Below, piece after piece: positions 1 to 58,345 of a stretch of DNA of 58,345 nucleotides. The first letter of the stretch is position 1, and every line of letters begins with the position of its first letter. A program made the position numbers and the translations under genes. The notes below the pieces were generated by a model. It had not been told where the DNA came from. It searched no databases and was given only the letters and a program-made list of their open reading frames with translations. This DNA is from Akkermansia muciniphila (GTDB taxonomy: Bacteria > Verrucomicrobiota > Verrucomicrobiia > Verrucomicrobiales > Akkermansiaceae): contig CAMAQB010000009.1 of NCBI GenBank assembly GCA_945860285.1, forward strand, positions 1-58,345. Direction: 5' to 3'.

Positions 1-66
1 GGCTTGCTTCATGTTTGCTATTACCTTACGGTTTACCGCGCAGAGGCGGTGGTATTTGTCACTCAT
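1..66 (-). CDS. N-terminus of an unidentified gene running off the left edge
   Basis: An ATG at 66 on the minus strand opens a frame that stays open to the window edge. Its 22 residues begin MSDKYHRLCAVNRKV. The fragment is too short for any family assignment. A strand-matched gene (299-748) lies behind it, so the two could be transcribed together. This is only a weak coding call, because 22 open codons can occur by chance. Confidence 0.3.
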   Translation of the reverse strand, partial: MSDKYHRLCAVNRKVIANMKQA

Positions 67-298
67 AGTCAGTTTGTTCTAAAACCAGACTAGATGAATC
101 CCCGCCTCTGCATATCTAACTTTTATTCGCTAACAACCTGAAACCGCCCGGATCATTCCTTGCGAGTCGGATAGGTCATCACCTCATGAGTGCACGTCAC
201 AGCCGAAAGGCGGCGCCAATACGGAGACAAAGCGTGCATGTTGGATGATCGACCCGGGCAATCTTGTGCGGCCGGCATGGCCAAGACACTGGCAAAAG

Positions 299-748
299 TC
301 ATTTTGTCTCCTGATTTCCCTTTATTGGGTTTTTGCTCTCGATGGGTCGCTTCGGCCTGGGTGTCGGTCTGATAATGACAGGCTTGAAGTAGTCGTTAAT
401 CGGGGTTTTTGGCAGTGGAGGCAAATCAAGGATCTGCCTGAGCAAGTCGGGCGAAGTGGATTTGCCCGACCGCATGACTGCCCCGACCTCATCGACGATC
501 TTTTGTGTCTGCTCAGGCTGGCTCTCGGCAAGGTATTTCAGAATGCGCAAAAGCAACATGCTCAGAATCGCATTCTCCTGCTCAACCTCGCGAATCCGCT
601 TCTCGACAACATGAGCCAAACGTGTGGTCTGCATTTTGTTGTTCATCGCGGCGCTGGATGCGGCTTGCGCTGTTGTAGCAGCTTCCTCGATGCGCTCGTC
701 CTGAAAAACGTCTGCGAAATCGCCATATAACAGGCTTGAAAGCTTCAT
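299..748 (-). CDS. Small hypothetical protein with central coiled coil
   Basis: 149 residues, no family recognised. The protein is alanine-rich up to about residue 35. It then has a charged heptad-like stretch (about residues 45-85, containing VEKRIREVEQENAIL) predicted to form a coiled coil. The tail is basic and proline-rich, ending near PTPRPKRPIESKNPIKGN. There is no signal peptide or membrane segment, so it is probably cytoplasmic and may self-associate or bind nucleic acid. The ATG at 748 has no convincing ribosome-binding site. The competing plus-strand frame over the same DNA looks like a shadow because its composition is erratic. The 232 bases on its left and 236 on its right hold no other supported gene. 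Confidence 0.5.
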   Translation of the reverse strand: MKLSSLLYGDFADVFQDERIEEAATTAQAASSAAMNNKMQTTRLAHVVEKRIREVEQENAILSMLLLRILKYLAESQPEQTQKIVDEVGAVMRSGKSTSPDLLRQILDLPPLPKTPINDYFKPVIIRPTPRPKRPIESKNPIKGNQETK

Positions 749-984
749 GGTATGCTGTCTGCTTTGTATGAAAATTGAAAGGTGCGCGACGGCTCCACCA
801 TCATCGCCGACAGTATTATCCAGCGCTCTGAAATAGGAATGAGGGAACGATTGGCGAAAAGAGCGGAATTGTCTTTTCGATTGATTTGAAATCTACTTAC
901 GGCCTTTCGAGCCGGCATTGTGCCCATGTCCACTATCCATCCTGCAAGCATGATGACGAAAATAAGATGTCGGTTCCGCTAGAT

Positions 985-1983
985 TCACGAACCCCAGCTG
1001 AAGCGCTCGGGGATCCACACATAGGAATCCTTCAACGGTTCGGCGAGATGGCCGATGCCCGGCCAGGGCAGGTGGAATCCATAGAGACGCGTTTTTTCGG
1101 CAATGGCCCGCGAGTAGACTTTTTTCCGGGTGATGACGGCAAGTGCAGGGTCGTGATCGAAGGCGATCGTCCAGTTGGGATTCTTGAACATTAGGAGGTG
1201 GTGATGTGCCAGATCGACGATGTGCAGCATTGATTCGCCTTTGGAGCTGATCCGGAAAATCGCATGCCCGGCCGTGTGTCCCGGTGCGGCCTCGACCACG
1301 ATGTCGCCATTCCACAGCGACGCGCCATGTTTCAATGCCTTGCTCACCGGCTTGAGAATGTCGAAACGGCGGCGGTTGTCCTTGATCAAGCCCGGCAGCT
1401 CGCCCTTGTCGCGTTTGGACTTGGAAAAATCAGGCTCCTTCGAAAACCAGAAATCCAGTTCATCCTGCAATACGTAAAATTCCGCGTTGGGAAATGTGAT
1501 CGCGTTGTCGGTCACGAACCCACCGATGTGATCGCCATGGGCGTGGCTGAGAAACGCGGCGGTGACATCGGATTTCTTGATGCCAATTGTTTCCAAGGCG
1601 GGAAAAAACCAGCCGAAGTTGTTGTTGTTCACTTTGCCGAATCCTGCATCGAAAATCGCGACTTCCTTGCCTTTGCGCAGCACCAGACAATTCACATAGA
1701 GTGGAATGCCATCGAGCCTTTCGAAATTCCCGGTCATTTCCTCCTTCATCAATCCGCGGTCGCTCTCCGGATGCATCAGGTTGAGCGACTGCTGGATCAG
1801 CGCGTGGCCGTCGCTGATCGAAAACGCCTCGATATCGCCGATTTGAAATCGATAGATGTTCGGATTTCGAAAAGGTTCGACAGCGGCTCCCTGTTTTTCC
1901 TCCGCAGGTGCGGAGCTGAGTTGTGAAAGCAGCGCGGCGGAACTGGCCAGAAACGTGCGGCGGGACCATGAGGGTTCGGACAT
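985..1983 (-). CDS. Tat-exported MBL-fold metallo-hydrolase
   Basis: 332 residues from the ATG at 1983. I prefer this to an in-frame start 66 bases upstream because the protein then opens with a twin-arginine signal (SWSRRTFLASSAALL) and a good promoter ends just before it. The mature part is a metallo-beta-lactamase fold. It has the zinc-binding motif SHAHGDHIGG (HxHxDH) and later metal-ligand regions around GHTAGHA and the DLAHHH stretch. Relatives include lactonases of the AHL-degrading type and other periplasmic esterases. The substrate cannot be read from the sequence. The gene is divergent from the TM2 gene at 2085. Confidence 0.85.
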   Translation of the reverse strand: MSEPSWSRRTFLASSAALLSQLSSAPAEEKQGAAVEPFRNPNIYRFQIGDIEAFSISDGHALIQQSLNLMHPESDRGLMKEEMTGNFERLDGIPLYVNCLVLRKGKEVAIFDAGFGKVNNNNFGWFFPALETIGIKKSDVTAAFLSHAHGDHIGGFVTDNAITFPNAEFYVLQDELDFWFSKEPDFSKSKRDKGELPGLIKDNRRRFDILKPVSKALKHGASLWNGDIVVEAAPGHTAGHAIFRISSKGESMLHIVDLAHHHLLMFKNPNWTIAFDHDPALAVITRKKVYSRAIAEKTRLYGFHLPWPGIGHLAEPLKDSYVWIPERFSWGS

Positions 1984-1989
1984 GGATTC

Positions 1990-2017
1990 AGCATAAATTC
2001 TTTTCCTTGACTGGCAA
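1990..2017 (-). promoter_or_regulatory. Sigma-70-type promoter of the MBL-fold gene
   Basis: On the minus strand TTGCCA (2012-2017) is separated by 16 bases from TATGCT (1990-1995). The expected transcription start falls on or next to the ATG at 1983, so the transcript would be leaderless or nearly so. Confidence 0.5.
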
Positions 2018-2068
2018 GCCGCCATTCCAAAAAAATCCGTGAATTCCAATGGTGCTATTGTCTTTCAC

Positions 2069-2077
2069 TGCTAGAGT
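2069..2077 (+). promoter_or_regulatory. Extended -10 promoter of the TM2 gene
   Basis: TG-C-TAGAGT is an extended -10 element at 2069-2077 with no good -35. It predicts a start near 2084, one base ahead of the GTG at 2085. It therefore argues against the upstream ATG at 2049 as the translation start. Confidence 0.35.
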
Positions 2078-2084
2078 GTTCGCC

Positions 2085-2462
2085 GTGAAAGGAACGCACG
2101 AAACCTGGTTGGGTTATATTTTCTGGATTCTTGGGTTCACCGGACTGCACCGGTTTTATTTCGGCAAAAAAATCAGCGGGGCGATTTGGTTTGTGACTCT
2201 TGGCGTTTGCGGCATCGGCTGGCTGGTGGATCTTTTTCTGATTCCGAGGATGCGGCGCGAAGCTGATGCCCGTTATCGTCAGGGCGGCAAGGATTTCACC
2301 CTGTGTTGGCTGTTGCAGGCCTTTCTCGGAATTTTCGGACTGCACCGCTTTTACCTTGGCAAATGGGTCACGGGGCTGGTCTGGCTGCTCACTGGCGGAC
2401 TGTTGGGGGTCGGCTGGATTTATGATTTTTTCACCCTGAACGAACAGCTCGCAGCGGCGTGA
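2085..2462 (+). CDS. TM2 domain membrane protein with duplicated domain
   Basis: 125 residues from GTG 2085. An in-frame ATG at 2049 would add 12 residues but lies upstream of the apparent promoter. The protein contains two TM2 modules. Each has two hydrophobic helices with the family signature G-x-HRFYxGK: GLHRFYFGKKISG near residue 20 and GLHRFYLGKWVTG near residue 80. A short basic linker (PRMRREADARYRQG) joins them. TM2 proteins are small inner-membrane proteins of unknown role. Duplication inside one chain is common enough not to be remarkable. Function is not inferable from the neighbours. Confidence 0.8.
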   Translation: MKGTHETWLGYIFWILGFTGLHRFYFGKKISGAIWFVTLGVCGIGWLVDLFLIPRMRREADARYRQGGKDFTLCWLLQAFLGIFGLHRFYLGKWVTGLVWLLTGGLLGVGWIYDFFTLNEQLAAA

Positions 2463-2482
2463 AAAACGTCCGCGTTCCGTGA

Positions 2483-2511
2483 TTGCCATCCGTCTGTATT
2501 GACGCTAGAGT
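2483..2511 (+). promoter_or_regulatory. Sigma-70-type promoter of the penicillin-binding protein gene
   Basis: TTGCCA (2483-2488), a 17-base spacer, then TAGAGT (2506-2511). The predicted start is near 2518, about 11 bases before the ATG at 2529. It supports that start over the in-frame upstream one at 2499. Confidence 0.5.
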
Positions 2512-2528
2512 CACCGCCTGTGCAGGTC

Positions 2529-4643
2529 ATGAGAAAAACCGCTGCTATTGCCGCAATCGGAATGGGATTGTGGATTTCCGCCCACGCACAAGAGCCTGCC
2601 GCATCGGCCACGGACCCGTCGAGCAGCGATGCCTCGGTGAAGGGACTCAAAAACGCCCGCGTGATCACCCTGGCGATCCCCGCCCCGCGTGGCCAGATTC
2701 TCGACCGCGAAGGCGAGCCTTTCGCCCAGAACCGTGTGACCTATCAGATGGCTCTGCAGTATCCGCAGTTCGAAAATGTCGGCAAGGAATTCGTCATCGA
2801 ATGGGGACGCAAAAGACAGCAGGAATTGAAAACGCTGCTGCCGAAGTGCTGGGAAAAAAGCGACGAGGAACTTTGGGCGCATTACCAGGACCGCCGCTGG
2901 CTGCCTTTGTATCTCTCCGGCTTCATCGGTGGCACCCATGCTGCGGAACTGTCGAAAAAGCTCGGCGATCGCACCGACCTGGCGCTGTTGCCGGTGTACT
3001 CCCGTCATTACCCCTGCGGCAGCGTTGCAGCCCATGTCATCGGCTATACCGGCAGCGCGGGAAAACTTCCCAGCGGACCGATCAATTTCAATGATCCGCT
3101 CTGGGAAATGACCGAGGGCAAATCCGGACTGGAAATGCTCTATGACAAACAGCTCTCCGGAACACCGGGCATGAAACGCATCCTCTACAACAACGAAGGT
3201 GTGAAACTGCAGGAGGAAATCGTCAAACGCCCGCAGGCCGGCGGTAATGTCGTCACCACCCTGAACATGCGCTGGCAGCAGCGCGCGGAAACCGTTCTCC
3301 GCGAGGGATGCCAGCGCGGGGCATTTGTGGTGATCGATGTCACCACCGGTGAGGTGCTGGTCATGGCCTCGCGACCGAGTTTTGATCTAACGGAATTTGT
3401 CGGCGGCATCAGTGCGGCTCGATTCAAGGAATTGAATGAAGACCCCGGCGCGCCGTTGTTCGCGCGGGCCTTCGCCGCCCAATACCCGCCGGCATCGACA
3501 TTCAAGGCCGTAGTCGCTTTGGCCGCGCTGCACGACGAAACAATTACCGAGAAATCCACCATCTATGCGCCCGCCTTCCTGCAGTTTCCTGGCCACAAGA
3601 TCCGCAACGCCTCGGGTCGGGCCGAGGGCAGCATCGCGGTGAAATACGCGCTCGCCCGATCCTGCAACACGTGGTTTGCCCAGGTGGGCATCGATTGCGG
3701 GCCTAACAACTTTCTGGCCATGGCCCGCCGCCTCGGCTATGGCGAAAAATCCGGGCTGCCGCTCGTCGGCGAGGCCACCGGGCTGGTCCCCACCAACGAA
3801 TGGATGCTGGCCAATCAAAAGCGCCGCTTCATGAACGGCGACAGCGCCAACATGGCGATCGGTCAGGGCGTGCTGCTGTCCACTCCGCTGCAGGTTGCCC
3901 AGGGAATGGCAGGCATCGGCAATGGCAAAGCGCTGCCCAAGTTGCAATTGATCCGCCAGGTCCAGGACGGCAAGGGCCGCGTGGTGCAGCAATCGATCCC
4001 GGAAGTCCGCACCGATCTCGGCCTCGCGAAAAACGCCGCACTGGTTGTCCACAGAGGCATGCGCGATGTTGTCAATGAAGGCTATGGAACCGGCAAAAAC
4101 GGCGCTCTCAGCTGGACGGTCATGTGCGGAAAAACCGGCACCGCCCAGTGGGGACCAGCTTCGAAAAACCAGCGACTGGCCTGGTTTGCTGGTTTTTTCC
4201 CCTTCGAAAACCCGCGCTTCGCCTATGCGGTCATCTATGAAGGACGACCGGGACAGACGATCAGCGGCGGACGCATGGCGGCTCCGATGGTGCACGCGTT
4301 TTTCAACCCTCTGCGCAAGGAAATCGAGTCGATCATTGCGGTGCCCAAGAAAGCCAAGGTGGTAGTCGATGAGGACCGCGGTAAAGCCACGCCTGGAGAC
4401 GACTCGATCCGCGCGATTCCCGTGCTTCCGGAAGACGAGGAAAACGCGGGTGTTCCGCGCGCGCTACCCGTGCAGCCCGAAGACGAGGAAACCACTGTCG
4501 TTCCCAAAGATGAAGAGGAGACGATGAAAGTCCCCTCCACAGATGAGGAAAGCGATGAACCGGAAAAAGAGGCGCAGCGGGCCATTCCCGTGGACGATAC
4601 CGAGGAAACCGGCGACGAAATTGAAATGACACCGGGACAGTGA
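2529..4643 (+). CDS. Class B penicillin-binding protein (PBP2/FtsI-type transpeptidase)
   Basis: 704 residues. It cross-links peptidoglycan in the periplasm. All three transpeptidase motifs are visible: S323-TFK (SxxK nucleophile), S378-CN (SxN), and K535-TG-TA. The N-terminal dimerisation region includes the typical RGQILDREG. Instead of a clear cytoplasmic tail plus anchor helix, the protein starts with a short signal-like segment (MRKTAAIAAIGMGLWISAHA) that could be cleaved or act as an anchor. The last ~75 residues are a very acidic, low-complexity tail with repeats of the type RAxPVxPEDEE. Such a tail is not usual for PBP2 or FtsI. No rodA or fts gene is adjacent, so an elongation versus division role is undecided. 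Confidence 0.9.
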   Translation: MRKTAAIAAIGMGLWISAHAQEPAASATDPSSSDASVKGLKNARVITLAIPAPRGQILDREGEPFAQNRVTYQMALQYPQFENVGKEFVIEWGRKRQQELKTLLPKCWEKSDEELWAHYQDRRWLPLYLSGFIGGTHAAELSKKLGDRTDLALLPVYSRHYPCGSVAAHVIGYTGSAGKLPSGPINFNDPLWEMTEGKSGLEMLYDKQLSGTPGMKRILYNNEGVKLQEEIVKRPQAGGNVVTTLNMRWQQRAETVLREGCQRGAFVVIDVTTGEVLVMASRPSFDLTEFVGGISAARFKELNEDPGAPLFARAFAAQYPPASTFKAVVALAALHDETITEKSTIYAPAFLQFPGHKIRNASGRAEGSIAVKYALARSCNTWFAQVGIDCGPNNFLAMARRLGYGEKSGLPLVGEATGLVPTNEWMLANQKRRFMNGDSANMAIGQGVLLSTPLQVAQGMAGIGNGKALPKLQLIRQVQDGKGRVVQQSIPEVRTDLGLAKNAALVVHRGMRDVVNEGYGTGKNGALSWTVMCGKTGTAQWGPASKNQRLAWFAGFFPFENPRFAYAVIYEGRPGQTISGGRMAAPMVHAFFNPLRKEIESIIAVPKKAKVVVDEDRGKATPGDDSIRAIPVLPEDEENAGVPRALPVQPEDEETTVVPKDEEETMKVPSTDEESDEPEKEAQRAIPVDDTEETGDEIEMTPGQ

Positions 4644-4689
4644 TTATGCCCGTGGCAAACAGTCGCAATCAAACCGTCGCATCCCCACC

Positions 4690-5379
4690 ATGACACTGAG
4701 TTCAATGATTGCGGAAATGTGGTGGCACCGGCATTGGTGGGCGATCCTCATGTGCATCCTTTGCATGCCGGTTTTTGCATCGGTCGTTTTCGCCGGATGG
4801 CTGCGTCGTCAGGAGGCGATGAATCTCGAAACCGGCTCCAAATGCTGGGATACCTTCACCAAGGTCGTGGGCGCATTCACCGTGATCTTCTCCGGGGCGA
4901 TGGTGTTCGGGAAATACATCGAACAACAAGAGGTCTTGCATGCGGCACAACTGCAACAAGGCATGCGCGAGATCAATCTCCAGCAGGCCGCTTTTCTGCG
5001 GCAGAAGCTTGAGTTCGATTCGGCCCGCCATGAAAGAAAGCGCGCCTTGTTTGAAGAAACAAAAGTGCTTGTCGCCCACCTGGCCAAAACCGCAGAGCCG
5101 GATGCCAAGTCGATTGATCGTTTTGATCAGTTGTATCTGGGCGCCTTGATCGGTGTCGAACTACCGAATGGCCCGGTTGAGGCTGCCATGGTCCGTTTTG
5201 AGCGAAAACTAAGGAAAGCCTCCAGCGCTCCATCGGAAGATCTTTACTCACTGTCGCTGCAACTTTCGAAGGCCTGCGAACAGGAACTCAAGGAGTCGGA
5301 AGACGCCTTGCTGGCACAGCACGCGGCGATCGTCTCCTTGGTGAATTCGCAACCCAACAACGATCGCCCCGCGAAGTAG
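4690..5379 (+). CDS. Two-helix membrane protein with coiled coil, unknown function
   Basis: 229 residues, no family recognised. There are two hydrophobic helices near the N-terminus: about residues 15-38 after the Trp-rich WWHRHWW, and about 55-75. A long charged helical region follows (about 76-120, rich in Gln, Glu and Arg) and looks like a coiled coil. The C-terminal half is soluble and helical. It starts 46 bases after the penicillin-binding protein gene on the same strand and may be co-transcribed with it. The start has no recognisable ribosome-binding site. Confidence 0.65.
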   Translation: MTLSSMIAEMWWHRHWWAILMCILCMPVFASVVFAGWLRRQEAMNLETGSKCWDTFTKVVGAFTVIFSGAMVFGKYIEQQEVLHAAQLQQGMREINLQQAAFLRQKLEFDSARHERKRALFEETKVLVAHLAKTAEPDAKSIDRFDQLYLGALIGVELPNGPVEAAMVRFERKLRKASSAPSEDLYSLSLQLSKACEQELKESEDALLAQHAAIVSLVNSQPNNDRPAK

Positions 5380-5413
5380 CGCCGGAGTTGCGCGCAACAG
5401 CACTGCAATGGCC

Positions 5414-5464
5414 GATATGCAAATTGACACCCGTTGCCTCAACGCATAGCCTCACTTGCATATC
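5414..5464 (+). promoter_or_regulatory. Promoter bracketed by a 9-bp inverted repeat, upstream of the DUF6288 gene
   Basis: TTGACA (5424-5429), 17 bases, then TAGCCT (5447-5452) forms a strong sigma-70-type promoter. It predicts a start near 5459 and a ~25-base leader. GATATGCAA (5414-5422) and its exact reverse complement TTGCATATC (5456-5464) flank it, centre to centre about 42 bp (four helical turns). This arrangement suits a paired operator or a repressor loop. A protein binding there is inferred only. Confidence 0.5.
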
Positions 5465-5483
5465 AAGTTGCAATTCACAAGCC

Positions 5484-7019
5484 ATGAGACGATTCAAACT
5501 CTTTACCGCGCTCACCATTTCCGCTTTGCTCGTCGGCATCGCATCGCCGTTGCTGGCTCAAGTCGCCTATGACAATGGCCAGCCTTGGAACCAGCGCGCC
5601 GATTCCGGGCCCGATGCGGAAGTGCCGGGCTGGTACTACAATTTGGGCCTCACCGGCATTCGCGCGGAGTTGGTGGCAAAGGAACCCAAAGCATTGCTGG
5701 TGAAACATGTCTTCGCCAGGACTCCGGCGCACGGTGTCGTCAAGGTCAATGACCTGATCGTCGGAGCAGCCGGCAAGATGTTCCAACGTCCGCATCGCAA
5801 TGGCTACGGCATGAAAATTTTCGGCGCGGACGGACCGGTCGCGGAGCTTGCGGAGGCTCTGGAAGCCTGCCAGGGACCAACCGGCACAGGACTGCTCGGA
5901 TTGACGTTAGAGCGCGACAAAAAGAAAATCGAAGTGGAACTGAAAATCGGAAATAAGTACGGCGCTTATGCCGCCTCCTATCCAGCCCATTGTCCCAAGT
6001 CGGACAAAATTCTCAAGGAGTTGCTCGATTACATTGCCAAGCAGCAAAACGAAGACGGTTCCTTCGGCGATCCAGTGCACAATACTTTTTCTGTTCTGGC
6101 CATGCTCGGAAGCGGCGAGAAGCATTACCTGGCGGATGTCGAACGCAACTTGCGCCATCTTTGCAAATCCATTGACGAGACCGGCAAGAACGACAGGAGA
6201 TATGGCTTGATCAACTGGACCTACATGGGCGCGGCGATCGTGCTGAGCGAGTACTATCTTGCAACCAGGAAAGCATGGGTGCTGCCGGAGTTGGAAAAAA
6301 TCCATGCGCTGCTCAACGAGGGTCAGTACCTCGACATGTCGCAGATCGATCCGAAGTCGAAGAAATCGCATCCGGACAGCTATCCCAAAGGTCCACAGCA
6401 GGCTCATGGCGGCTGGGGCCACAACCCGGGCTTCGAGGGCTATGGTCCGATCGCCATGATCACCGCCCAAGGCGCGCTCACCTACTCCTTGATGCAGCGC
6501 TGCGGCATCAAGATCGATCGCAGCCGTCACGAAGCGGCATACAAATTTCTCAAAAGGGGCACAGGGAAAAACGGCTACATGTGGTATGCTGACGAACCCG
6601 GCGGGGGACCGGACGACTGGGCGGACATGGGCCGGACAGGTGCCGCTGGCATCGCCAACTTCCTCAGCCCTTATAGTGACAACGAATACCGCAGGCAGGC
6701 CCTGATGCGTTCCCGCGTGATCGGCGATCATCCGCAAAGCTTTCCTGACACGCACGGATCGCCGACCATGGGAATGGCCTACACAGCGCTGGCCGCGAAT
6801 ATCGAACCTGAAAACTTCCGCAAGTTGATGGATGCCAACCGCTGGTGGTTCACGATGGCGCAATGCAACGACGGCACTTTTTACTACCAGCCCAATCGCG
6901 ACAACGCAGGTTACGGATCGGATGCCCGAATGACAGCCTCGTGCGTTGTCGCATTCATCTACACCATCCCGAAGCGGAACCTGGTAATCACCGGCAGGGA
7001 CGTGCCGCCGGCCAAATGA
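5484..7019 (+). CDS. DUF6288 family secreted protein (PDZ-like plus alpha/alpha toroid)
   Basis: 511 residues from ATG 5484, chosen because it gives a clean signal peptide (RRFKLFTALTISALLVGIASPLLAQ) and follows the promoter. Residues ~40-165 resemble a PDZ-like module (VKVNDLIVGAAGKMF). The rest resembles the repeat-helical terpenoid-cyclase/prenyltransferase toroid, with phrases such as QQNEDGSFGDPVHNTFSVLAMLGSGEKHYL and AHGGWGHNPGFEGYGP. DUF6288 proteins are common in Verrucomicrobiota and Planctomycetota, and I know of no established activity. The next gene starts 73 bases downstream and also encodes a secreted protein, so the two may form one unit. Confidence 0.8.
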   Translation: MRRFKLFTALTISALLVGIASPLLAQVAYDNGQPWNQRADSGPDAEVPGWYYNLGLTGIRAELVAKEPKALLVKHVFARTPAHGVVKVNDLIVGAAGKMFQRPHRNGYGMKIFGADGPVAELAEALEACQGPTGTGLLGLTLERDKKKIEVELKIGNKYGAYAASYPAHCPKSDKILKELLDYIAKQQNEDGSFGDPVHNTFSVLAMLGSGEKHYLADVERNLRHLCKSIDETGKNDRRYGLINWTYMGAAIVLSEYYLATRKAWVLPELEKIHALLNEGQYLDMSQIDPKSKKSHPDSYPKGPQQAHGGWGHNPGFEGYGPIAMITAQGALTYSLMQRCGIKIDRSRHEAAYKFLKRGTGKNGYMWYADEPGGGPDDWADMGRTGAAGIANFLSPYSDNEYRRQALMRSRVIGDHPQSFPDTHGSPTMGMAYTALAANIEPENFRKLMDANRWWFTMAQCNDGTFYYQPNRDNAGYGSDARMTASCVVAFIYTIPKRNLVITGRDVPPAK

Positions 7020-7092
7020 AGCGATGTGAAGGAATCGTCCCGCTCATGATTTTTGTCCGACCCGTGGGTCAAGAAATCAACCGCAGCCCTCC

Positions 7093-8058
7093 ATGAAAGC
7101 ATTTCCAAAAATCGCCACGTTCTGCCTGTTCGCTTTGAGTCAATGTTTCTTCGCAAGGGCTACGCCGAACATCGCTCCTCAGGGCGAAGAGTTGCTTGTG
7201 ATCGACAACGGTGCGGTGAAAGTCGGCATCGATCGTGCAAAGGGTGCCTCGATCACCTGGCTTTCGTGGACAGCATACCCGAAAAACATCGTGAACATCG
7301 CCGATCCCGGTCGACTCATCCAGCAGTCCTACTATGCTGGTGCCAGACTTGATCGATCCGCCGACGGTCAGAGCAAGGACTGGAAACCCTGGCCGTGGAA
7401 TCCCATTCAAGGTGGCGGAGTGTCTTCGTGGGCCCGTGTCAATGAGTTCAAACGCATTGATGAAAAAACGCTTTTTGGCGAAACGATTCCCAAACTCTGG
7501 GACATGCCTGATGAGAATGCCACCGCACTGATGCGTCAATGGACGGGTTTCGAGCCCACCATGCCGAATGTGGTCACCGTGCATTGTGAACTCGTCTGCA
7601 GTCGCGCGGAGTCCGATCGATGGGGGCCCGCCCGACCCGCCCATCAGGAGATTCCCGCCAGCTACTTCACGCGCAATTTCAGCAACGTGAAGAGCTATCT
7701 AGGTGACGGAAAATGGCGCGACGAAGTCCAGGCGCCAGGACCGCCATGGGGACGGGTGAATCCACCCCGCAAGGCGCTCGCCTGCTTTGAGACAAACGGT
7801 CAAGGCATCGCGATTTTCAGCCCCACCGCCACCATTCACTGGAATTTCGGTCCGCATGGCGCTGGCTCGAGCGACGATCCGAAATCCTCTCCGTGCGTGC
7901 ACATGGCTCCCCTTGACCTTGTCAGTCTTGGTCCACGTTCCATCTATTCGTACCGCTACTGGATGGTCGTCGGCACCGAAGCGGAAATTTCCGCACGCCT
8001 GGAATTGCTCTGGCAAAAATATTCCGCGGAACGTGCCCTGTTGCGCGAGTCCAAGTAG
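7093..8058 (+). CDS. Secreted protein of unknown function
   Basis: 321 residues with a clear signal peptide (MKAFPKIATFCLFALSQCFFARA). The mature protein opens with EELLVIDNGAVKVGIDRAKGASITWLSW. This resembles the beta-sandwich opening of proteins that bind or remodel carbohydrate, but I cannot name a family. Aromatic residues (W, Y) are frequent, which would fit carbohydrate contact. It follows the DUF6288 gene on the same strand. Its stop is followed by about 200 bases before the first small-RNA promoter. Confidence 0.65.
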   Translation: MKAFPKIATFCLFALSQCFFARATPNIAPQGEELLVIDNGAVKVGIDRAKGASITWLSWTAYPKNIVNIADPGRLIQQSYYAGARLDRSADGQSKDWKPWPWNPIQGGGVSSWARVNEFKRIDEKTLFGETIPKLWDMPDENATALMRQWTGFEPTMPNVVTVHCELVCSRAESDRWGPARPAHQEIPASYFTRNFSNVKSYLGDGKWRDEVQAPGPPWGRVNPPRKALACFETNGQGIAIFSPTATIHWNFGPHGAGSSDDPKSSPCVHMAPLDLVSLGPRSIYSYRYWMVVGTEAEISARLELLWQKYSAERALLRESK

Positions 8059-8271
8059 CATTTCAATGCACGGCAATTCACCAGCGATTTTCTAACACAA
8101 ACATCATCTCGATGAAACCCGTCGTGACCCAGGGCGCGGGATCAAATCAGGAAGATCTTCGAGGCTTGCATGAAAGCTTGTGCGATTGCTGTTTCTGATC
8201 CACCAGGCCGGGAGGGGGAATCAGGACCCGGTGACATTATGATCAAATTTTTTCATGCGTTTCGAGAAATT

Positions 8272-8288
8272 TTGGCACGTCACGCGCT
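8272..8288 (+). promoter_or_regulatory. Sigma-54 (RpoN) promoter 1
   Basis: TTGGCACG (8272-8279), four bases, then GCGCT (8284-8288). GG at -25/-24 and GC at -13/-12 are separated by exactly 10 bases, as required for sigma-54. Only the TT of the usual TTGC is missing. The start would be about 8299. A perfect palindrome GAAGATCTTC at 8151-8160, roughly 140 bases upstream of that start, is in the right range for an enhancer-binding-protein site. That role is inferred. Confidence 0.55.
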
Positions 8289-8298
8289 TATTCCATCC

Positions 8299-8384
8299 CA
8301 GCAGCAATCGGGTTTTTGGGTTTTCCTTTTGCAGCAACGAAATACACATGACGGGCTGGTGTGCGAACATCAGCCCGTTTTGTT
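8299..8384 (+). ncRNA. Candidate sigma-54-dependent small RNA 1
   Basis: About 86 nt from the predicted start of promoter 1 to the end of its terminator. It carries the 16-nt block GGTTTTTGGGTTTTCC at 8311-8326, then a ~24-nt unstructured stretch, then the terminator hairpin. The same block at the same offset (about +12/+13) occurs in the second RNA. No open frame with a plausible start lies inside. The pyrimidine/G-rich block exposed near the 5' end would be the natural base-pairing seed. Existence as an RNA is inferred from promoter, conserved block and terminator together. Confidence 0.55.
8351..8381 (+). terminator. Rho-independent terminator of candidate sRNA 1
   Basis: ACGGGCTG (8351-8358) pairs perfectly with CAGCCCGT (8371-8378). 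The stem extends inward by three more pairs including one G-T, with loop TGCGAA. TTTTG follows immediately. Confidence 0.6.
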
Positions 8385-8406
8385 CCCGAGTGATTCCCTG
8401 TCATGG

Positions 8407-8423
8407 TTGGCACGGGATTTGCT
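8407..8423 (+). promoter_or_regulatory. Sigma-54 (RpoN) promoter 2, full consensus
   Basis: TTGGCACG (8407-8414), GGAT, TTGCT (8419-8423) matches the textbook -24/-12 consensus at every conserved base. The predicted start is 8434. The promoter lies 23 bases after the terminator stem of sRNA 1, and no coding start follows it on this strand. Confidence 0.75.
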
Positions 8424-8433
8424 TCAACAGATC

Positions 8434-8519
8434 CTGTAACTTTTGGTTTTTGGGTTTTCCACGAGTTGCGCAATGGGCGGCGAATCGATCAATGATCAAG
8501 GGTTCGCCGCCCACTTTTT
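8434..8519 (+). ncRNA. Candidate sigma-54-dependent small RNA 2
   Basis: About 86 nt, the same length as its neighbour. The 16-nt block GGTTTTTGGGTTTTCC recurs exactly at 8445-8460, 14 nt before the terminator stem. The variable middle and hairpin sequences differ from sRNA 1, so the two look like sister RNAs sharing a seed. It converges on the phosphoesterase gene, whose stop codon (8519-8521) touches the RNA's end. Only the plus direction has a T-run, which supports rightward transcription. Confidence 0.6.
8475..8519 (+). terminator. Rho-independent terminator of candidate sRNA 2
   Basis: GGGCGGCGAA (8475-8484) pairs perfectly with TTCGCCGCCC (8503-8512). The inner GATC-AAT-GATC can extend the structure. 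TTTTT at 8515-8519 follows. On the minus strand no T-run follows. Confidence 0.75.
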
Positions 8520-9313
8520 CATAACAGCCAAACGCCGAGGATTTCGCCTCGTTCCATTTGTGTGGTGGATTTTTTGACTTGTCCTACGGTGAACAGCCGC
8601 TTGTTCCATTCGCACCAGTAGGCTCCTCCCGGCGGCATGAAAGAACCGGAATTGATGACCAATAGCTCATCGTCATCCCAAATGCCGCAGCGGTGGAAAT
8701 GGCCACAGAGGATGATTTCGCAGTCGGGGAAGTAGCGTCTGGCAAAGATCCGCGTTTGTTTGACCATCGTCATCCAGGCGATGAGCATGCGCAGTCCTCT
8801 TCCCGGAGGCATGACCGCGTCCCAGGCGCGCATCCAGATTTTGCGGCTGTGCGGATAGTGCGGCGGGATCAGCAGGCGGGCGATTTCACGACCCAGTTGC
8901 AGGCGGTCATCGATATGGCTGGCCGCATGTTGCGACCAGAGTTGAGCGACCTCGCTTTGTTTCTTCATCGCCATGCGGCTCCACGGCGCGCCATCCCGGA
9001 AGACGCAATCGCCGTGGGTGACGACGATTTTTCCCTCCGCCAGCAGCGCGTATCCCTGCGAACCGGAACCAGGATCGTGGTTTCCCGGCAGCATCAGCAT
9101 GTCGACACCCAGACGGGCGCAGAGTTGCTGCAATTGCTCCAGCAACAGCTTTCCCGCCTCCTGGAATTCGCGCGCCAGTTCCTGCCAGGTGTCGCCATTC
9201 AACAACAGCGTGCCTGCACCACGGATCAATGGTTCCAGCACCGACACATCATCGATGATGGAGGCCTTGTGGCCAAGATGGAGATCGGACAGGATCAGTA
9301 CCGGTTCTTTCAT
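8519..9313 (-). CDS. Metallophosphoesterase (calcineurin-like)
   Basis: 264 residues from ATG 9313, which overlaps the stop of the upstream methyltransferase gene as ATGA. The upstream in-frame codons lie inside that gene. Motifs of the family appear in order: SDLHLGH near residue 9, NGDTWQ near 38, GNHDPG near 77, THGD near 98, and GHFH near 200. These ligate two metals for phosphoester hydrolysis. It resembles the UDP-2,3-diacylglucosamine pyrophosphatase LpxH-like and ligase-associated branches. A branch cannot be assigned by eye, so the substrate is open. Probably cytoplasmic, with no signal. Confidence 0.8.
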
Positions 9314-9909
9314 GACTTGCCACGCTGCCTGACAGCCTCGTAAAGACAAACTCCGGTGGCGACGGAAACGTTGAGACATTCAACCTTTCCCGACATCGGC
9401 AGCTTGCAGAGGAAATCGCAGTTTTCCTCTGTCAACCGGCGCATGCCTTTGCCTTCGGCACCCATGACGATGGCGACAGGTCCTTTCAAGTCCATGTCGT
9501 AAACGCTTTTTTCGCACTTGTCGGAGGTGCCGACGATCCACACGCCGGCTTCCTTGAGTTTTTCCATGCAGCGCGCCAGATTGGTGACCTGGAAAAATGG
9601 CACCCAGTCCGCCGCACCGGTGGAAACCCGACGCACGGTTTCGGTGATCGACGCGGCTTTGTCCTTAGGAGCGATGACGGCCGTGACGCCCGCGGCATCG
9701 GCGGTGCGCAAAATCGCGCCGAGATTGTGCACGTCCTGAATGCAATCGAGGATCAGCACCAGCGGATGGTTCACGCTCGGCAGCAGATCCCAGATGTCGT
9801 CCTCATTGCGGGAGGGCACGGCTTCCCCTTCCGGGGCCGGATTCCGCACATGACGGTTCTCCCGGGCCGCATCATCGCGGTCGCGCGGTTTTTTCCGAAA
9901 ATTCTTCAC
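9310..9909 (-). CDS. rlmB: TrmH/SpoU-family 23S rRNA 2'-O-methyltransferase
   Basis: 199 residues. The SPOUT methyltransferase core is clear. Motif 1 is [24 protein letters not shown], motif 2 [11 protein letters not shown], and motif 3 [27 protein letters not shown]. These form the knotted S-adenosylmethionine site. The family member with these signatures methylates G2251 of 23S rRNA. The usual ~70-residue N-terminal substrate-binding domain is absent and replaced by a short basic leader ([19 protein letters not shown]), so the protein is about 45 residues shorter than E. coli RlmB. The start at 9909 is plausible because of the basic leader. It is translationally coupled to the phosphoesterase gene. 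Confidence 0.8.
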
Positions 9910-10025
9910 GGCGCGAGACTGCGGAAAAATTTGGTAAATTGCAACATCTTGCTCGGTTGGCGGCGATGTCGTGGCAGGCCTGGTGTTTTCTCAGCGATGA
10001 AAATTCGCCAGGACTTGATAACAGC

Positions 10026-10053
10026 TTGTCGCTGTGCCGCAGAGTGCTATGAT
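10026..10053 (+). promoter_or_regulatory. Promoter of nadE
   Basis: TTGTCG (10026-10031), 16 bases, TATGAT (10048-10053), the latter preceded by TG to make an extended -10. The predicted start coincides with ATG 10061. The ATG at 10049 is inside the -10 box and cannot be the initiator of this transcript. Confidence 0.5.
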
Positions 10054-10060
10054 CCCTCTG

Positions 10061-11704
10061 ATGCAGCCGGATTTACGAATTGGAATCGCCCAGATCAATG
10101 GCATCGTCGGCGATTTCCCGGGCAATGTGAAAAAAATCCTCGCCGCCTACCGCTCATGCCTCGATCAGGGAGCCGATCTGGTGGTGACTCCGGAAATGTC
10201 ACTGGTCGGTTACCCGCCGCGCGACCTGGTCCACAAGTCACAGTTCGTGCCGAAGTGCCTGCAGGCTCTGGATTATCTCTGCGGTGAAATCAACAAGGTG
10301 CCGCTGTTGGTCGGCTACATCGATCACTTCTCCGGCTCGGCACCGGGCCGGCCGTTCCGCAATGCGGCGGCGTGGTTGGAAAACCAGGCCATCCAACACA
10401 AAATCTGGAAGACCTTGATGCCGACCTATGATGTGTTCGACGAACTGCGTTACTTCGAGCCGGGCGAGTCCTGTCAGCCGATTGTCTGGAATGGCCTGCG
10501 CATCGGCGTGACCATCTGTGAGGATATCTGGAACGAGGAGTTTTTGCCGCGACCCTTGTATGATCGCGATCCCGTGGCGGAGCTGGACAACAGCGGCATC
10601 GATCTGCTGCTCAACCTCAGCGCGTCGCCCTTCCATGCCGGCAAGCCGACGATTCGCAGGAAATTGTTGGAAAATGTCGCGGCGGAAATCCAGGCGCCGG
10701 TGGTGTACTGCAATGCGGTGGGAGGCAACGATGAATTGTTGTTCGACGGCCATTCGATCGTAGCACTGCCTGACCGGGGAGTTGTGCTGCAAATGAATGG
10801 CTTCGTCGAAGAAACAACGACCGTGGATTTGCGGCAGGCCGTTGGGGCGGTTCACGAACTCGGTGAGGCGGAACAACTTTATCGCGCGCTGGTCATGGGC
10901 TTGCGCGACTACGCGCACAAGTGCGGCTTTGCCAGCGCCTGTCTCGGACTCAGCGGTGGCATCGACAGCGCGTTGACCGCCGTGATCGCCGCGGAGGCCC
11001 TCGGTGTGGAGAATGTTCACGGGCTCACCATGCCGGGACCGTTTTCTTCCGGTGGCAGTGTTGACGATTCTTTCCGATTGGCGAAGCAGCTCGGGATAGG
11101 CTGTGCCGAAGTTCCCATTACCGACGCGTTTGCGGCAGTGAAAGACTCCCTCGCACCGCTGTTTTCGGGTAGGAAAGAAGATGTCACGGAGGAAAACATG
11201 CAGGCGCGCATCCGCGGACTATTTCTGATGTCGCTCTCTAACAAATTCGGACACCTGCTGCTGACCACCGGAAACAAAAGCGAACTCGCGGTGGGCTATT
11301 GCACGATTTATGGCGACATGTGCGGCGGTCTCGCGGTGATTTCCGATCTGCCGAAAACCATGGTTTACGAGGTTGCCCGCTGGATCAACCGCGATCGGGA
11401 AATCATTCCGTGGAACACGATGGAAAAAGCCCCGAGCGCCGAACTGCGGCCCGACCAGAAGGATCAGGACACGCTGCCGCCCTACGATGTGCTTGATGCG
11501 GTGCTGCATCTGCTTGTCGAACGCCAGTTGTCAACCGATGAGGTCATCGCCGCCGGTTACGACGAAACAATGGTCCGCTGGGTGCAGCGCAGGATCGACC
11601 TCAACGAATGGAAACGCCAGCAGTCGGCACCGGGGCTGCGGGTCACCAGCAAGGCGTTTGGCATCGGTCGGCGCATGCCAATTGTACAAAGGTTCCAGGG
11701 CTGA
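10061..11704 (+). CDS. nadE: Glutamine-dependent NAD+ synthetase
   Basis: 547 residues. It makes NAD+ from nicotinate adenine dinucleotide, ATP and glutamine. The N-terminal nitrilase-type glutaminase domain (about 1-250) shows E of PEMSLVGYPP, K of HKIWKTLMPTYDVFDE and C of GVTICEDIWNE as the Glu-Lys-Cys triad. The C-terminal synthetase domain begins with the ATP-binding P-loop LGLSGGIDSAL and has TTGNKSELAVGYCTIYGDMCGG and PSAELRPDQKDQDTLPPYDVLD. Start 10061 is preferred from the promoter position. Upstream in-frame GTG 10034 and ATG 10049 are alternatives. The moaA gene begins 36 bases downstream on the same strand, so nadE may lead the molybdenum-cofactor operon. Confidence 0.92.
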   Translation: MQPDLRIGIAQINGIVGDFPGNVKKILAAYRSCLDQGADLVVTPEMSLVGYPPRDLVHKSQFVPKCLQALDYLCGEINKVPLLVGYIDHFSGSAPGRPFRNAAAWLENQAIQHKIWKTLMPTYDVFDELRYFEPGESCQPIVWNGLRIGVTICEDIWNEEFLPRPLYDRDPVAELDNSGIDLLLNLSASPFHAGKPTIRRKLLENVAAEIQAPVVYCNAVGGNDELLFDGHSIVALPDRGVVLQMNGFVEETTTVDLRQAVGAVHELGEAEQLYRALVMGLRDYAHKCGFASACLGLSGGIDSALTAVIAAEALGVENVHGLTMPGPFSSGGSVDDSFRLAKQLGIGCAEVPITDAFAAVKDSLAPLFSGRKEDVTEENMQARIRGLFLMSLSNKFGHLLLTTGNKSELAVGYCTIYGDMCGGLAVISDLPKTMVYEVARWINRDREIIPWNTMEKAPSAELRPDQKDQDTLPPYDVLDAVLHLLVERQLSTDEVIAAGYDETMVRWVQRRIDLNEWKRQQSAPGLRVTSKAFGIGRRMPIVQRFQG

Positions 11705-11740
11705 TCAGGCAATCGATGAACAACAATTTCCCGCCAGCTG

Positions 11741-12748
11741 ATGAATGAACCTACTTTGCTCGATCAACTGCGCCGTCCGCTGCGGGATCTGCGCATTTCT
11801 CTAACGGATCGCTGCAATCTCCGCTGCGGTTATTGCATGCCCAGGGAAGTTTACGGCGATTCTTATCCGTTCCTGCCGCCGCAGCACTTGATGAGCTTTG
11901 AGGAGATCGCCCGCCTTGCGCGATTGTTTGTGATTTCGGGTGTGAAAAAAATCCGCCTGACCGGAGGAGAGCCGTTGATGAGGAGTGGCGTCGACGACCT
12001 CGTGGCGATGCTGGCTGCGATTCGCGGGATTGAAGATCTGGCAATGACCAGCAACGGCATCATGCTCGGCCACTACTGCGAACGACTGGCGCTGGCGGGA
12101 TTGAACCGGGTGACCGTGAGCCTCGACGCCGTCGATGAGGAGGTGTTCGCCACCATGAGTGGCACAGGTGCGAAGGTCTCGCGGGTGATCGATGGCATTC
12201 GCGCGGCCGTGCTGCACGGTCTGCCGGTCAAGGTGAATGCGGTGATTATTCGCGGTAAAAATGAATCGCAAATCCTGCCGCTGGTGCGCCTTGCACTGGC
12301 AGAGGGCTTTTCGATCCGGTTCATCGAGTACATGGATGTCGGTGAAACCAATCATTGGCGCGGCGAGGATGTGGTGAGCGGAGCGGAAATCCACGACATC
12401 ATTCATGCGGTCTATCCTCTCGAACCGCTCGCCGCCGAGGTGCCGGGCGAGGTGGCGAAACGTCACAGGATCGTGGACAGCACAGTGCAGGTCGGTTTGA
12501 TCACTTCGGTAACGAAACCATTTTGTGCGGACTGCAACCGGGCGCGGTTGTCGTCGGACGGCAGGTTGTTCACCTGCTTGTTTGCCGGGCAGGGTACCGA
12601 CATGCTCGGGCCGATGCGCGACGGCGCGAGCGACCAGGAAATTTTGGAAAAAATCGCCGCCGTGTGGTTGCCACGAAATGACTGTTATTCAGAATTGCGC
12701 GGACTGGCGAGCGGCAAAAAGGCGGAGATGAGCTACTTGGGCGGATGA
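11741..12748 (+). CDS. moaA: GTP 3',8-cyclase MoaA (radical SAM)
   Basis: 335 residues. It catalyses the first step of molybdenum-cofactor synthesis, GTP to 3',8-cyclo-GTP. The N-terminal radical-SAM cluster is C25-N-L-R-C29-G-Y-C32. The GGEP motif of SAM binding is in LTGGEPLMRSGV. The second, substrate-side cluster is visible as FCADC followed by a third Cys in FTCLF. The protein ends in the conserved GG dipeptide (SYLGG). No ribosome-binding site is evident. Its stop overlaps the next gene by ATGA. All six members of this cluster are in one direction with overlaps or gaps of a few bases, apart from a 62-base gap before moeA. Confidence 0.95.
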   Translation: MNEPTLLDQLRRPLRDLRISLTDRCNLRCGYCMPREVYGDSYPFLPPQHLMSFEEIARLARLFVISGVKKIRLTGGEPLMRSGVDDLVAMLAAIRGIEDLAMTSNGIMLGHYCERLALAGLNRVTVSLDAVDEEVFATMSGTGAKVSRVIDGIRAAVLHGLPVKVNAVIIRGKNESQILPLVRLALAEGFSIRFIEYMDVGETNHWRGEDVVSGAEIHDIIHAVYPLEPLAAEVPGEVAKRHRIVDSTVQVGLITSVTKPFCADCNRARLSSDGRLFTCLFAGQGTDMLGPMRDGASDQEILEKIAAVWLPRNDCYSELRGLASGKKAEMSYLGG

Positions 12749-13230
12749 AACACAACATCAACATTCACAGTCTCTACATTTCTCCCGGCCATGCCTTTTA
12801 CGGACGGCACGGAATGGAGCCGCTGCCCCACGAAATGGTTGCCTGCGATGTACTCGACTGCGTCGCCGGCAGCGGCATACGCGGCGACCGTTTTTTTGAT
12901 TACAAACCCGACTTCAAAGGCCAGGTGACGTTTTTCGACTGGGCGGTTCACGAGGATGTCCTGAAAACCTTCGAGCTGACGAACAAGGCCGATGCCTATC
13001 GGCGCAATGTGGTCATCGGGGGCATGGATCTCAATTCATTGATCGGTCGCACATTCCAAATCGGCGATGTGGTTTTCGCGGGCATCGAACACTGCAAGCC
13101 CTGCTACTGGATGGATCATGCCTGCACGGCCGGAGTCGAAGAGTTCCTGGCGGGCAAAGGCGGACTTCGCGCGAAGATTGTTCACAGCGGAGTGCTGCGC
13201 CCGGGAGCCCAGACGCTGGATGTCGTGTGA
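12745..13230 (+). CDS. MOSC domain protein in the molybdenum-cofactor operon
   Basis: 161 residues. The MOSC (molybdenum cofactor sulfurase C-terminal) fold is recognisable from VAGSGIRGDRFFDY, RRNVVIGGMDLNSLIGRTFQIGDVVFAG and the following Cys-containing EHCKPCYWMDHA, then LRAKIVHSGVLRPG. MOSC proteins bind cofactor or handle sulfur in molybdenum-enzyme maturation. Position between moaA and moeA suggests a role in modifying or carrying molybdopterin; that is inference. Start ATG 12745 overlaps the moaA stop. The stop overlaps an in-frame GTG of the next frame. Confidence 0.85.
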   Translation: MKHNINIHSLYISPGHAFYGRHGMEPLPHEMVACDVLDCVAGSGIRGDRFFDYKPDFKGQVTFFDWAVHEDVLKTFELTNKADAYRRNVVIGGMDLNSLIGRTFQIGDVVFAGIEHCKPCYWMDHACTAGVEEFLAGKGGLRAKIVHSGVLRPGAQTLDVV

Positions 13231-13292
13231 CGGGTGCGATTTTCGCCGCCTTCGTCCTTGTCAGGCTGCACACGAGGCTTCACGTTGTTGTC

Positions 13293-14477
13293 ATGTTCAC
13301 CACATTGATCAGCCCCGCGCAAGCCGAGAGCATCATTGGTGAAAATATTGCCGCGACATCCGACGAGATGATCGCTCTCGAACATTCCTGGGGCAGGGTG
13401 CTGCGCGCGCCGGTTGTGGCGGATCGCGATTTTCCTCCGTTTCATCGGGCGACGATGGACGGATATCTCTCCCGCGAACCGTTGCGAGTGGGGCAAACAT
13501 ACGAGGTGCGCGGCGCGCTGCTTGCCGGCCATTCCATGATGCCGCTTTCATCGCAATGCCCTGTCGAGGTGGCAACCGGAGCAAGTCTCAGCGATGCGGA
13601 CGTTCACCTCGCTCCCTACGAATGGACTAACAAAAAAGCGGATGGAAGAATCGAAGTCCTCCAACCAACCATGGCGGGCCAGTTCATTCACGCACAAGGG
13701 TCCGATGCCACGAAGGGTGATGTGCTGCTTACAGCGGGCCAGTTGATGGGTGCCGGTGAAATCGCGATTGCCGCCAGCGCGGGTGCATCGAATCTTCGCG
13801 TGGCAGCCAAAGCCCGCATCGCCTTGCTGACCACCGGCAACGAGGTGGTGCCACATGAAACCGTGCCGGAGCCGTGGCAGATTCGCGGCAGCCACGCGCC
13901 GATGTTGCGGGCGATTCTTCACGCGGGTTTCTATCAAAACATCACCAGCCGTCACGTGGGGGATGATTTGCAGGAATCCATCAACGCACTTGTGGAGCTG
14001 CGCGGACTCGCGGATATCATCCTCATCACCGGTGGCATTTCCGCGGGTGCAAGGGATTTCGTGCGCGAAGCGGCATGCTCGCTCTGGGGTGCCCCGCTGT
14101 ATCACGGGATCGCGCAGAAACCGGGGAAACCGATGGCCTTCTGGAACGGCCCGCCCGCCGTTTTCGCGCTGCCGGGAAATCCGCTTTCCGTGCTCGCCAC
14201 TTTTTCGCGCTATGTGATTCCCTCCCTCTGCCGCATGGAGGGACGCGAATGTCGAACGCAGTTTCTAACAATTTCGAGCACGCAGGCCGCCCACGCACAT
14301 CTGGCCTTGTTGCTTCCCGTGAAAGCATCGAACGGCGCCTGTCAGATCTTTTCCAACTCCGGCAATCTCATCGCCGCCCGCGGGGTTTGCGGGGTTGTTG
14401 AAATCCCCCCGCGGAATGCTATGATGCCGCCATCGCCGGCTCGCGCGTTTTATCCCTATCAATTTCCCAGCCCATGA
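13293..14477 (+). CDS. moeA: Molybdopterin molybdenumtransferase MoeA
   Basis: 394 residues from ATG 13293. An alternative GTG at 13227 would overlap the MOSC stop and add a hydrophobic 22-residue leader not seen in the family. MoeA inserts molybdate into adenylylated molybdopterin. Signatures: FPPFHRATMDGYL near residue 40, LLTTGNEVVPHE near 190, LITGGISAGARDFVREA near 245, IAQKPGKPMAFW and LPGNPLSVLATFSRYV near 290-310. These correspond to the MPT-binding domain. No mogA/moaB gene lies in the operon. The last bases overlap moaC as ATGA, and a TGCTATGAT extended -10 lies ~50 bases before moaC within this gene. Confidence 0.92.
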   Translation: MFTTLISPAQAESIIGENIAATSDEMIALEHSWGRVLRAPVVADRDFPPFHRATMDGYLSREPLRVGQTYEVRGALLAGHSMMPLSSQCPVEVATGASLSDADVHLAPYEWTNKKADGRIEVLQPTMAGQFIHAQGSDATKGDVLLTAGQLMGAGEIAIAASAGASNLRVAAKARIALLTTGNEVVPHETVPEPWQIRGSHAPMLRAILHAGFYQNITSRHVGDDLQESINALVELRGLADIILITGGISAGARDFVREAACSLWGAPLYHGIAQKPGKPMAFWNGPPAVFALPGNPLSVLATFSRYVIPSLCRMEGRECRTQFLTISSTQAAHAHLALLLPVKASNGACQIFSNSGNLIAARGVCGVVEIPPRNAMMPPSPARAFYPYQFPSP

Positions 14478-14944
14478 GCACACACGTCAATCAACACAAC
14501 ATCGCCTCGATGGTGGATATTTCCGAGAAATCCGCCACGGTGCGCACCGCGGTCGCCGCCGCCGCCGTTTCAGTGAGCCCGCAAATCTCGGCGATGCTGA
14601 GCGGTGGCGAAATTCAGAGCAAAAAAGGTCCGGTATTCCAGACCGCGGTGCTGGCCGGCACCATGGGGGCGAAGGAAACCTCGCGGTTGATCCCGCTTTG
14701 CCACCCGTTGCCGCTGGAGGATTGCCAGCTCGAAATCACACTGCACGGACAGGTGATCCAAATCCTCTGCACCTGCAAAACCACGGGGAAAACGGGAGTG
14801 GAAATGGAGGCCCTGACCGGCGCCAGCATCGCGGCGTTGACGATTTATGATATGTGCAAGTCATTGGATCCAACGATCGAAATAGGCAGCATCCGATTGC
14901 TCAAAAAAACCGGCGGCAAATCCGACTTCAACGCCGCCCGATGA
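14474..14944 (+). CDS. moaC: Cyclic pyranopterin monophosphate synthase MoaC
   Basis: 156 residues, the usual length. It converts 3',8-cyclo-GTP to cyclic pyranopterin monophosphate. Family motifs are intact: MVDISEKSATVRTA at residue 13, KKGPVFQTAVLAGTMGAKETSRLIPLCHPLPLEDC, KTTGKTGVEMEALTGASIAALTIYDMCKSLD, and the terminal LLKKTGGKSD. These include the catalytic Lys and Asp region. The start overlaps the moeA stop and the stop overlaps the next start (ATGA both times), indicating translational coupling. Confidence 0.96.
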   Translation: MSTHVNQHNIASMVDISEKSATVRTAVAAAAVSVSPQISAMLSGGEIQSKKGPVFQTAVLAGTMGAKETSRLIPLCHPLPLEDCQLEITLHGQVIQILCTCKTTGKTGVEMEALTGASIAALTIYDMCKSLDPTIEIGSIRLLKKTGGKSDFNAAR

Positions 14945-15759
14945 AAATCATCCTCCTCAGCGGTGGGAAAAGCCAGCGCATGGGCCGCAACAAACTGCTG
15001 CTGCAGCGGCCCGATGGCAGGACGGTTGTCGGGGCGATCATCGCTCACGCGCGCACGCTCGGGCACGAGATTTTTCTCTCGGTGCGAGATGCCTCGCAAC
15101 CCGCCGATGCCGATCTGCCGCTGTTGCCCGACCGGATTCCCGGTGCCGGACCACTCGGCGCGCTGCACGCGGCACTGGACACATTCACGGAACCAATCCT
15201 TCTCCTGGCCGGGGATCTTGCTTTGTTGGATGCGGACACACTGCGTCAGTTGAGCGAAGCGCACTCACCCGCTTTTCAGGCCACCTGTTTTGCCAACCGG
15301 CTGGACCGGCAGCCCGAGCCCTTGTGTGCGCTGTATGCACCCGCGTGCCTGCCTTTGCTGGAGGAGTTTCTAACGCAAAAACGCCACTGCGCCCGCGGCT
15401 TCCTGCAACTGCTCGATGCAAACGTGATCGAGTTGCTGAATCCGGTCGCGCTCGACAACGTGAACACCGAGGATGACTGGCGCGAAGCTTGTGCGAAGAT
15501 GCAATCCGGCATCCGTGCCTGTGAAGTGACAATCCACTATCATGCCATGTTGCGCGAGGCCCGTGGCGTGGCCGAGGAAAGATACCACACCTATGCCCGC
15601 ACCGCCGCCGGGTTGTATGCCGAGCTGCAGTTTCAATACCGGCTGCCGCTTCAGCGTGCCGACCTGCGCCTTGCGAAAAACCAGGAATTCACCGACTGGG
15701 AAACCGATGTTTCGGCAGGCGACGAATTCATTTTCCTGCAACCCTTTTCCGGCGGCTGA
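14941..15759 (+). CDS. MobA-MoaD fusion: Moco guanylyltransferase joined to molybdopterin synthase small subunit
   Basis: 272 residues in a single open frame from ATG 14941, which overlaps the moaC stop. Residues 1-~190 are a MobA-type nucleotidyltransferase: N-terminal LSGGKSQRMGRNKLLL (G-rich NTP loop), GAGPLGALHAAL and the LAGDLALLDADT metal site. Residues ~195-272 are a MoaD/ThiS beta-grasp domain (VTIHYHAMLREARGV, then LRLAKNQEFTDWETDVSAGDEFIFLQPFSGG). It ends in the Gly-Gly that MoeB adenylates and that carries the thiocarboxylate. MobA attaches GMP to molybdenum cofactor, while MoaD donates sulfur to molybdopterin with MoaE. MoaD normally is a separate ~80-residue protein or fused to MoaE. 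No separate moaD is seen here. Confidence 0.88.
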   Translation: MKIILLSGGKSQRMGRNKLLLQRPDGRTVVGAIIAHARTLGHEIFLSVRDASQPADADLPLLPDRIPGAGPLGALHAALDTFTEPILLLAGDLALLDADTLRQLSEAHSPAFQATCFANRLDRQPEPLCALYAPACLPLLEEFLTQKRHCARGFLQLLDANVIELLNPVALDNVNTEDDWREACAKMQSGIRACEVTIHYHAMLREARGVAEERYHTYARTAAGLYAELQFQYRLPLQRADLRLAKNQEFTDWETDVSAGDEFIFLQPFSGG

Positions 15760-15762
15760 TCG

Positions 15763-16224
15763 ATGAATCCGTTCACTCTAACAAATGTGGCAATCGACTC
15801 CACTGCACTGATGCAGGCGGTGGCGGATGATCGTGCCGGGGCCTGTGTCTCGTTCGAAGGTCGGGTGAGAAACCATCACGCCGGCAAAGTGGTGACCGCG
15901 CTCGAATATGAAGCGGCCGAATTTCTCGCCTGCAATGAGGGGCGGAAAATTCTCGCCGAAGCGGTGGAACGCTATGCCTTGTACCATGCCGTCGCCCGGC
16001 ATCGATTGGGCAAACTGGCTGTCGGAGAGCTTGCCGTCGCGGTGTTTGTCAGCAGCGCTCACCGCCGCCAGGCCTTCGAGGGCTGTGAATTCATCATCGA
16101 TGAAATCAAATCGCGGATTCCGATTTGGAAAAAGGAGTATTATCCTCATGAACCCGCGCAGTGGGTATTGTGCAGCCATGGAGGTGCAGGCGGATCACAC
16201 GCGCACGATCATCGCCACATGTAG
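15763..16224 (+). CDS. moaE: Molybdopterin synthase catalytic subunit MoaE
   Basis: 153 residues, starting 3 bases after the MobA-MoaD stop. It forms molybdopterin from cyclic pyranopterin monophosphate using MoaD thiocarboxylate. Signatures: ACVSFEGRVRNHHAGKVV near residue 28, LEYEAAEFLA, RLGKLAVGELAVAVFVSSAHRRQAFEGC, and IPIWKKEYYPHEPAQWV, which holds the active-site lysine. The C-terminal HGGAGGSHAHDHRHM is a histidine-rich extension that may bind metal. The last 16 bases overlap the convergent lipoprotein gene. Confidence 0.93.
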   Translation: MNPFTLTNVAIDSTALMQAVADDRAGACVSFEGRVRNHHAGKVVTALEYEAAEFLACNEGRKILAEAVERYALYHAVARHRLGKLAVGELAVAVFVSSAHRRQAFEGCEFIIDEIKSRIPIWKKEYYPHEPAQWVLCSHGGAGGSHAHDHRHM

Positions 16225-16661
16225 GATCGTTTGCTCGCCAGCTCCTTGTTGTTTCTCTTCGCCGAAATCCGCCACGCCAGCACACGGCCTTTTTTTTGAT
16301 AGTCGTGCCCCGCAACGCTGAAATACGTCTCGAACCGCCCTTCGTGGCAGTTTCCTTTCCGCTCCATCGTTTTCACGTTGCTGCCGCTGGCAGCCTGCAG
16401 GTATTCGAATACAACCTGCACCGGTTGCTGCGATTGCGCCTGCTCTTTCCAAGTGACGTGATAGTACTGGCCGATTTTTTCTTTCCGCTCCTCCATCGTC
16501 ACCGCGCCGTGAAGCATGCGCTGCACCTCGCCACGCACCATCAGGTCGTCGTCCTCGTCAAACATGTCCTCGCGCAGATGATATTGTTTCACGGTCAGGC
16601 CGTCCTTCACGGCGACGCAGGAAATCATCGGCAGGCAGAGAAGAAGGAGCAATGGTTTCAT
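16209..16661 (-). CDS. Small putative lipoprotein
   Basis: 150 residues from ATG 16661; a GTG two codons upstream is also possible. The N-terminus KPLLLLLCLPMISC is a lipoprotein-type signal with Cys at the lipobox end (MISC). The mature part is charged with no recognised domain. It contains DEDDDLMVRGEVQRMLHGAVTMEERKEKIGQYYHVTW and a beta-rich end (GRFETYFSVAGHDYQKKGRVLAW). Location is probably outer or inner membrane, facing the periplasm. It is convergent with and slightly overlaps moaE. Confidence 0.6.
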   Translation of the reverse strand: MKPLLLLLCLPMISCVAVKDGLTVKQYHLREDMFDEDDDLMVRGEVQRMLHGAVTMEERKEKIGQYYHVTWKEQAQSQQPVQVVFEYLQAASGSNVKTMERKGNCHEGRFETYFSVAGHDYQKKGRVLAWRISAKRNNKELASKRSYMWR

Positions 16662-16717
16662 TTCCACAACAGCCTTGCCGATTCACCGACAAAGCTCAAA
16701 TCAGAAATGACAATTTC

Positions 16718-17956
16718 TCACGGGCTCTGCTGGAGCTCGCGGCGGATCAGGTCGAGCACCGATTGACTGACGGCTTTTTTGAAGCCATTGCGATCGCGGC
16801 GATGGAAGACTTTCTCAGCGACTGTTGGACATCCCCGGCGCGCCAGGGCCAGCCATGCGGTGCCGACAGGTTTTTCCAATGTCCCGCCACCAGGACCGGC
16901 GATGCCTGTCACGGCAGCGGCGACATCGGCTCCGGAGACTCGCAGCGCGCCTTCGGCCATTTGCCGCGCCACTTGTTCGCTGACAGCCCCGTGTTCCTTC
17001 AATACCTCTTCCACCACTCCCAACAGGCTGGTTTTTGCCTGATTCGAATAGGTGATGAAGCCGTGGGTGAATGATTCGCTCGACCCCGGAACGTCGGTGA
17101 TGCGTGAACAGACGAGCCCGCCGGTGCAGCTTTCTGCTAGAGCCAGGGATAGTTTTTTTTCCTGCAACAACTGCAACACGGTGGCTTCCAGAGATTTGCC
17201 GTCATCACTGATCAAACACGGGGCGAAGGCCTTCATGGCGATCGCGCTACCTCTGTCGATTGCCTCTTTTCCACCGATCAAACGTAGATCAACTTCGGAA
17301 ATGCGCGCGCAGTAGCCGTATTCCAGGCCTTCCACCGCAGCGAGTTCGGCATCGATGCCCTGGTGGAAATCACTTTCGCCGATGCCGGTGAATTTCAATT
17401 CCCTCATTTCGCGTGATGATTCGACGCCAGCCAGCGCCCGCAGTCGCGGTTCCACTTCGGCAAAAAACATCGGATAGAGTTCTCGCGGTGGTCCCGGCAG
17501 CAGGAAGATCGCGCAGGGTCGGATCGCATTCATCCGCGGCGGCACATAAACGCCGGGTGCGGTGCCGTTGTTGTTGGGAAGGATGTCCGCGCCGACGGGA
17601 GCATATGCCTGCTTGCGGTTGGCCGCCGCCATCGTTTTGTTGCGCGTGGCGAAAAACTCCTCGATCGAGCGCATCGCCGCCTCGTCTTCGATCAAGTCCA
17701 GACCCAACACCCGGGCGGTGGCCTCGCGGGTCAAGTCGTCACTGGTGGGTCCAAGACCGCCGGTGACGAGGATCACGTCGCTGCGACGGATCGATTCCTC
17801 CAATGCCTGTTCAATCGCATCGCCATCGGGCACGGTCGTCTGCCGGGCCACCCGCAGGCCGAGTCGGAACATTTCCCGTCCAAACCACCCACCATGCGTG
17901 TTCTGGGTGTTGCCTAACAATAATTCCGTGCCGGTATTGATGATTTCGATGTGCAC
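16718..17956 (-). CDS. cinA: CinA family protein (MoaB-like domain plus nicotinamide-nucleotide amidase)
   Basis: 412 residues from GTG 17956 (VHIEIINTGTELLLG matches the family start; the frame extends to a TTG at 17983 but that looks spurious). The N-terminal half is the COG1058/MoaB-like domain with NTGTELLLGNTQNTHGGWFG and LVTGGLGPTSDDLTREA. The C-terminal half is the amidase domain with LALAESCTGGLVCSRITDVPGSS, FITYSNQAKTSLLGV and VTGIAGPGGGT. Known CinA proteins clean up damaged pyridine nucleotides. The gene sits 54 bases after pgi on the same strand and is probably its downstream partner. Confidence 0.9.
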   Translation of the reverse strand: MHIEIINTGTELLLGNTQNTHGGWFGREMFRLGLRVARQTTVPDGDAIEQALEESIRRSDVILVTGGLGPTSDDLTREATARVLGLDLIEDEAAMRSIEEFFATRNKTMAAANRKQAYAPVGADILPNNNGTAPGVYVPPRMNAIRPCAIFLLPGPPRELYPMFFAEVEPRLRALAGVESSREMRELKFTGIGESDFHQGIDAELAAVEGLEYGYCARISEVDLRLIGGKEAIDRGSAIAMKAFAPCLISDDGKSLEATVLQLLQEKKLSLALAESCTGGLVCSRITDVPGSSESFTHGFITYSNQAKTSLLGVVEEVLKEHGAVSEQVARQMAEGALRVSGADVAAAVTGIAGPGGGTLEKPVGTAWLALARRGCPTVAEKVFHRRDRNGFKKAVSQSVLDLIRRELQQSP

Positions 17957-18010
17957 GCCGCCTACCAAACACGGGAAAGACAATCATGCAAATGAAATGC
18001 GCCGCCAGGA

Positions 18011-19564
18011 TCAATTTGAAAAGCGGTCTTCCGCCGGTGTCGCACCCATGAGGCATGTCGATGCCTGATTCGCGGCGAGATGGCTCAGGCAGTGATAAAC
18101 GTCCTCGGCATCGGCGTGCAAGGTCGCGGCGATTTCCTCCGCCGACTGCGGCGTCGATGTCAATGATCCGCGAACGGCATTGAGGATCTCCAGGAATGTG
18201 GCGGCCGCTTTTTTTCCTGCCTCCACGCCCGGTTGATGATAGGCGTTGATGTTGACCAGCGAGGCATAAAACGAAACCGCGCGTTCGTAGAGTGCGATCA
18301 ACACACCCACATGAAACGGCGTGACTTCGGGCAGCGAGAGCGTGATCGAACGACGGCCCGATTGATAGAGCGCGCTGCGGGTGCCGCGAAGAAACCCTTG
18401 CAGGAAATCAGCACAGGTATTTCCGGGCTCCACCTCGATGCTGGCACCGTTGCGGCCTTTGCGGACTTCGATGAAGGTGGCGAAAAAATTGGCCACGCCG
18501 TCGCGCAGTTGTTGCACATAGGCATGCTGATCGGTCGATCCCTTGTTGCCATACACCGCGATGCCTTGATAAACCTTGTTGCCATCGAGATCGTATTCCT
18601 TGCCCAGCGACTCCATCACCAACTGCTGGAGATACTTCGACATCAGCACCAACGAATCCTTGTAGGGCAGCACCACCATGTCCTTTTCCCCCTTGCCCTT
18701 GCCTTCGTGATGCCAGGCCAGCGCGAGTTGCATCGAGGCATTGGTCGCGACGTCCTGCACGCGGGTTTCCGCATCCATCGCAGCGGCTCCGGCGAGCATG
18801 GCATCAACATCGATCCCCTGAAGCGCGGCGGGAACCAGACCGACCGTCGAAAGCACGCTGGTACGACCACCCACCCAGTCTTCCATCGGGAAACGGGCGA
18901 TGAATTGATGCTGCCCGGCATACTTGTCGAGCTTCGATCCTTCGCCGGTGATCGCGACGGTATGTTTGCCGAAGTCCAGCCCCGCGTTTTCATAGGCGGC
19001 TTTGGCTTCGAGCATGCCGTTGCGGGTTTCCGGAGTGCCGCCCGATTTGGAAATGACCAGCACCAGGGTGGTGGAGAGATTTTTTTCGCCGATTGACGCA
19101 AGCACGGCGTCGATGCCGTCGGGATCGGTGTTGTCAAAAAAATCGATCGGCATTCGAGCCGCGCGACCGAGAGCCGCCGAGACCAGTTGTGGTCCCAGCG
19201 CCGAACCGCCGATGCCGATGACGAGCACGCGCTGGAATTTTTCACCGGCCGGTGTTAGGATCGCACCGCTGTGAATCTTCGCCGCGAATTCCTTCAGTGC
19301 CCGCACGGGTTCGGTGATCGCCAGACGCAATTCCTCAGTAGGTGCCAGTGCCGGATTGCGCAGCCAGTAGTGGCCGACCATGCGTCCTTCGTCCGGATTC
19401 GCAATGGCCCCCGCTTCCAAGGCAACCATGTCCGCAAAAGCTTTGGCGATTTTTTCCTTCATCGAATCATGAAAATCCGCGGGGATGTCCATGCGCGACA
19501 GGTCAAGAGAAAACCCCAAGGCGGGATAACGAAGCAACTGCTGGGAAAATCGATCAAAAGCCAT
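18011..19564 (-). CDS. pgi: Glucose-6-phosphate isomerase
   Basis: 517 residues. It interconverts glucose-6-phosphate and fructose-6-phosphate. Sugar-isomerase signatures are clear: [16 protein letters not shown] near residue 115, [18 protein letters not shown] near 165, [18 protein letters not shown] near 230, [16 protein letters not shown] and [18 protein letters not shown]. Length and order fit a Pgi intermediate between the short Bacillus and the long E. coli forms. The C-terminal ~50 residues ([26 protein letters not shown]) form a small helical extension. It faces away from the DUF1592 gene across 338 bases. Confidence 0.93.
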
Positions 19565-19712
19565 GACAAGCGAAGTTTAAAGCCATTGCAGGGAATGTAA
19601 AACCTGAAAATCATCTCGCGTGCTGCCTCATCGTAGCAGCCACCGGAAAGTTTTCCTGGATCGTCGAAAAGGAGGCCGTTGCCTCACCAATACATCGCTC
19701 TCAAAACCAATC

Positions 19713-19740
19713 TTGACCGGGTGGACGGAGAAGCTATTGT
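19713..19740 (+). promoter_or_regulatory. Possible promoter of the DUF1592/DUF1552 pair
   Basis: TTGACC (19713-19718), 16 bases, TATTGT (19735-19740), giving a ~155-base leader to ATG 19903. The rest of the 338-base interval between pgi and the DUF1592 gene shows only a weak hairpin around 19780 and nothing else supportable. Confidence 0.35.
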
Positions 19741-19902
19741 CCCGTTTCGTGAATCGCAGTGCCATTGCCTCGTAGGCCGTCGCTCATACGGCTCGCTTGG
19801 GCTTTCTTCTACCTGATCACTGCTCACTCGGCACTTTTCACTTCTTCGCCCTTTTTCTCCCATGCACGCGAATCCCCAAAGAAAATTCCTAACAATTCGG
19901 CA

Positions 19903-22347
19903 ATGACCCCCTGTCGAAACTCCCGCCTTGCTGCAGGTCTCCTGATTGTCCTGTCTCCTTTGGCGATCACCAGTGGCCGGGCATTCGAGGAGTCGGAGGT
20001 CCGCCCCCTGCTGGAAACCTACTGCTTCAAATGTCACAGCGACAAGAAGACCAAGGCCGGAATCAATTTCGAGGATTTCAGCGGCTCGCTCGACGTGTGG
20101 CGCTCCAGAGAAACGTGGACGAGGGTCAAGGATGCGCTCGAAGGAGGAGAAATGCCCCCCGAGGATGCCAAGGAATTGCCGACCGCGACGCGTGTCGCAC
20201 TCTCCGAGTGGGTTGTTCGAACTCTTGACAACGTCGATGTCAGCCGCTTGCCGCTCGATCCCGGACATGTGCCTCCAAGGCGGCTGAACCGGACGGAGTA
20301 CCGCTACACGGTAGCCGATCTGTTTGGCATTGAATCCAACGCCTACGCCCTCCTCCCCGAGGAACAGGTGTCGGAAGGCGGCTTTGACAATGAGGCGGCC
20401 ACCCTGGCGACCCAGCCGTTGTTGATTGAGAAATTCCTGCAGGCTGCCGACGCGGTCGTCGCCGAAATCTGGAATGACAAGGATGCCCTTGAACGGCTGA
20501 TCTTCGAGGCCCCGCCATTGGCACCAGCGACGGCAAAGGGATCGCTCCCGATGATCAGTGACAAGCGGCAGGGTGCCGCTCTCGACATGGGAGATGGCTC
20601 GTTCCTGATCGGAGTGAGGTTCAAGACCGACAAGGGCGGCGCGTTGTTTTCAAAAGCCCCGGAAGCGGATGAGTGGGTACCAGGCGCGAAAGTTCTGTAT
20701 GTCAACGATGGCGGAGAACTGGCGTATGACATCGGATGGCTCGGGCAGAAGCATTCGAAGCGAAAGGTCAATGATGGCCGCTGGCATACCGCTGTGCTCC
20801 TCCAGCAAGGAGCAAAAACGTCCGCCTGGGTGGATGGCGAACAGGTATTCGAGGCCGGCGGCATGACCCGGCCGGATATTGCCGGGCATCGATTTAAAAT
20901 CGGCGCTGCCGGCGAAGAGTTCGCAGCCTTCAATGGAGAGATCAGCCACGTTCATTTCTACGGCTCGGCCGTGGATGAAGACCTAGCGCAAAAGCTCAGC
21001 AAGGGCGGCGAAATGCCCGGAAAACCGGATTTTGTTTGGAATGCCTCCGCCGCTACCGCAGCGCGACCACTCGAAGCGTTCAACGAGGCGGAGTCGGCCA
21101 GACGGGTGCTGGTACGCTTTCTCTCGCAGGCATTCCGCCGCCAGGCCACGAACGAGGAAATTACACGCTACTACGGACTGTTTCAAAGTGCGCGTGCTCT
21201 CGGCGACGACTACCGCACCGCGATGAAGTTGCCTGTGAGGACAGCCCTGGTGTCGCCATCGTTTCTGTTCCGCTCAGAACTGGTGCAGCCGGGCGACGCG
21301 GCCTACAGGATCTCCTCTCCGGAATTGGCCAACCGGCTGTCGTATTTTCTCTGGTCGAGCATGCCGGACTCCCGCTTGTCGAAACTCGGGGCCGAGGGCA
21401 AGCTGGCGGATGCCGGGGTCTTCAACGCGGAAGTCACACGCATGCTGCAGGATCCACGGACGCTGCGCATGAGCAGACACTTCGGGTCCCAGTGGTTGCG
21501 GATCGACGGCCTCGGGCAATCCATCCGGCCGGACAAGAAACTCTTCCCGCATGCCGACGCGGCGTTGCTGGAGGCGATGAAAGAAGAGAGCGTGTTGTTC
21601 CTTCACTCGGTGTTCCGGGATGACCTCCCGCTGAGCACCCTGCTCGACTCCGACTACACCTACGTGAACCAGCGGCTGGCCGAGCACTACGGGATATCCG
21701 GCATCGAGGGCGATGAGATGCGCAGGATTCCGCTCACCGGCAAGGGACATGGCCGCGGCGGTGTCCTGACCCAGGCCAGCGTGCTCACGGTGACCTCATC
21801 GCCCCGCCGGTCGAGCCCCGTGTTTCGCGGGAAATGGATTCTCTCCGTAATGCTCGGGCAACCACCGCCACCGCCACCGCCGAACATCCCCGCGCTGGAG
21901 GCCTCGGCCGAGAAGAATCCGGCCAGCCTGCGCGAAGCCTTGACAGCCCATCGCGCCGATTCCGCCTGCGCAAGCTGCCACAACAGGATCGATCCGTTGG
22001 GCTTCGCACTGGAGGCTTTCGACGCGACCGGAAAACTGCGCGAAGGTCCGGTCGACAACGCCGGAAAGTTGCCGGACGGCAGCACTTTTGTGGGACACGA
22101 TGGACTAAAGTTGCTTCTACAAAATAAAAAGGAAGCGGAGTTCATCCGGCATTTCGCCAGCCAGTTGCTCGTTTACGCCCTCGGCCGCGAACTGACCTTC
22201 ACTGACGAGCGCGCATTGCAGACCATCCTGAAACAGGTGGGCAGTGCCGGGTTCTCATCGCAAACCCTTGTCAGGGAAATAGTTTCCAGCTACCCTTCCC
22301 AATACCGCAAACAACCGGAACCCCACACAAAGAACCAATCGCGATGA
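19903..22347 (+). CDS. Secreted DUF1587/1592/1588/1585 heme protein with inserted LamG domain
   Basis: 814 residues from ATG 19903, the start that yields a signal peptide ending near TSGRA. The first CxxCH is C41-FKC-H in ETYCFKCHSD, the planctomycete-type cytochrome c motif. A DUF1587 stretch follows (RRLNRTEYRYTVADLFGI). Next comes a LamG/concanavalin-like beta sandwich (about 195-360, with WVPGAKVLYVNDGGELAYDIG and HRFKIGAAGEEF). DUF1595, DUF1592 (ELANRLSYFLWSSMPDSRL), DUF1588 with a second CxxCH at C689, and DUF1585 complete it. Such proteins occur in Planctomycetota and Verrucomicrobiota with a DUF1552 partner. They are thought to act outside the cytoplasm, with function unproven. The stop overlaps the partner (ATGA). 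Confidence 0.88.
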   Translation: MTPCRNSRLAAGLLIVLSPLAITSGRAFEESEVRPLLETYCFKCHSDKKTKAGINFEDFSGSLDVWRSRETWTRVKDALEGGEMPPEDAKELPTATRVALSEWVVRTLDNVDVSRLPLDPGHVPPRRLNRTEYRYTVADLFGIESNAYALLPEEQVSEGGFDNEAATLATQPLLIEKFLQAADAVVAEIWNDKDALERLIFEAPPLAPATAKGSLPMISDKRQGAALDMGDGSFLIGVRFKTDKGGALFSKAPEADEWVPGAKVLYVNDGGELAYDIGWLGQKHSKRKVNDGRWHTAVLLQQGAKTSAWVDGEQVFEAGGMTRPDIAGHRFKIGAAGEEFAAFNGEISHVHFYGSAVDEDLAQKLSKGGEMPGKPDFVWNASAATAARPLEAFNEAESARRVLVRFLSQAFRRQATNEEITRYYGLFQSARALGDDYRTAMKLPVRTALVSPSFLFRSELVQPGDAAYRISSPELANRLSYFLWSSMPDSRLSKLGAEGKLADAGVFNAEVTRMLQDPRTLRMSRHFGSQWLRIDGLGQSIRPDKKLFPHADAALLEAMKEESVLFLHSVFRDDLPLSTLLDSDYTYVNQRLAEHYGISGIEGDEMRRIPLTGKGHGRGGVLTQASVLTVTSSPRRSSPVFRGKWILSVMLGQPPPPPPPNIPALEASAEKNPASLREALTAHRADSACASCHNRIDPLGFALEAFDATGKLREGPVDNAGKLPDGSTFVGHDGLKLLLQNKKEAEFIRHFASQLLVYALGRELTFTDERALQTILKQVGSAGFSSQTLVREIVSSYPSQYRKQPEPHTKNQSR

Positions 22348-23702
22348 AAAACTGGCGGATATCGAGAAGAACCATGTTGCGCGGCACCGGGGCCTGGTTG
22401 GCCCTGCCGCTCCTGGAAGTGATGACCCCGCTTTCCGCCCGGGCGGCGACGCGGCAACGCCCGCCCATCCGGCTCGGCTGCCTCTACCTGCCGAATGGAA
22501 GCCCGGAGTCCGCTTGGAACGCGACGGTGGATGGCGAGGGCAGAATTGTTTCGATGGCCGAAAACATGCGGCCCTTTGAACCATTGAAAGAACACCTGCA
22601 GCTCATCACCGGGCTGGAGTCCGAACTCCGCGGAAGCCATCCGGCCGGCGGTGCCACATGGCTCATCCGACCCGCGCCGGAAGGCGATGGCATCAATGCC
22701 CGCAAGGGAGTCGGCGGCATTTCCATGGACCAGATCGCGGCCAAAGCCATCGGCAACGAAACGCTGCTTTCATCCCTGGAATTGATCATGAAACCGCAGG
22801 GCAGTTTCTCCAGCGACATCCTGCGCAACAACATTTCGTGGACTTCGCCGACAACACCCGCGCCGCGGGAGACCGAACCGCTGGCGGTGTTCCGGCGGCT
22901 GACCGGTGAGGTTGGTGCCGCAGGCGGAACCAAGCGGGACGATCGCAAGACCGTGCTCGATGCCGTCATGGCAGATGCCAACAGCCTGAAATCCAAGGTC
23001 AGCACTGCGGACCGCGACAAACTTGACGAATACTTCGAGTCGGTGCGCGAGGTGGAAAAACGGCTCGCCCTGGCCCATGAAGATTCCCACAAGCGGAAGC
23101 AGGCGATGTTGACGAACACCACCGCCCCTCCCGGAGGTCACCCGGAGAACCATCAGGAATACATGCGCTTGATGTTCGACATGATGGTGCTTGCCTACTG
23201 GACGGACGCAACGCGGGTGGCGAGTTTCATGCTCGACCACGAACAGAGCAACCGTTACTTCGATTTCATCCCCGAGGTGAGGGGCATGTGGCACGCGCTC
23301 TCCCACTGGGGTGACATCTCGGGCAAAACCGAAGACGACGACGGGCAAACGGCCTGGACATCGAAGGAAGTCAAACGTCAGCAGTATCTCAAGGTGATCA
23401 ACTACCATCACCAGCAGGTGGCTTACTTTTTCGAGCGCTTGAAAACCATCAAGGAGGGCGACGGAACCCTGCTCGACAACTGCCTGATTCTCTACGGTTC
23501 CCCATTTGAAGATGGCAACAAACACGCCTCCAAACGAGTGCCGGTGATGCTGGCTGGCAAGGCCGGCGGCAAGCTGAAAACGGGCAGACAGTTAAGCTAC
23601 GACGGCCAGCCGCGCGAAGGTGTGTACATCAGCATGCTCGACGCGCTCGGAGTGCACGTGGATAAAATGGGGAACACCGACAAGGCACTGTCGATCATTT
23701 GA
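22344..23702 (+). CDS. DUF1552 protein, Tat-exported
   Basis: 452 residues. The N-terminus carries a twin-arginine motif (SRRTMLRGTGAWLALPLLE). Family phrases are visible: IRLGCLYLPNGSPESAWN, LITGLESELRGSHPAGGATWL, MRLMFDMMVLAYWTDATRVASFMLDHEQSNRYFDFIPEVRGMWHALSHW, and LLDNCLILYGSPFEDGNKH. The family is related to the sulfatase-like/DUF1501 group in fold assignments I recall. No activity is established. Start and stop overlap with the upstream DUF1592 gene shows translational coupling, the normal pairing in these phyla. Confidence 0.88.
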   Translation: MKNWRISRRTMLRGTGAWLALPLLEVMTPLSARAATRQRPPIRLGCLYLPNGSPESAWNATVDGEGRIVSMAENMRPFEPLKEHLQLITGLESELRGSHPAGGATWLIRPAPEGDGINARKGVGGISMDQIAAKAIGNETLLSSLELIMKPQGSFSSDILRNNISWTSPTTPAPRETEPLAVFRRLTGEVGAAGGTKRDDRKTVLDAVMADANSLKSKVSTADRDKLDEYFESVREVEKRLALAHEDSHKRKQAMLTNTTAPPGGHPENHQEYMRLMFDMMVLAYWTDATRVASFMLDHEQSNRYFDFIPEVRGMWHALSHWGDISGKTEDDDGQTAWTSKEVKRQQYLKVINYHHQQVAYFFERLKTIKEGDGTLLDNCLILYGSPFEDGNKHASKRVPVMLAGKAGGKLKTGRQLSYDGQPREGVYISMLDALGVHVDKMGNTDKALSII

Positions 23703-23851
23703 GCGGGCCGAATCCGGTGACACGGCCATCGCATCGCCCCTGACTGCTATGGCCAGGGTTTGTGAAGCAGCAGTTGGGCCGGACTAGAAGGAGGCGGAAA
23801 GGCGAGTGTTTCAAAAAAAAGTCCCCGGCAAAATAAGTGATTTGGCCGTAT

Positions 23852-23876
23852 GCAAAGTGTCTGTTCCCTTCTCATG
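23852..23876 (+). repeat. Left direct repeat flanking the toxin-antitoxin module
   Basis: 25 bases starting GCAAAGTGTCTGT and ending TCTCATG. They match the copy at 24759-24783 in 23 of 25 positions and the same orientation. The two copies bracket the UPF0175/PIN gene pair. Confidence 0.75.
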
Positions 23877-23917
23877 GTCCGGTTTTGAACTTCCTCCGAC
23901 GGCCCGGCAGTGTCCGC

Positions 23918-23945
23918 TTGACAATTTCTTCCCGAAATGTAGCCT
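23918..23945 (+). promoter_or_regulatory. Promoter of the antitoxin gene
   Basis: TTGACA (23918-23923), 16 bases, TAGCCT (23940-23945). The predicted start is at about 23952, the antitoxin ATG, again implying a leaderless message. Confidence 0.4.
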
Positions 23946-23951
23946 TCACCC

Positions 23952-24215
23952 ATGATCTTGGTTCTCGAAGTGCCCGATGCCTGGAAGCAGCTGCTCGGCC
24001 TGGACTCCGGCGATGCTGCCGGACGTGCCCGGGAGATGCTCGTCATCGAGGGCTACCGCGAGGGCCGGCTCTCGTGCGGTCAGGCTGCGGAGATGCTGGG
24101 GCTGGGGTTTCATGAGGCGGAAGCGCTCTTCAAGCGTTACGGCGCGGAACAGCAGCCGACGTGGGTGGAGCTGGAGGGCAGCTCGAAAAGGCTCCGCTCA
24201 TTGCTGGATGCATGA
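23952..24215 (+). CDS. UPF0175 family antitoxin
   Basis: 87 residues. It matches the UPF0175 pattern: LEVPDAWKQLL at the start, then LVIEGYREGRLSCGQAAEMLGLGFHEAEALFKRYG, a helix-turn-helix-like segment, and a short acidic-neutral tail. UPF0175 proteins commonly precede DUF3368 PIN-domain toxins and neutralise them. That partner is present here, starting inside this gene's stop codon (ATGA). Regulation is probably autogenous via the putative DNA-binding segment, an inference. Confidence 0.8.
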   Translation: MILVLEVPDAWKQLLGLDSGDAAGRAREMLVIEGYREGRLSCGQAAEMLGLGFHEAEALFKRYGAEQQPTWVELEGSSKRLRSLLDA

Positions 24216-24723
24216 GTGCGGTCGGCATGGTGGTGGCTGACACGACACCATTGAATTACCTGATCCTCATCGGGCGGTCGGACATCCTCGCCTTGCCGTT
24301 TGGCGAGGTCCTGATCCCGGAGGCCGTGCGGGAGGAACTGCGCCATCCCGCGGCCCCGGAGGCCGTATGCCGCTGGCTCCAGACACCGCCCGACTGGCTG
24401 CGGATCACACCCGTCCGGCAGGTGGACGAGACCGTGCAGCTCGGGAAAGGCGAGACGCAGGCCATCAGCCTTGCCGTGGAAAAGCAGGTGAAGGTGGTGC
24501 TGATGGACGAGCGCAAGGGACGGCGGCGGCCGAGGCCCGGGGGCTGGTGCCCGTGGGCACCCTGAACCTCATCGACCTCGCCGACGAGCAATTCCTGTTG
24601 GATGGCATCGAGGCGCTGAAGGCCTTGCGCCAAACCACCTTCAGGGCCGACCGCGAGCTGCTGGAGCAATTCGAGGCGAGGATGCTCACGAGACGCAAGC
24701 TCGACCTCCCTCCATCGGCATGA
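24212..24723 (+). pseudogene. PIN-domain (DUF3368) toxin gene with a frameshift
   Basis: The frame from ATG 24212 encodes the PIN-like start MVVADTTPLNYLILIGRSDILALPFGEVLIPEAVREELRHP, then GKGETQAISLAVEKQVKVVLMDERKGRR. The first Asp of VADTTPL and the Glu of KGETQAI are metal-site residues. At 24521-24530 (a CGG triplet tract) the frame is lost, and the rest of the family sequence (AAEARGLVPVGTLNLIDLADEQFLL to the TGA at 24723) continues in another frame. One missing G in the tract would explain it. Either the toxin is inactivated, or this is a sequencing error in a GC-rich triplet run. Without the shift the protein would be ~170 residues. Confidence 0.75.
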
Positions 24724-25132
24724 TGTGCAAAGCAGGCAAAGTGTCCAGGCAAAGCCAGGCAAAGTGTCTGTCCCCATCTCATGCCAAAGCCCCCAATCAA
24801 TTCGAAGAAAACCTAACAAAAGCAGCATGAAATTTTTGGTCCAAAAATCAGTTGCATCTCAATTTGGGTGAACTGCAATATCAGACCGTCTGAGCCCTGT
24901 TGGAGCGATCCAAACGCCGCGCCCGGATCGGGAGCGAAGATCCATCCGCCACAGCGCCCCATGCGCGGCATCTCTGAAGAATGATGACCAAAAGATTATC
25001 CAACCCCGCTGGGCGACATCTTCCGCCGATGCCGCTCCTGTGGAGTTGAGATTCATTTCTTGATCCGTCTTTTGCAGAAGATCATCGTGTTGAGCCAATC
25101 AGCATGACATCGAAATGATTGCCCTGTCGCGA
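24724..25132. other. Gene-free interval with dispersed repeat fragments
   Basis: 409 bases. It starts with several iterations of GGCAAAG (24726-24763), which lead into the right direct repeat at 24759-24783. It also contains a tight palindrome TTTTTGG-T-CCAAAAA near 24836. The remaining ~290 bases show no credible gene on either strand. Confidence 0.6.
24759..24783 (+). repeat. Right direct repeat flanking the toxin-antitoxin module
   Basis: Second copy of the 25-base direct repeat (23/25 identical to 23852-23876). Shorter relatives of its second half (GTCCCCATCTCAT) occur around 50417-50443, and a degenerate one near 56390-56412. Confidence 0.75.
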
Positions 25133-28100
25133 TCAGGGTTTGATCACCGCCGCACGGAAGAACCCTTTGCCGGGCAGGGCATCGGAGCCATCGAGGCTGA
25201 AACTACGATATTCATAGTTGCTGCCGCCCAGGTTCGGTGCGCCACTTGGCAGCAGAACGGTGGGCACCAGTTTCACCGTGCCGGTGAAGGCCTCGAGTGC
25301 CGTGCCGCCATCGATACGGTAGGTGATGCCGTCGATCAGCGCCGAGGTGGCGGGCGCACCGGCGGTGAAGACTGATGTTTTACGGACGGCGACGGTGAGA
25401 ATCAATTCATCAGCGGCGGAAGGATCCCCGGCCGCGTCGCTGTCTTCCAACAGCATGTAAATGAGTCCTTTGTCAGCACCGCTGAGCGGGTCGCCGTTGA
25501 ACGCGAATTCGGCGAGATTGGAAATGCCATCCTTGTCGGGGTCGTCGCCGACAGCGTTGTTGGCTCCCGTCAGTCCCTTGCCCAAGGCCCAGGTGTCGTA
25601 GGGTGTGGCGCCGGGTCCGCTGAGCACGTTCAGCACGCCGGCACCGGCGACATCAAAAGTATTGTTGTCCTGATTGGTCGCCGTCGATGCCGTTGAGCCA
25701 TAGGTGCCTGCGGGCATCTGCACGCCATCAATGAACAATTTATCGACCGTATCGGTATTGGCATGGGCAAGTTTGAGAACCGCCGCCGCACCCGCGCTGC
25801 CACCGATGGTCACCGTCGAAGCATCGGCAAAGTAATCGGCATTCACACTCAAGGTGCCGGCCAGCACACTGGTATTGCCGCTGTAGCTGTTCGACGCATT
25901 CGTCAAGGTCAGGGTGCCGAGTCCGGTTTTGATCAACGAACCGCTGCCATTGATCAAACCGCTGAGAGTAAGGTTCGATGCGGCCAAGTCCACCTGGAAC
26001 GCACCGCTGCCGCTGCTGGCCAGCGTGAATGGTTTGCTGCTCGTCGGACTGCCGGTGTTCAGTTCGAGAGTGCCGGTTTTGCCGCTGGCACCGAGGATCA
26101 CGGCACTGGCGCTGTTGCCCAACACGCCATTGGCACTGGCATTGTTCACCGTCGGCACATTGAGCACGCCTTCCTCGATGGTCAACGCACCAGCATAGGT
26201 GCTGCTGCCGCTGGTCAGGTTGAGCACGCCCGCGCCTTTTTTGGTGAAGCCGCCATTGGCGATGATCGAGCTGATTTGCAGACCGTTGAGCGGTGTGAGG
26301 GTGTTGATGAAATTCCCCTCGGGCAGGGCGGCAACGGAGATGTCATGAGCCGTAGTGCCGTTGAGGTCCAGCGTGCCGGAATCGATCAACGGGGTAACCG
26401 CCACGTTGGTGGGTGTCGAACTGATGTTGCCGGTGATGACCAGTGTGCCGGTTTTCGCCCCCTTGGTGGTAAAGTTGTTAGAAGTCGGGCCCGACTGGGT
26501 GATGTAGGGAGTCACCGACGGCGCGCTGGTTCCGCCGTTGCTGTTGAAGACCAATCCCGCCAGGGTGTTGGTTCCCGATAGATTGAGCTGGCCGTTGCCG
26601 TTGATGGTCACAATGTTACTAGGATCGATCTTGCCTTGAATCATGTCCACGACACCCTGGTTGTTGATCGTCAGGCCACCGGCGGGAATCACCACGTCTG
26701 TCGCGGTGGTGGCGTTGATCAGGATTCCTCCCAGTGCATTGCCTCCGGTGGCGTAGGTGCCGCCGCTGTACAAATTGGCGGCGGTCAGCCACAAGTACGG
26801 ACCGCGGTCGCCGCGTTTGGAATAAACAACGAGGCTTACCTTGTCGGACGCACTCACGGCCGTGCCGCCGTTTTTATCGACGATCACCGAGTGCACGATG
26901 GGGTCCGGAGTGGCGTTGCCGTCGCGGTGTCCGATGAACAGCTCCTGGGTCCCCGAGGTGATTCGACCGCGTTGGGTTGCGCTGCCCCAGACTTCGTTGC
27001 GCATGATCGTCATGCCGCTGGCGATGGTCAGCAGATCGGTGCCACCGGTGGCGGTTCCGTTGGTAAAGCTCATCGCGGCCTGGTTGAACGAATTGATGGT
27101 GTTGTCGGCATTCACGACCGCAGCGACGCCATTGAGATTGCTGGTGGCGAGAGCCGCCGCGTAAGTACCCGTGTAATTGGCGGGAAAACCTGCGGTTCCC
27201 AGAATGCCGAAGCCTTTGGTGTTGTCATAGCCCGTCAGGTACCAGGCATCCTGCAGGACGCTGAACACACCCGGGATCACGCCGTTTACTGCGGTGAGGT
27301 TGGTGCCGTTGAAGGTGGTGACCAGCACGTTGCCGTAGGGATTGGTGGTGGTGCCGAGGTTCGAGGCATTGCCGGGATTGACATTCAACGCCGCTCCGTT
27401 GTTGCGGGTCAGGCTGGTCAAGGTCAATACGGCACTGGCGGTCCCGCTGCCCGGCGTGGCGCTGAGAATCGATACACCCGACTCGAGCGTCACCGTGCCC
27501 AGCGTTTCTGTGGAAGCCGTGCCCGCCCTGCCCAGATAGTTGACCGTGGCGCCGTTGAGGGCGAGAGCGGCGGAATTGACCCGGCCATTGATGTTGGCTG
27601 TGCCGGTGTTGTCGAGCGTCAGTGTCGCGCCGTTGACCGTTAGGCCGGTGTTGGCGGAAAACACACCATTGTCCTTGAGGGTCAAGCCGCCACCGAGCAC
27701 GGAAACCGTACCCGTCGTCGTGCTGTTGGCGGTCATGGTCAGTGTCTGCGCGCCGACTTTGACCAGATCAATCGAACCCTGGATCGATCCCGCGATCGTC
27801 GCCGCGCCGGTGGAATTGGTGGTGAGACGCGCGCCGGTGCCGGTGATGATGTCGCTGGCGCTGGTGCTGGTCAGTTGTCCGACATACTGGTCGTTGCTGC
27901 CGAGATTCAAGGTACTGCCGCCGGTCATGGCGATGGTTTTGTTGGCATTGAGCGTATGGTCTCCCGCAGCGAGAATCAGAGTGCCTGCATTGATGGTGGT
28001 CGTGCCGCTGTAGGTTTGCGGAACGGTCAGCGTCAGCGTGCCGCTGCCATTTTTCGTCAGACTTCCCGTGCCGCTGATCGTGCCTGTGTAACTTTGACTG

Positions 28101-30463
28101 CCGCTGAAGTCGAAAACCAGGGCCCCGTTGTTGGTCACGTTGGTCATGGCGCCCATGTTCAATTGCAGCGAGCCGCTGTTGATGGTGGTGCTGCTGAAAT
28201 CGCTGGTGGTTGAAAGGATCACGTTGCCATTGATGACCAGGGTGTTTCCCGCCCCGGCGATTGCATTGGCCATCGTCAGCGTGCCGCCGGCGCTGCCGAG
28301 TCGATAGGTGGTGCCGTTCGGCGTGAGCGTGCCGGAATACGTGACATTGCCGGAGGCACCGAGCGACAGCCCGGTGAAGTTGTTGCCGGGTCCGCCGCTA
28401 CTGAAATCGATGCTTTCGCCGGTGTTGGCGGTCAGCGCCGCCGCTCCCGTCGAACTGCTGACGATTCGACTCAACAGGTCGGCCTGGATTGATGTGCCCG
28501 GCACATAGCCGACTCCGACCGCTCCCGGCGAGGTGGCGGTGATGTTGCGACCGACACCCGCCATCGATGCAAGGCTGTTGAATTGAAGAAGACCGCCATT
28601 GGAAAGGGTGGCGCCGGGATAAGAGTTGGTTCCCGAGAGCACGAGTTTGCCAGTGCCGCTTTTTGTTAGTCCGACGCCCACGCCACCGGTGATGGCGGCG
28701 GAAACGGTCAAGTCATCGGCTGCGGAACTGCTGTCGTTGATGGTGAAGGTACGGGTCACTGCACCCAACTCCAGATTGCCGCTGAGTGTTGCTCCCAACG
28801 GCGTGCCTGTGGCATCGTAGGTGACATTGTTTCCCAGCGTCAGAATACCCGCACCGGTGGTGAGTGCCGCGCCGCTCGTCGCGGTCGATCCGCCGAACGA
28901 TAGGCCGTTGATGGTGTCGCTGTTGCCATCGAGGTCGAAGGTCGCGGTGACTCCCGCCGCGTTGCCGCTGACCACCACCGAGGATCCATTGGGTATGACA
29001 TTGCTAGCTGCGGTTTTCAAGGTTCCCGCGTTGACGGTGGTGTTGCCCGAGTAGGTGTTCGGAGCTGAGAGGATGAGATTTCCTGCTCCCAATTTCGACA
29101 AACCCTGGGTGTTCGTATTGTCAATGATTCCCGCCAGGGTGACCGTCTGGCTGTTGGTATCAAGGCGGATTGGCTGGCCGGTGCTGCTTTTGAAGCGAGT
29201 CGACCAGTCGGTCGCCGCGCTGTTGGCAGTATATTTGAGAATCGCCCCGCCGCCATCGGAGAAGGTGATGTTTCCTCCATTGCCGAGAGCGTTGGCGTTG
29301 TCGGCTTCCAGCGCGGCATGCTTGAGGGCGGTGGTGCCCGTATAGGTGTTGTTGCCCGAAAATCGTGCGCCGACAGTAGCGCTGCCATCGTTGCCGCGAA
29401 TCAGGTTCACACCGACACCTGTGCCAGAAATATCGGCCTCGATGCGAATCTGCACCCGCTCGCCGGCCGACCCCACGCCTGATGTGTAGGTGTGGTTCTG
29501 AATGTCGCGGCTGGCGGCACCCAGATTCAGTTTTCCGGTGATGACCATCTGTTGTTTCGCGTTGCTGTCGGCGACAATATTGCCTGCCAGGGTCAGGGTG
29601 CCCGCGCCCGTGGACAGGGTGGAAGTGCGACCCAGCGAAAGTGGCCCGTTCGTTGCGCCAAAATAGATCGCGGTGCCGCTGCCGGTGCCCACGGTGTCGC
29701 TGTTGCCATTGAGGTCGATGGTTCCGCCGACAAGAACAAGGTTTCCGGCAGGCAGCACATCGCTGGCCAGGGTGCGGATGATGCCGCCGTCAGCCGCGCT
29801 GGTGCCCACTGTCGTCCCCCCGGTGTAGGTGTTGCCCGTGCTCGAGAGAGTCAGCAGGCCCGCGTCGGTTTTGGCCAGTGCCAGCGTGCCGGTGCCATTG
29901 GTCAAGGCGCCGCTGAGGGCGGTGTTGCCCGCACCGCCGACGGTCAGGGTCTTGGTTCCGGTCGTCGTGCTCGAGATGCCTCCGGCAGATGTCAGGCTGT
30001 TGGTGGTGCTGTTGTTGGTGAAGGCGTAGCTTTGATTGCCGTTGGCGGTGCCGAGAACGATGTTGGCGTGAATCAATTGGTCGGCGGCCACGTTGCTGTT
30101 CACGGTGATGCCACCGGCATTGAACGACAATGTCTGGGCGCCGATGCCCCCGCTGCCGATCGTGTAGGCCGCGGCGCTGGCGGTATCAAAGGTGATCTGC
30201 TGGATGGTAAAACCGGCGCCGAGATTGATCACGTCGTCCACACCACCGGCGTTGTTGAAGGTTGCGGTATTGCCGGTGCCGGGTTCCGCTCCGACGGCAT
30301 TGTTCCAGTTGGTGTAGGTGACGGTGGGATCTTTCCACAGGGCATCGGTGGTTCCATTCCAGATGGCGCTGGCGGCGCGGGCGGAATGGGCGGTGAGCAT
30401 CGCGGCAACAGCCGCGGCAAAAGGGATCAAGGCACGGGTCAAGACAAGTCGACGAGGTTTCAT
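25133..30463 (-). CDS. Giant secreted autotransporter-associated beta-strand repeat protein
   Basis: 1,776 residues from ATG 30463, chosen for its signal peptide (MKPRRLVLTRALIPFAAAVAAMLTAHSARA); the open frame upstream is not needed. The body is a long Gly/Thr/Asn/Ser-rich parallel beta structure. It has many copies of the ~30-residue repeat of the type NxYxGxTxVxAGTLxL, for example LSAPNTYSGNTTVNAGTLKT and LTNASNSYSGNTSVLAGTLSV. There is no classical outer-membrane autotransporter barrel. The C-terminus instead has DPDKDGISNLAEFAFNGDP (a calcium-type DxDxDG loop) and a terminal GFFRAAVIKP domain often seen on such verrucomicrobial proteins. It is presumably a cell-surface adhesin or matrix protein. 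It is transcribed away from folD, separated by 163 bases. Confidence 0.88.
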   Translation of the reverse strand: MKPRRLVLTRALIPFAAAVAAMLTAHSARAASAIWNGTTDALWKDPTVTYTNWNNAVGAEPGTGNTATFNNAGGVDDVINLGAGFTIQQITFDTASAAAYTIGSGGIGAQTLSFNAGGITVNSNVAADQLIHANIVLGTANGNQSYAFTNNSTTNSLTSAGGISSTTTGTKTLTVGGAGNTALSGALTNGTGTLALAKTDAGLLTLSSTGNTYTGGTTVGTSAADGGIIRTLASDVLPAGNLVLVGGTIDLNGNSDTVGTGSGTAIYFGATNGPLSLGRTSTLSTGAGTLTLAGNIVADSNAKQQMVITGKLNLGAASRDIQNHTYTSGVGSAGERVQIRIEADISGTGVGVNLIRGNDGSATVGARFSGNNTYTGTTALKHAALEADNANALGNGGNITFSDGGGAILKYTANSAATDWSTRFKSSTGQPIRLDTNSQTVTLAGIIDNTNTQGLSKLGAGNLILSAPNTYSGNTTVNAGTLKTAASNVIPNGSSVVVSGNAAGVTATFDLDGNSDTINGLSFGGSTATSGAALTTGAGILTLGNNVTYDATGTPLGATLSGNLELGAVTRTFTINDSSSAADDLTVSAAITGGVGVGLTKSGTGKLVLSGTNSYPGATLSNGGLLQFNSLASMAGVGRNITATSPGAVGVGYVPGTSIQADLLSRIVSSSTGAAALTANTGESIDFSSGGPGNNFTGLSLGASGNVTYSGTLTPNGTTYRLGSAGGTLTMANAIAGAGNTLVINGNVILSTTSDFSSTTINSGSLQLNMGAMTNVTNNGALVFDFSGSQSYTGTISGTGSLTKNGSGTLTLTVPQTYSGTTTINAGTLILAAGDHTLNANKTIAMTGGSTLNLGSNDQYVGQLTSTSASDIITGTGARLTTNSTGAATIAGSIQGSIDLVKVGAQTLTMTANSTTTGTVSVLGGGLTLKDNGVFSANTGLTVNGATLTLDNTGTANINGRVNSAALALNGATVNYLGRAGTASTETLGTVTLESGVSILSATPGSGTASAVLTLTSLTRNNGAALNVNPGNASNLGTTTNPYGNVLVTTFNGTNLTAVNGVIPGVFSVLQDAWYLTGYDNTKGFGILGTAGFPANYTGTYAAALATSNLNGVAAVVNADNTINSFNQAAMSFTNGTATGGTDLLTIASGMTIMRNEVWGSATQRGRITSGTQELFIGHRDGNATPDPIVHSVIVDKNGGTAVSASDKVSLVVYSKRGDRGPYLWLTAANLYSGGTYATGGNALGGILINATTATDVVIPAGGLTINNQGVVDMIQGKIDPSNIVTINGNGQLNLSGTNTLAGLVFNSNGGTSAPSVTPYITQSGPTSNNFTTKGAKTGTLVITGNISSTPTNVAVTPLIDSGTLDLNGTTAHDISVAALPEGNFINTLTPLNGLQISSIIANGGFTKKGAGVLNLTSGSSTYAGALTIEEGVLNVPTVNNASANGVLGNSASAVILGASGKTGTLELNTGSPTSSKPFTLASSGSGAFQVDLAASNLTLSGLINGSGSLIKTGLGTLTLTNASNSYSGNTSVLAGTLSVNADYFADASTVTIGGSAGAAAVLKLAHANTDTVDKLFIDGVQMPAGTYGSTASTATNQDNNTFDVAGAGVLNVLSGPGATPYDTWALGKGLTGANNAVGDDPDKDGISNLAEFAFNGDPLSGADKGLIYMLLEDSDAAGDPSAADELILTVAVRKTSVFTAGAPATSALIDGITYRIDGGTALEAFTGTVKLVPTVLLPSGAPNLGGSNYEYRSFSLDGSDALPGKGFFRAAVIKP

Positions 30464-30626
30464 GGGATTTTGATGGGTTCGGTGTGGATTTTTAACGATG
30501 AACAAGAGCACGCTCTTTTTCAACGATGGATCAAACGACCAAAATTCCGCTGAACTTACAAGTAAAATTTTATTTCGAATGCACGACCCTTGCGTGGGGC
30601 TCTCGACCGCAATCAACGGGCATGTT

Positions 30627-31496
30627 CTAACGGCTCTGCCGGGCGGCCTGCAGGGTGTTTTTCATCAGCATCGCGATGGTCATCGGCCCGACACCGCCGG
30701 GAACCGGAGTGATCGCCGCACATTTCGGCGCGACTTCGTCATAGGCCACATCTCCGGTGAGGCGGAAACCGGATTTTTTGTTGGAATCGGCGATCCGGTT
30801 GATGCCGACATCGATGACCACGCAACCGTCCTTGACCCAATCGGCACGGACCATTTCCGGGCGTCCCACTGCGGCGATGAGAATGTCGGCGCGACGGCAG
30901 ATCGCGGGCAGATCGCGCGAGCGCGAGTGGGCGACGGTCACCGTGGCATTGGCGTTTTTGGACATCAGCAGCAAGGCCATCGGTTTACCGACGATCATGC
31001 TGCGACCGAGCACCACCGCTTCGGCGCCGTTGGTGTCGATTCCCGCGGCAGCGAGCAGGCGCATGGCACCGGCGGGAGTGCAGGGGACAAAGCCACCCGG
31101 ATCTTCCAGCGCGAGTTTGGCGACGTTTTCCGGATGAAAGCCATCGACATCCTTGCGTGGATCGATCGCTCTAACGACTGCCGATTCGTCGATGTGGCGT
31201 GGCGGCGGGCTTTGCACCAGAATGCCGTGGATCGCGGGGTCGTTGTTGAGTTTCCGCACCACGGCCATCAGTTCCTCCTGGCTTGTGGCGGCGGGCAGCA
31301 CGATTTTTTCCGAATGAATGCCGAGTTCGCCACAGGTTTTCGCTTTGGAACCGACATAGACCTGCGAAGCGGGATCTTCGCCGACCAGGACCACGGCGAG
31401 TCCCGGCCGGATGCCCTGTGCGACGAGGGCGAGCACTTCCTCGCGACACTCTAACAAAACTTCCGCGGCTACGGCTTTGCCGTCAATGATCTTCAT
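30627..31496 (-). CDS. folD: Bifunctional methylenetetrahydrofolate dehydrogenase/cyclohydrolase
   Basis: 289 residues. It interconverts 5,10-methylene- and 10-formyl-tetrahydrofolate. Signatures: [14 protein letters not shown] (catalytic Tyr and Lys), [54 protein letters not shown], and the C-terminal [20 protein letters not shown]. Length is normal for the family. It starts 9 bases downstream of the DUF374 gene's stop, so it is the third member of a compact run (kinase, acyltransferase, folD). Confidence 0.95.
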
Positions 31497-31505
31497 GGCG
31501 ATGAT

Positions 31506-32180
31506 TTAGGGGATGGGGGTGACTTCGGAAAGTCTTTTTTCGATGTCGAGGCGCAGATCCTCCATTGCCGCGTCGCTCATCTTGCGGGGCACGGTGACCG
31601 GTTCGTCGATGCAAAGATGGAGAGTGGCGAATGGTCTGGGGATTTCAAAACGATCCCACGTGTTCAAACGCCACGAGCGCGAGCATTGGATCCGCAGGGG
31701 CAGAATCGGCGCGCCGGTGAGTTGCGACAGCTTGAGCAGACCTGGTTGCAGGACCTGTGCCGGCCCGCGCGGGCCATCCGGCGTGATGCAGACATCCATG
31801 CCGGCAGCGATGATCCTTTTCAGTTCGATCAACGCCGCCGTGCCGCGTCGCGACGACGATCCCCTGACCGTGCGCACGTCGAATGTCGTCATCGCATGTT
31901 CAATGATCGCGCCGTCCTTGCTGGCACTCGTCAGGGCGCAAAGGGGCGCGGAGCGCGGGCACTTGCGCAGCCAGGCGACGGTGGCGGGCACGATCTGCGC
32001 GTGCCAGAAGACCAGGATCACCGGGCCGTTGAGTTGATCAAAATGCGTGGGGATGGCGAATTTCACCCGCAGCGTAAAACCTAACAATTGAATCAACCAT
32101 CCTGCGAGCGTGCCGATGATTTTTTCCTTTTTTCCGCCTTTGACAGCGGTTTTTTTTTCGATGACAGAAGAGACGGTCAT
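31506..32180 (-). CDS. DUF374 lysophospholipid acyltransferase-like protein
   Basis: 224 residues. One N-terminal hydrophobic segment (IGTLAGWLIQLLGFTLRVKF) probably anchors it to the inner membrane. The acyltransferase-like core includes LVFWHAQIVPATVAWL (with a His-containing HxxxxP-type site), SASKDGAIIEHAMTTFDVRTVRGSSSRRG, and the phosphate-binding VCITPDGPRGPAQVLQPGLLKL. This matches DUF374, a relative of lipid A/glycerolipid acyltransferases. The exact acceptor is unknown. Its ATG directly abuts the TAA of the upstream kinase gene. Confidence 0.82.
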   Translation of the reverse strand: MTVSSVIEKKTAVKGGKKEKIIGTLAGWLIQLLGFTLRVKFAIPTHFDQLNGPVILVFWHAQIVPATVAWLRKCPRSAPLCALTSASKDGAIIEHAMTTFDVRTVRGSSSRRGTAALIELKRIIAAGMDVCITPDGPRGPAQVLQPGLLKLSQLTGAPILPLRIQCSRSWRLNTWDRFEIPRPFATLHLCIDEPVTVPRKMSDAAMEDLRLDIEKRLSEVTPIP

Positions 32181-33680
32181 TTAAAGGAATCCCGCGGGGT
32201 GAAGGGTATCGACGAGATACTGTTGACGGGAAATGAGATCCTCATAGAGCGAATGCAGAGAGGCCTTGGGCATACAGCGCGATGCTTCATCGACGACCAC
32301 GAGGTGCTGGGCCATTTCCTCGAACTGCAGCGTTTCCCCGCTGTGCCGGAAAAACACCAGGGCGGCGTGAATGGCGGCTCCGAAGGCGGCTCCTTGCGGG
32401 CTCGACAGTCCGACCACGGGAACGCCGAACACATCGGCGAGCAATTGGCGGGTGATGCGGCTGTGCGCTCCCGTGCCGGTGACCTGGATTTCGCACGGGT
32501 CGAACCCCAGTTCGCGCATGCGGCCGAGGCAGTAACCCAGTCCCAGCGAGACACCCTCCGCCGTGGCTCGGGCGATGTTCGCGGGCGTGAAATTGTCGAG
32601 CGTGATGCCGTGAACGATGCCCTTGGCTTCGGGTAGGTTCGGGGTTTTTTCACCCGTCACATAGGCGAGAAAAAGCAGGCCGTCGGCCCCCGGGCTGCTG
32701 GCCGCGACCATTCGCTCCATTTGTTCCGACGTCCAACCATAGTGCCGGCGGATCATTTCCGGCGCGGCGGCGGCGTTGGCAGTCACGACTGTCGCCAGCC
32801 ATTGGCCGGAAGAGTCGCAGAGGGCGGAAACTTCGCCGCGCAAATCGACGCAGGGCGTGCTGGCAATGCCCGACAGCACGCCGGTGACACCGAGTTCCAG
32901 CGACACGCGGCCGCTGGCCACACATCCCGCCGCAAGGCACGAAAGCATCTGCACTCCGCTCCCTTGAGAAATGAGAACCTGAGGACCCAGCCCCCAGGAG
33001 TTGGCGAGATTTTTGCGCAGCAACCCGCGCGGTTCGATGGAAGATGCCACCTTGGGCAGCATTTCGGGCAGGCGCGAATCGATCAGCGAACAGACATCGG
33101 GCGACCAGCGGCGGTTCCTCACGTCCAGCATTCCCGTGCCCGAGGCAATGCCCGCTTCGGTGGCCACTTCACCGGTGAGCCAGTAGTTGATGAAATCCTT
33201 GATCGGCATCACCGCGACCGCCCGCTCGAAATGATAGGGTTCGTGTTGTTTCAACCACAGACATTGGGCGGCGGCGCTGTCCGCGCTCAGCGGGTTGCCG
33301 ACGAGTTCGATCATGCCCGGAGCACCGCCAAACGCGCGGGATATCTCCTCAGCCTGTCGACGGGCCGAATGATCGCCCGTCATTTTCGTGGGCCGGACCA
33401 CGCAATTGTCGCGATCAAGGAAAACGACACCCTGCATGCTGCCGCTGACTCCCATGGCGGCGATTTTGCCACGAGAGCTGCCCAGGGATTCGAGGCACGA
33501 GCGCAGCGCGCGGTCCACGGCTTCGATCCACATCACCGGGTCCTGTTCACGATGCCCGTCCGGCAGTCCTTCAATCCAGCGGTGCGGCGAAACGGCCTCC
33601 GCGATCACCCGGGCGCATTCGAGATCCAGAACGACAACGCGGGTGCCGGTGGTTCCAACATCTATGCCGAGAAACAACAT
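32181..33680 (-). CDS. FGGY-family carbohydrate kinase (xylulokinase-like)
   Basis: 499 residues, the family's normal length. The N-terminal ATPase loop is FLGIDVGTTGTRVVVLD. GSMQGVVFLD and the substrate-side MTGDHSARRQAEEI follow. The second domain has SLELGVTGVLSGIAS, GADGLLFLAYVTGEKTPNLPEAKG, and QVTGTGAHSRITRQLLADVFGVPVV with the adenosine loop. The overall pattern is closest to xylulokinase; substrate among pentuloses or hexuloses is not certain. No sugar isomerase or transporter is adjacent. The upstream gene thiL ends 147 bases away on the same strand. Confidence 0.85.
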   Translation of the reverse strand: MLFLGIDVGTTGTRVVVLDLECARVIAEAVSPHRWIEGLPDGHREQDPVMWIEAVDRALRSCLESLGSSRGKIAAMGVSGSMQGVVFLDRDNCVVRPTKMTGDHSARRQAEEISRAFGGAPGMIELVGNPLSADSAAAQCLWLKQHEPYHFERAVAVMPIKDFINYWLTGEVATEAGIASGTGMLDVRNRRWSPDVCSLIDSRLPEMLPKVASSIEPRGLLRKNLANSWGLGPQVLISQGSGVQMLSCLAAGCVASGRVSLELGVTGVLSGIASTPCVDLRGEVSALCDSSGQWLATVVTANAAAAPEMIRRHYGWTSEQMERMVAASSPGADGLLFLAYVTGEKTPNLPEAKGIVHGITLDNFTPANIARATAEGVSLGLGYCLGRMRELGFDPCEIQVTGTGAHSRITRQLLADVFGVPVVGLSSPQGAAFGAAIHAALVFFRHSGETLQFEEMAQHLVVVDEASRCMPKASLHSLYEDLISRQQYLVDTLHPAGFL

Positions 33681-33827
33681 GAAAGTGATGACAGGAAAAG
33701 GTTCATGCCGAAAGCAGCTTCCATGATTGCCGGTATTTTGGCAAGGATGCCGTTTCAGAAATTTTGTGAATGCAGCACAGCTACAACGCGTGCAGCGAAG
33801 CTACCTCGGGTATCGTTCGCCAACGGT

Positions 33828-34721
33828 CTAACGGAAATGATCCCATCCGCCCGACAGCACCATGCCTTCTCCGGAGGCGACCATCGTGCCGATGCAGGCA
33901 AGTGGAACATCGGGAAAATGCTCCGGCCACCGCGCGGCAAGGCGTTGTGTTTTGCGGGGATTCACGGTGAACAGCAGTTCGTAATCCTCACCATCCCCCA
34001 GCGCCTGTTCGCTGCTGCAGTTGTCGTGACAGGGCAGGCGGGCGGGATCAATGCAGAAGCCGAGCCCCGAGGCCCCGGCGAGGCGGGGGAGATCCTTGGC
34101 GAGGCCGTCGGACAGATCCATCATGGCCGTGGCGAAGCGACCGGCAGCGAGCCAGTGGGCTTCGCACAGGCGCGGAGTGATGTCGAGATGTCTTCCTGCC
34201 AACGAGCCGCCGAGGCGACCGGTAACGTAAATGTCGTCGCCTCGTTGCGCGGTCGAACGCAGCAGCAACCGGCGTTTTTTCACCATGCCGGTGGCGGCGA
34301 TGGAAATGACCAGCCCAGCCTCCGCGCTGACCCGGGTGCTTTCGCCGCCACAGATGACTCCGCCGTATTTGTTGAGGCAATCCGCCATGCCCAGATAGAG
34401 TTGCTCGATTTTTTCCAGTTCGTAGTCTTTTGGCATGCCGATGGTGACCAGGAACCACTGGGGCCTTCCCCCCATCGCGGCGATGTCGCTGATCACGCGG
34501 GCGATAGCTTTCCAACCGACACGGCGCATCGATGCCTCCGCGGTGAAATGCACGTTTTCGACAATCGCATCGGTTTTGAGAAGTTGCCATTCGTGGCGCG
34601 AGGCTTCGGCCACCGCACAGTCGTCGCCGGGCCCGGTGTGCAGGGCGGGATGGGTGGTGGGAACCAGTTCAAGCAGGCGGGAAATCAGCGCGTCCTCACC
34701 GATGTGCCCAATCGTTTTCAT
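33828..34721 (-). CDS. thiL: Thiamine-monophosphate kinase
   Basis: 297 residues from ATG 34721, which overlaps the CPBP gene's stop as ATGA; the frame continues upstream but only inside that gene. It phosphorylates thiamine phosphate to the diphosphate. Motifs: GPGDDCAVAEA near residue 30, KTDAIVENVHFT near 50, DIAAMGGRPQWFLVTIGMP near 80, VICGGESTRVS near 120, MMDLSDGLAKDLPRLA near 215 and ALGDGEDYELLFTV near 250. The GGES of the middle motif replaces the more frequent GGDT, a conservative change. Confidence 0.9.
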   Translation of the reverse strand: MKTIGHIGEDALISRLLELVPTTHPALHTGPGDDCAVAEASRHEWQLLKTDAIVENVHFTAEASMRRVGWKAIARVISDIAAMGGRPQWFLVTIGMPKDYELEKIEQLYLGMADCLNKYGGVICGGESTRVSAEAGLVISIAATGMVKKRRLLLRSTAQRGDDIYVTGRLGGSLAGRHLDITPRLCEAHWLAAGRFATAMMDLSDGLAKDLPRLAGASGLGFCIDPARLPCHDNCSSEQALGDGEDYELLFTVNPRKTQRLAARWPEHFPDVPLACIGTMVASGEGMVLSGGWDHFR

Positions 34722-35710
34722 TGTATTTGCTCGGGGATGGTCAGCCAACCCGCTCGCACCGCCAACTGGATCGCCACGGTTGCCGCGTTGAAACAAAGAT
34801 GCACGCTGATCGACGCCCACAGCGATCCGGTCCACTCGTATGCCGCCGCGAGGATCATGCCTAACAAAAACAGCGGCAGCAACAACGGGGCATTGCCGTG
34901 ACCGACGGCAAAAACCAGCGCGGAAAACAGCATGCCGATGCGTACGTTGCTGAATTTCTTCGCCACCGGATACAGGTAGCCCCGGAAAATGATTTCCTCG
35001 GCCACGGGGGCCAACAGCACCGCGGAAAACGCCATCAGTCCGACAATCATTGCGTCGCCGCTCTCGCGCAACATTTTCACCGCATCCTGCACGCTCGATT
35101 CACCGATGAGGCTTTCCATCCAGGCGATGTATCCGCACCAGTTCAGCAAGCCGAGCATCAGCCACATCAGGATCACCGCCGAAGGACCGATGAACAGAGC
35201 CAGGTACCATTGTTTCCAGCGCAAGCCCAGCCACTGCACCGGCCTGACCCGCCAGGCGACCAGGCTGACCACCATGCCGACCAGAAAAGCGGAGATGATG
35301 ATGTTGGCGATGATCTGAAACGGGGTGACTTTTTCGAGCATCTCTTTCTTTTCGGCGAAGGCCTGGGAAAATCCGAACAGGCTGAAAATTCCGGTGATCA
35401 GAGCGAGACCCACCCAGTCGAACGTCCGGCACCACCAGGTTGTGACCTTCTCGGGAGGGGGAAGCGGCGGAGGCTGATCCGCTGGCGATTGTTCATCGAC
35501 CGCTGCCGCATGGAGTTTTTTACGTATCGCGCTGATGATCAACAAGGCCACGGCAAACCCCAGCGTCACCCCCAGAACAGCGGCGGTTACATTGAATGTC
35601 AGGGGCGCGGCAGCAGGCACGCCGGACGCTAGCAGTGAGGGTCCCGCAGCGCCACTGCGAATTCGATACAAGCCAAGTTTTTTCGTTTGCGCGTCTGTTT
35701 TTCGTCGCAT
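34718..35710 (-). CDS. CPBP family intramembrane metalloprotease
   Basis: 330 residues with about seven or eight hydrophobic helices. The catalytic signature of the CAAX-protease/bacteriocin-processing family is APVAEEIIFRGYLYPVAKKF (EExxxR) in the C-terminal half. The FSALVFAVGHGNAPLLLPLFLLGMILAAAYEWTGSLWASISVHLCFNA part supplies the second and third motifs (H in GHG, and HLCFN). A Pro-rich loop (DEQSPADQPPPLPPPEK) separates the first helix from the rest. It acts in the inner membrane; substrate unknown. The gene is divergent from the kinase gene. Confidence 0.85.
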   Translation of the reverse strand: MRRKTDAQTKKLGLYRIRSGAAGPSLLASGVPAAAPLTFNVTAAVLGVTLGFAVALLIISAIRKKLHAAAVDEQSPADQPPPLPPPEKVTTWWCRTFDWVGLALITGIFSLFGFSQAFAEKKEMLEKVTPFQIIANIIISAFLVGMVVSLVAWRVRPVQWLGLRWKQWYLALFIGPSAVILMWLMLGLLNWCGYIAWMESLIGESSVQDAVKMLRESGDAMIVGLMAFSAVLLAPVAEEIIFRGYLYPVAKKFSNVRIGMLFSALVFAVGHGNAPLLLPLFLLGMILAAAYEWTGSLWASISVHLCFNAATVAIQLAVRAGWLTIPEQIQ

Positions 35711-35724
35711 TTTGGAAAGAATCT

Positions 35725-35733
35725 TGCTATGCT
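35725..35733 (+). promoter_or_regulatory. Extended -10 promoter of the kinase gene
   Basis: TG-C-TATGCT at 35725-35733 with no strong -35. It predicts a start near 35740, 15 bases before the GTG at 35755, and argues against starts further upstream in the same frame. Confidence 0.35.
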
Positions 35734-35754
35734 GCCCCCAACCAGAAGCATACT

Positions 35755-38451
35755 GTGGAAATAACTTCCTTCACCCCGCCGCCGATCGAGTTGCTCAACC
35801 AGCTCCTGCCGGCCTATGACTTTGTCGATTTTATCGCGCAGGGTGGAATGGGGGCGGTTTATCTCGCCAAACAGGTCTCGCTCGACCGCGAGGTCGCGGT
35901 GAAAATCCTGCCGATGGAACTCACGGCCGACCCGGAATTCAGCGCCTCGTTCAAGACCGAGGCCCGGGCGATGGCGAAACTGAATCATCCGAACCTCATC
36001 GCAATTTACGATTTCGGTGAAATCAACGGCATGCTCTTCATCGCGATGGAGTATGTGCCCGGCAAGTCGCTCTATCATTCCTCCTGGAACAAGCAGATCG
36101 ACCCCGTGGAGGCGGGCCGGATTGTCATGGCGATTTGCGACGGCTTGAGCCATGCCCATGACAGCGGCATCATTCATCGCGACATCAAGCCGGCGAACAT
36201 CCTGCTGACCCCGAAAATTGTTCCCAAAATCGGCGACTTCGGCTTGGCGCAGTCGGTGGGGGTCAAGCACGACGGCCTGGTCATGGGCACGCCGGGATAC
36301 AGTGCGCCGGAAGTCGTTGCCAATCCGGACAAAGCGGACCGCCGTTCGGACATTTTCGCGGTGGGGGTGATTTTGCACGAATTGTTGACCGGCCAGTTGC
36401 CGCAACCGGGGCACGCGGCTTCCGACTTGGTGAATTGCAGCAGAGAGTTTGACAAGATCATCCAACGGGCCACCCATCCGAACCCGCTGATGCGCTATCC
36501 CGATGCCCACTCGATGGCCACGGCCATCGGCGAGGCGCTGAAATCGCCTTATGCGCGAGCTGGGGCGTCATTGAAAACCCCCCGGACCATGCCGGCGCGA
36601 ACCGCAATGCCGCGACCGGCTTCTCCCGTGATGGCCAAAAACGCCCCTCCGGTCGGACCTACCACGGCAGCTTTCCCAGCGCGGGGTCCAGCGATGGTCA
36701 TCGACACCCAGGATCCGGCGCGCGGTCTGGGAGCACCAACGGTTTCCCTGCCCTCCTCAAAGCGCTCCCAGCAGCGCAACTTGATTGTCGTCGCGGCATT
36801 GGCGGTGCTGCTTGTCGGTGCCTATCAGGTATTGAAATTCTACGCGGCAAAAAAAACCAGCCAGCTCGAGAAACCCTCGACAGTCGAGGTGAAAACTCCG
36901 CAGGGGGATCACGGGCAGTCGAATCCCGCGGGCGGGCCACAATCCGCACCGTTGAAGCCTGAGACAACCAACATGCGTCCCGGCGAGTCGCCGATGGATT
37001 CGCTGGCCCGGTTGCGCGATGACCTGAAAAATGGCAAACGCGACCAGATGCCCGTCGGAGCGGAGCGCCGCGGCGAGATGGATTTTCTGCTTGTTGCGGA
37101 ACCGATGACCTGGAATGCCGCGCTTGTTTTTGCTGAAAACCACGGCGCCCACATCGCCCAGCCGAAGGACGACGAAAGCATCGCGTTCCTGAAGTCGTTG
37201 TTGAATCACAATGAAACGATCTGGCTCGGTGTCGGTCGCGGTGGCAGGGATCAGTGGGTGATGCTGGACGGCAGCACATGGACCCAAACACCCAGCGGCA
37301 TTGGCGCCTACGCCACGCTGTCGCCGCTTGGCACACTGCGGGCCTCGGAAGGATACAAGAAAAATGCCTTTGTGCTGGCTTGGCACCGCAACGGGACAAG
37401 TCCATTTTCCCTGGCGGCGATGTTGCATCGAACGCGACAATCGCTCGCCACGAAATCGCCGGTGTATCCTGCCGGTACGCGTTCGCTGGAAAACACCCAT
37501 TTTTTGCCGGTGTTGCGGTCGATGATCCAAGCCGAGGCCCTGAACCTGGCGGAACTGGCCGGCGCCCACGTGGCCACGATCAGCAATGAGGACAAGGGGG
37601 GCTGGTTGTTGCGCTACATGTCCGAATTTGACTGTCCCCGCGGCATTTGGCTTGGTGCGGAGAAATCCGGCAATTCGTGGCAGTGGAACACCAAGGAACC
37701 CTGGGGTTTCACCCAATGGGCGGCCGGTGCGCCCTCCGCTGAGCAGGAGGCCACCGCTCTGGTTTATCTTCCCCAAAAAGGCTGGCAGAATGTGGACAAA
37801 GGAGCGATCGCCGACGGCGTGCTGCTGGAGTGGGACGATGTCGTGGCCGAGCCTTCCAAGCAGGGCGAAAATACCGAACCCGCATCGCGTCAGGAAGTCG
37901 CGGCGGATGTCCAGCCCCTGATTGCCAAGGCGCGCGAACTGGTGGTTGCGGCGGTCAAGGAGCGCGACGACAAAATCGCCGCCAATACCCGCGCGTTTGT
38001 TTGGGACCTTGAAGTTTGGTTGCGCGGACTGAAGGGACTGGAGAGGGAGAAATGGCTTGACGTCGCCGAAAAAGTAAAGGCCTTGACCGGCAACGGACGC
38101 GTGCCCTCCGCCGAGGACATAAAAGAAATCATGACCGAGGAGGGGCGCAGAAACCGCCGCAGACCAATCAAACTGGAAGACGGTAAATGGAAGGAATTTG
38201 ACATCGTTGTGCGGCCAATCCACGAGGGCATCGCCAAAAGCCAGAATTACTCCTATACCAAACAAAAGGCCATCGATGCCGATTTCCTCCAGCGCAGTGG
38301 CAAGGTCCGCGATTTTTTCATCGCAAAGGTCAATGAAATTGCCGAGACCGCCAAAAAAAACAACCAAACGGAAGTTGTCGGTCTTATGAGCGAGTTCCAG
38401 TCTCAAGCGCGGAATCTGGACGATTGGGTGGCTTACATTTCGAAAAAATAA
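35755..38451 (+). CDS. Transmembrane Ser/Thr protein kinase with two C-type-lectin-like domains
   Basis: 898 residues from GTG 35755. The cytoplasmic kinase domain (about 20-290) is complete: glycine loop IAQGGMGAVYLAK, VAVK with K50, HRD at 141-143 in HRDIKPANI, DFG at 161-163, and the activation segment GTPGYSAPEV. A Pro/Ala-rich linker precedes one membrane helix (about 341-365, LIVVAALAVLLVGAYQVLKF). The extracytoplasmic part has two modules of C-type-lectin-like type: about 440-560 (TWNAALVFAENHGAHIAQPKD, IWLGVGRGG) and about 579-692 (EALNLAELAGAHVATISNED, IWLGAEKSGNSWQW). A charged helical domain forms the C-terminus. This is a receptor-like layout; ligand unknown. The OmpA-type gene starts 14 bases later. 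Confidence 0.85.
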   Translation: MEITSFTPPPIELLNQLLPAYDFVDFIAQGGMGAVYLAKQVSLDREVAVKILPMELTADPEFSASFKTEARAMAKLNHPNLIAIYDFGEINGMLFIAMEYVPGKSLYHSSWNKQIDPVEAGRIVMAICDGLSHAHDSGIIHRDIKPANILLTPKIVPKIGDFGLAQSVGVKHDGLVMGTPGYSAPEVVANPDKADRRSDIFAVGVILHELLTGQLPQPGHAASDLVNCSREFDKIIQRATHPNPLMRYPDAHSMATAIGEALKSPYARAGASLKTPRTMPARTAMPRPASPVMAKNAPPVGPTTAAFPARGPAMVIDTQDPARGLGAPTVSLPSSKRSQQRNLIVVAALAVLLVGAYQVLKFYAAKKTSQLEKPSTVEVKTPQGDHGQSNPAGGPQSAPLKPETTNMRPGESPMDSLARLRDDLKNGKRDQMPVGAERRGEMDFLLVAEPMTWNAALVFAENHGAHIAQPKDDESIAFLKSLLNHNETIWLGVGRGGRDQWVMLDGSTWTQTPSGIGAYATLSPLGTLRASEGYKKNAFVLAWHRNGTSPFSLAAMLHRTRQSLATKSPVYPAGTRSLENTHFLPVLRSMIQAEALNLAELAGAHVATISNEDKGGWLLRYMSEFDCPRGIWLGAEKSGNSWQWNTKEPWGFTQWAAGAPSAEQEATALVYLPQKGWQNVDKGAIADGVLLEWDDVVAEPSKQGENTEPASRQEVAADVQPLIAKARELVVAAVKERDDKIAANTRAFVWDLEVWLRGLKGLEREKWLDVAEKVKALTGNGRVPSAEDIKEIMTEEGRRNRRRPIKLEDGKWKEFDIVVRPIHEGIAKSQNYSYTKQKAIDADFLQRSGKVRDFFIAKVNEIAETAKKNNQTEVVGLMSEFQSQARNLDDWVAYISKK

Positions 38452-38465
38452 CAGGCTTCACTGCG

Positions 38466-39848
38466 ATGGATGATTTTTCCGCGATCAGCGATCACTCGCC
38501 TGCCCACACCTGGAGTGCCCAGCAACCGAGGTCGAAGGCCCCCTTGATTTTTTTTCTGTCGCTGGTACTCCTTGGCATGAGCGCCACGCTGGTCACGTTG
38601 GAGTTCTTCAAACGGAAAAATGCAGACCAGGAAAAAGCAGCGAATCCCCCTGTAGCCAAAACGGTTGCGGCGGCCGTTGCGGTGGAAAAGAAAATGACCC
38701 CGCGCGAGGAGGCCGAGCAAATCCTCAAGGATACCAAGGTGGCACCGGTGCAGCCGGGCACCGATAATCCCGTCGACTTGCTGACCTCCATCGGCAACGC
38801 GCTCGCCAACCGGGACTTCGACAAGGTGGAGAAACTGATCGGCAAAGAGGCGCTGACCGATCAAAACCTCGACGTATTGAAAAAACTCGGCAACGAGGGC
38901 CAGTTCAAGCTGCGCGTTCCCAATCCGGTGCGCGAAGTCGGTGAGTTGGAAATCAATCGTCGCGCCCGCTACGCCCTGGAACTCGCCGACCGCGAGGAAG
39001 GCCGGGACCGCATCTATTTTGACTTGTTGAAAAATGAAAAAGTCTGGCTGGTGGAGAAAATCACCCTGCCACCCACGGCGGGACAATCGATACCCCGGGC
39101 TTTGATTGTCGATACCTTGGGCATATCCGACGCCTTTTTGCTGGCTTCGCTGAATCAGAATTTCACCTTGGCCAAGGAGTTTGTGAACACGGAAAAGGTT
39201 TCCGATGCCACCCTCGCGGGGATGTGCATTCTTTTTGAGGAGGGCAATTACCGCATGCGCGGGGAAAAACCCCTGCGGGCGATGATTCAAAAGGACAACA
39301 TTGCTTTGTTCCTTGCCAACGTCGAGGCCTCCGACGGCTCCCAGGCCGCACAGTTTGCGATCACGCTGAGAAAATTGCCGGGAAATCCCAATTGGATCAT
39401 CGATGAACTGAACCTGGATCAGTTGTTGTCCGACTACGCCAAACGCGTCGCCGGCGGCGATGTCTACTACAGCCCGCTGATCAAAAATCCCTCCGGCGGC
39501 GATACGTTGGTGTTGTACTTTGATTTCGATGCCAACCAGCTGTCCCTGCGGACCGAACGGCAACTGGCCATCGTTGCACTCATTTTGAAAACCGATACGA
39601 ATAAAAAAATCCATTTGTCCGGTCATACCGACGCGTTGGGCTCAAAGGAATACAATCAGACTCTTTCGGGCCAGCGGGCCGAAGCAGTGAAAGCATATCT
39701 CATCAAGTCGGGCGTGGATCCGCTGCAGATCATCACCGCCGCCAAGGGCTTGAGCGAACCGCGACGCCCGAATGTGACCGCCACGGGAGCGGACGACCCC
39801 GAAGGGCGGCGCGCCAACCGCCGCACGGAAATCTATCTGGATTTTTGA
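38466..39848 (+). CDS. OmpA-family peptidoglycan-associated membrane protein
   Basis: 460 residues from ATG 38466. There is a short cytoplasmic tail, then one signal-anchor helix (about 27-47, APLIFFLSLVLLGMSATLVTLEFF). A periplasmic region of unknown fold follows (about 60-340), and then a C-terminal OmpA/MotB domain (about 348-460). In that domain YFDFDANQLS, HLSGHTDALGSKEYNQTLSGQRAEAVKAYLIKSGV and RRANRRTEIYLDF supply the peptidoglycan-binding Asp and Arg. It is 14 bases from the kinase gene and shares its anchor topology, so the two are likely co-expressed and may work together at the envelope. That functional link is inference. Confidence 0.87.
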   Translation: MDDFSAISDHSPAHTWSAQQPRSKAPLIFFLSLVLLGMSATLVTLEFFKRKNADQEKAANPPVAKTVAAAVAVEKKMTPREEAEQILKDTKVAPVQPGTDNPVDLLTSIGNALANRDFDKVEKLIGKEALTDQNLDVLKKLGNEGQFKLRVPNPVREVGELEINRRARYALELADREEGRDRIYFDLLKNEKVWLVEKITLPPTAGQSIPRALIVDTLGISDAFLLASLNQNFTLAKEFVNTEKVSDATLAGMCILFEEGNYRMRGEKPLRAMIQKDNIALFLANVEASDGSQAAQFAITLRKLPGNPNWIIDELNLDQLLSDYAKRVAGGDVYYSPLIKNPSGGDTLVLYFDFDANQLSLRTERQLAIVALILKTDTNKKIHLSGHTDALGSKEYNQTLSGQRAEAVKAYLIKSGVDPLQIITAAKGLSEPRRPNVTATGADDPEGRRANRRTEIYLDF

Positions 39849-39864
39849 GAAGCGCGGGTGCCGG

Positions 39865-40212
39865 TCAGCGACCGCCGCGGATGACGTGGTTTTTATCATC
39901 GAGCACCACCTTGCGGGCCGTGATCGGTTTGTCCGTCAGACCAAAAGCCATGATCGCGACGCGCTCGCCTTTTTTGATGAGGTGCGCGGCACCGCCGTTG
40001 ATGATGATGTTTCCCGTACCCTGAGGACCCGGCTGCACGTAGGTTTCCAGTCGATTGCCCGTGCTGATCGACGCGACCAGCACTTTTTCTCCCGCCCACA
40101 AGCCGACGACTTCCATCAGGTCGGTGGGTATTTCAATGCTTCCTTCATACTCCACATCCGCTGAGGTGATCATGGCGCGGTGAAGTTTGGAAATGAGGAC
40201 TTGTCGAAACAC
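39865..40212 (-). CDS. panD: Aspartate 1-decarboxylase
   Basis: 115 residues from GTG 40212, which gives the canonical family start (FRQVLISKLHRAMITSADVEYEGSI). The open frame further upstream has no family resemblance. The proenzyme self-cleaves before Ser in the YEGS motif to form the pyruvoyl group, which decarboxylates aspartate to beta-alanine for pantothenate. Other conserved parts: GNRLETYV, GTGNIIINGGAAHLIKKGERVAIMAF. Length is normal. It is transcribed towards the OmpA-type gene, converging 16 bases apart. Confidence 0.94.
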   Translation of the reverse strand: MFRQVLISKLHRAMITSADVEYEGSIEIPTDLMEVVGLWAGEKVLVASISTGNRLETYVQPGPQGTGNIIINGGAAHLIKKGERVAIMAFGLTDKPITARKVVLDDKNHVIRGGR

Positions 40213-40556
40213 GGCACAAGGGAAGCGCGGGACCAGCAGATGGTCAAGCTTTCGCTTGCATTTTTCTGCACTGCTTTGCCAAGTCGATTGAACGAAAGAG
40301 GTCAGGCAGTATGCGCCCTCCGGTGACTCCGGTTGGGAGCGCTCGGTTCGCACACAAACCCCCTCCCCCTTCACCCCACGGCCACGTTCGAAAAAACCGT
40401 GCGGGTGGGGTCGGGATCAACCATTGTGACAAGCAGTGCGACCCCCGCAGGAAAGGCATCCGCCAACCAGACGGGAGCCCCGTTGGGATCGGCGCGATCA
40501 AACAATCATTGCCATTGCTCCTGATTCATGCTCAATTCCCCGTGCCCAACCAGACT
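40213..40556. other. Intergenic region between panD and the GH2 gene
   Basis: 344 bases between divergent genes. An imperfect hairpin (CCCCAC at 40375-40380 against GTGGGG near 40405-40410) sits in a stretch that resembles part of the MITE-like element at 43511 (shared TTCACCC...CCACGTTCG). It could be a degenerate fragment of that family. No other feature is supported. Confidence 0.35.
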
Positions 40557-43490
40557 ATGAAACATTACCTTTTTTTCACCATTCTTGCTCTCGCACCGCT
40601 GTTCGCGCAGGAGTTTTCCCCCGCCACGGCAGCGGTGCAAAAACTTCCACCTCGCGCCCTTTCGATTCCGTATGCCTCGCTCGACGAGGCTCAGAAAGCA
40701 AACCCGTGGGAGTCGAGCTGGTGTCAGAAACTCAGCGGCAATTGGAAGTTTTTCCATTCGACCGATCCCGCTGCAAAACAAGCGGATTTTGTCGCCAACA
40801 ATTTCGACGACAAGGAATGGAAAGAAATCCCGGTGCCCTCCAACTGGCAGTTGCAGGATTTCGGCGGACTGACGGCGCTCTCGCCGAAAGCGACAAGCCG
40901 CACGGTGAAATCCATCGGCCGCTACCGCCATGAATTCACCCTGCCCGATTCCTGGAAATCGCGGAAAACTGTGCTCCATTTCGGTGGCGTGGATTCTGCC
41001 TGCTCGGTTTGGGTCAATGGCAAAAAAGCCGGATTCGCCGAGGATGCCTGCACCGCGGCGGAGTTTGACATTTCCGCGCTCTTGCAGGAGGGAAAAAACA
41101 TTCTGGCGGTGGAAGTCTATCAGTTTTCCGGGCATACCAATGACGCAGCACTCGAGTCGTTCCAGGTCTCGGGAATCTATCGCGATGTCTATCTGCTGTC
41201 GTACGACCCAATCGCGCTGGTAGACATGCAAATCAAAGCGGGACTGACCACGGATTTTACAAACGGATTGTTCGAGTGCACGGCATCGGTCAAAAACAGC
41301 AGCGCTGCCGATGCGGAAGTGACGGCAAAAATCAACCTCACGGACGATCAGAATCGCAGCGTTGCCAGCCCTGCCGCAACGGTCAAGATCCCCGCCGGCC
41401 AATCCGCCGCGATGTCACTGAAATCCGATCCGCTGGCCCAGGTGAAGCTTTGGACTGCGGAAACACCGAATCTCTATCGTGCCACTTTGACCTTGCAGGA
41501 TGCATCAGGAAAGGTCCTCGCGCTTCATCGATTTGATGTCGGCTTCCATCGCAGCGAATTCGTGGATGGCAATTTCCTATACAACGGCAAGACCATCGAA
41601 CTCAAGGGTGTCAAACGCAACGAATTTCACATGTCGCGAGGCCATGCACTGACCGAGGAGGACATCAGGAAGGAACTGCTGACCTTGAAAACGGCGAACT
41701 TCAATGCGATCTGGAATGACAATCGTCCGTCCGACGAGGCGTTTCTCCGATTGTGTGACAGCTTGGGATTTCACGTGATCGAAGGAGCCAACGATGTGGA
41801 CCTGCCCGGGAACTCCGCAGAACTGAAAAAACAACGGCTGCAGAATCTGGTTTTGTGCGACCGCAATCATGCTTCGGTCATTGCCTGGGCCAGTGACGAC
41901 GACGGCATGGCTGATTTCGTGCGTCAGCTCGATGACACGCGCCCCTTGTTAGGAAAATCCTTCGACAGGAAATCTTTCGCGACGATGAAGGACATCGCTG
42001 TCAGGCGTTCGGAAGTGCTTGCCGATCAGACCGAGGCTCCTGCGCCCGATATCAAACTTCCGGATGGCAGTTCCGCGCCGAAACCGCAGACCGGCGAGGC
42101 CGCGAAGCCAAGGACGAGAAGTTACATGGTCTTTGGCGCCGCGCTCGACCCGCAAATCACCGATGGCGATTTCGGTGCCAAAGGGATTTTGAACGCCTCT
42201 GGCATTGCAAAGCCGGTATTTGAAGAATGGAAAAAACGCAATCAGGAGATCCAGACAAAGATCCGCGATGTCAATGGCAGTCCGTTGAGCGTCGTCATTC
42301 GCAACAAGCGGTTTTTCCGACCTCTGAACGATGTCAAGGGATCGTGGAAACTGATGAAAAACGGTTTGCCCGTGGCAAGCGGTGACTTGAACGTATTGAC
42401 TCTGGCGGCGCAGCAGGAAATGGTTGTCGATGTTGCCCTGACGGAGAAGAAAGATCCTCAGGCGGAATATTTTTTCCGGGTGCGTTATGATCTGATCGAG
42501 GCTAACGCGTGGCATCCGGCGGGCATGCCGATCGCCTGGGAGGAAATCCCTTTGCCCTGGGGCAAACTCATTCCGCTCACGCTGGTAGAGCCGCTCAAGG
42601 AAGCGGGATTTGCTGAAAACGATAGTCAGGTCGAACTCAAGGCGGAGGAGGCGGCTGCGGTGATCGACAAAAAATCCGGTATGCTGGTTTCCTGGAAGAT
42701 GAAAAATCAGGATATGCTGCTCGCCCCGCTGGCGTTGAATTTCTGGCGTGCCAACAGTCCGACCCGCAGCGAGGCGCAACGGGTCTGGCAAAAAGCGGGC
42801 CGCGAAGCCAAGGTGACATCGATCCAAGCTGGCAAAGAGAACAAAAACATCGTTGTCAAAGTGGCGCTGGCCCTGGCCGCTGGCCAATCAACCGCGAACG
42901 TGACGTATCGATGGAACAGTCTCGGAAAAATCAGCATCGAAACCGAGTTTCATCCCGATGCCGCGATGCCCGATATTCCGGTCATTGGCTATCAGACCCG
43001 CACGATGCAGACCTTGGCGAATGCCCGTTGGTATGGCAAGGGTCCCGGTGAAACCTATCCTGATCGCGAAACGAGTGCCTGGACCACGATTCATCAGGGT
43101 CTTGCACCGCAGATGTTTTTCCGTCATCCCAAACCCAGGGAATCGAGCAACCGCAGCGGCATCCGCTGGATGGAACTCACCAACATCACAGGCGGCTGGT
43201 CCCTTCGCGCGGATACGGCGGATGAGCAAAGCCTGAATTTTTCCGCTTACCCGTGTGGCGTCGATGAATTGGACCAGGCTAAATCGCAAGCGGAAATTCC
43301 GAAGCTGAATTTCCAGGAAGTGCAGATCAATCACAAGCAATCCGCCGTGGATGTCGACCAGGTGTCCGCCCGATTGAGCGCCAAATCCATGTACCATTGG
43401 GCCTTCATTTTATCATCGCAGAATCTACCACCCACCATGCCGGCCAAAACGCCCGGAGTGATGCCCCCGACAAAAACACCAGGCAAATAA
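40557..43490 (+). CDS. Glycoside hydrolase family 2 homologue lacking catalytic residues
   Basis: 977 residues from ATG 40557, which gives a signal peptide (MKHYLFFTILALAPLFAQ). Overall it follows the LacZ domain order: sugar-binding jelly roll (WESSWCQKLSGNWKFF, FDDKEWKEIPVPSNWQLQ), Ig-like (GFAEDACTAAEFDIS), TIM barrel start (TIELKGVKRNEFHMSRGHALTEEDIRKELLTLKTANFNAI), and the C-terminal beta sandwich (RWYGKGPGETYPDRETSA). The family's conserved HYP is replaced by NRP (near 385), the DEAN block by EGAN (near 410), and the GNES acid/base site by SDDD (near 446). The CEY nucleophile block is absent, the barrel being shortened. The protein is likely a non-hydrolytic, secreted carbohydrate-binding pseudoenzyme. 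Confidence 0.85.
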   Translation: MKHYLFFTILALAPLFAQEFSPATAAVQKLPPRALSIPYASLDEAQKANPWESSWCQKLSGNWKFFHSTDPAAKQADFVANNFDDKEWKEIPVPSNWQLQDFGGLTALSPKATSRTVKSIGRYRHEFTLPDSWKSRKTVLHFGGVDSACSVWVNGKKAGFAEDACTAAEFDISALLQEGKNILAVEVYQFSGHTNDAALESFQVSGIYRDVYLLSYDPIALVDMQIKAGLTTDFTNGLFECTASVKNSSAADAEVTAKINLTDDQNRSVASPAATVKIPAGQSAAMSLKSDPLAQVKLWTAETPNLYRATLTLQDASGKVLALHRFDVGFHRSEFVDGNFLYNGKTIELKGVKRNEFHMSRGHALTEEDIRKELLTLKTANFNAIWNDNRPSDEAFLRLCDSLGFHVIEGANDVDLPGNSAELKKQRLQNLVLCDRNHASVIAWASDDDGMADFVRQLDDTRPLLGKSFDRKSFATMKDIAVRRSEVLADQTEAPAPDIKLPDGSSAPKPQTGEAAKPRTRSYMVFGAALDPQITDGDFGAKGILNASGIAKPVFEEWKKRNQEIQTKIRDVNGSPLSVVIRNKRFFRPLNDVKGSWKLMKNGLPVASGDLNVLTLAAQQEMVVDVALTEKKDPQAEYFFRVRYDLIEANAWHPAGMPIAWEEIPLPWGKLIPLTLVEPLKEAGFAENDSQVELKAEEAAAVIDKKSGMLVSWKMKNQDMLLAPLALNFWRANSPTRSEAQRVWQKAGREAKVTSIQAGKENKNIVVKVALALAAGQSTANVTYRWNSLGKISIETEFHPDAAMPDIPVIGYQTRTMQTLANARWYGKGPGETYPDRETSAWTTIHQGLAPQMFFRHPKPRESSNRSGIRWMELTNITGGWSLRADTADEQSLNFSAYPCGVDELDQAKSQAEIPKLNFQEVQINHKQSAVDVDQVSARLSAKSMYHWAFILSSQNLPPTMPAKTPGVMPPTKTPGK

Positions 43491-43510
43491 AAGGCAGGGT
43501 AGGCTCGCCA

Positions 43511-43605
43511 AGCGTTCCCTCGAGGCGGAGGCATCACGGGCTAACACATCCTACTTCACCCTCCGCCCACGTTCGCGAAGAAAGCTGGTGAGGCAGGAGG
43601 ACCAT
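43511..43605 (+). mobile_element. MITE-like palindromic element, degenerate copy 1
   Basis: Shares with the copy at 49997 the ordered blocks AGCGTTCC, CTAAC, CTTCACCC, CGCG and GGTGAG-CAGGA, in the same orientation, but its terminal repeats are eroded. It lies directly after the GH2 gene. Confidence 0.5.
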
Positions 43606-43631
43606 CGAGAGTTGTGAATCCTTCCCAAAAT

Positions 43632-43679
43632 GATAGAGGTAGGAACGGGGCAATACAATGCCCCGTTCCTACCTCTATC
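43632..43679. terminator. Bidirectional hairpin with a 21-bp perfect stem
   Basis: Left arm 43632-43652 (GATAGAGGTAGGAACGG...) and right arm 43659-43679 are exact reverse complements around a six-base loop. TTTT follows on the plus side, and an AAAA run precedes the stem, giving T on the minus side. It lies between convergent genes, so it may terminate both. The long stem is unusual for a terminator and could also be a small inverted-repeat element. Confidence 0.6.
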
Positions 43680-43706
43680 CTTTTGCATGCCTATCGCAGG
43701 GAAATT

Positions 43707-43852
43707 TCTCCGAAAGTTCCGGTGGGGGCAGGGTAGTTGACGGGAAAATCATCCTTCCTGACTCACCGGCTTTGTTGGCGAACGGGAGCGCGGGGTGAAG
43801 GTTGGATGCGTTAAGGCGTGATGCGGCCGTCCCCCACCGGAACGCTCGGAGA
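43707..43852. mobile_element. MITE-like palindromic element, copy 2 (inverted)
   Basis: Terminal inverted repeats are perfect over the inner 13 bases GTTCCGGTGGGGG (43716-43728 and 43831-43843), and 20 of 22 positions match over 43707-43728 versus 43831-43852. The interior matches copy 3 (49997-50132) in reverse orientation, including ATCCTTCCTGACTCACCGG and GAGCGCGGGGTGAAG. It has no coding capacity, about 146 bases. Confidence 0.75.
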
Positions 43853-43877
43853 GCCTTCCCTGCCTGAAAAAATGAAA

Positions 43878-43907
43878 CGGCCCTCGGGCGATTAACCGCG
43901 AGGGCCG
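43878..43907 (-). terminator. Rho-independent terminator of the CBM/transglutaminase-like gene
   Basis: CGGCCCTCG (43878-43886) pairs with CGAGGGCCG (43899-43907). On the minus strand the stem is followed by TTTCATTTTTTC. It lies 21 bases past the stop at 43929. Confidence 0.65.
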
Positions 43908-43928
43908 GGGAAAGGAAAACCAGCGAAG

Positions 43929-45608
43929 TTACTTCGCCTTCAGTTCGATCGATTTCAGCGCCATGCCGCGTTGATTAGGAGCGGCGATTTTCAAGGTTGT
44001 CGCGCCTTTTTCCAGCTTCACTTCCACAGCTTCGGTTTTCTCCCACAGGCCGTTTGAATTAACCACCTTGATGGTGACCGGCGGGTTGCTGCCGGTGCTG
44101 ACGTTGAGCACCTGTTCCATATTGGGCGTAGCGGCAGTGACCTGCACCGTATACGTTCCGGCGGTGGCGACATCGAGATTGAATTCGATGAAGCTGTTGT
44201 CGATGCTCTTGTCGAAGTTCACCTGCTTGCCGCCGGTGAAGCAATCGATCGTGCGCGCAGCCAGCATTGTGGCAAACTGCGACGCTTCAAACACCGTCGA
44301 ACTGGCGGCGACCTTGATCGGTCCCGCCGCCGCTACCGCCTGCGTCGCTGCGTTTTTGTCGGGCACCAGTTCTTTTTCCGCCTCGTCCGCTTTGGCCGAT
44401 GCGGTGATGTCGGTTTTCACCAGTTGCAGGTCCTGGCGGATTTTGTTGGCCACCGCCATGATCTTGTCCTTCGCGGCGGGAGTCGCGGCGGCGAACCAGC
44501 GCAGATGTTCCACCTGGGAAAACTCCGCAGAGTGTTCGCGTTCCTGCACGGCGGCGATGAATTCCGTGCCGCCCATGCCTTCGAGTTTTGAAACCTGCCA
44601 GCCGCGGCCGTAGCCAACCTTCCAGGCGCTGCCCGGTTGGGGCTCGGCCATCGGGAAAGCCGTTTTGTATGCCACACAAGCGTGAGCCGGTTGGCCGACG
44701 CCGATGGCCGGAATGCCGAATGCGTGGCAAATGAACACACTCCACGAAGAGCGAGGACCACACTTGCCGCCGCCGGCGAGAACATTTTTGAACGTGCCTG
44801 CGAAATCGATCGGTGAATTCCTGCGCCAGACTTCGCTGGTCGAATTCACCACCAGTTCATTTTTCTTCAGGTCGGGGCGCCAGGTATTGATCATCTTGCG
44901 ACCCCAGGCGAGGTCCTCATTGGAGGCTCCCGAATTGACGATCTTGGTGTATTCCCAGACGGTCAGGTGGTCGAAGCTGGGGAACAACTCCTTGTTCTGG
45001 TGAGCGGTTTTGTAGTGCTTGAAGCGTTCGATGACATCCGACGGCGTTTTCGCGCCCCCGGCACCGATGTTCACCGATCCCGGCGGCAGCAGGCCGGTGG
45101 CAATGGCGAGTTTCAGGTAGATGCCTTGCTTGGCATCCGGGTCGGCCAGCATGATTTTGTTCCAGATGCCGAGAGCTTCCGTGGAAAGCATGTAGCTGTT
45201 GTCCTCACGGGCCGGGAGTCCGAGCGGCACCACGGCGATCAGATAGAGGTCGAGCGCCTCGGTGTTTTTCATCAACCAGCTCAGGAATGCGGCATTGGTG
45301 GGGTCGGCCTTGGCAAAAGCCGCCAGTTTGTCCGGCGTGGTTTTGGCGATGAACTGGCGTTGGTCGAGCACGCTGTGAAAGACCGGATCCTTCAGCAGTG
45401 AGGTCAGCGAAGCCTCATCGGCATTGGCAGGCATCTTGCTGTTCAGCCAGGTTGTGGCTCCGTTCAGGTAACCAGCGAAGTCCGCGCCTTTCACGGCGGC
45501 GTCGATTTCCTTTTCACCCGGTTCCCAGGCTCGCACGATCGCGGGAAGAGACCATAAAACCGCGCCCGTCAGCAGCGCGTTGATTGTTGTGTTTTTCATT
45601 ATTTTCAT
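43929..45608 (-). CDS. Secreted protein with transglutaminase-like core and C-terminal carbohydrate-binding-type domain
   Basis: 559 residues with a signal peptide (about 1-27, ending IVRAW). A second ATG three codons in (45599) is equally possible as start. The middle holds GGGKCGPRSSWSVFICHAFGIPAIGVGQPAHACVAYKT, whose Cys and His spacing resembles the transglutaminase/protease core. I treat that as probable rather than certain. The last ~130 residues form a beta sandwich like CBM6/CBM35 (VFEASQFATMLAARTIDCFTGGK, FIEFNLDVATAGTYTVQVTAATPN, VKLEKGATTLKIAAPNQRGMALKSIEL). It is probably periplasmic or surface-exposed and bound to polysaccharide. A terminator follows its stop. The next gene upstream is a secreted SGNH esterase. 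Confidence 0.65.
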   Translation of the reverse strand: MKIMKNTTINALLTGAVLWSLPAIVRAWEPGEKEIDAAVKGADFAGYLNGATTWLNSKMPANADEASLTSLLKDPVFHSVLDQRQFIAKTTPDKLAAFAKADPTNAAFLSWLMKNTEALDLYLIAVVPLGLPAREDNSYMLSTEALGIWNKIMLADPDAKQGIYLKLAIATGLLPPGSVNIGAGGAKTPSDVIERFKHYKTAHQNKELFPSFDHLTVWEYTKIVNSGASNEDLAWGRKMINTWRPDLKKNELVVNSTSEVWRRNSPIDFAGTFKNVLAGGGKCGPRSSWSVFICHAFGIPAIGVGQPAHACVAYKTAFPMAEPQPGSAWKVGYGRGWQVSKLEGMGGTEFIAAVQEREHSAEFSQVEHLRWFAAATPAAKDKIMAVANKIRQDLQLVKTDITASAKADEAEKELVPDKNAATQAVAAAGPIKVAASSTVFEASQFATMLAARTIDCFTGGKQVNFDKSIDNSFIEFNLDVATAGTYTVQVTAATPNMEQVLNVSTGSNPPVTIKVVNSNGLWEKTEAVEVKLEKGATTLKIAAPNQRGMALKSIELKAK

Positions 45609-45719
45609 CTGTTTGGATTGATTGTTACGTGGGAATCATTCGGAAAAGTCACCGGCTGAATTCCATGACTCCGGGGCTTGCTGGGATGCGCAGCTTCATG
45701 CTAAGGTCGAAAGAAAAAG

Positions 45720-46757
45720 TTATTTTTTCTCAATGCCCATCAACTCCTGCATCGTGTCCGCAAATGTTTTGCCGAGCAGGATGAAAAAACGTCCCTCGCC
45801 GAAATAATGGAATCCAAGATTGGAAGTGGCCCGCTGAAGCATGGCTTCCTCCTCCTTGGTGACCGGCTGGGTTTTCAGGTCGCGCTTGCTGACCCATCCC
45901 GCTGTCTTGATGTCGATGATCGCGGGATGCAACAATGGCGCGCTCTCGACCGACTTCACGTTGCCCTTGAATTCCGGCACGGTATTGACAAACCGATGAC
46001 CCTCGCGGACCTCCTTTTGCTTGATGTTGACCTTCTCGACATCGACGCCGTTGACGCCCATCACACCGACCACGCATTTCATGTCCGGGGCTTTGAATTC
46101 GGCGCGCAGGTCCTTGATCAGATGCACGAGGTTGGCGCCGTATTCCTTGCGGCCCTTGTCATCAAACAGGTCATTGTAGCCTTGGAACCAAACAAATCCC
46201 GCGATTTCATAACCGTCTTTCTCATTGTACGACGGAAAATGTTTTTTCAAGTTGTCGAGGGTCTCATGCACGATTCCGACCAAGGCGCGGTACTGGCCGC
46301 CGACATCCTCCGGTTTCACACCGTCGACCGGTCCGGCGCTCGGCGGACGGAAATTCACATACAAACTCTGACCGCCGGGACCGTATTTGATCAACAGCAC
46401 CTGTTCTTCGAGCGCCTCGCCCATGAAGTAACCAAACGAATATTCCGGGCCGATCTTGCTGCCCAGCTTGTCGTAGTCCTTGCGACCGCCGAAGCCGGTT
46501 TGCAACTTGTCATAGACGCCGCCGTTGGCCACCCAGACATCGTCGCGGGTGACGAAATTTTTGCCATCGGGCTTGAAAGTCTTCAGCAGGGCCGCCCGCG
46601 CTGGGTCCTTGTCTTCGCCGAGGAAATCGATGGTGCGAATATCCGCCTGGCCATCCATGTTCGACTGGCCCGCGAGGATGAAGACTTTCACGGGTTTCGC
46701 CTGCGACAGAGTAATCGATGCGAAGAACCAAACGAGTGCGTTGATGTGTTTTTTCAT
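45720..46757 (-). CDS. Secreted SGNH/sialate O-acetylesterase-type hydrolase
   Basis: 345 residues from ATG 46757, giving the signal peptide MKKHINALVWFFASITLSQA. The GQSNMDG block with the nucleophile Ser is at residues ~30-35 in FILAGQSNMDGQAD. The oxyanion Gly and Asn are in GYNDLFD (VWFQGYNDL). The C-terminal His probably lies in LGFHYFGEG. This is the carbohydrate-esterase (SASA, DUF303) pattern that deacetylates sugars. Its neighbours are a CBM-type secreted protein and a DUF1080-heme protein, so a polysaccharide-processing setting is likely. It lies 111 bases downstream of the latter on the same strand. Confidence 0.82.
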   Translation of the reverse strand: MKKHINALVWFFASITLSQAKPVKVFILAGQSNMDGQADIRTIDFLGEDKDPARAALLKTFKPDGKNFVTRDDVWVANGGVYDKLQTGFGGRKDYDKLGSKIGPEYSFGYFMGEALEEQVLLIKYGPGGQSLYVNFRPPSAGPVDGVKPEDVGGQYRALVGIVHETLDNLKKHFPSYNEKDGYEIAGFVWFQGYNDLFDDKGRKEYGANLVHLIKDLRAEFKAPDMKCVVGVMGVNGVDVEKVNIKQKEVREGHRFVNTVPEFKGNVKSVESAPLLHPAIIDIKTAGWVSKRDLKTQPVTKEEEAMLQRATSNLGFHYFGEGRFFILLGKTFADTMQELMGIEKK

Positions 46758-46868
46758 GGTTTTGGATCTCAAGGCTACGCCCCGCCTTTCGTCGATCTTT
46801 CAAGGAAATCCAGGCGGGCATGAAGAGGCAACGAACGTGCGCCAGGGGAGCCGGGGAAGAACTTCGAA

Positions 46869-49844
46869 CTAATGGCCCGCAGCAGGATAAGAATTCTCGA
46901 CCTCCTTTGGGGTAAACGCCGTGTCGCGATCGCTGAGCTGCTTGCGAATCGCTGCGACGCCCTGCGCCTTGACGGCGTCTTTGCCGTTGTCCCATGCAAA
47001 GCGAACAAAGGTTGCGATGTCGGCGAGCTGGGCATCGGAAATTTCGGGGTTCAGTTTGAATCCCGGCATCGCGGCGGCGGGAGTGTAACTTTTCCCTGCC
47101 ACCTGAAGCGGCCCAGCCATGCCTTGGAGCAATACGGCGACAAGGCGTTCGGGCGAATGGGTCACCCACTCGGAGCCGGCCAACGGCGGGCCGAGTTGCT
47201 CGATGCCCTTGCCATCGGGGCCATGACAGGCCATGCAGTGTGCCGTGAACAAAACTTCGCCCCGTTGGAACGCGGCGAGATGTCCCTTGTCCTGCGGTAG
47301 TTTGAAAGCAGCGGCGTTGGTTTTGATGCGGAGGCACTCGACCAAGTCTTCATTCAAGCTGGCATCGTTTGCCTCGCTGCCGAGGATTTCCTGAAAGCGT
47401 TTTTCCCGACCTTTCAAGCCGTTCACCGCGATCTCGCGGAAATAGGGTTGGCTGATGTCGCGCAACAGGAGTTCCTTTAAAAGCAGCAATGCTTTGTCAC
47501 CCGGCAGACTTCCCAGGCTGGCCGCAAGCTGTCGGCGCACGACAAGTTCCGGACGAGCGGCCAATTCCGTCAGGCGCGTCAACATGCTTTCCGCTTCTAA
47601 CGGAGCGAGCAACTCGGTCAAGCGGATGGCCATTTCCAGAACGTGCGGATCATCGGATCGGAGCGCCGCGGCAATCGCGGTGGCATTGACCGCCCCGAGA
47701 CCCTCCAGCGCCCAGAGCGCATGGATCTGGCCAAGCGGCTTAGCGGAATTTCCCGCCATGGCATTGAGCGCGGGCACGGCCGCGCGGTCGCCGCTGTCGA
47801 TGATCAATTGCTGTGCGGTGTCCCGCCACCAGCCGTTTTCGTGGCCGAGAAACGGCACCAGATCGACGGCGCTTTTTCCCAACAACTGCGGCGCTGCGCC
47901 TAACGGATTTCCCTTGTGCACGATCCGATACACCCGGCCCATGCGCGGGTTGCTTTCCAGATTGCGGTGCGCGATTTGTTCGCGAAGATAAGGCGTGACG
48001 TAGGCCTTGTGCTGAATGATGCCGTGATAGAGATCGACCAGAAACAAACTGCCGTCGGGCGCGTTGAACAAGTTGACCGGACGAAAGCGCTCGTCGGTCG
48101 ATGCGAGAAACTCGCGCTCCACCAAGGGATGCTCTCCAGTCAAAACACCGTCTTTTTCCGTGACCTTGAGCATGCGCACGAAATTGGCCGACGGCTCGCA
48201 GAAGAATGCGGTGTCGCGATACTGCGGTGGAAATTGGTCGCCGCGATAATACACCGGACCGCACGCCGCCGTCACCGCAGTGAGGTAGCCTTTTTCATCG
48301 ATGTCGCCTTCGCCGCCGCGGTTGACCGCCGGCGTGATGCGGGCGGGAAAGATTTTATCCCGATAGGAAATGTTAACCGCGCTGCCGGTGGACTTCGGGA
48401 AATTCACATTGCGCGACAACAGGTTCGGCATCAGCTCATCCGCTTTCATGCCAAACCAGTTTTCATTGTAAAACAGGCGTCCGAAGTTGTTTTGGGAAAT
48501 CCCCCACTGGCCGCGAAAGTCAGTACTCTGCTTCACCCACTTGCCGTCGATCTCCCGATAGCGTGCGTTCGATTTCGCATTGTAGATCCAATTGTCCAGG
48601 CCGCGCATCAGGCCGTTGCTGCGGTGTTCGACGTTGCCGGTGCCCGCGTAGTTTTCATCGATGACCGTCATCTTGCCGGGCTGGTCGTTGACATTTTCGA
48701 CGAAAAAAAGTTTTTCGTGCCCGGCATAAAGGATGCCGTTCTTGTAAAATGCAATCGATCGCGGTTGATTCAGACCGTCCATGAACACCTTGTAGTCTTC
48801 GAACGCTCCATCGTGATCCGCATCCGTTAGAATCGAAATGCGACCGATCGGATCGCTCTCGCCATCGGCCGCGACATTGAGCATGTAGCCGCGCATCTCG
48901 ACGACCCACATCCGGCCGTTGCCGTCAAAATTGATCGCCAGCGGACTTTGGATCATGGGGTCGCTGGCCACCACGCTCATGGCGAAATCCTCGTGGAGTT
49001 TGAATGTCTTCAGTCCCTGCTCGGGAGTCAGCGCGGGCGCGGGCGGGATTTGGTCGAAAGGGATCACATAGGTGTATCCCTTTTTTTTGGGTTTCTCCTC
49101 TGCTTTTGCTGCCGGTTTCGCCGCCGGATCGAGTGTCAGTTTTTGGATCCACACGTTGCGGAATCGCACCGGATTGTGATGCCCTTGCAACTTGACCGGA
49201 CGCGGTTCCGGGCCTTCTTTCTCGCCGACGCCGGTCTTGCCGGTGATGGAATAGTCGTCGTGAATCAAGGCGCCATTCTGACACACGGTGATGCGCGCGT
49301 TCTCGGTTTTCTTGTCGCCCTCAAATCGCGCGGCGCGGAAGGCGATGTCGTAACTCTGCCACTCGCCCGCTTTTTTGCTGACCAGCAGATCGGGCTTTTT
49401 CTGTTTGTAGATGCTGCCGCAGAAACTGGACTTGTAGTCCTCCGCCGCGATGCCGAACGAGTTGTGAATCTGGACCTCGTAGCGCTGTTGGATGTAGATG
49501 CCGGAATTGCCATCCGCTTCGGGGTCCTTGACGTCTTTCACCGCGTTGACGTTGAACTCCACGTGCATGCGGAAATCCTGATAACTCTCCTTCGTGAGCA
49601 GGCTGTCCCAGTCGGGCGAGGCGGTGAGAACGCCATCCGCAAAAACCCACTTGGTCGGATCCGGTCCCTCGGCCACGAGGCTATAGCCGTCAGGCCCGAC
49701 GAGGATGGCCGCGTCGGCAGGCCGCTCCGCTTTGGCGATGTCGATGATTCCCTTGGTGGTTCCAGGTTCGACCGCCAACGCGGGGTGAATGACGAAGGCC
49801 GTCAGGAAAAGCAGTGCGGAGAATTGGCAGATCTGGGAAGTCAT
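46869..49844 (-). CDS. DUF1080 plus PVC-type heme-binding protein with cytochrome c domain
   Basis: 991 residues from ATG 49844; a TTG six codons upstream is not needed. There is a signal peptide (about 1-25). The first ~235 residues are DUF1080 (3-keto-disaccharide hydrolase-like beta sandwich; SYQDFRMHVEFNV, GNSGIYIQQRYEVQIHNS). A linker rich in Lys/Ala precedes a beta-propeller of the PVC dehydrogenase type (FDGNGRMWVVEMRGYM, GLNQPRSIAFYKNGILYAG, HRSNGLMRGLDNWIYNAKSNARYR), then HEAT-like repeats. A C-terminal cytochrome c domain has C-MAC-H near residue 869 and a likely Met ligand in AAAMPGFKL. It is likely a periplasmic sugar oxidoreductase; substrate unknown. Confidence 0.87.
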   Translation of the reverse strand: MTSQICQFSALLFLTAFVIHPALAVEPGTTKGIIDIAKAERPADAAILVGPDGYSLVAEGPDPTKWVFADGVLTASPDWDSLLTKESYQDFRMHVEFNVNAVKDVKDPEADGNSGIYIQQRYEVQIHNSFGIAAEDYKSSFCGSIYKQKKPDLLVSKKAGEWQSYDIAFRAARFEGDKKTENARITVCQNGALIHDDYSITGKTGVGEKEGPEPRPVKLQGHHNPVRFRNVWIQKLTLDPAAKPAAKAEEKPKKKGYTYVIPFDQIPPAPALTPEQGLKTFKLHEDFAMSVVASDPMIQSPLAINFDGNGRMWVVEMRGYMLNVAADGESDPIGRISILTDADHDGAFEDYKVFMDGLNQPRSIAFYKNGILYAGHEKLFFVENVNDQPGKMTVIDENYAGTGNVEHRSNGLMRGLDNWIYNAKSNARYREIDGKWVKQSTDFRGQWGISQNNFGRLFYNENWFGMKADELMPNLLSRNVNFPKSTGSAVNISYRDKIFPARITPAVNRGGEGDIDEKGYLTAVTAACGPVYYRGDQFPPQYRDTAFFCEPSANFVRMLKVTEKDGVLTGEHPLVEREFLASTDERFRPVNLFNAPDGSLFLVDLYHGIIQHKAYVTPYLREQIAHRNLESNPRMGRVYRIVHKGNPLGAAPQLLGKSAVDLVPFLGHENGWWRDTAQQLIIDSGDRAAVPALNAMAGNSAKPLGQIHALWALEGLGAVNATAIAAALRSDDPHVLEMAIRLTELLAPLEAESMLTRLTELAARPELVVRRQLAASLGSLPGDKALLLLKELLLRDISQPYFREIAVNGLKGREKRFQEILGSEANDASLNEDLVECLRIKTNAAAFKLPQDKGHLAAFQRGEVLFTAHCMACHGPDGKGIEQLGPPLAGSEWVTHSPERLVAVLLQGMAGPLQVAGKSYTPAAAMPGFKLNPEISDAQLADIATFVRFAWDNGKDAVKAQGVAAIRKQLSDRDTAFTPKEVENSYPAAGH

Positions 49845-49996
49845 GAGTTGTGCGATAGACAAAGCCTGTACTGCATTCCGCTCCGAACCGCAAATGATTA
49901 ATTTTCCGCCCGCTGTCCCACTCGGCAGAAAAAACTACGGCGATCAAGCCAGGGAAAGGATTGCATGGAATGTCGCAATCAAAAGGCAAGGGACGA

Positions 49997-50132
49997 TCTC
50001 CGAGCGTTCCGGTGGGGGACGGTCGCGGATCACCCTAACGTGATATCCCTTCACCCCGCGCTCTCCCGCGCCAACAACGCCGGTGAGTCAGGAAGGATGA
50101 TGACCCGTCATCCATCCTACCCCCACCGGATC
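49997..50132. mobile_element. MITE-like palindromic element, copy 3
   Basis: The left end (49997-50018, ending in GTTCCGGTGGGGG) is identical over 22 bases to the right end of copy 2. The right end begins CCCCCACCGGATC at 50120. The interior is homologous to copies 1 and 2. Same size class (about 130-146 bases) and no gene inside. Confidence 0.7.
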
Positions 50133-50894
50133 CCCAGGGACTGCGATCCCTGCCTTTGAGCATCTCTCTGGCTTGATCGCAGTCGAAACTTGCCTTCATT
50201 ATATTGTTTTAAAAAATTCGGTTCTGCTATTTCCCAAACAGTCGATGGAAATGACATGGAACATCCCTCAGAAATTTCGCTTAAGCTCCTGGGACGACCG
50301 CTTAGGCCCTTGGTGCGACCTCTTCATGTGCATGTTGCCTGGGAACTTGCCTGGGCCACCTTCCAAAATCGGAAATGCCCGGCACAGGTGTGCTGGCCAC
50401 CTTCTCATAATTGTCAGTCCCCATCTCATAGTCCCCATCTCATAGGGGATGTCACTCAGATCGCAAAAAACTGCCGGTGGCTGCTTAGGGTAGGTTGGTT
50501 CATTTCATAGTGGTTGCGAAATTCCTTTGATCCGGGCAAAAAGCTGCCTCAGGAAACGCCGGACCTCCTCGGTCACGTCAAAGATTTTCGCACCCGAAAA
50601 TGGAACTCTGAACTTGCTGCCCGCGGGTGGTGGATCAGGTTATTCGACGGCAGAACGCGCTGTACGGTGTGTTGGTGATGTCAACACGGCGCAGGTTGCA
50701 GGAGACGATGAGAAGCGAGGCAAGTAGGACGGCAAACGTTCTGCGATGAAAATGTGTTTTGATTATTGGATGACTCGTTGGTTAGCCAAACAGATTTTTA
50801 TTGGTGCCGAAACTTGCGGGCGTTGGCAGACCGGATGTCACATTCATGACAGTGCAAATCCTCTCAGCCCGTGGATTCGCGACTTCCGTACTGC
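50133..50894. other. Gene-free interval after MITE copy 3
   Basis: About 760 bases. It contains a doubled GTCCCCATCTCATAG motif around 50417-50443, related to the flanking repeats of the toxin-antitoxin module. Open frames here are short, have no family resemblance, and have poor starts. I see nothing else supportable. Confidence 0.5.
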
Positions 50895-51830
50895 TCAAGG
50901 TTTCTGTTCCAACCACGCCTTCAATTCCGTGATTTCCTCTGCGGTCAGCCGGTGTTTGGGAGGCATGTGGCCGAAGTCCACCAGCACGCGGATCGGGTGG
51001 GAGTGAACCCGGTAGAGCGGCGCGCGGTCGCCATCTTCATCGTGACATTTCGTGCAGGTTTTCATTTCGAGCGGCTTGCCGTAATCGGGCTGTCGATCAC
51101 CCGGCGGAAAGAAAAAGCGCGAGCGCGGCTGGTTAGCAATGTGATGGTTGATGGCCGCCGTGAGCGCCTCGTCGTTAACAAGGTCGGCGCGGGCGGGATG
51201 AATCGCGAGCGGACCGGAGGAATGGCATTTGTAACAACCGGTGCCCTCGAACTTGACCTTCGCACCTTTTATTTCAGCGAAATAATCGAGCGGTGGATCG
51301 ACCGTCAGGTCCTGCACGATGGAAAAGTAGCCCCAGTTTTTGTCGGTGGAGGTTTTTTGCACGAGCAGGTAAACCCGCACGGTGTCATTGGCGAAGGCGG
51401 CGATGTGATTGAGCATCGGCCTGCGGATGATGTCTTCCTGCGTGCTGATCAGACCGACATCGGAAACTGGCACGGCCAGTCCCTGGTCAAAAAGATCGCG
51501 CACCTGCCTCATGTAGGTTTTGACCTCCTCTTCCGTCAGCCCCAGCGCGCCGGATCGGGCATGCGGCGGCAGGGGGGTCACCGCATCTGTCCATTTTTTG
51601 TGGATTTTATCGACCCCCACCGAGGAACTGAGCGCGTCAAAATCCTGCCGGGTGAATTTTGTTAGATCGAGCGGCGGTTCCCGCAACAGCCCGGTGTCGG
51701 TGGGGATCGCGGGCTTGATGTGCACGGGTACAATTTCTTCGTCCCCTTGCAGTCGGGGAGACAGTTCCGGCAACAGCAGGGCCAGGAGCAGCAGTGCGAT
51801 TTTCCATACGAATGGGAAGGTGAAACGCAT
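50895..51830 (-). CDS. Secreted diheme cytochrome-like protein
   Basis: 311 residues from ATG 51830, giving a signal peptide (RFTFPFVWKIALLLLALLLPELSP). There are two heme-attachment motifs, CYKCH near residue 200 and CTKCH near 258. The C-terminal KHRLTAEEITELKAWLEQKP is typical of small periplasmic cytochromes that end in a helix. The N-terminal 150 residues have no recognised family. Its redox partners are unknown. It lies 126 bases downstream of a DUF2231-like gene on the same strand and might receive electrons from, or be co-expressed with, it. Confidence 0.78.
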   Translation of the reverse strand: MRFTFPFVWKIALLLLALLLPELSPRLQGDEEIVPVHIKPAIPTDTGLLREPPLDLTKFTRQDFDALSSSVGVDKIHKKWTDAVTPLPPHARSGALGLTEEEVKTYMRQVRDLFDQGLAVPVSDVGLISTQEDIIRRPMLNHIAAFANDTVRVYLLVQKTSTDKNWGYFSIVQDLTVDPPLDYFAEIKGAKVKFEGTGCYKCHSSGPLAIHPARADLVNDEALTAAINHHIANQPRSRFFFPPGDRQPDYGKPLEMKTCTKCHDEDGDRAPLYRVHSHPIRVLVDFGHMPPKHRLTAEEITELKAWLEQKP

Positions 51831-51956
51831 ACGAGCAATCAACTCCGCTCACTCTAGATGGCCGCACCGCTGTGTCGAGGATATTCCGGAAAACATCCGA
51901 CTGCGGTTGTTGGGATCACGGCTGTTCAGGCGGCGTTGGATTTGCCCCTTTTCATG

Positions 51957-52460
51957 TTAATTATTGTCGACCTTGGTTTTCAAGCTGACTGCTCCCTTCT
52001 CCGGCAGGCGAAAATCCGGCCTGCGAATCCTGCCACCTGATTCCGCGATCCATATTCCCGAGCCCAGCGCCACCAGACAGCAAGCTGCCGCAGCGAAGGA
52101 AACATACCTTCCTATCGAAAAGCGCCAAATGCTGGCGCCAAGTGCAACTGTGGAAACAAGCGCGCTCAGATACATCAGCTTTGACCATACCTCGGCACGT
52201 TCTTCGTGCGACTCAAGGGCCTGCTCGACGTTGGAATCCAGGAAAACCCGAACCGTTCCTTTCTCGTATCGTTCAAACGCGGCTTCGCCGGTTGACATGA
52301 CTATCGCAGTCATCCAGCCACAGAGTGCGGCAATGGCGAGTCCCGTGAGCAATGTCGCTTTGTTGCGCAGGACGATCCCGACAAGGATCGGAATGATGGC
52401 AATCCCGCTACCGAGGAAGGGCAGGTGATTTACAGCGAGGTGAAGGTGCTCTTGTGACAT
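51957..52460 (-). CDS. DUF2231-like four-helix membrane protein
   Basis: 167 residues. Four hydrophobic helices are visible (about 8-30, 35-52, 92-112 and 117-137). The N-terminal EHLHLAVNHLPFLGSG resembles the conserved His-containing start of DUF2231 proteins (H-x-x-x-H-FP), which are often found with cytochromes. A Glu/Arg-rich loop lies between helices 2 and 3. An inner-membrane location is likely, and the diheme protein behind it fits a redox context. Function unproven. Confidence 0.65.
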   Translation of the reverse strand: MSQEHLHLAVNHLPFLGSGIAIIPILVGIVLRNKATLLTGLAIAALCGWMTAIVMSTGEAAFERYEKGTVRVFLDSNVEQALESHEERAEVWSKLMYLSALVSTVALGASIWRFSIGRYVSFAAAACCLVALGSGIWIAESGGRIRRPDFRLPEKGAVSLKTKVDNN

Positions 52461-52593
52461 GGGAATTGCAGAGTATCAGTCCCGTTTTTTCGTGAATATG
52501 GGGTATAACCCTACATTGTCCGGGCAGTCGGGCATCCTGCCGTCCCGGGTTTTTTATGCGTTATCATGCGAAGTGAATGTCCCCGTTTCATGA

Positions 52594-52743
52594 ATCAAAC
52601 GGTGTAGCGCCGTAGGTGCGGCATCTTTGTAGAACATGAACATCAAATGACCAAGCCCCGTCAGGGGCGACATATCTGCTGGATTCCGCACCTACGGCGC
52701 AGGGAATTTATTGCGGAATGAAACCCCTTTCGGGGCCGAACGT
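52594..52743. repeat. Dispersed intergenic repeat, single copy
   Basis: About 150 bases that recur at 56465-56655. Ordered blocks are GCGCCGTAGGTGCGGCATC, TTTGTAGAACATGAACATC, AAGCCCCGTCAGGGGCGAC, CCGCAC.TACGGCGCAGGG and GAAACCCCTTTCGGGGCCGAA. The internal GCCCCGTCAGGGGC and CCCCTTTCGGGG are short hairpins, and the outer GCGCCGTAGGTGCGG pairs with CCGCACCTACGGCGC. It fills most of the gap between the DUF2231-like gene and the next one. Confidence 0.8.
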
Positions 52744-52777
52744 TTGAGCGCATCCGCGGCGGGATGGGAGCTTGATT

Positions 52778-53611
52778 TCATTTTGACGGCTTGTCGCCGG
52801 CAGAAGGCTTTGTTTTTTCGGTTTCTTGTTCTTTGACCATGTGCCCGCTGATGAGGAACTGCTTGGATTTGCCGTGATCCTCACGATTCATCCAAATCCT
52901 GTGCATTCCGGAATCTTTCGCGTTGCTCAGCGCAATCTTTACTCCGGCGTACGCTGAAGCTTCATCTTTCCAAATGAGCTTACCTTCTGGGTCGAGAATT
53001 CTTAGAGTGAAGCTCGAATGACACATGCAAAACGCGGTCGAGGGCACGATCAACAGACTCCCAAGCTCGGGAGCACCCACGTTCAACGGAATCGTAAACA
53101 CGCGATCTTCCGGCACCCAAAACCATGCAAGTTCCGAGGGAGCGTCCTTGGTGGTGGCCTGAATCGTATACCGACTGCGGTTATATTCTGTTGTAATTTC
53201 GATGTCTCTGGCCTCCAGCTCAAACCAGAAGGGAATGTCGCCTCCCAGCTTCGCCATGTCGTCGATCGCGTAAGCCAATTCCGAGTATGACAACTCCCGT
53301 GAAGTCGAAAAAGTGGCCTTGCTAGCCTTGAAATCCAGAACAACATCAAGTGCGTTTGGTACACAACACTTATACACTGATGCCACGTCCTCAAGTGCTT
53401 TGTTGTTAGCTGACGCTGAGTATATTCCGGAAACCGTATATTCGTGCTTGGACGCGGCGATCAAACTGTGGGTTACGGCTTTGGGAAGCTTGAGGATCTT
53501 ACGGTCGGGCCGCGCTGGCTCTTCAGCGGTCTTGGCGAAAGGGGCGTCTTCCGCATGCATTGTAGACAGAACTGCGACGAACAGCACCCCAATGATGGTC
53601 ATGGTTTTCAT
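52778..53611 (-). CDS. Secreted hypothetical protein
   Basis: 277 residues from ATG 53611, which gives a signal peptide (MKTMTIIGVLFVAVLSTMHAEDA); the longer frame adds 12 residues without one. No family is recognised. The middle has a beta-alpha pattern typical of heavy-metal-associated domains (VASVYKCCVPNALDVVLDFKASKATFSTSRELSYSELAYAIDDMAKLGGDIPFWFEL). A CC pair and a later CMCH Cys pair could bind metal or heme. The C-terminus is Lys/Glu-rich. Codon use is less GC-rich than in neighbours, which may reflect later acquisition. Confidence 0.65.
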   Translation of the reverse strand: MKTMTIIGVLFVAVLSTMHAEDAPFAKTAEEPARPDRKILKLPKAVTHSLIAASKHEYTVSGIYSASANNKALEDVASVYKCCVPNALDVVLDFKASKATFSTSRELSYSELAYAIDDMAKLGGDIPFWFELEARDIEITTEYNRSRYTIQATTKDAPSELAWFWVPEDRVFTIPLNVGAPELGSLLIVPSTAFCMCHSSFTLRILDPEGKLIWKDEASAYAGVKIALSNAKDSGMHRIWMNREDHGKSKQFLISGHMVKEQETEKTKPSAGDKPSK

Positions 53612-53821
53612 TGCAATATTCGAGTAATGGTTTTGCTCAGAGAACAATCATGAAGATTCAGCGGGAAATGGCAAATAGGTTCTTCGTGAATTTGGCAATG
53701 AGATAGTGTTGGAATTTTCCGGGAGTTGTTCCGTTTTTTATCTAATTTGAAGGAGTGAAAATCCTTGTTCTCATCGTCAGTGGGTCGGCACAAGGGACAT
53801 CCGCACTTCACTGCGCCGCAC

Positions 53822-54250
53822 CTATTCCTGGAGGATCTTATTCGACAATTCGTCTCGATTTTCTTCCTCTGGAGGCCAGTGGCGGGCCATGGTGTCGCCC
53901 AGGGTCCGGATGGCGGAAGATAGCGCTTCGACTTTGCGATTTTCGCGAAGGAGTTCTGAAAGCTCCCTGGTGATTTCTTGCCAGTATTCCGGCGCGATTT
54001 TCCCGGCAATTCCGCTGTCGCCCAGAACCACGAAGCGACGGCGGCGCGTGAAAAGCACGATGAGTGCTCCGTTGTGGTTTTTGGTCCGGTCCATTTCCAA
54101 CCGATGAAAGAGTTTCCACGCATGGCGCTCCAGGCGGAAATACCAAGCCGAGGTGATCGCGACGCGGATCTCCCCACTGGTCTGCGCCTCGGCGCAGCGG
54201 ATTTGATCGACCACTGTCTGTTCTTCTTCGGGTGCGAGAAAGTCTTTCAT
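53822..54250 (-). CDS. TPM-domain protein, soluble
   Basis: 142 residues. TPM-fold motifs: EIRVAITSAWYF, LERHAWKLFHRLEMDRTKNHNGALIVLFTRRRRFVVLGDSGIAGKIAPEYWQEI. It lacks a signal peptide and membrane segments, so it is probably cytoplasmic or leaves by another route. It is the last gene of a LemA-TPM-TPM run, starting 24 bases after the preceding stop. The TPM domain is linked with phosphatase or membrane-integrity roles in other organisms; its role here is not known. Confidence 0.75.
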   Translation of the reverse strand: MKDFLAPEEEQTVVDQIRCAEAQTSGEIRVAITSAWYFRLERHAWKLFHRLEMDRTKNHNGALIVLFTRRRRFVVLGDSGIAGKIAPEYWQEITRELSELLRENRKVEALSSAIRTLGDTMARHWPPEEENRDELSNKILQE

Positions 54251-54274
54251 GATAGAATCCTGCCGCTAAAAAAA

Positions 54275-55039
54275 TCACCAACTGCCGCTCGCACCTCCAC
54301 CACCGGATGAGCCACCACCTCCCGAAAATCCTCCGCCACCGCCTCCGCCACTACTCCAACCACCACCCCAGTTGCGGTGACGCGATCCTCCTCGCGATAT
54401 GATCACGTCGGGAGTCCCTCGCTTCTGAAACTGAGCGAGCATGATGGCAATGAACAGAAGCATGAACAGCAGCGGCAAGGGGCTTGAATTGTTCTGATGA
54501 TCGAGACGGGTTCGCCCGGTGCCCTTGTATTCACCCTTGGTCGCAGCGATGATGGCCTCCACTCCGCTGGTGACGGCGGCCTCGCGACGGCCTTCCCTCA
54601 TCTGCGGAATGATGACTTCTTCGATGATCTGTTTGCATCGCGCGTCCGGCAATACTCCCTCCAGACCGTATCCGGTGTGAATGCGCAGTTTCCTGTCTGC
54701 GGCAAATACGAAAAGTATGGCTCCGTTGTCTTTGCCAGCAGAACCGGGCTTCCACGCTTCGAAGACCCGCTGGGAATAGTCGACCATTTCCGCATCCTCG
54801 GGGACTGCCTTGAAGATCGCGACGATGAGTTGCGACGACGTCTCGCGCTCGTAGTCCTGGAGTCGCGAATCGAGCGACTGATAGACCGATGGACTCAACC
54901 AGCCCGCGTCATCGAAAACATAATGCGGCTTCGGACTGGGTGGCACGGCACCGCTCACTGCGGAGACTGACAGCAACAGGCACGCGCCGGCCAGCAGCCA
55001 TGCCAGACAACGGGCGGGCAATGAACGCGCATGGGTCAT
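54275..55039 (-). CDS. TPM-domain membrane protein (YgcG-like)
   Basis: 254 residues. It has a signal peptide (about 1-30), then the TPM domain (YVFDDAGWLSPSVYQSLDSRLQDYERETSSQLIVAIFKAV, DNGAILFVFAADRKLRIHTGYGLEGVLPDARCKQIIEEVI). One membrane helix (PLPLLFMLLFIAIMLAQF, about 190-208) and a Gly/Ser-rich tail (SSGGGGGGGFSGGGGSS) follow. This is the YgcG layout found next to LemA. The start overlaps the LemA stop (ATGA), so translation is coupled. Confidence 0.85.
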   Translation of the reverse strand: MTHARSLPARCLAWLLAGACLLLSVSAVSGAVPPSPKPHYVFDDAGWLSPSVYQSLDSRLQDYERETSSQLIVAIFKAVPEDAEMVDYSQRVFEAWKPGSAGKDNGAILFVFAADRKLRIHTGYGLEGVLPDARCKQIIEEVIIPQMREGRREAAVTSGVEAIIAATKGEYKGTGRTRLDHQNNSSPLPLLFMLLFIAIMLAQFQKRGTPDVIISRGGSRHRNWGGGWSSGGGGGGGFSGGGGSSGGGGASGSW

Positions 55040-55653
55040 TTGCCCGAGCCGCTTTTCCCGCCGAAGTCAAAGTTCACATCGGGCGCCTTCTCCGCTCCGG
55101 ACTCGGCTTGAAAGTACGGCTTGGGATGAAAGCCGAGCATGCCTGCGAAAAACACCGCCGGCACCTTGCGCACACTTGTGTTGTATTCCTTCACGACATC
55201 ATTGAAGCGTCCGCGCTCCACTGCAATGCGGTTCTCAGTTCCTTCGAGCTGCGCCTGAAGATCGCGGAATCCGGCGCTCGCCTTGAGATCGGGATAACGC
55301 TCGGCCACCACCAGCAAGCGCTGCAAGGCACCGCCGAAAGCTCCCTGGGTCTTCTGAAACTCCTCAAGCTTCTCCGCGGTTTCCGGCGCCTTGTTTGCAT
55401 CGATGGTCATGCGCCCGACCGACGCGCGGGCGTTGGTGACACTCTCCAAGGTGGATTTCTCGAAATCGGCGGAACCCTGCACGGTCTTGACGAGATTCGG
55501 CACAAGGTCGGCGCGACGTTGATATTGATTGGAAACCTGAGCCCACGCGGCATCCACTCCCTGTTGTTTACCGACGAGTCCGTTGTAGGACGAGATGCCG
55601 CCCAATACAAGCACCAGGACCGCCACGACAATGATAACGAGGACTTTTTTCAT
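55036..55653 (-). CDS. LemA family protein
   Basis: 205 residues. One N-terminal membrane helix (VLVIIVVAVLVLVLGGISSY) precedes the helical LemA domain, with GVDAAWAQVSNQYQRRADLVPNLVKTVQGSADFEKSTLESVTNARASVG and RLLVVAERYPDLKASAGFRDLQAQLEGTENRIAVERGRFNDVVKEYNTSVRKVPAVFFAGMLGFHPKPYF, all family hallmarks. It is embedded in the inner membrane with the helical part outside. First gene of the LemA-TPM-TPM operon. Its upstream region is 124 bases and has no recognised promoter. Confidence 0.92.
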   Translation of the reverse strand: MKKVLVIIVVAVLVLVLGGISSYNGLVGKQQGVDAAWAQVSNQYQRRADLVPNLVKTVQGSADFEKSTLESVTNARASVGRMTIDANKAPETAEKLEEFQKTQGAFGGALQRLLVVAERYPDLKASAGFRDLQAQLEGTENRIAVERGRFNDVVKEYNTSVRKVPAVFFAGMLGFHPKPYFQAESGAEKAPDVNFDFGGKSGSGK

Positions 55654-55777
55654 ACGCCGGAATTGATAACAGTACCCCGAGGCTTTGTCGAATTGAATTC
55701 AGCTTATTTCTTCGAGTGCGCTCCTCGGAACGATCCAGCCAAGGGGGATCTCACCGGCAGGGATTTTTCAATGAAAG

Positions 55778-56212
55778 TCATGGATCGAATTTGGGATGTG
55801 ATCGCACCCAATGCGCAAGGTCAGCAAACACCTTCTTGTCACCGCAGACGCAGTCATCCCACACCATTCCGTTGAATCGCTCTTGATGTGCTTTCATGTA
55901 TTCCATTCGGGCCTTCCGATTGCGCTCGGGATTGGGAACGTCGAATGACTTCAGGGCATCGCGCAATGCCCTCGCTGCGTCAACTCTCCCAATTCTTTCA
56001 TACGCATCAGCAAAAACCGAGTATGGAGGATTATTGGGCCAGTCATTCTCGAAGAAATAGCCCATACCCCCATTGTCGATTACACCCTGCGCAGAATAGA
56101 TGATGGCAACCGTCTTGTAAGGATCCTCCAAATCTTCCATTCGCTCGCCGGCTTCACCCAATTTCTTGAAGGCAATCTCACTGGCCTTATCGAGCAAAGC
56201 ATCGTCTGTCAT
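55778..56212 (-). CDS. DUF4375-like (DMP19-type) protein
   Basis: 144 residues, cytoplasmic, no signal. The middle has VAIIYSAQGVIDNGGMGYFFENDWPNNPPYSVFADAYERIGRVDAARALRDAL, which matches the DUF4375 pattern (NGG-x-x-YF followed by Ala-rich helices). It ends with a Trp/His-containing tail. Function unknown; such proteins often occur in polymorphic-toxin or immunity neighbourhoods. It lies behind the 46-bp repeat array. On composition alone it could be a former integron cassette, but no palindromic site follows its stop. Confidence 0.6.
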   Translation of the reverse strand: MTDDALLDKASEIAFKKLGEAGERMEDLEDPYKTVAIIYSAQGVIDNGGMGYFFENDWPNNPPYSVFADAYERIGRVDAARALRDALKSFDVPNPERNRKARMEYMKAHQERFNGMVWDDCVCGDKKVFADLAHWVRSHPKFDP

Positions 56213-56418
56213 TGGAGCAAGGTTCTGGTTGGGAGTTTCTCAGTCACACCCACAAAGAATGAGCGCTAGAAACGCAAGTGTGATTGAGGCGGACCCGTTC
56301 AAAATTGTCGTGCAGTTATTTCGTTCAGTAGCGGATGATATCGATCCTGCTGAAAAGGAGAAGGTCTTTTTTTGCTGGCTCAACTATGTATGCAAAGCGC
56401 ATGTCCCCATTTCTTGAC

Positions 56419-56556
56419 TCAAGCGTTGAAGCGCCGTAGGTACGGCATCTTTGTAGAACATGAATCAAGCGTTGAAGCGCCGTAGGTGCGGCATCTTTGT
56501 AGAACATGAATCAAGCGTTGAAGCGCCGCGGGTGCGGCATCTTTGTAGAACATGAA
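56419..56556 (+). repeat. Three tandem 46-bp repeats
   Basis: Units at 56419-56464, 56465-56510 and 56511-56556, each beginning TCAAGCGTTGAAGCGCCG and ending with TTTGTAGAACATGAA. They differ at two or three positions only. The third unit leads straight into the rest of the dispersed repeat also found at 52594 (56557-56657). Confidence 0.9.
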
Positions 56557-56657
56557 CATCAAATGACCAAGCCCCGTCAGGGGCGACATATCTGCTAGAT
56601 TCCGCACGTACGGCGCAGGGAATTGATTGAGGAATGAAACCCCTTTCGGGGCCGAAA
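56557..56657. repeat. Dispersed intergenic repeat, second copy
   Basis: Continues the repeat of 52594-52743: CAAGCCCCGTCAGGGGCGAC hairpin, then CCGCACGTACGGCGCAGGG and the CCCCTTTCGGGG hairpin. It ends five bases before the attC-like site. Confidence 0.8.
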
Positions 56658-56662
56658 CCCAG

Positions 56663-56783
56663 AACGACTAAGCGCGTGCACCCCTACCAGCGGCAGCGAG
56701 CGTCGATCACGGGGTTAGTTTTGTAGCCAGGGATAATCATCGAAACTGAACGGCTGGTAGGGGTTGTCACGACGCGGCTTGTT
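56663..56783 (-). other. attC-like recombination site B
   Basis: 121 bases on the minus strand, from AAC (56783-56781) to GTT (56665-56663), beginning 7 bases after the PEP-CTERM stop codon. Outer arms AACAAGCCGCG and CGCGCTTAGTCGTT pair imperfectly. Inner arms AACCCCTACCAGC and GCTGGTAGGGGT pair almost perfectly. AAC...GTT ends plus nested arms define integron attC sites. The flanking GTTCTGG departs from the GTTRRRY consensus. Confidence 0.55.
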
Positions 56784-56789
56784 CGCCGA

Positions 56790-57455
56790 TCAGTTAGTAG
56801 CGGTAGCGCGCCTATTTCGCCTAGTTAGGAGCAATGCTCCGCCGCAGGCGAGGAGAGTGACTGAACCAGGCTCGGGGATCAGTGTATGCGGTATCGATCC
56901 GGGTATGGCCTCCCGAAACGTTGCTTCAACGTAGCCCCGAGGATTAGAACCAGTTCTTGAGGCACTGTCTGGATAAATCCAGCCTTCGCTATACTCCGAG
57001 TAATAAAAATCCCTTCTGTCTGGATACACTGGATCATTGAATGCGTAAATGGCGTAGGTAATTTCGTAATATGTTCCGGTTCCATTGATACCAAATCCTG
57101 ATTGGTTGGCAATGGTCGGAAATGGCCAAGGGAAGTATGATTACCAGAAATAAACGAAAGAGAACTCGTCTCCGTCGTATACTTTGCGTAACTCAAAGTC
57201 TCCGGCGAATCCATAAGAGTTAATTAGTAAGGTAATGCTGTCACGTGCTGCATTCGCTCCAGCTTGGTTACCTAAAAACATCGAGGTTCCGAATGAGCCA
57301 TCAAAACTGACGTCGTAGAGAGTCCCTCCTATTGAAAGCGATCCAATTGCTACGATGGCCTGTTGCTCATTTGTCATGACTGTCGCGCCGTGGATTAAAG
57401 GCGCGGCAAAAGCAAGGGTGGCAGATATAGCTAGCGATTTTAGTATTTTCATCAT
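56790..57455 (-). pseudogene. PEP-CTERM protein gene interrupted by one in-frame stop
   Basis: A signal peptide (MKILKSLAISATLAFAAPLIHG) opens the protein. One frame then runs through TLYDVSFDGSFGTSMFLGNQAGANAARDSITLLIN to VYFW, where a TAA at 57143-57141 intervenes. The same frame continues SYFPWPFPTIANQSGFGINGTGTYYEITYAI to a perfect PEP-CTERM tail (IPEPGSVTLLACGGALLLTRRNRR). Total 221 residues including the stop position. PEP-CTERM proteins are sorted to the envelope and cleaved by exosortase. A single C-to-T change would make the TAA from CAA. The gene is framed by the two attC-like sites. Readthrough or a recent null mutation are both possible. Confidence 0.75.
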
Positions 57456-57468
57456 TTGGATTTATGGC

Positions 57469-57588
57469 AACGTCAAAGAGCACGCAACCCTATCAGCTGA
57501 GACGCACGTCGATCACGGTTTTGAGGTTGAAACTACAGGAGATCATGTAAACAGGCGACTGATAGGGGTTGCTGTGTCTCGACTTGTT
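57469..57588 (-). other. attC-like recombination site A
   Basis: 120 bases on the minus strand from AAC (57588-57586) to GTT (57471-57469), beginning about 15 bases after the MazF stop codon and ending 13 bases before the next ATG. It starts AACAAGTCGAGACACAGC and ends CGTGCTCTTTGACGTT, with inner arms AACCCCTATCAG and CTGATAGGGTT. It shares with site B the central CCGTGATCGACG and the overall length. The start AACAAGTCG resembles known attC left ends. Confidence 0.6.
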
Positions 57589-57603
57589 CTCCTTCTTCGT
57601 TCT

Positions 57604-57918
57604 TTAGAGCTCCATTGCATAACGAAGTGCTGTCTTCACTTCCTCAAGAACCGAGCCGTAGAATATACCAATCGGTCCCTCAAGCTCATGGTCTTGAATC
57701 GCCTGAAGACCTTGGACATTCGCATAACTCCGCGCGCGCAGAAAGTGCATCGAAGGAAGCGCAACCTCGTAATCCGAATCTCGGTAGGCCGTCGTAATTG
57801 GGACACAAAGCGATAATGCTCTGGGAGCGCTCAGATCGTGGCGCGAAACCACCATCATCATTCTCGCCTTGCCGCTCATGCCAAGATCTACCCTGTAAAC
57901 TTCACCCGGCTTAGTCAT
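57604..57918 (-). CDS. PemK/MazF family toxin (endoribonuclease)
   Basis: 104 residues. The MazF fold is recognisable from KPGEVYRVDLGMSGKARMMMVVSRHDLSAPRALSLCVPITTAYRDSDYEVAL (catalytic Arg/Thr region) and the C-terminal YANVQGLQAIQDHELEGPIGIFYGSVLEEVKTALRYAMEL. It cleaves mRNA when freed from its antitoxin. It overlaps the antitoxin by 8 bases. Lying in a cassette-like setting with an attC-like site behind it, it may stabilise the array; that role is inferred. Confidence 0.82.
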   Translation of the reverse strand: MTKPGEVYRVDLGMSGKARMMMVVSRHDLSAPRALSLCVPITTAYRDSDYEVALPSMHFLRARSYANVQGLQAIQDHELEGPIGIFYGSVLEEVKTALRYAMEL

Positions 57919-58141
57919 CGAAAACGGAATCTAAGGCTGCCTGTCGCATAGATGAATCCACGAGTAAATCATCGTTGGCCGCGAGTGTCTCTACCCTGAA
58001 CGGCAGCCCACGACGCAACCGCACCTGGGTGAGAAACATTCGTATCGCTTCGGTCGTGCTTAAGCCGAGTTCTTGGAAGACGGCCTCCGCTTCTATCTTC
58101 AAGGTTGGATCTACCCTTGCTCTGACTACAGTATCGCTCAT
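57911..58141 (-). CDS. RelB/DinJ-type antitoxin
   Basis: 76 residues from ATG 58141. The ribbon-helix-helix part SDTVVRARVDPTLKIEAEAVFQELGLSTTEAIRMFLTQVRLRRGLPF is typical of RelB/DinJ. The acidic tail (NDDLLVDSSMRQAALDSVFDD) wraps the toxin. The longer frame to 58210 crosses its promoter and operator and is not used. Pairing a RelB-type antitoxin with a MazF-type toxin is a mixed combination. Autoregulation through the adjacent operator is expected. Confidence 0.82.
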   Translation of the reverse strand: MSDTVVRARVDPTLKIEAEAVFQELGLSTTEAIRMFLTQVRLRRGLPFRVETLAANDDLLVDSSMRQAALDSVFDD

Positions 58142-58147
58142 GCGCTT

Positions 58148-58175
58148 GTTGTAGCACGTAAAGGCTACAAAGCAA
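58148..58175 (-). promoter_or_regulatory. Promoter and palindromic operator of the RelB/MazF operon
   Basis: TTGTAGC (58149-58155) and GCTACAA (58164-58170) form a perfect 7-bp inverted repeat with an 8-base spacer, typical of a ribbon-helix-helix operator. It overlaps TTGCTT (58170-58175) and TACAAC (58148-58153), spacing 16, on the minus strand. Transcription would begin at the antitoxin ATG. Confidence 0.6.
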
Positions 58176-58206
58176 GGAATTTTTCTGTAGGTATAGGCCA
58201 CGGCGA

Positions 58207-58345
58207 TCAAGCTAGGGAGAGAAGTTTATCGCGGTAGTTCTTATCCAGTAATGCTTTCAGGCGTTTTTTAGGGGTGCTTTTTTGGTAAGTTTGATCGTTT
58301 TTGAGGAGGTTCATTACGATTCTGCGCACGGTGCCTAGGTTCTTC
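58207..58345 (-). mobile_element. C-terminus of an ISAs1-like transposase, cut by the window edge
   Basis: The last 45 residues of a minus-strand frame, ending at TGA 58207, read NLGTVRRIVMNLLKNDQTY...KRLKALLDKNYRDKLLSLA. This matches the ISAs1/H-repeat family end (alpha-helical LNLL followed by basic KRxxAxxDxxYxxxLL). The rest lies outside. Any terminal inverted repeat on this side would fall between 58176 and 58207, and I cannot identify one. Confidence 0.7.

Follow-up and report, generated by a model that had tools for sequence, protein, structure and literature searches.

Two cassettes at the right end of the window

The window, that is, the whole stretch of DNA that was analysed (58,345 nucleotides), is the entire contig C9 of a 3.7-Mb genome in 162 contigs, an Akkermansiaceae-like MAG of the Verrucomicrobiales. 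Toward its right end, on the minus strand, two cassettes were found, each closed by an attC site. The first carries two genes. Gene 1 (57911..58141) encodes a RelB/DinJ-type antitoxin (Pfam RelB, 3e-12; TIGR02384 over the cut-off) and starts at the ATG at 58141, a longer ORF with a TTG start reaching to 58210 being less likely. Gene 2 (57604..57918) encodes a PemK/MazF-like toxin (Pfam PemK_toxin, 7e-8, over the cut-off), homologues of which occur in other cassette arrays of relatives. The toxin–antitoxin cargo suspected in a preliminary description of this DNA was thus recovered by profile matches to both partners. The second cassette holds the frame of a PEP-CTERM surface protein (56790..57455, minus strand), recognized from its translation, with the C-terminal part matching TIGR02595 over the cut-off. 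This frame contains one in-frame TAA, at 57141–57143.

Site A (57464..57594, minus strand) runs from AAC at 57588 to GTT at 57469, is 120 nt long, and closes the toxin–antitoxin cassette. Site B (56658..56789, minus strand) runs from AAC at 56783 to GTT at 56663, is 121 nt long, and closes the PEP-CTERM cassette as the final attC of the array. The two sites lie 806 nt apart on the same strand, and beyond A the contig continues for another 0.75 kb on the right. They share AACAAG-CG, AACCCCTA-CAG and CCGTGATCGACG, and align to each other with a score of 40, compared with a maximum of 14.5 over 500 shuffles; the pair of attC-like repeats of the preliminary description is present as described in place, strand and length. 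When positions 40000–58345 were scanned with a covariance model, A scored 129 bits, B 138 bits, and the runner-up stretch 10 bits; A and B belong to the training set of that model, and its independent support comes from the attC matches in other genomes. An Rfam search with the attC repeats matched no family.

Both sites follow stop codons, that of the toxin (57604) before A and that of the PEP-CTERM frame (56790) before B, and the ORFs and sites are co-oriented. The earlier statement that each site stands directly behind an ORF holds in this respect, but the frame before B is broken by the TAA noted above. The AAC...GTT core of the R boxes is present in both A and B. As had been remarked, the core flanks diverge from GTTRRRY, being GTTGCCA in A and GTTCTGG in B; a copy on contig C4 of the same genome is perfect (GTTAGGC). 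Because these R′ boxes are imperfect, the recombination activity of A and B may be low. Directly behind the last attC, at 56420–56560, there are three near-identical tandem units of ~46 nt (TCATGTTCTACAAAGATGCCG...GGCGCTTCAACGCTTGA).

On its right, the array is cut by the 3′ end of a multi-copy ISAs1-type transposase gene (58198..58345, minus strand; family assigned by reading its frame), with copies on C106, C68 and C21. The integrase had been expected to the right of the window, an expectation that finds no support: the window closes in this transposase 3′ end, where the contig itself stops. No intI was found within the window, including the part to the right of the array, and a search of the window for attI found none.

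Fold, distribution and mobility of the attC sites

The fold was examined in an alignment (A1) of A, B and six more copies from the same genome (C25, C4, C39, C57 twice, C76). RNAalifold, run without a given structure, returned an L-box stem with an unpaired column 20 and a long inner stem; 10 of the pairs show compensatory changes. The helices occupy columns 5–11/129–135, 17–24/115–121 (column 20 unpaired) and 29–39/103–113. When the attC structure was named by hand (R box, spacer, L box, inner stem), 85% of cells were paired, as against 28–44% when the same structure was slid by 1–3 columns, and its covariation score was reached by none of 500 shuffles. AAC and GTT, the known attC core, are paired in all seven aligned copies that have letters there; being invariant, these pairs are neutral with regard to pairing. 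The folding energies of individual sites are only mildly unusual (z −1.5 to −2.5) and are not decisive alone, so that the case for the structure rests on covariation. The hairpin with extrahelical base for which the preliminary description suggested a test is found across the aligned copies, together with the L box and an unpaired central spacer.

A covariance-model search of the genome gave 17 attC sites (E < 1e-3) on 13 contigs, occurring singly or in pairs, further copies of the kind that the preliminary description suggested looking for. Most of the 17 have a same-strand ORF end within about 75 nt. That description had set scattered single copies in random orientation against the integron reading; the copies are indeed scattered, as single sites or pairs, but their orientation follows that of the ORFs and their fold has the R/L-box anatomy, so that the integron reading stands. 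R1-type attC sites were found in 43 of 54 genomes searched. Genus-wide, among the attC matches listed, they form groups of 1–7 at up to 33 places per genome. A classical array, with dozens of co-oriented attC sites behind intI, is present in the one-contig genome G039; in this integron (L124/L125, G039:C1 2967000–3000000) the attC sites are mostly ~109 nt and of one orientation.

It may be noted that two separate attC copies (L128, G000:C19 6747–7016; L131, G000:C7 1–157) carry a group II intron, inserted in antisense orientation at the R″ core; on L128 it matches Rfam RF02001 with 95 bits. A stretch of 58 bp of the same 5′ end also occurs in G004:C15. Group IIC-attC introns are known to target attC.

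One could take the two interrupted copies to mean that the 120-nt repeats have nothing to do with integrons and serve as intron targets, terminators or REP-like palindromes. We give this next to no weight, since the repeats sit behind ORFs, have R/L-box anatomy and occur in arrays beside intI and attI. Judged by sequence and covariation, and by the same attC type standing beside bona fide intI and attI in relatives, the repeats of 120 and 121 nt are attC sites, as the preliminary description had proposed.

The window toxin has homologues of 93% identity in G008 and of 73–75% identity in G001, G004, G005, G014 and G021. In G008, DNA homology (87.5%) spans 58190 to 57583, breaking off where the attC starts. 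The toxin–antitoxin cassette of G001 and G004 begins directly at the G|TT of an attC, and the G001 array is headed by attI. The cassette follows a HicBA-like cassette in G004 (a label taken from the reading frames), of which an 84% homologue lies at a different locus of the present genome, C57. The occurrence of the toxin–antitoxin and HicBA-like cassettes at different loci, with homology ending at the borders, is as cassette shuffling predicts. A comparison at C57 yielded no empty site: in congeners, the left flank maps to one contig and the right flank to another, gene order in this genus not being conserved.

Integrase genes and attI copies

XerC/D-like recombinases aside, intI has left a single trace in the genome, a remnant of 52 C-terminal residues on C118, next to a gene for acetolactate synthase. 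The remnant is cut by an IS, and the IS end to which it is joined is found at many contig ends; one of these is the left end of the window, where positions 2–148 belong to the same element. The integron system of this genome is probably inactive now. XerC/XerD-like matches on C2, C13 and C8 were rejected as integron integrases, as they skip TIGR02249 positions about 180–240, which we take to be the extra segment of IntI.

Of the 57 genomes searched, 25 have an intI above the TIGR02249 cut-off, and these include four of the nine congeners (G003, G004, G008, G009); most of the genomes searched are fragmented MAGs, in which intI could be absent from the assembly only. No genome of the genus was found to have more than one full intI. 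The G004 IntI scores 345 bits with TIGR02249 (cut-off 265); among solved structures, the best match is IntI4 (2a3v, 3e-71). Apart from Rubritalea profundi, the named records that carry this IntI are nearly all Verrucomicrobiales/Akkermansiaceae MAGs. In G004, the order is intI, attI and an R1-type attC, in divergent integron layout. The same genome has a second intI fragment (L110, G004:C15, 700–2400), joined to an ISAs1-type IS.

Upstream of intI, the attI pattern ...TAC[GT]AATAAATACTG|TT is conserved at 16 loci, with intI divergent in 15. A perfect TGTTC-N4-GAACA palindrome lies 219–306 nt before the attI core at 11 of these 16 loci (L106, L107, L108, L109, L138, L140, L144, L146, L147, L150, L156), compared with one of 173 background segments. 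A LexA motif of Verrucomicrobia was reportedly described by Erill et al. in 2016, and we take it to be this palindrome. With a probable LexA box before it, intI is probably under SOS control. The work of Erill et al. is cited in PMC8565304.

A repeat of ~300 bp ahead of the C57 cassettes proved to be an attI region, with the same pattern as that upstream of intI. A sequence-only model of attI (R2, built from 28 sequences) gave five matches in this genome (C7, C57, C134, and truncated ones on C23 and C12), and 97 over ten genomes of the genus (this one and nine congeners), with 2–27 in each. R2 also matched eight more genomes of the order, e.g., G042 11 times (with several intI copies) and G047 10 times (with no intI above the cut-off). 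Dispersed copies have the conserved columns of intI-linked attI, and their sequence diverges downstream of CTGTT. An attC was found within 3 kb downstream for at least 42 of the 95 attI matches analysed, at a median distance of 587 nt among those listed. When the upstream sequence of 31 dispersed attI copies was searched for IntI fragments over a length of 1.7–2.5 kb, none appeared, even at E 0.1; all four intI-linked attI used as positive controls showed IntI.

For 26 of 34 attI copies, the nearest relative was in the same genome, a value reached by none of 10,000 permutations; the copies have therefore been copied within lineages. The intI locus of G009 has only 136 bp (95%) in common with the C7 attI copy of that genome, while the C28 and C5 copies share more upstream sequence, including degenerate remains, recognized by eye, of the intI promoter region. 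The C25 copy of G008 resembles the intI locus minus intI, its attI being joined to a hairpin repeat and to 200 bp from the 3′ side of intI. The G009 C28 and C5 copies and that of G008 therefore suggest that complete integrons were copied and subsequently lost intI. The hairpin repeat (GCGTGAGGCAAAGCCTTTTACGC; L109:1962–2053, L031 about 5102–5152) borders many dispersed attI copies on their left and, in G008, also lies 3′ of intI.

A different view would make the attI-like repeats a dispersed promoter/operator leader, i.e., a regulon element placed before accessory genes, behind which cassettes merely tend to lie. The copies do carry repeated TGATAT motifs and often stand immediately upstream of start codons, and several of those in the genome of the window are accompanied by a short tail repeat. 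A sigma-70 promoter scan of one attI copy found none. We hold this explanation to be improbable, as the element is fixed beside intI at the 16 loci described above and the listed attC sites within 3 kb downstream of attI are co-oriented with it in 42 of 42 cases. Moreover, the homology between attI copies stops at CTG|TT, the known attI crossover point, where the first, unrelated cassette begins.

It is also rather unlikely, although less so than a regulon element, that IntI produced the dispersed attC sites solely by inserting cassettes off target (attG), and that the attI copies are decayed leftovers with no role. Such insertion is an established reaction (cited in PMC12901181), and this genome has many single-attC loci with no detectable attI, e.g., those on C4, C39, C76 and C30. 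However, with 97 attI matches in ten genomes, at least nearly half of them followed closely by a same-strand attC, attG insertion alone is insufficient.

Interpretation and comparison with known systems

The reading that we favor, with high confidence, is that the window holds a two-cassette remnant of an integron array (a CALIN), in which the toxin–antitoxin cassette ends in A and the PEP-CTERM cassette in B. The steps that go with it would be as follows. The IntI of this lineage would excise and insert cassettes as bottom-strand hairpins, with attI, attC and off-target sites as targets for insertion. The attI copies would derive from complete integrons through copying and loss of intI, and would act as landing pads served in trans wherever an intI survives. 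It is possible, and we put it forward tentatively, that the whole constitutes a distributed integron, in which one SOS-controlled integrase would serve many scattered attI pads at up to some 27 capture loci. In genomes that lose intI, pads and cassettes would then persist as fixed mini-arrays.

The accepted picture of an integron includes a single attI, located next to intI. In the literature covered, which was partial and included few subscription papers, no report was found of attI in several copies or as an orphan, nor of many attI alongside at most one intI, a layout that looks new. IntegronFinder 2.0 detects attI only for class 1 and, with default settings, passes over attC sites that stand alone (PMC9024848); standard software being blind to both, a scattered system of this kind would go unseen. 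Should the attI copies be functional in trans, it would become possible to test directly how CALINs arise, and the locus at which a cassette lands would matter, besides cassette order.

Integrons, including those of Verrucomicrobiota, and CALINs with several proposed origins are already known (PMC8618304). The array of A and B resembles a CALIN in having co-oriented attC sites behind small ORFs and no integrase in the array, and off-target insertion, intI loss and rearrangement, the origins put forward in PMC8618304, agree with the loci described here. In contrast to CALINs as usually recognized, many of these loci have a single attC, fewer than the two that IntegronFinder 2.0 requires by default (PMC9024848). 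At the head of many stands an attI copy, which is not among the described parts of CALINs. From a complete integron the array differs in that no intI adjoins it.

Sedentary chromosomal integrons of the Vibrio VCR type share with this system a lineage-specific, conserved attC, toxin–antitoxin cassettes, intI and attI (here in congeners) and a large single array (here in the relative G039); the difference lies in small scattered groups of attC (1–7, among the matches listed) versus one large array. The insertion of a group II intron at the attC R″ core, seen here in two copies, is a likeness to IIC-attC introns. Among known attI sites, attI2 of class 2 integrons has a similar core (AATAAAATG|TTRRRY, PMC12901181, compared with AATAAATACTG|TT here), whereas the present sites have a lineage-specific upstream region with TGATAT motifs and many genomic copies without intI. 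Finally, the delta-attI-type cassettes of mobile integrons (PMC12901181) likewise place attI-derived sequence away from intI; in those, however, a partial attI replaces the attC of a cassette within one array, whereas here attI units of ~115 nt head separate chromosomal loci.
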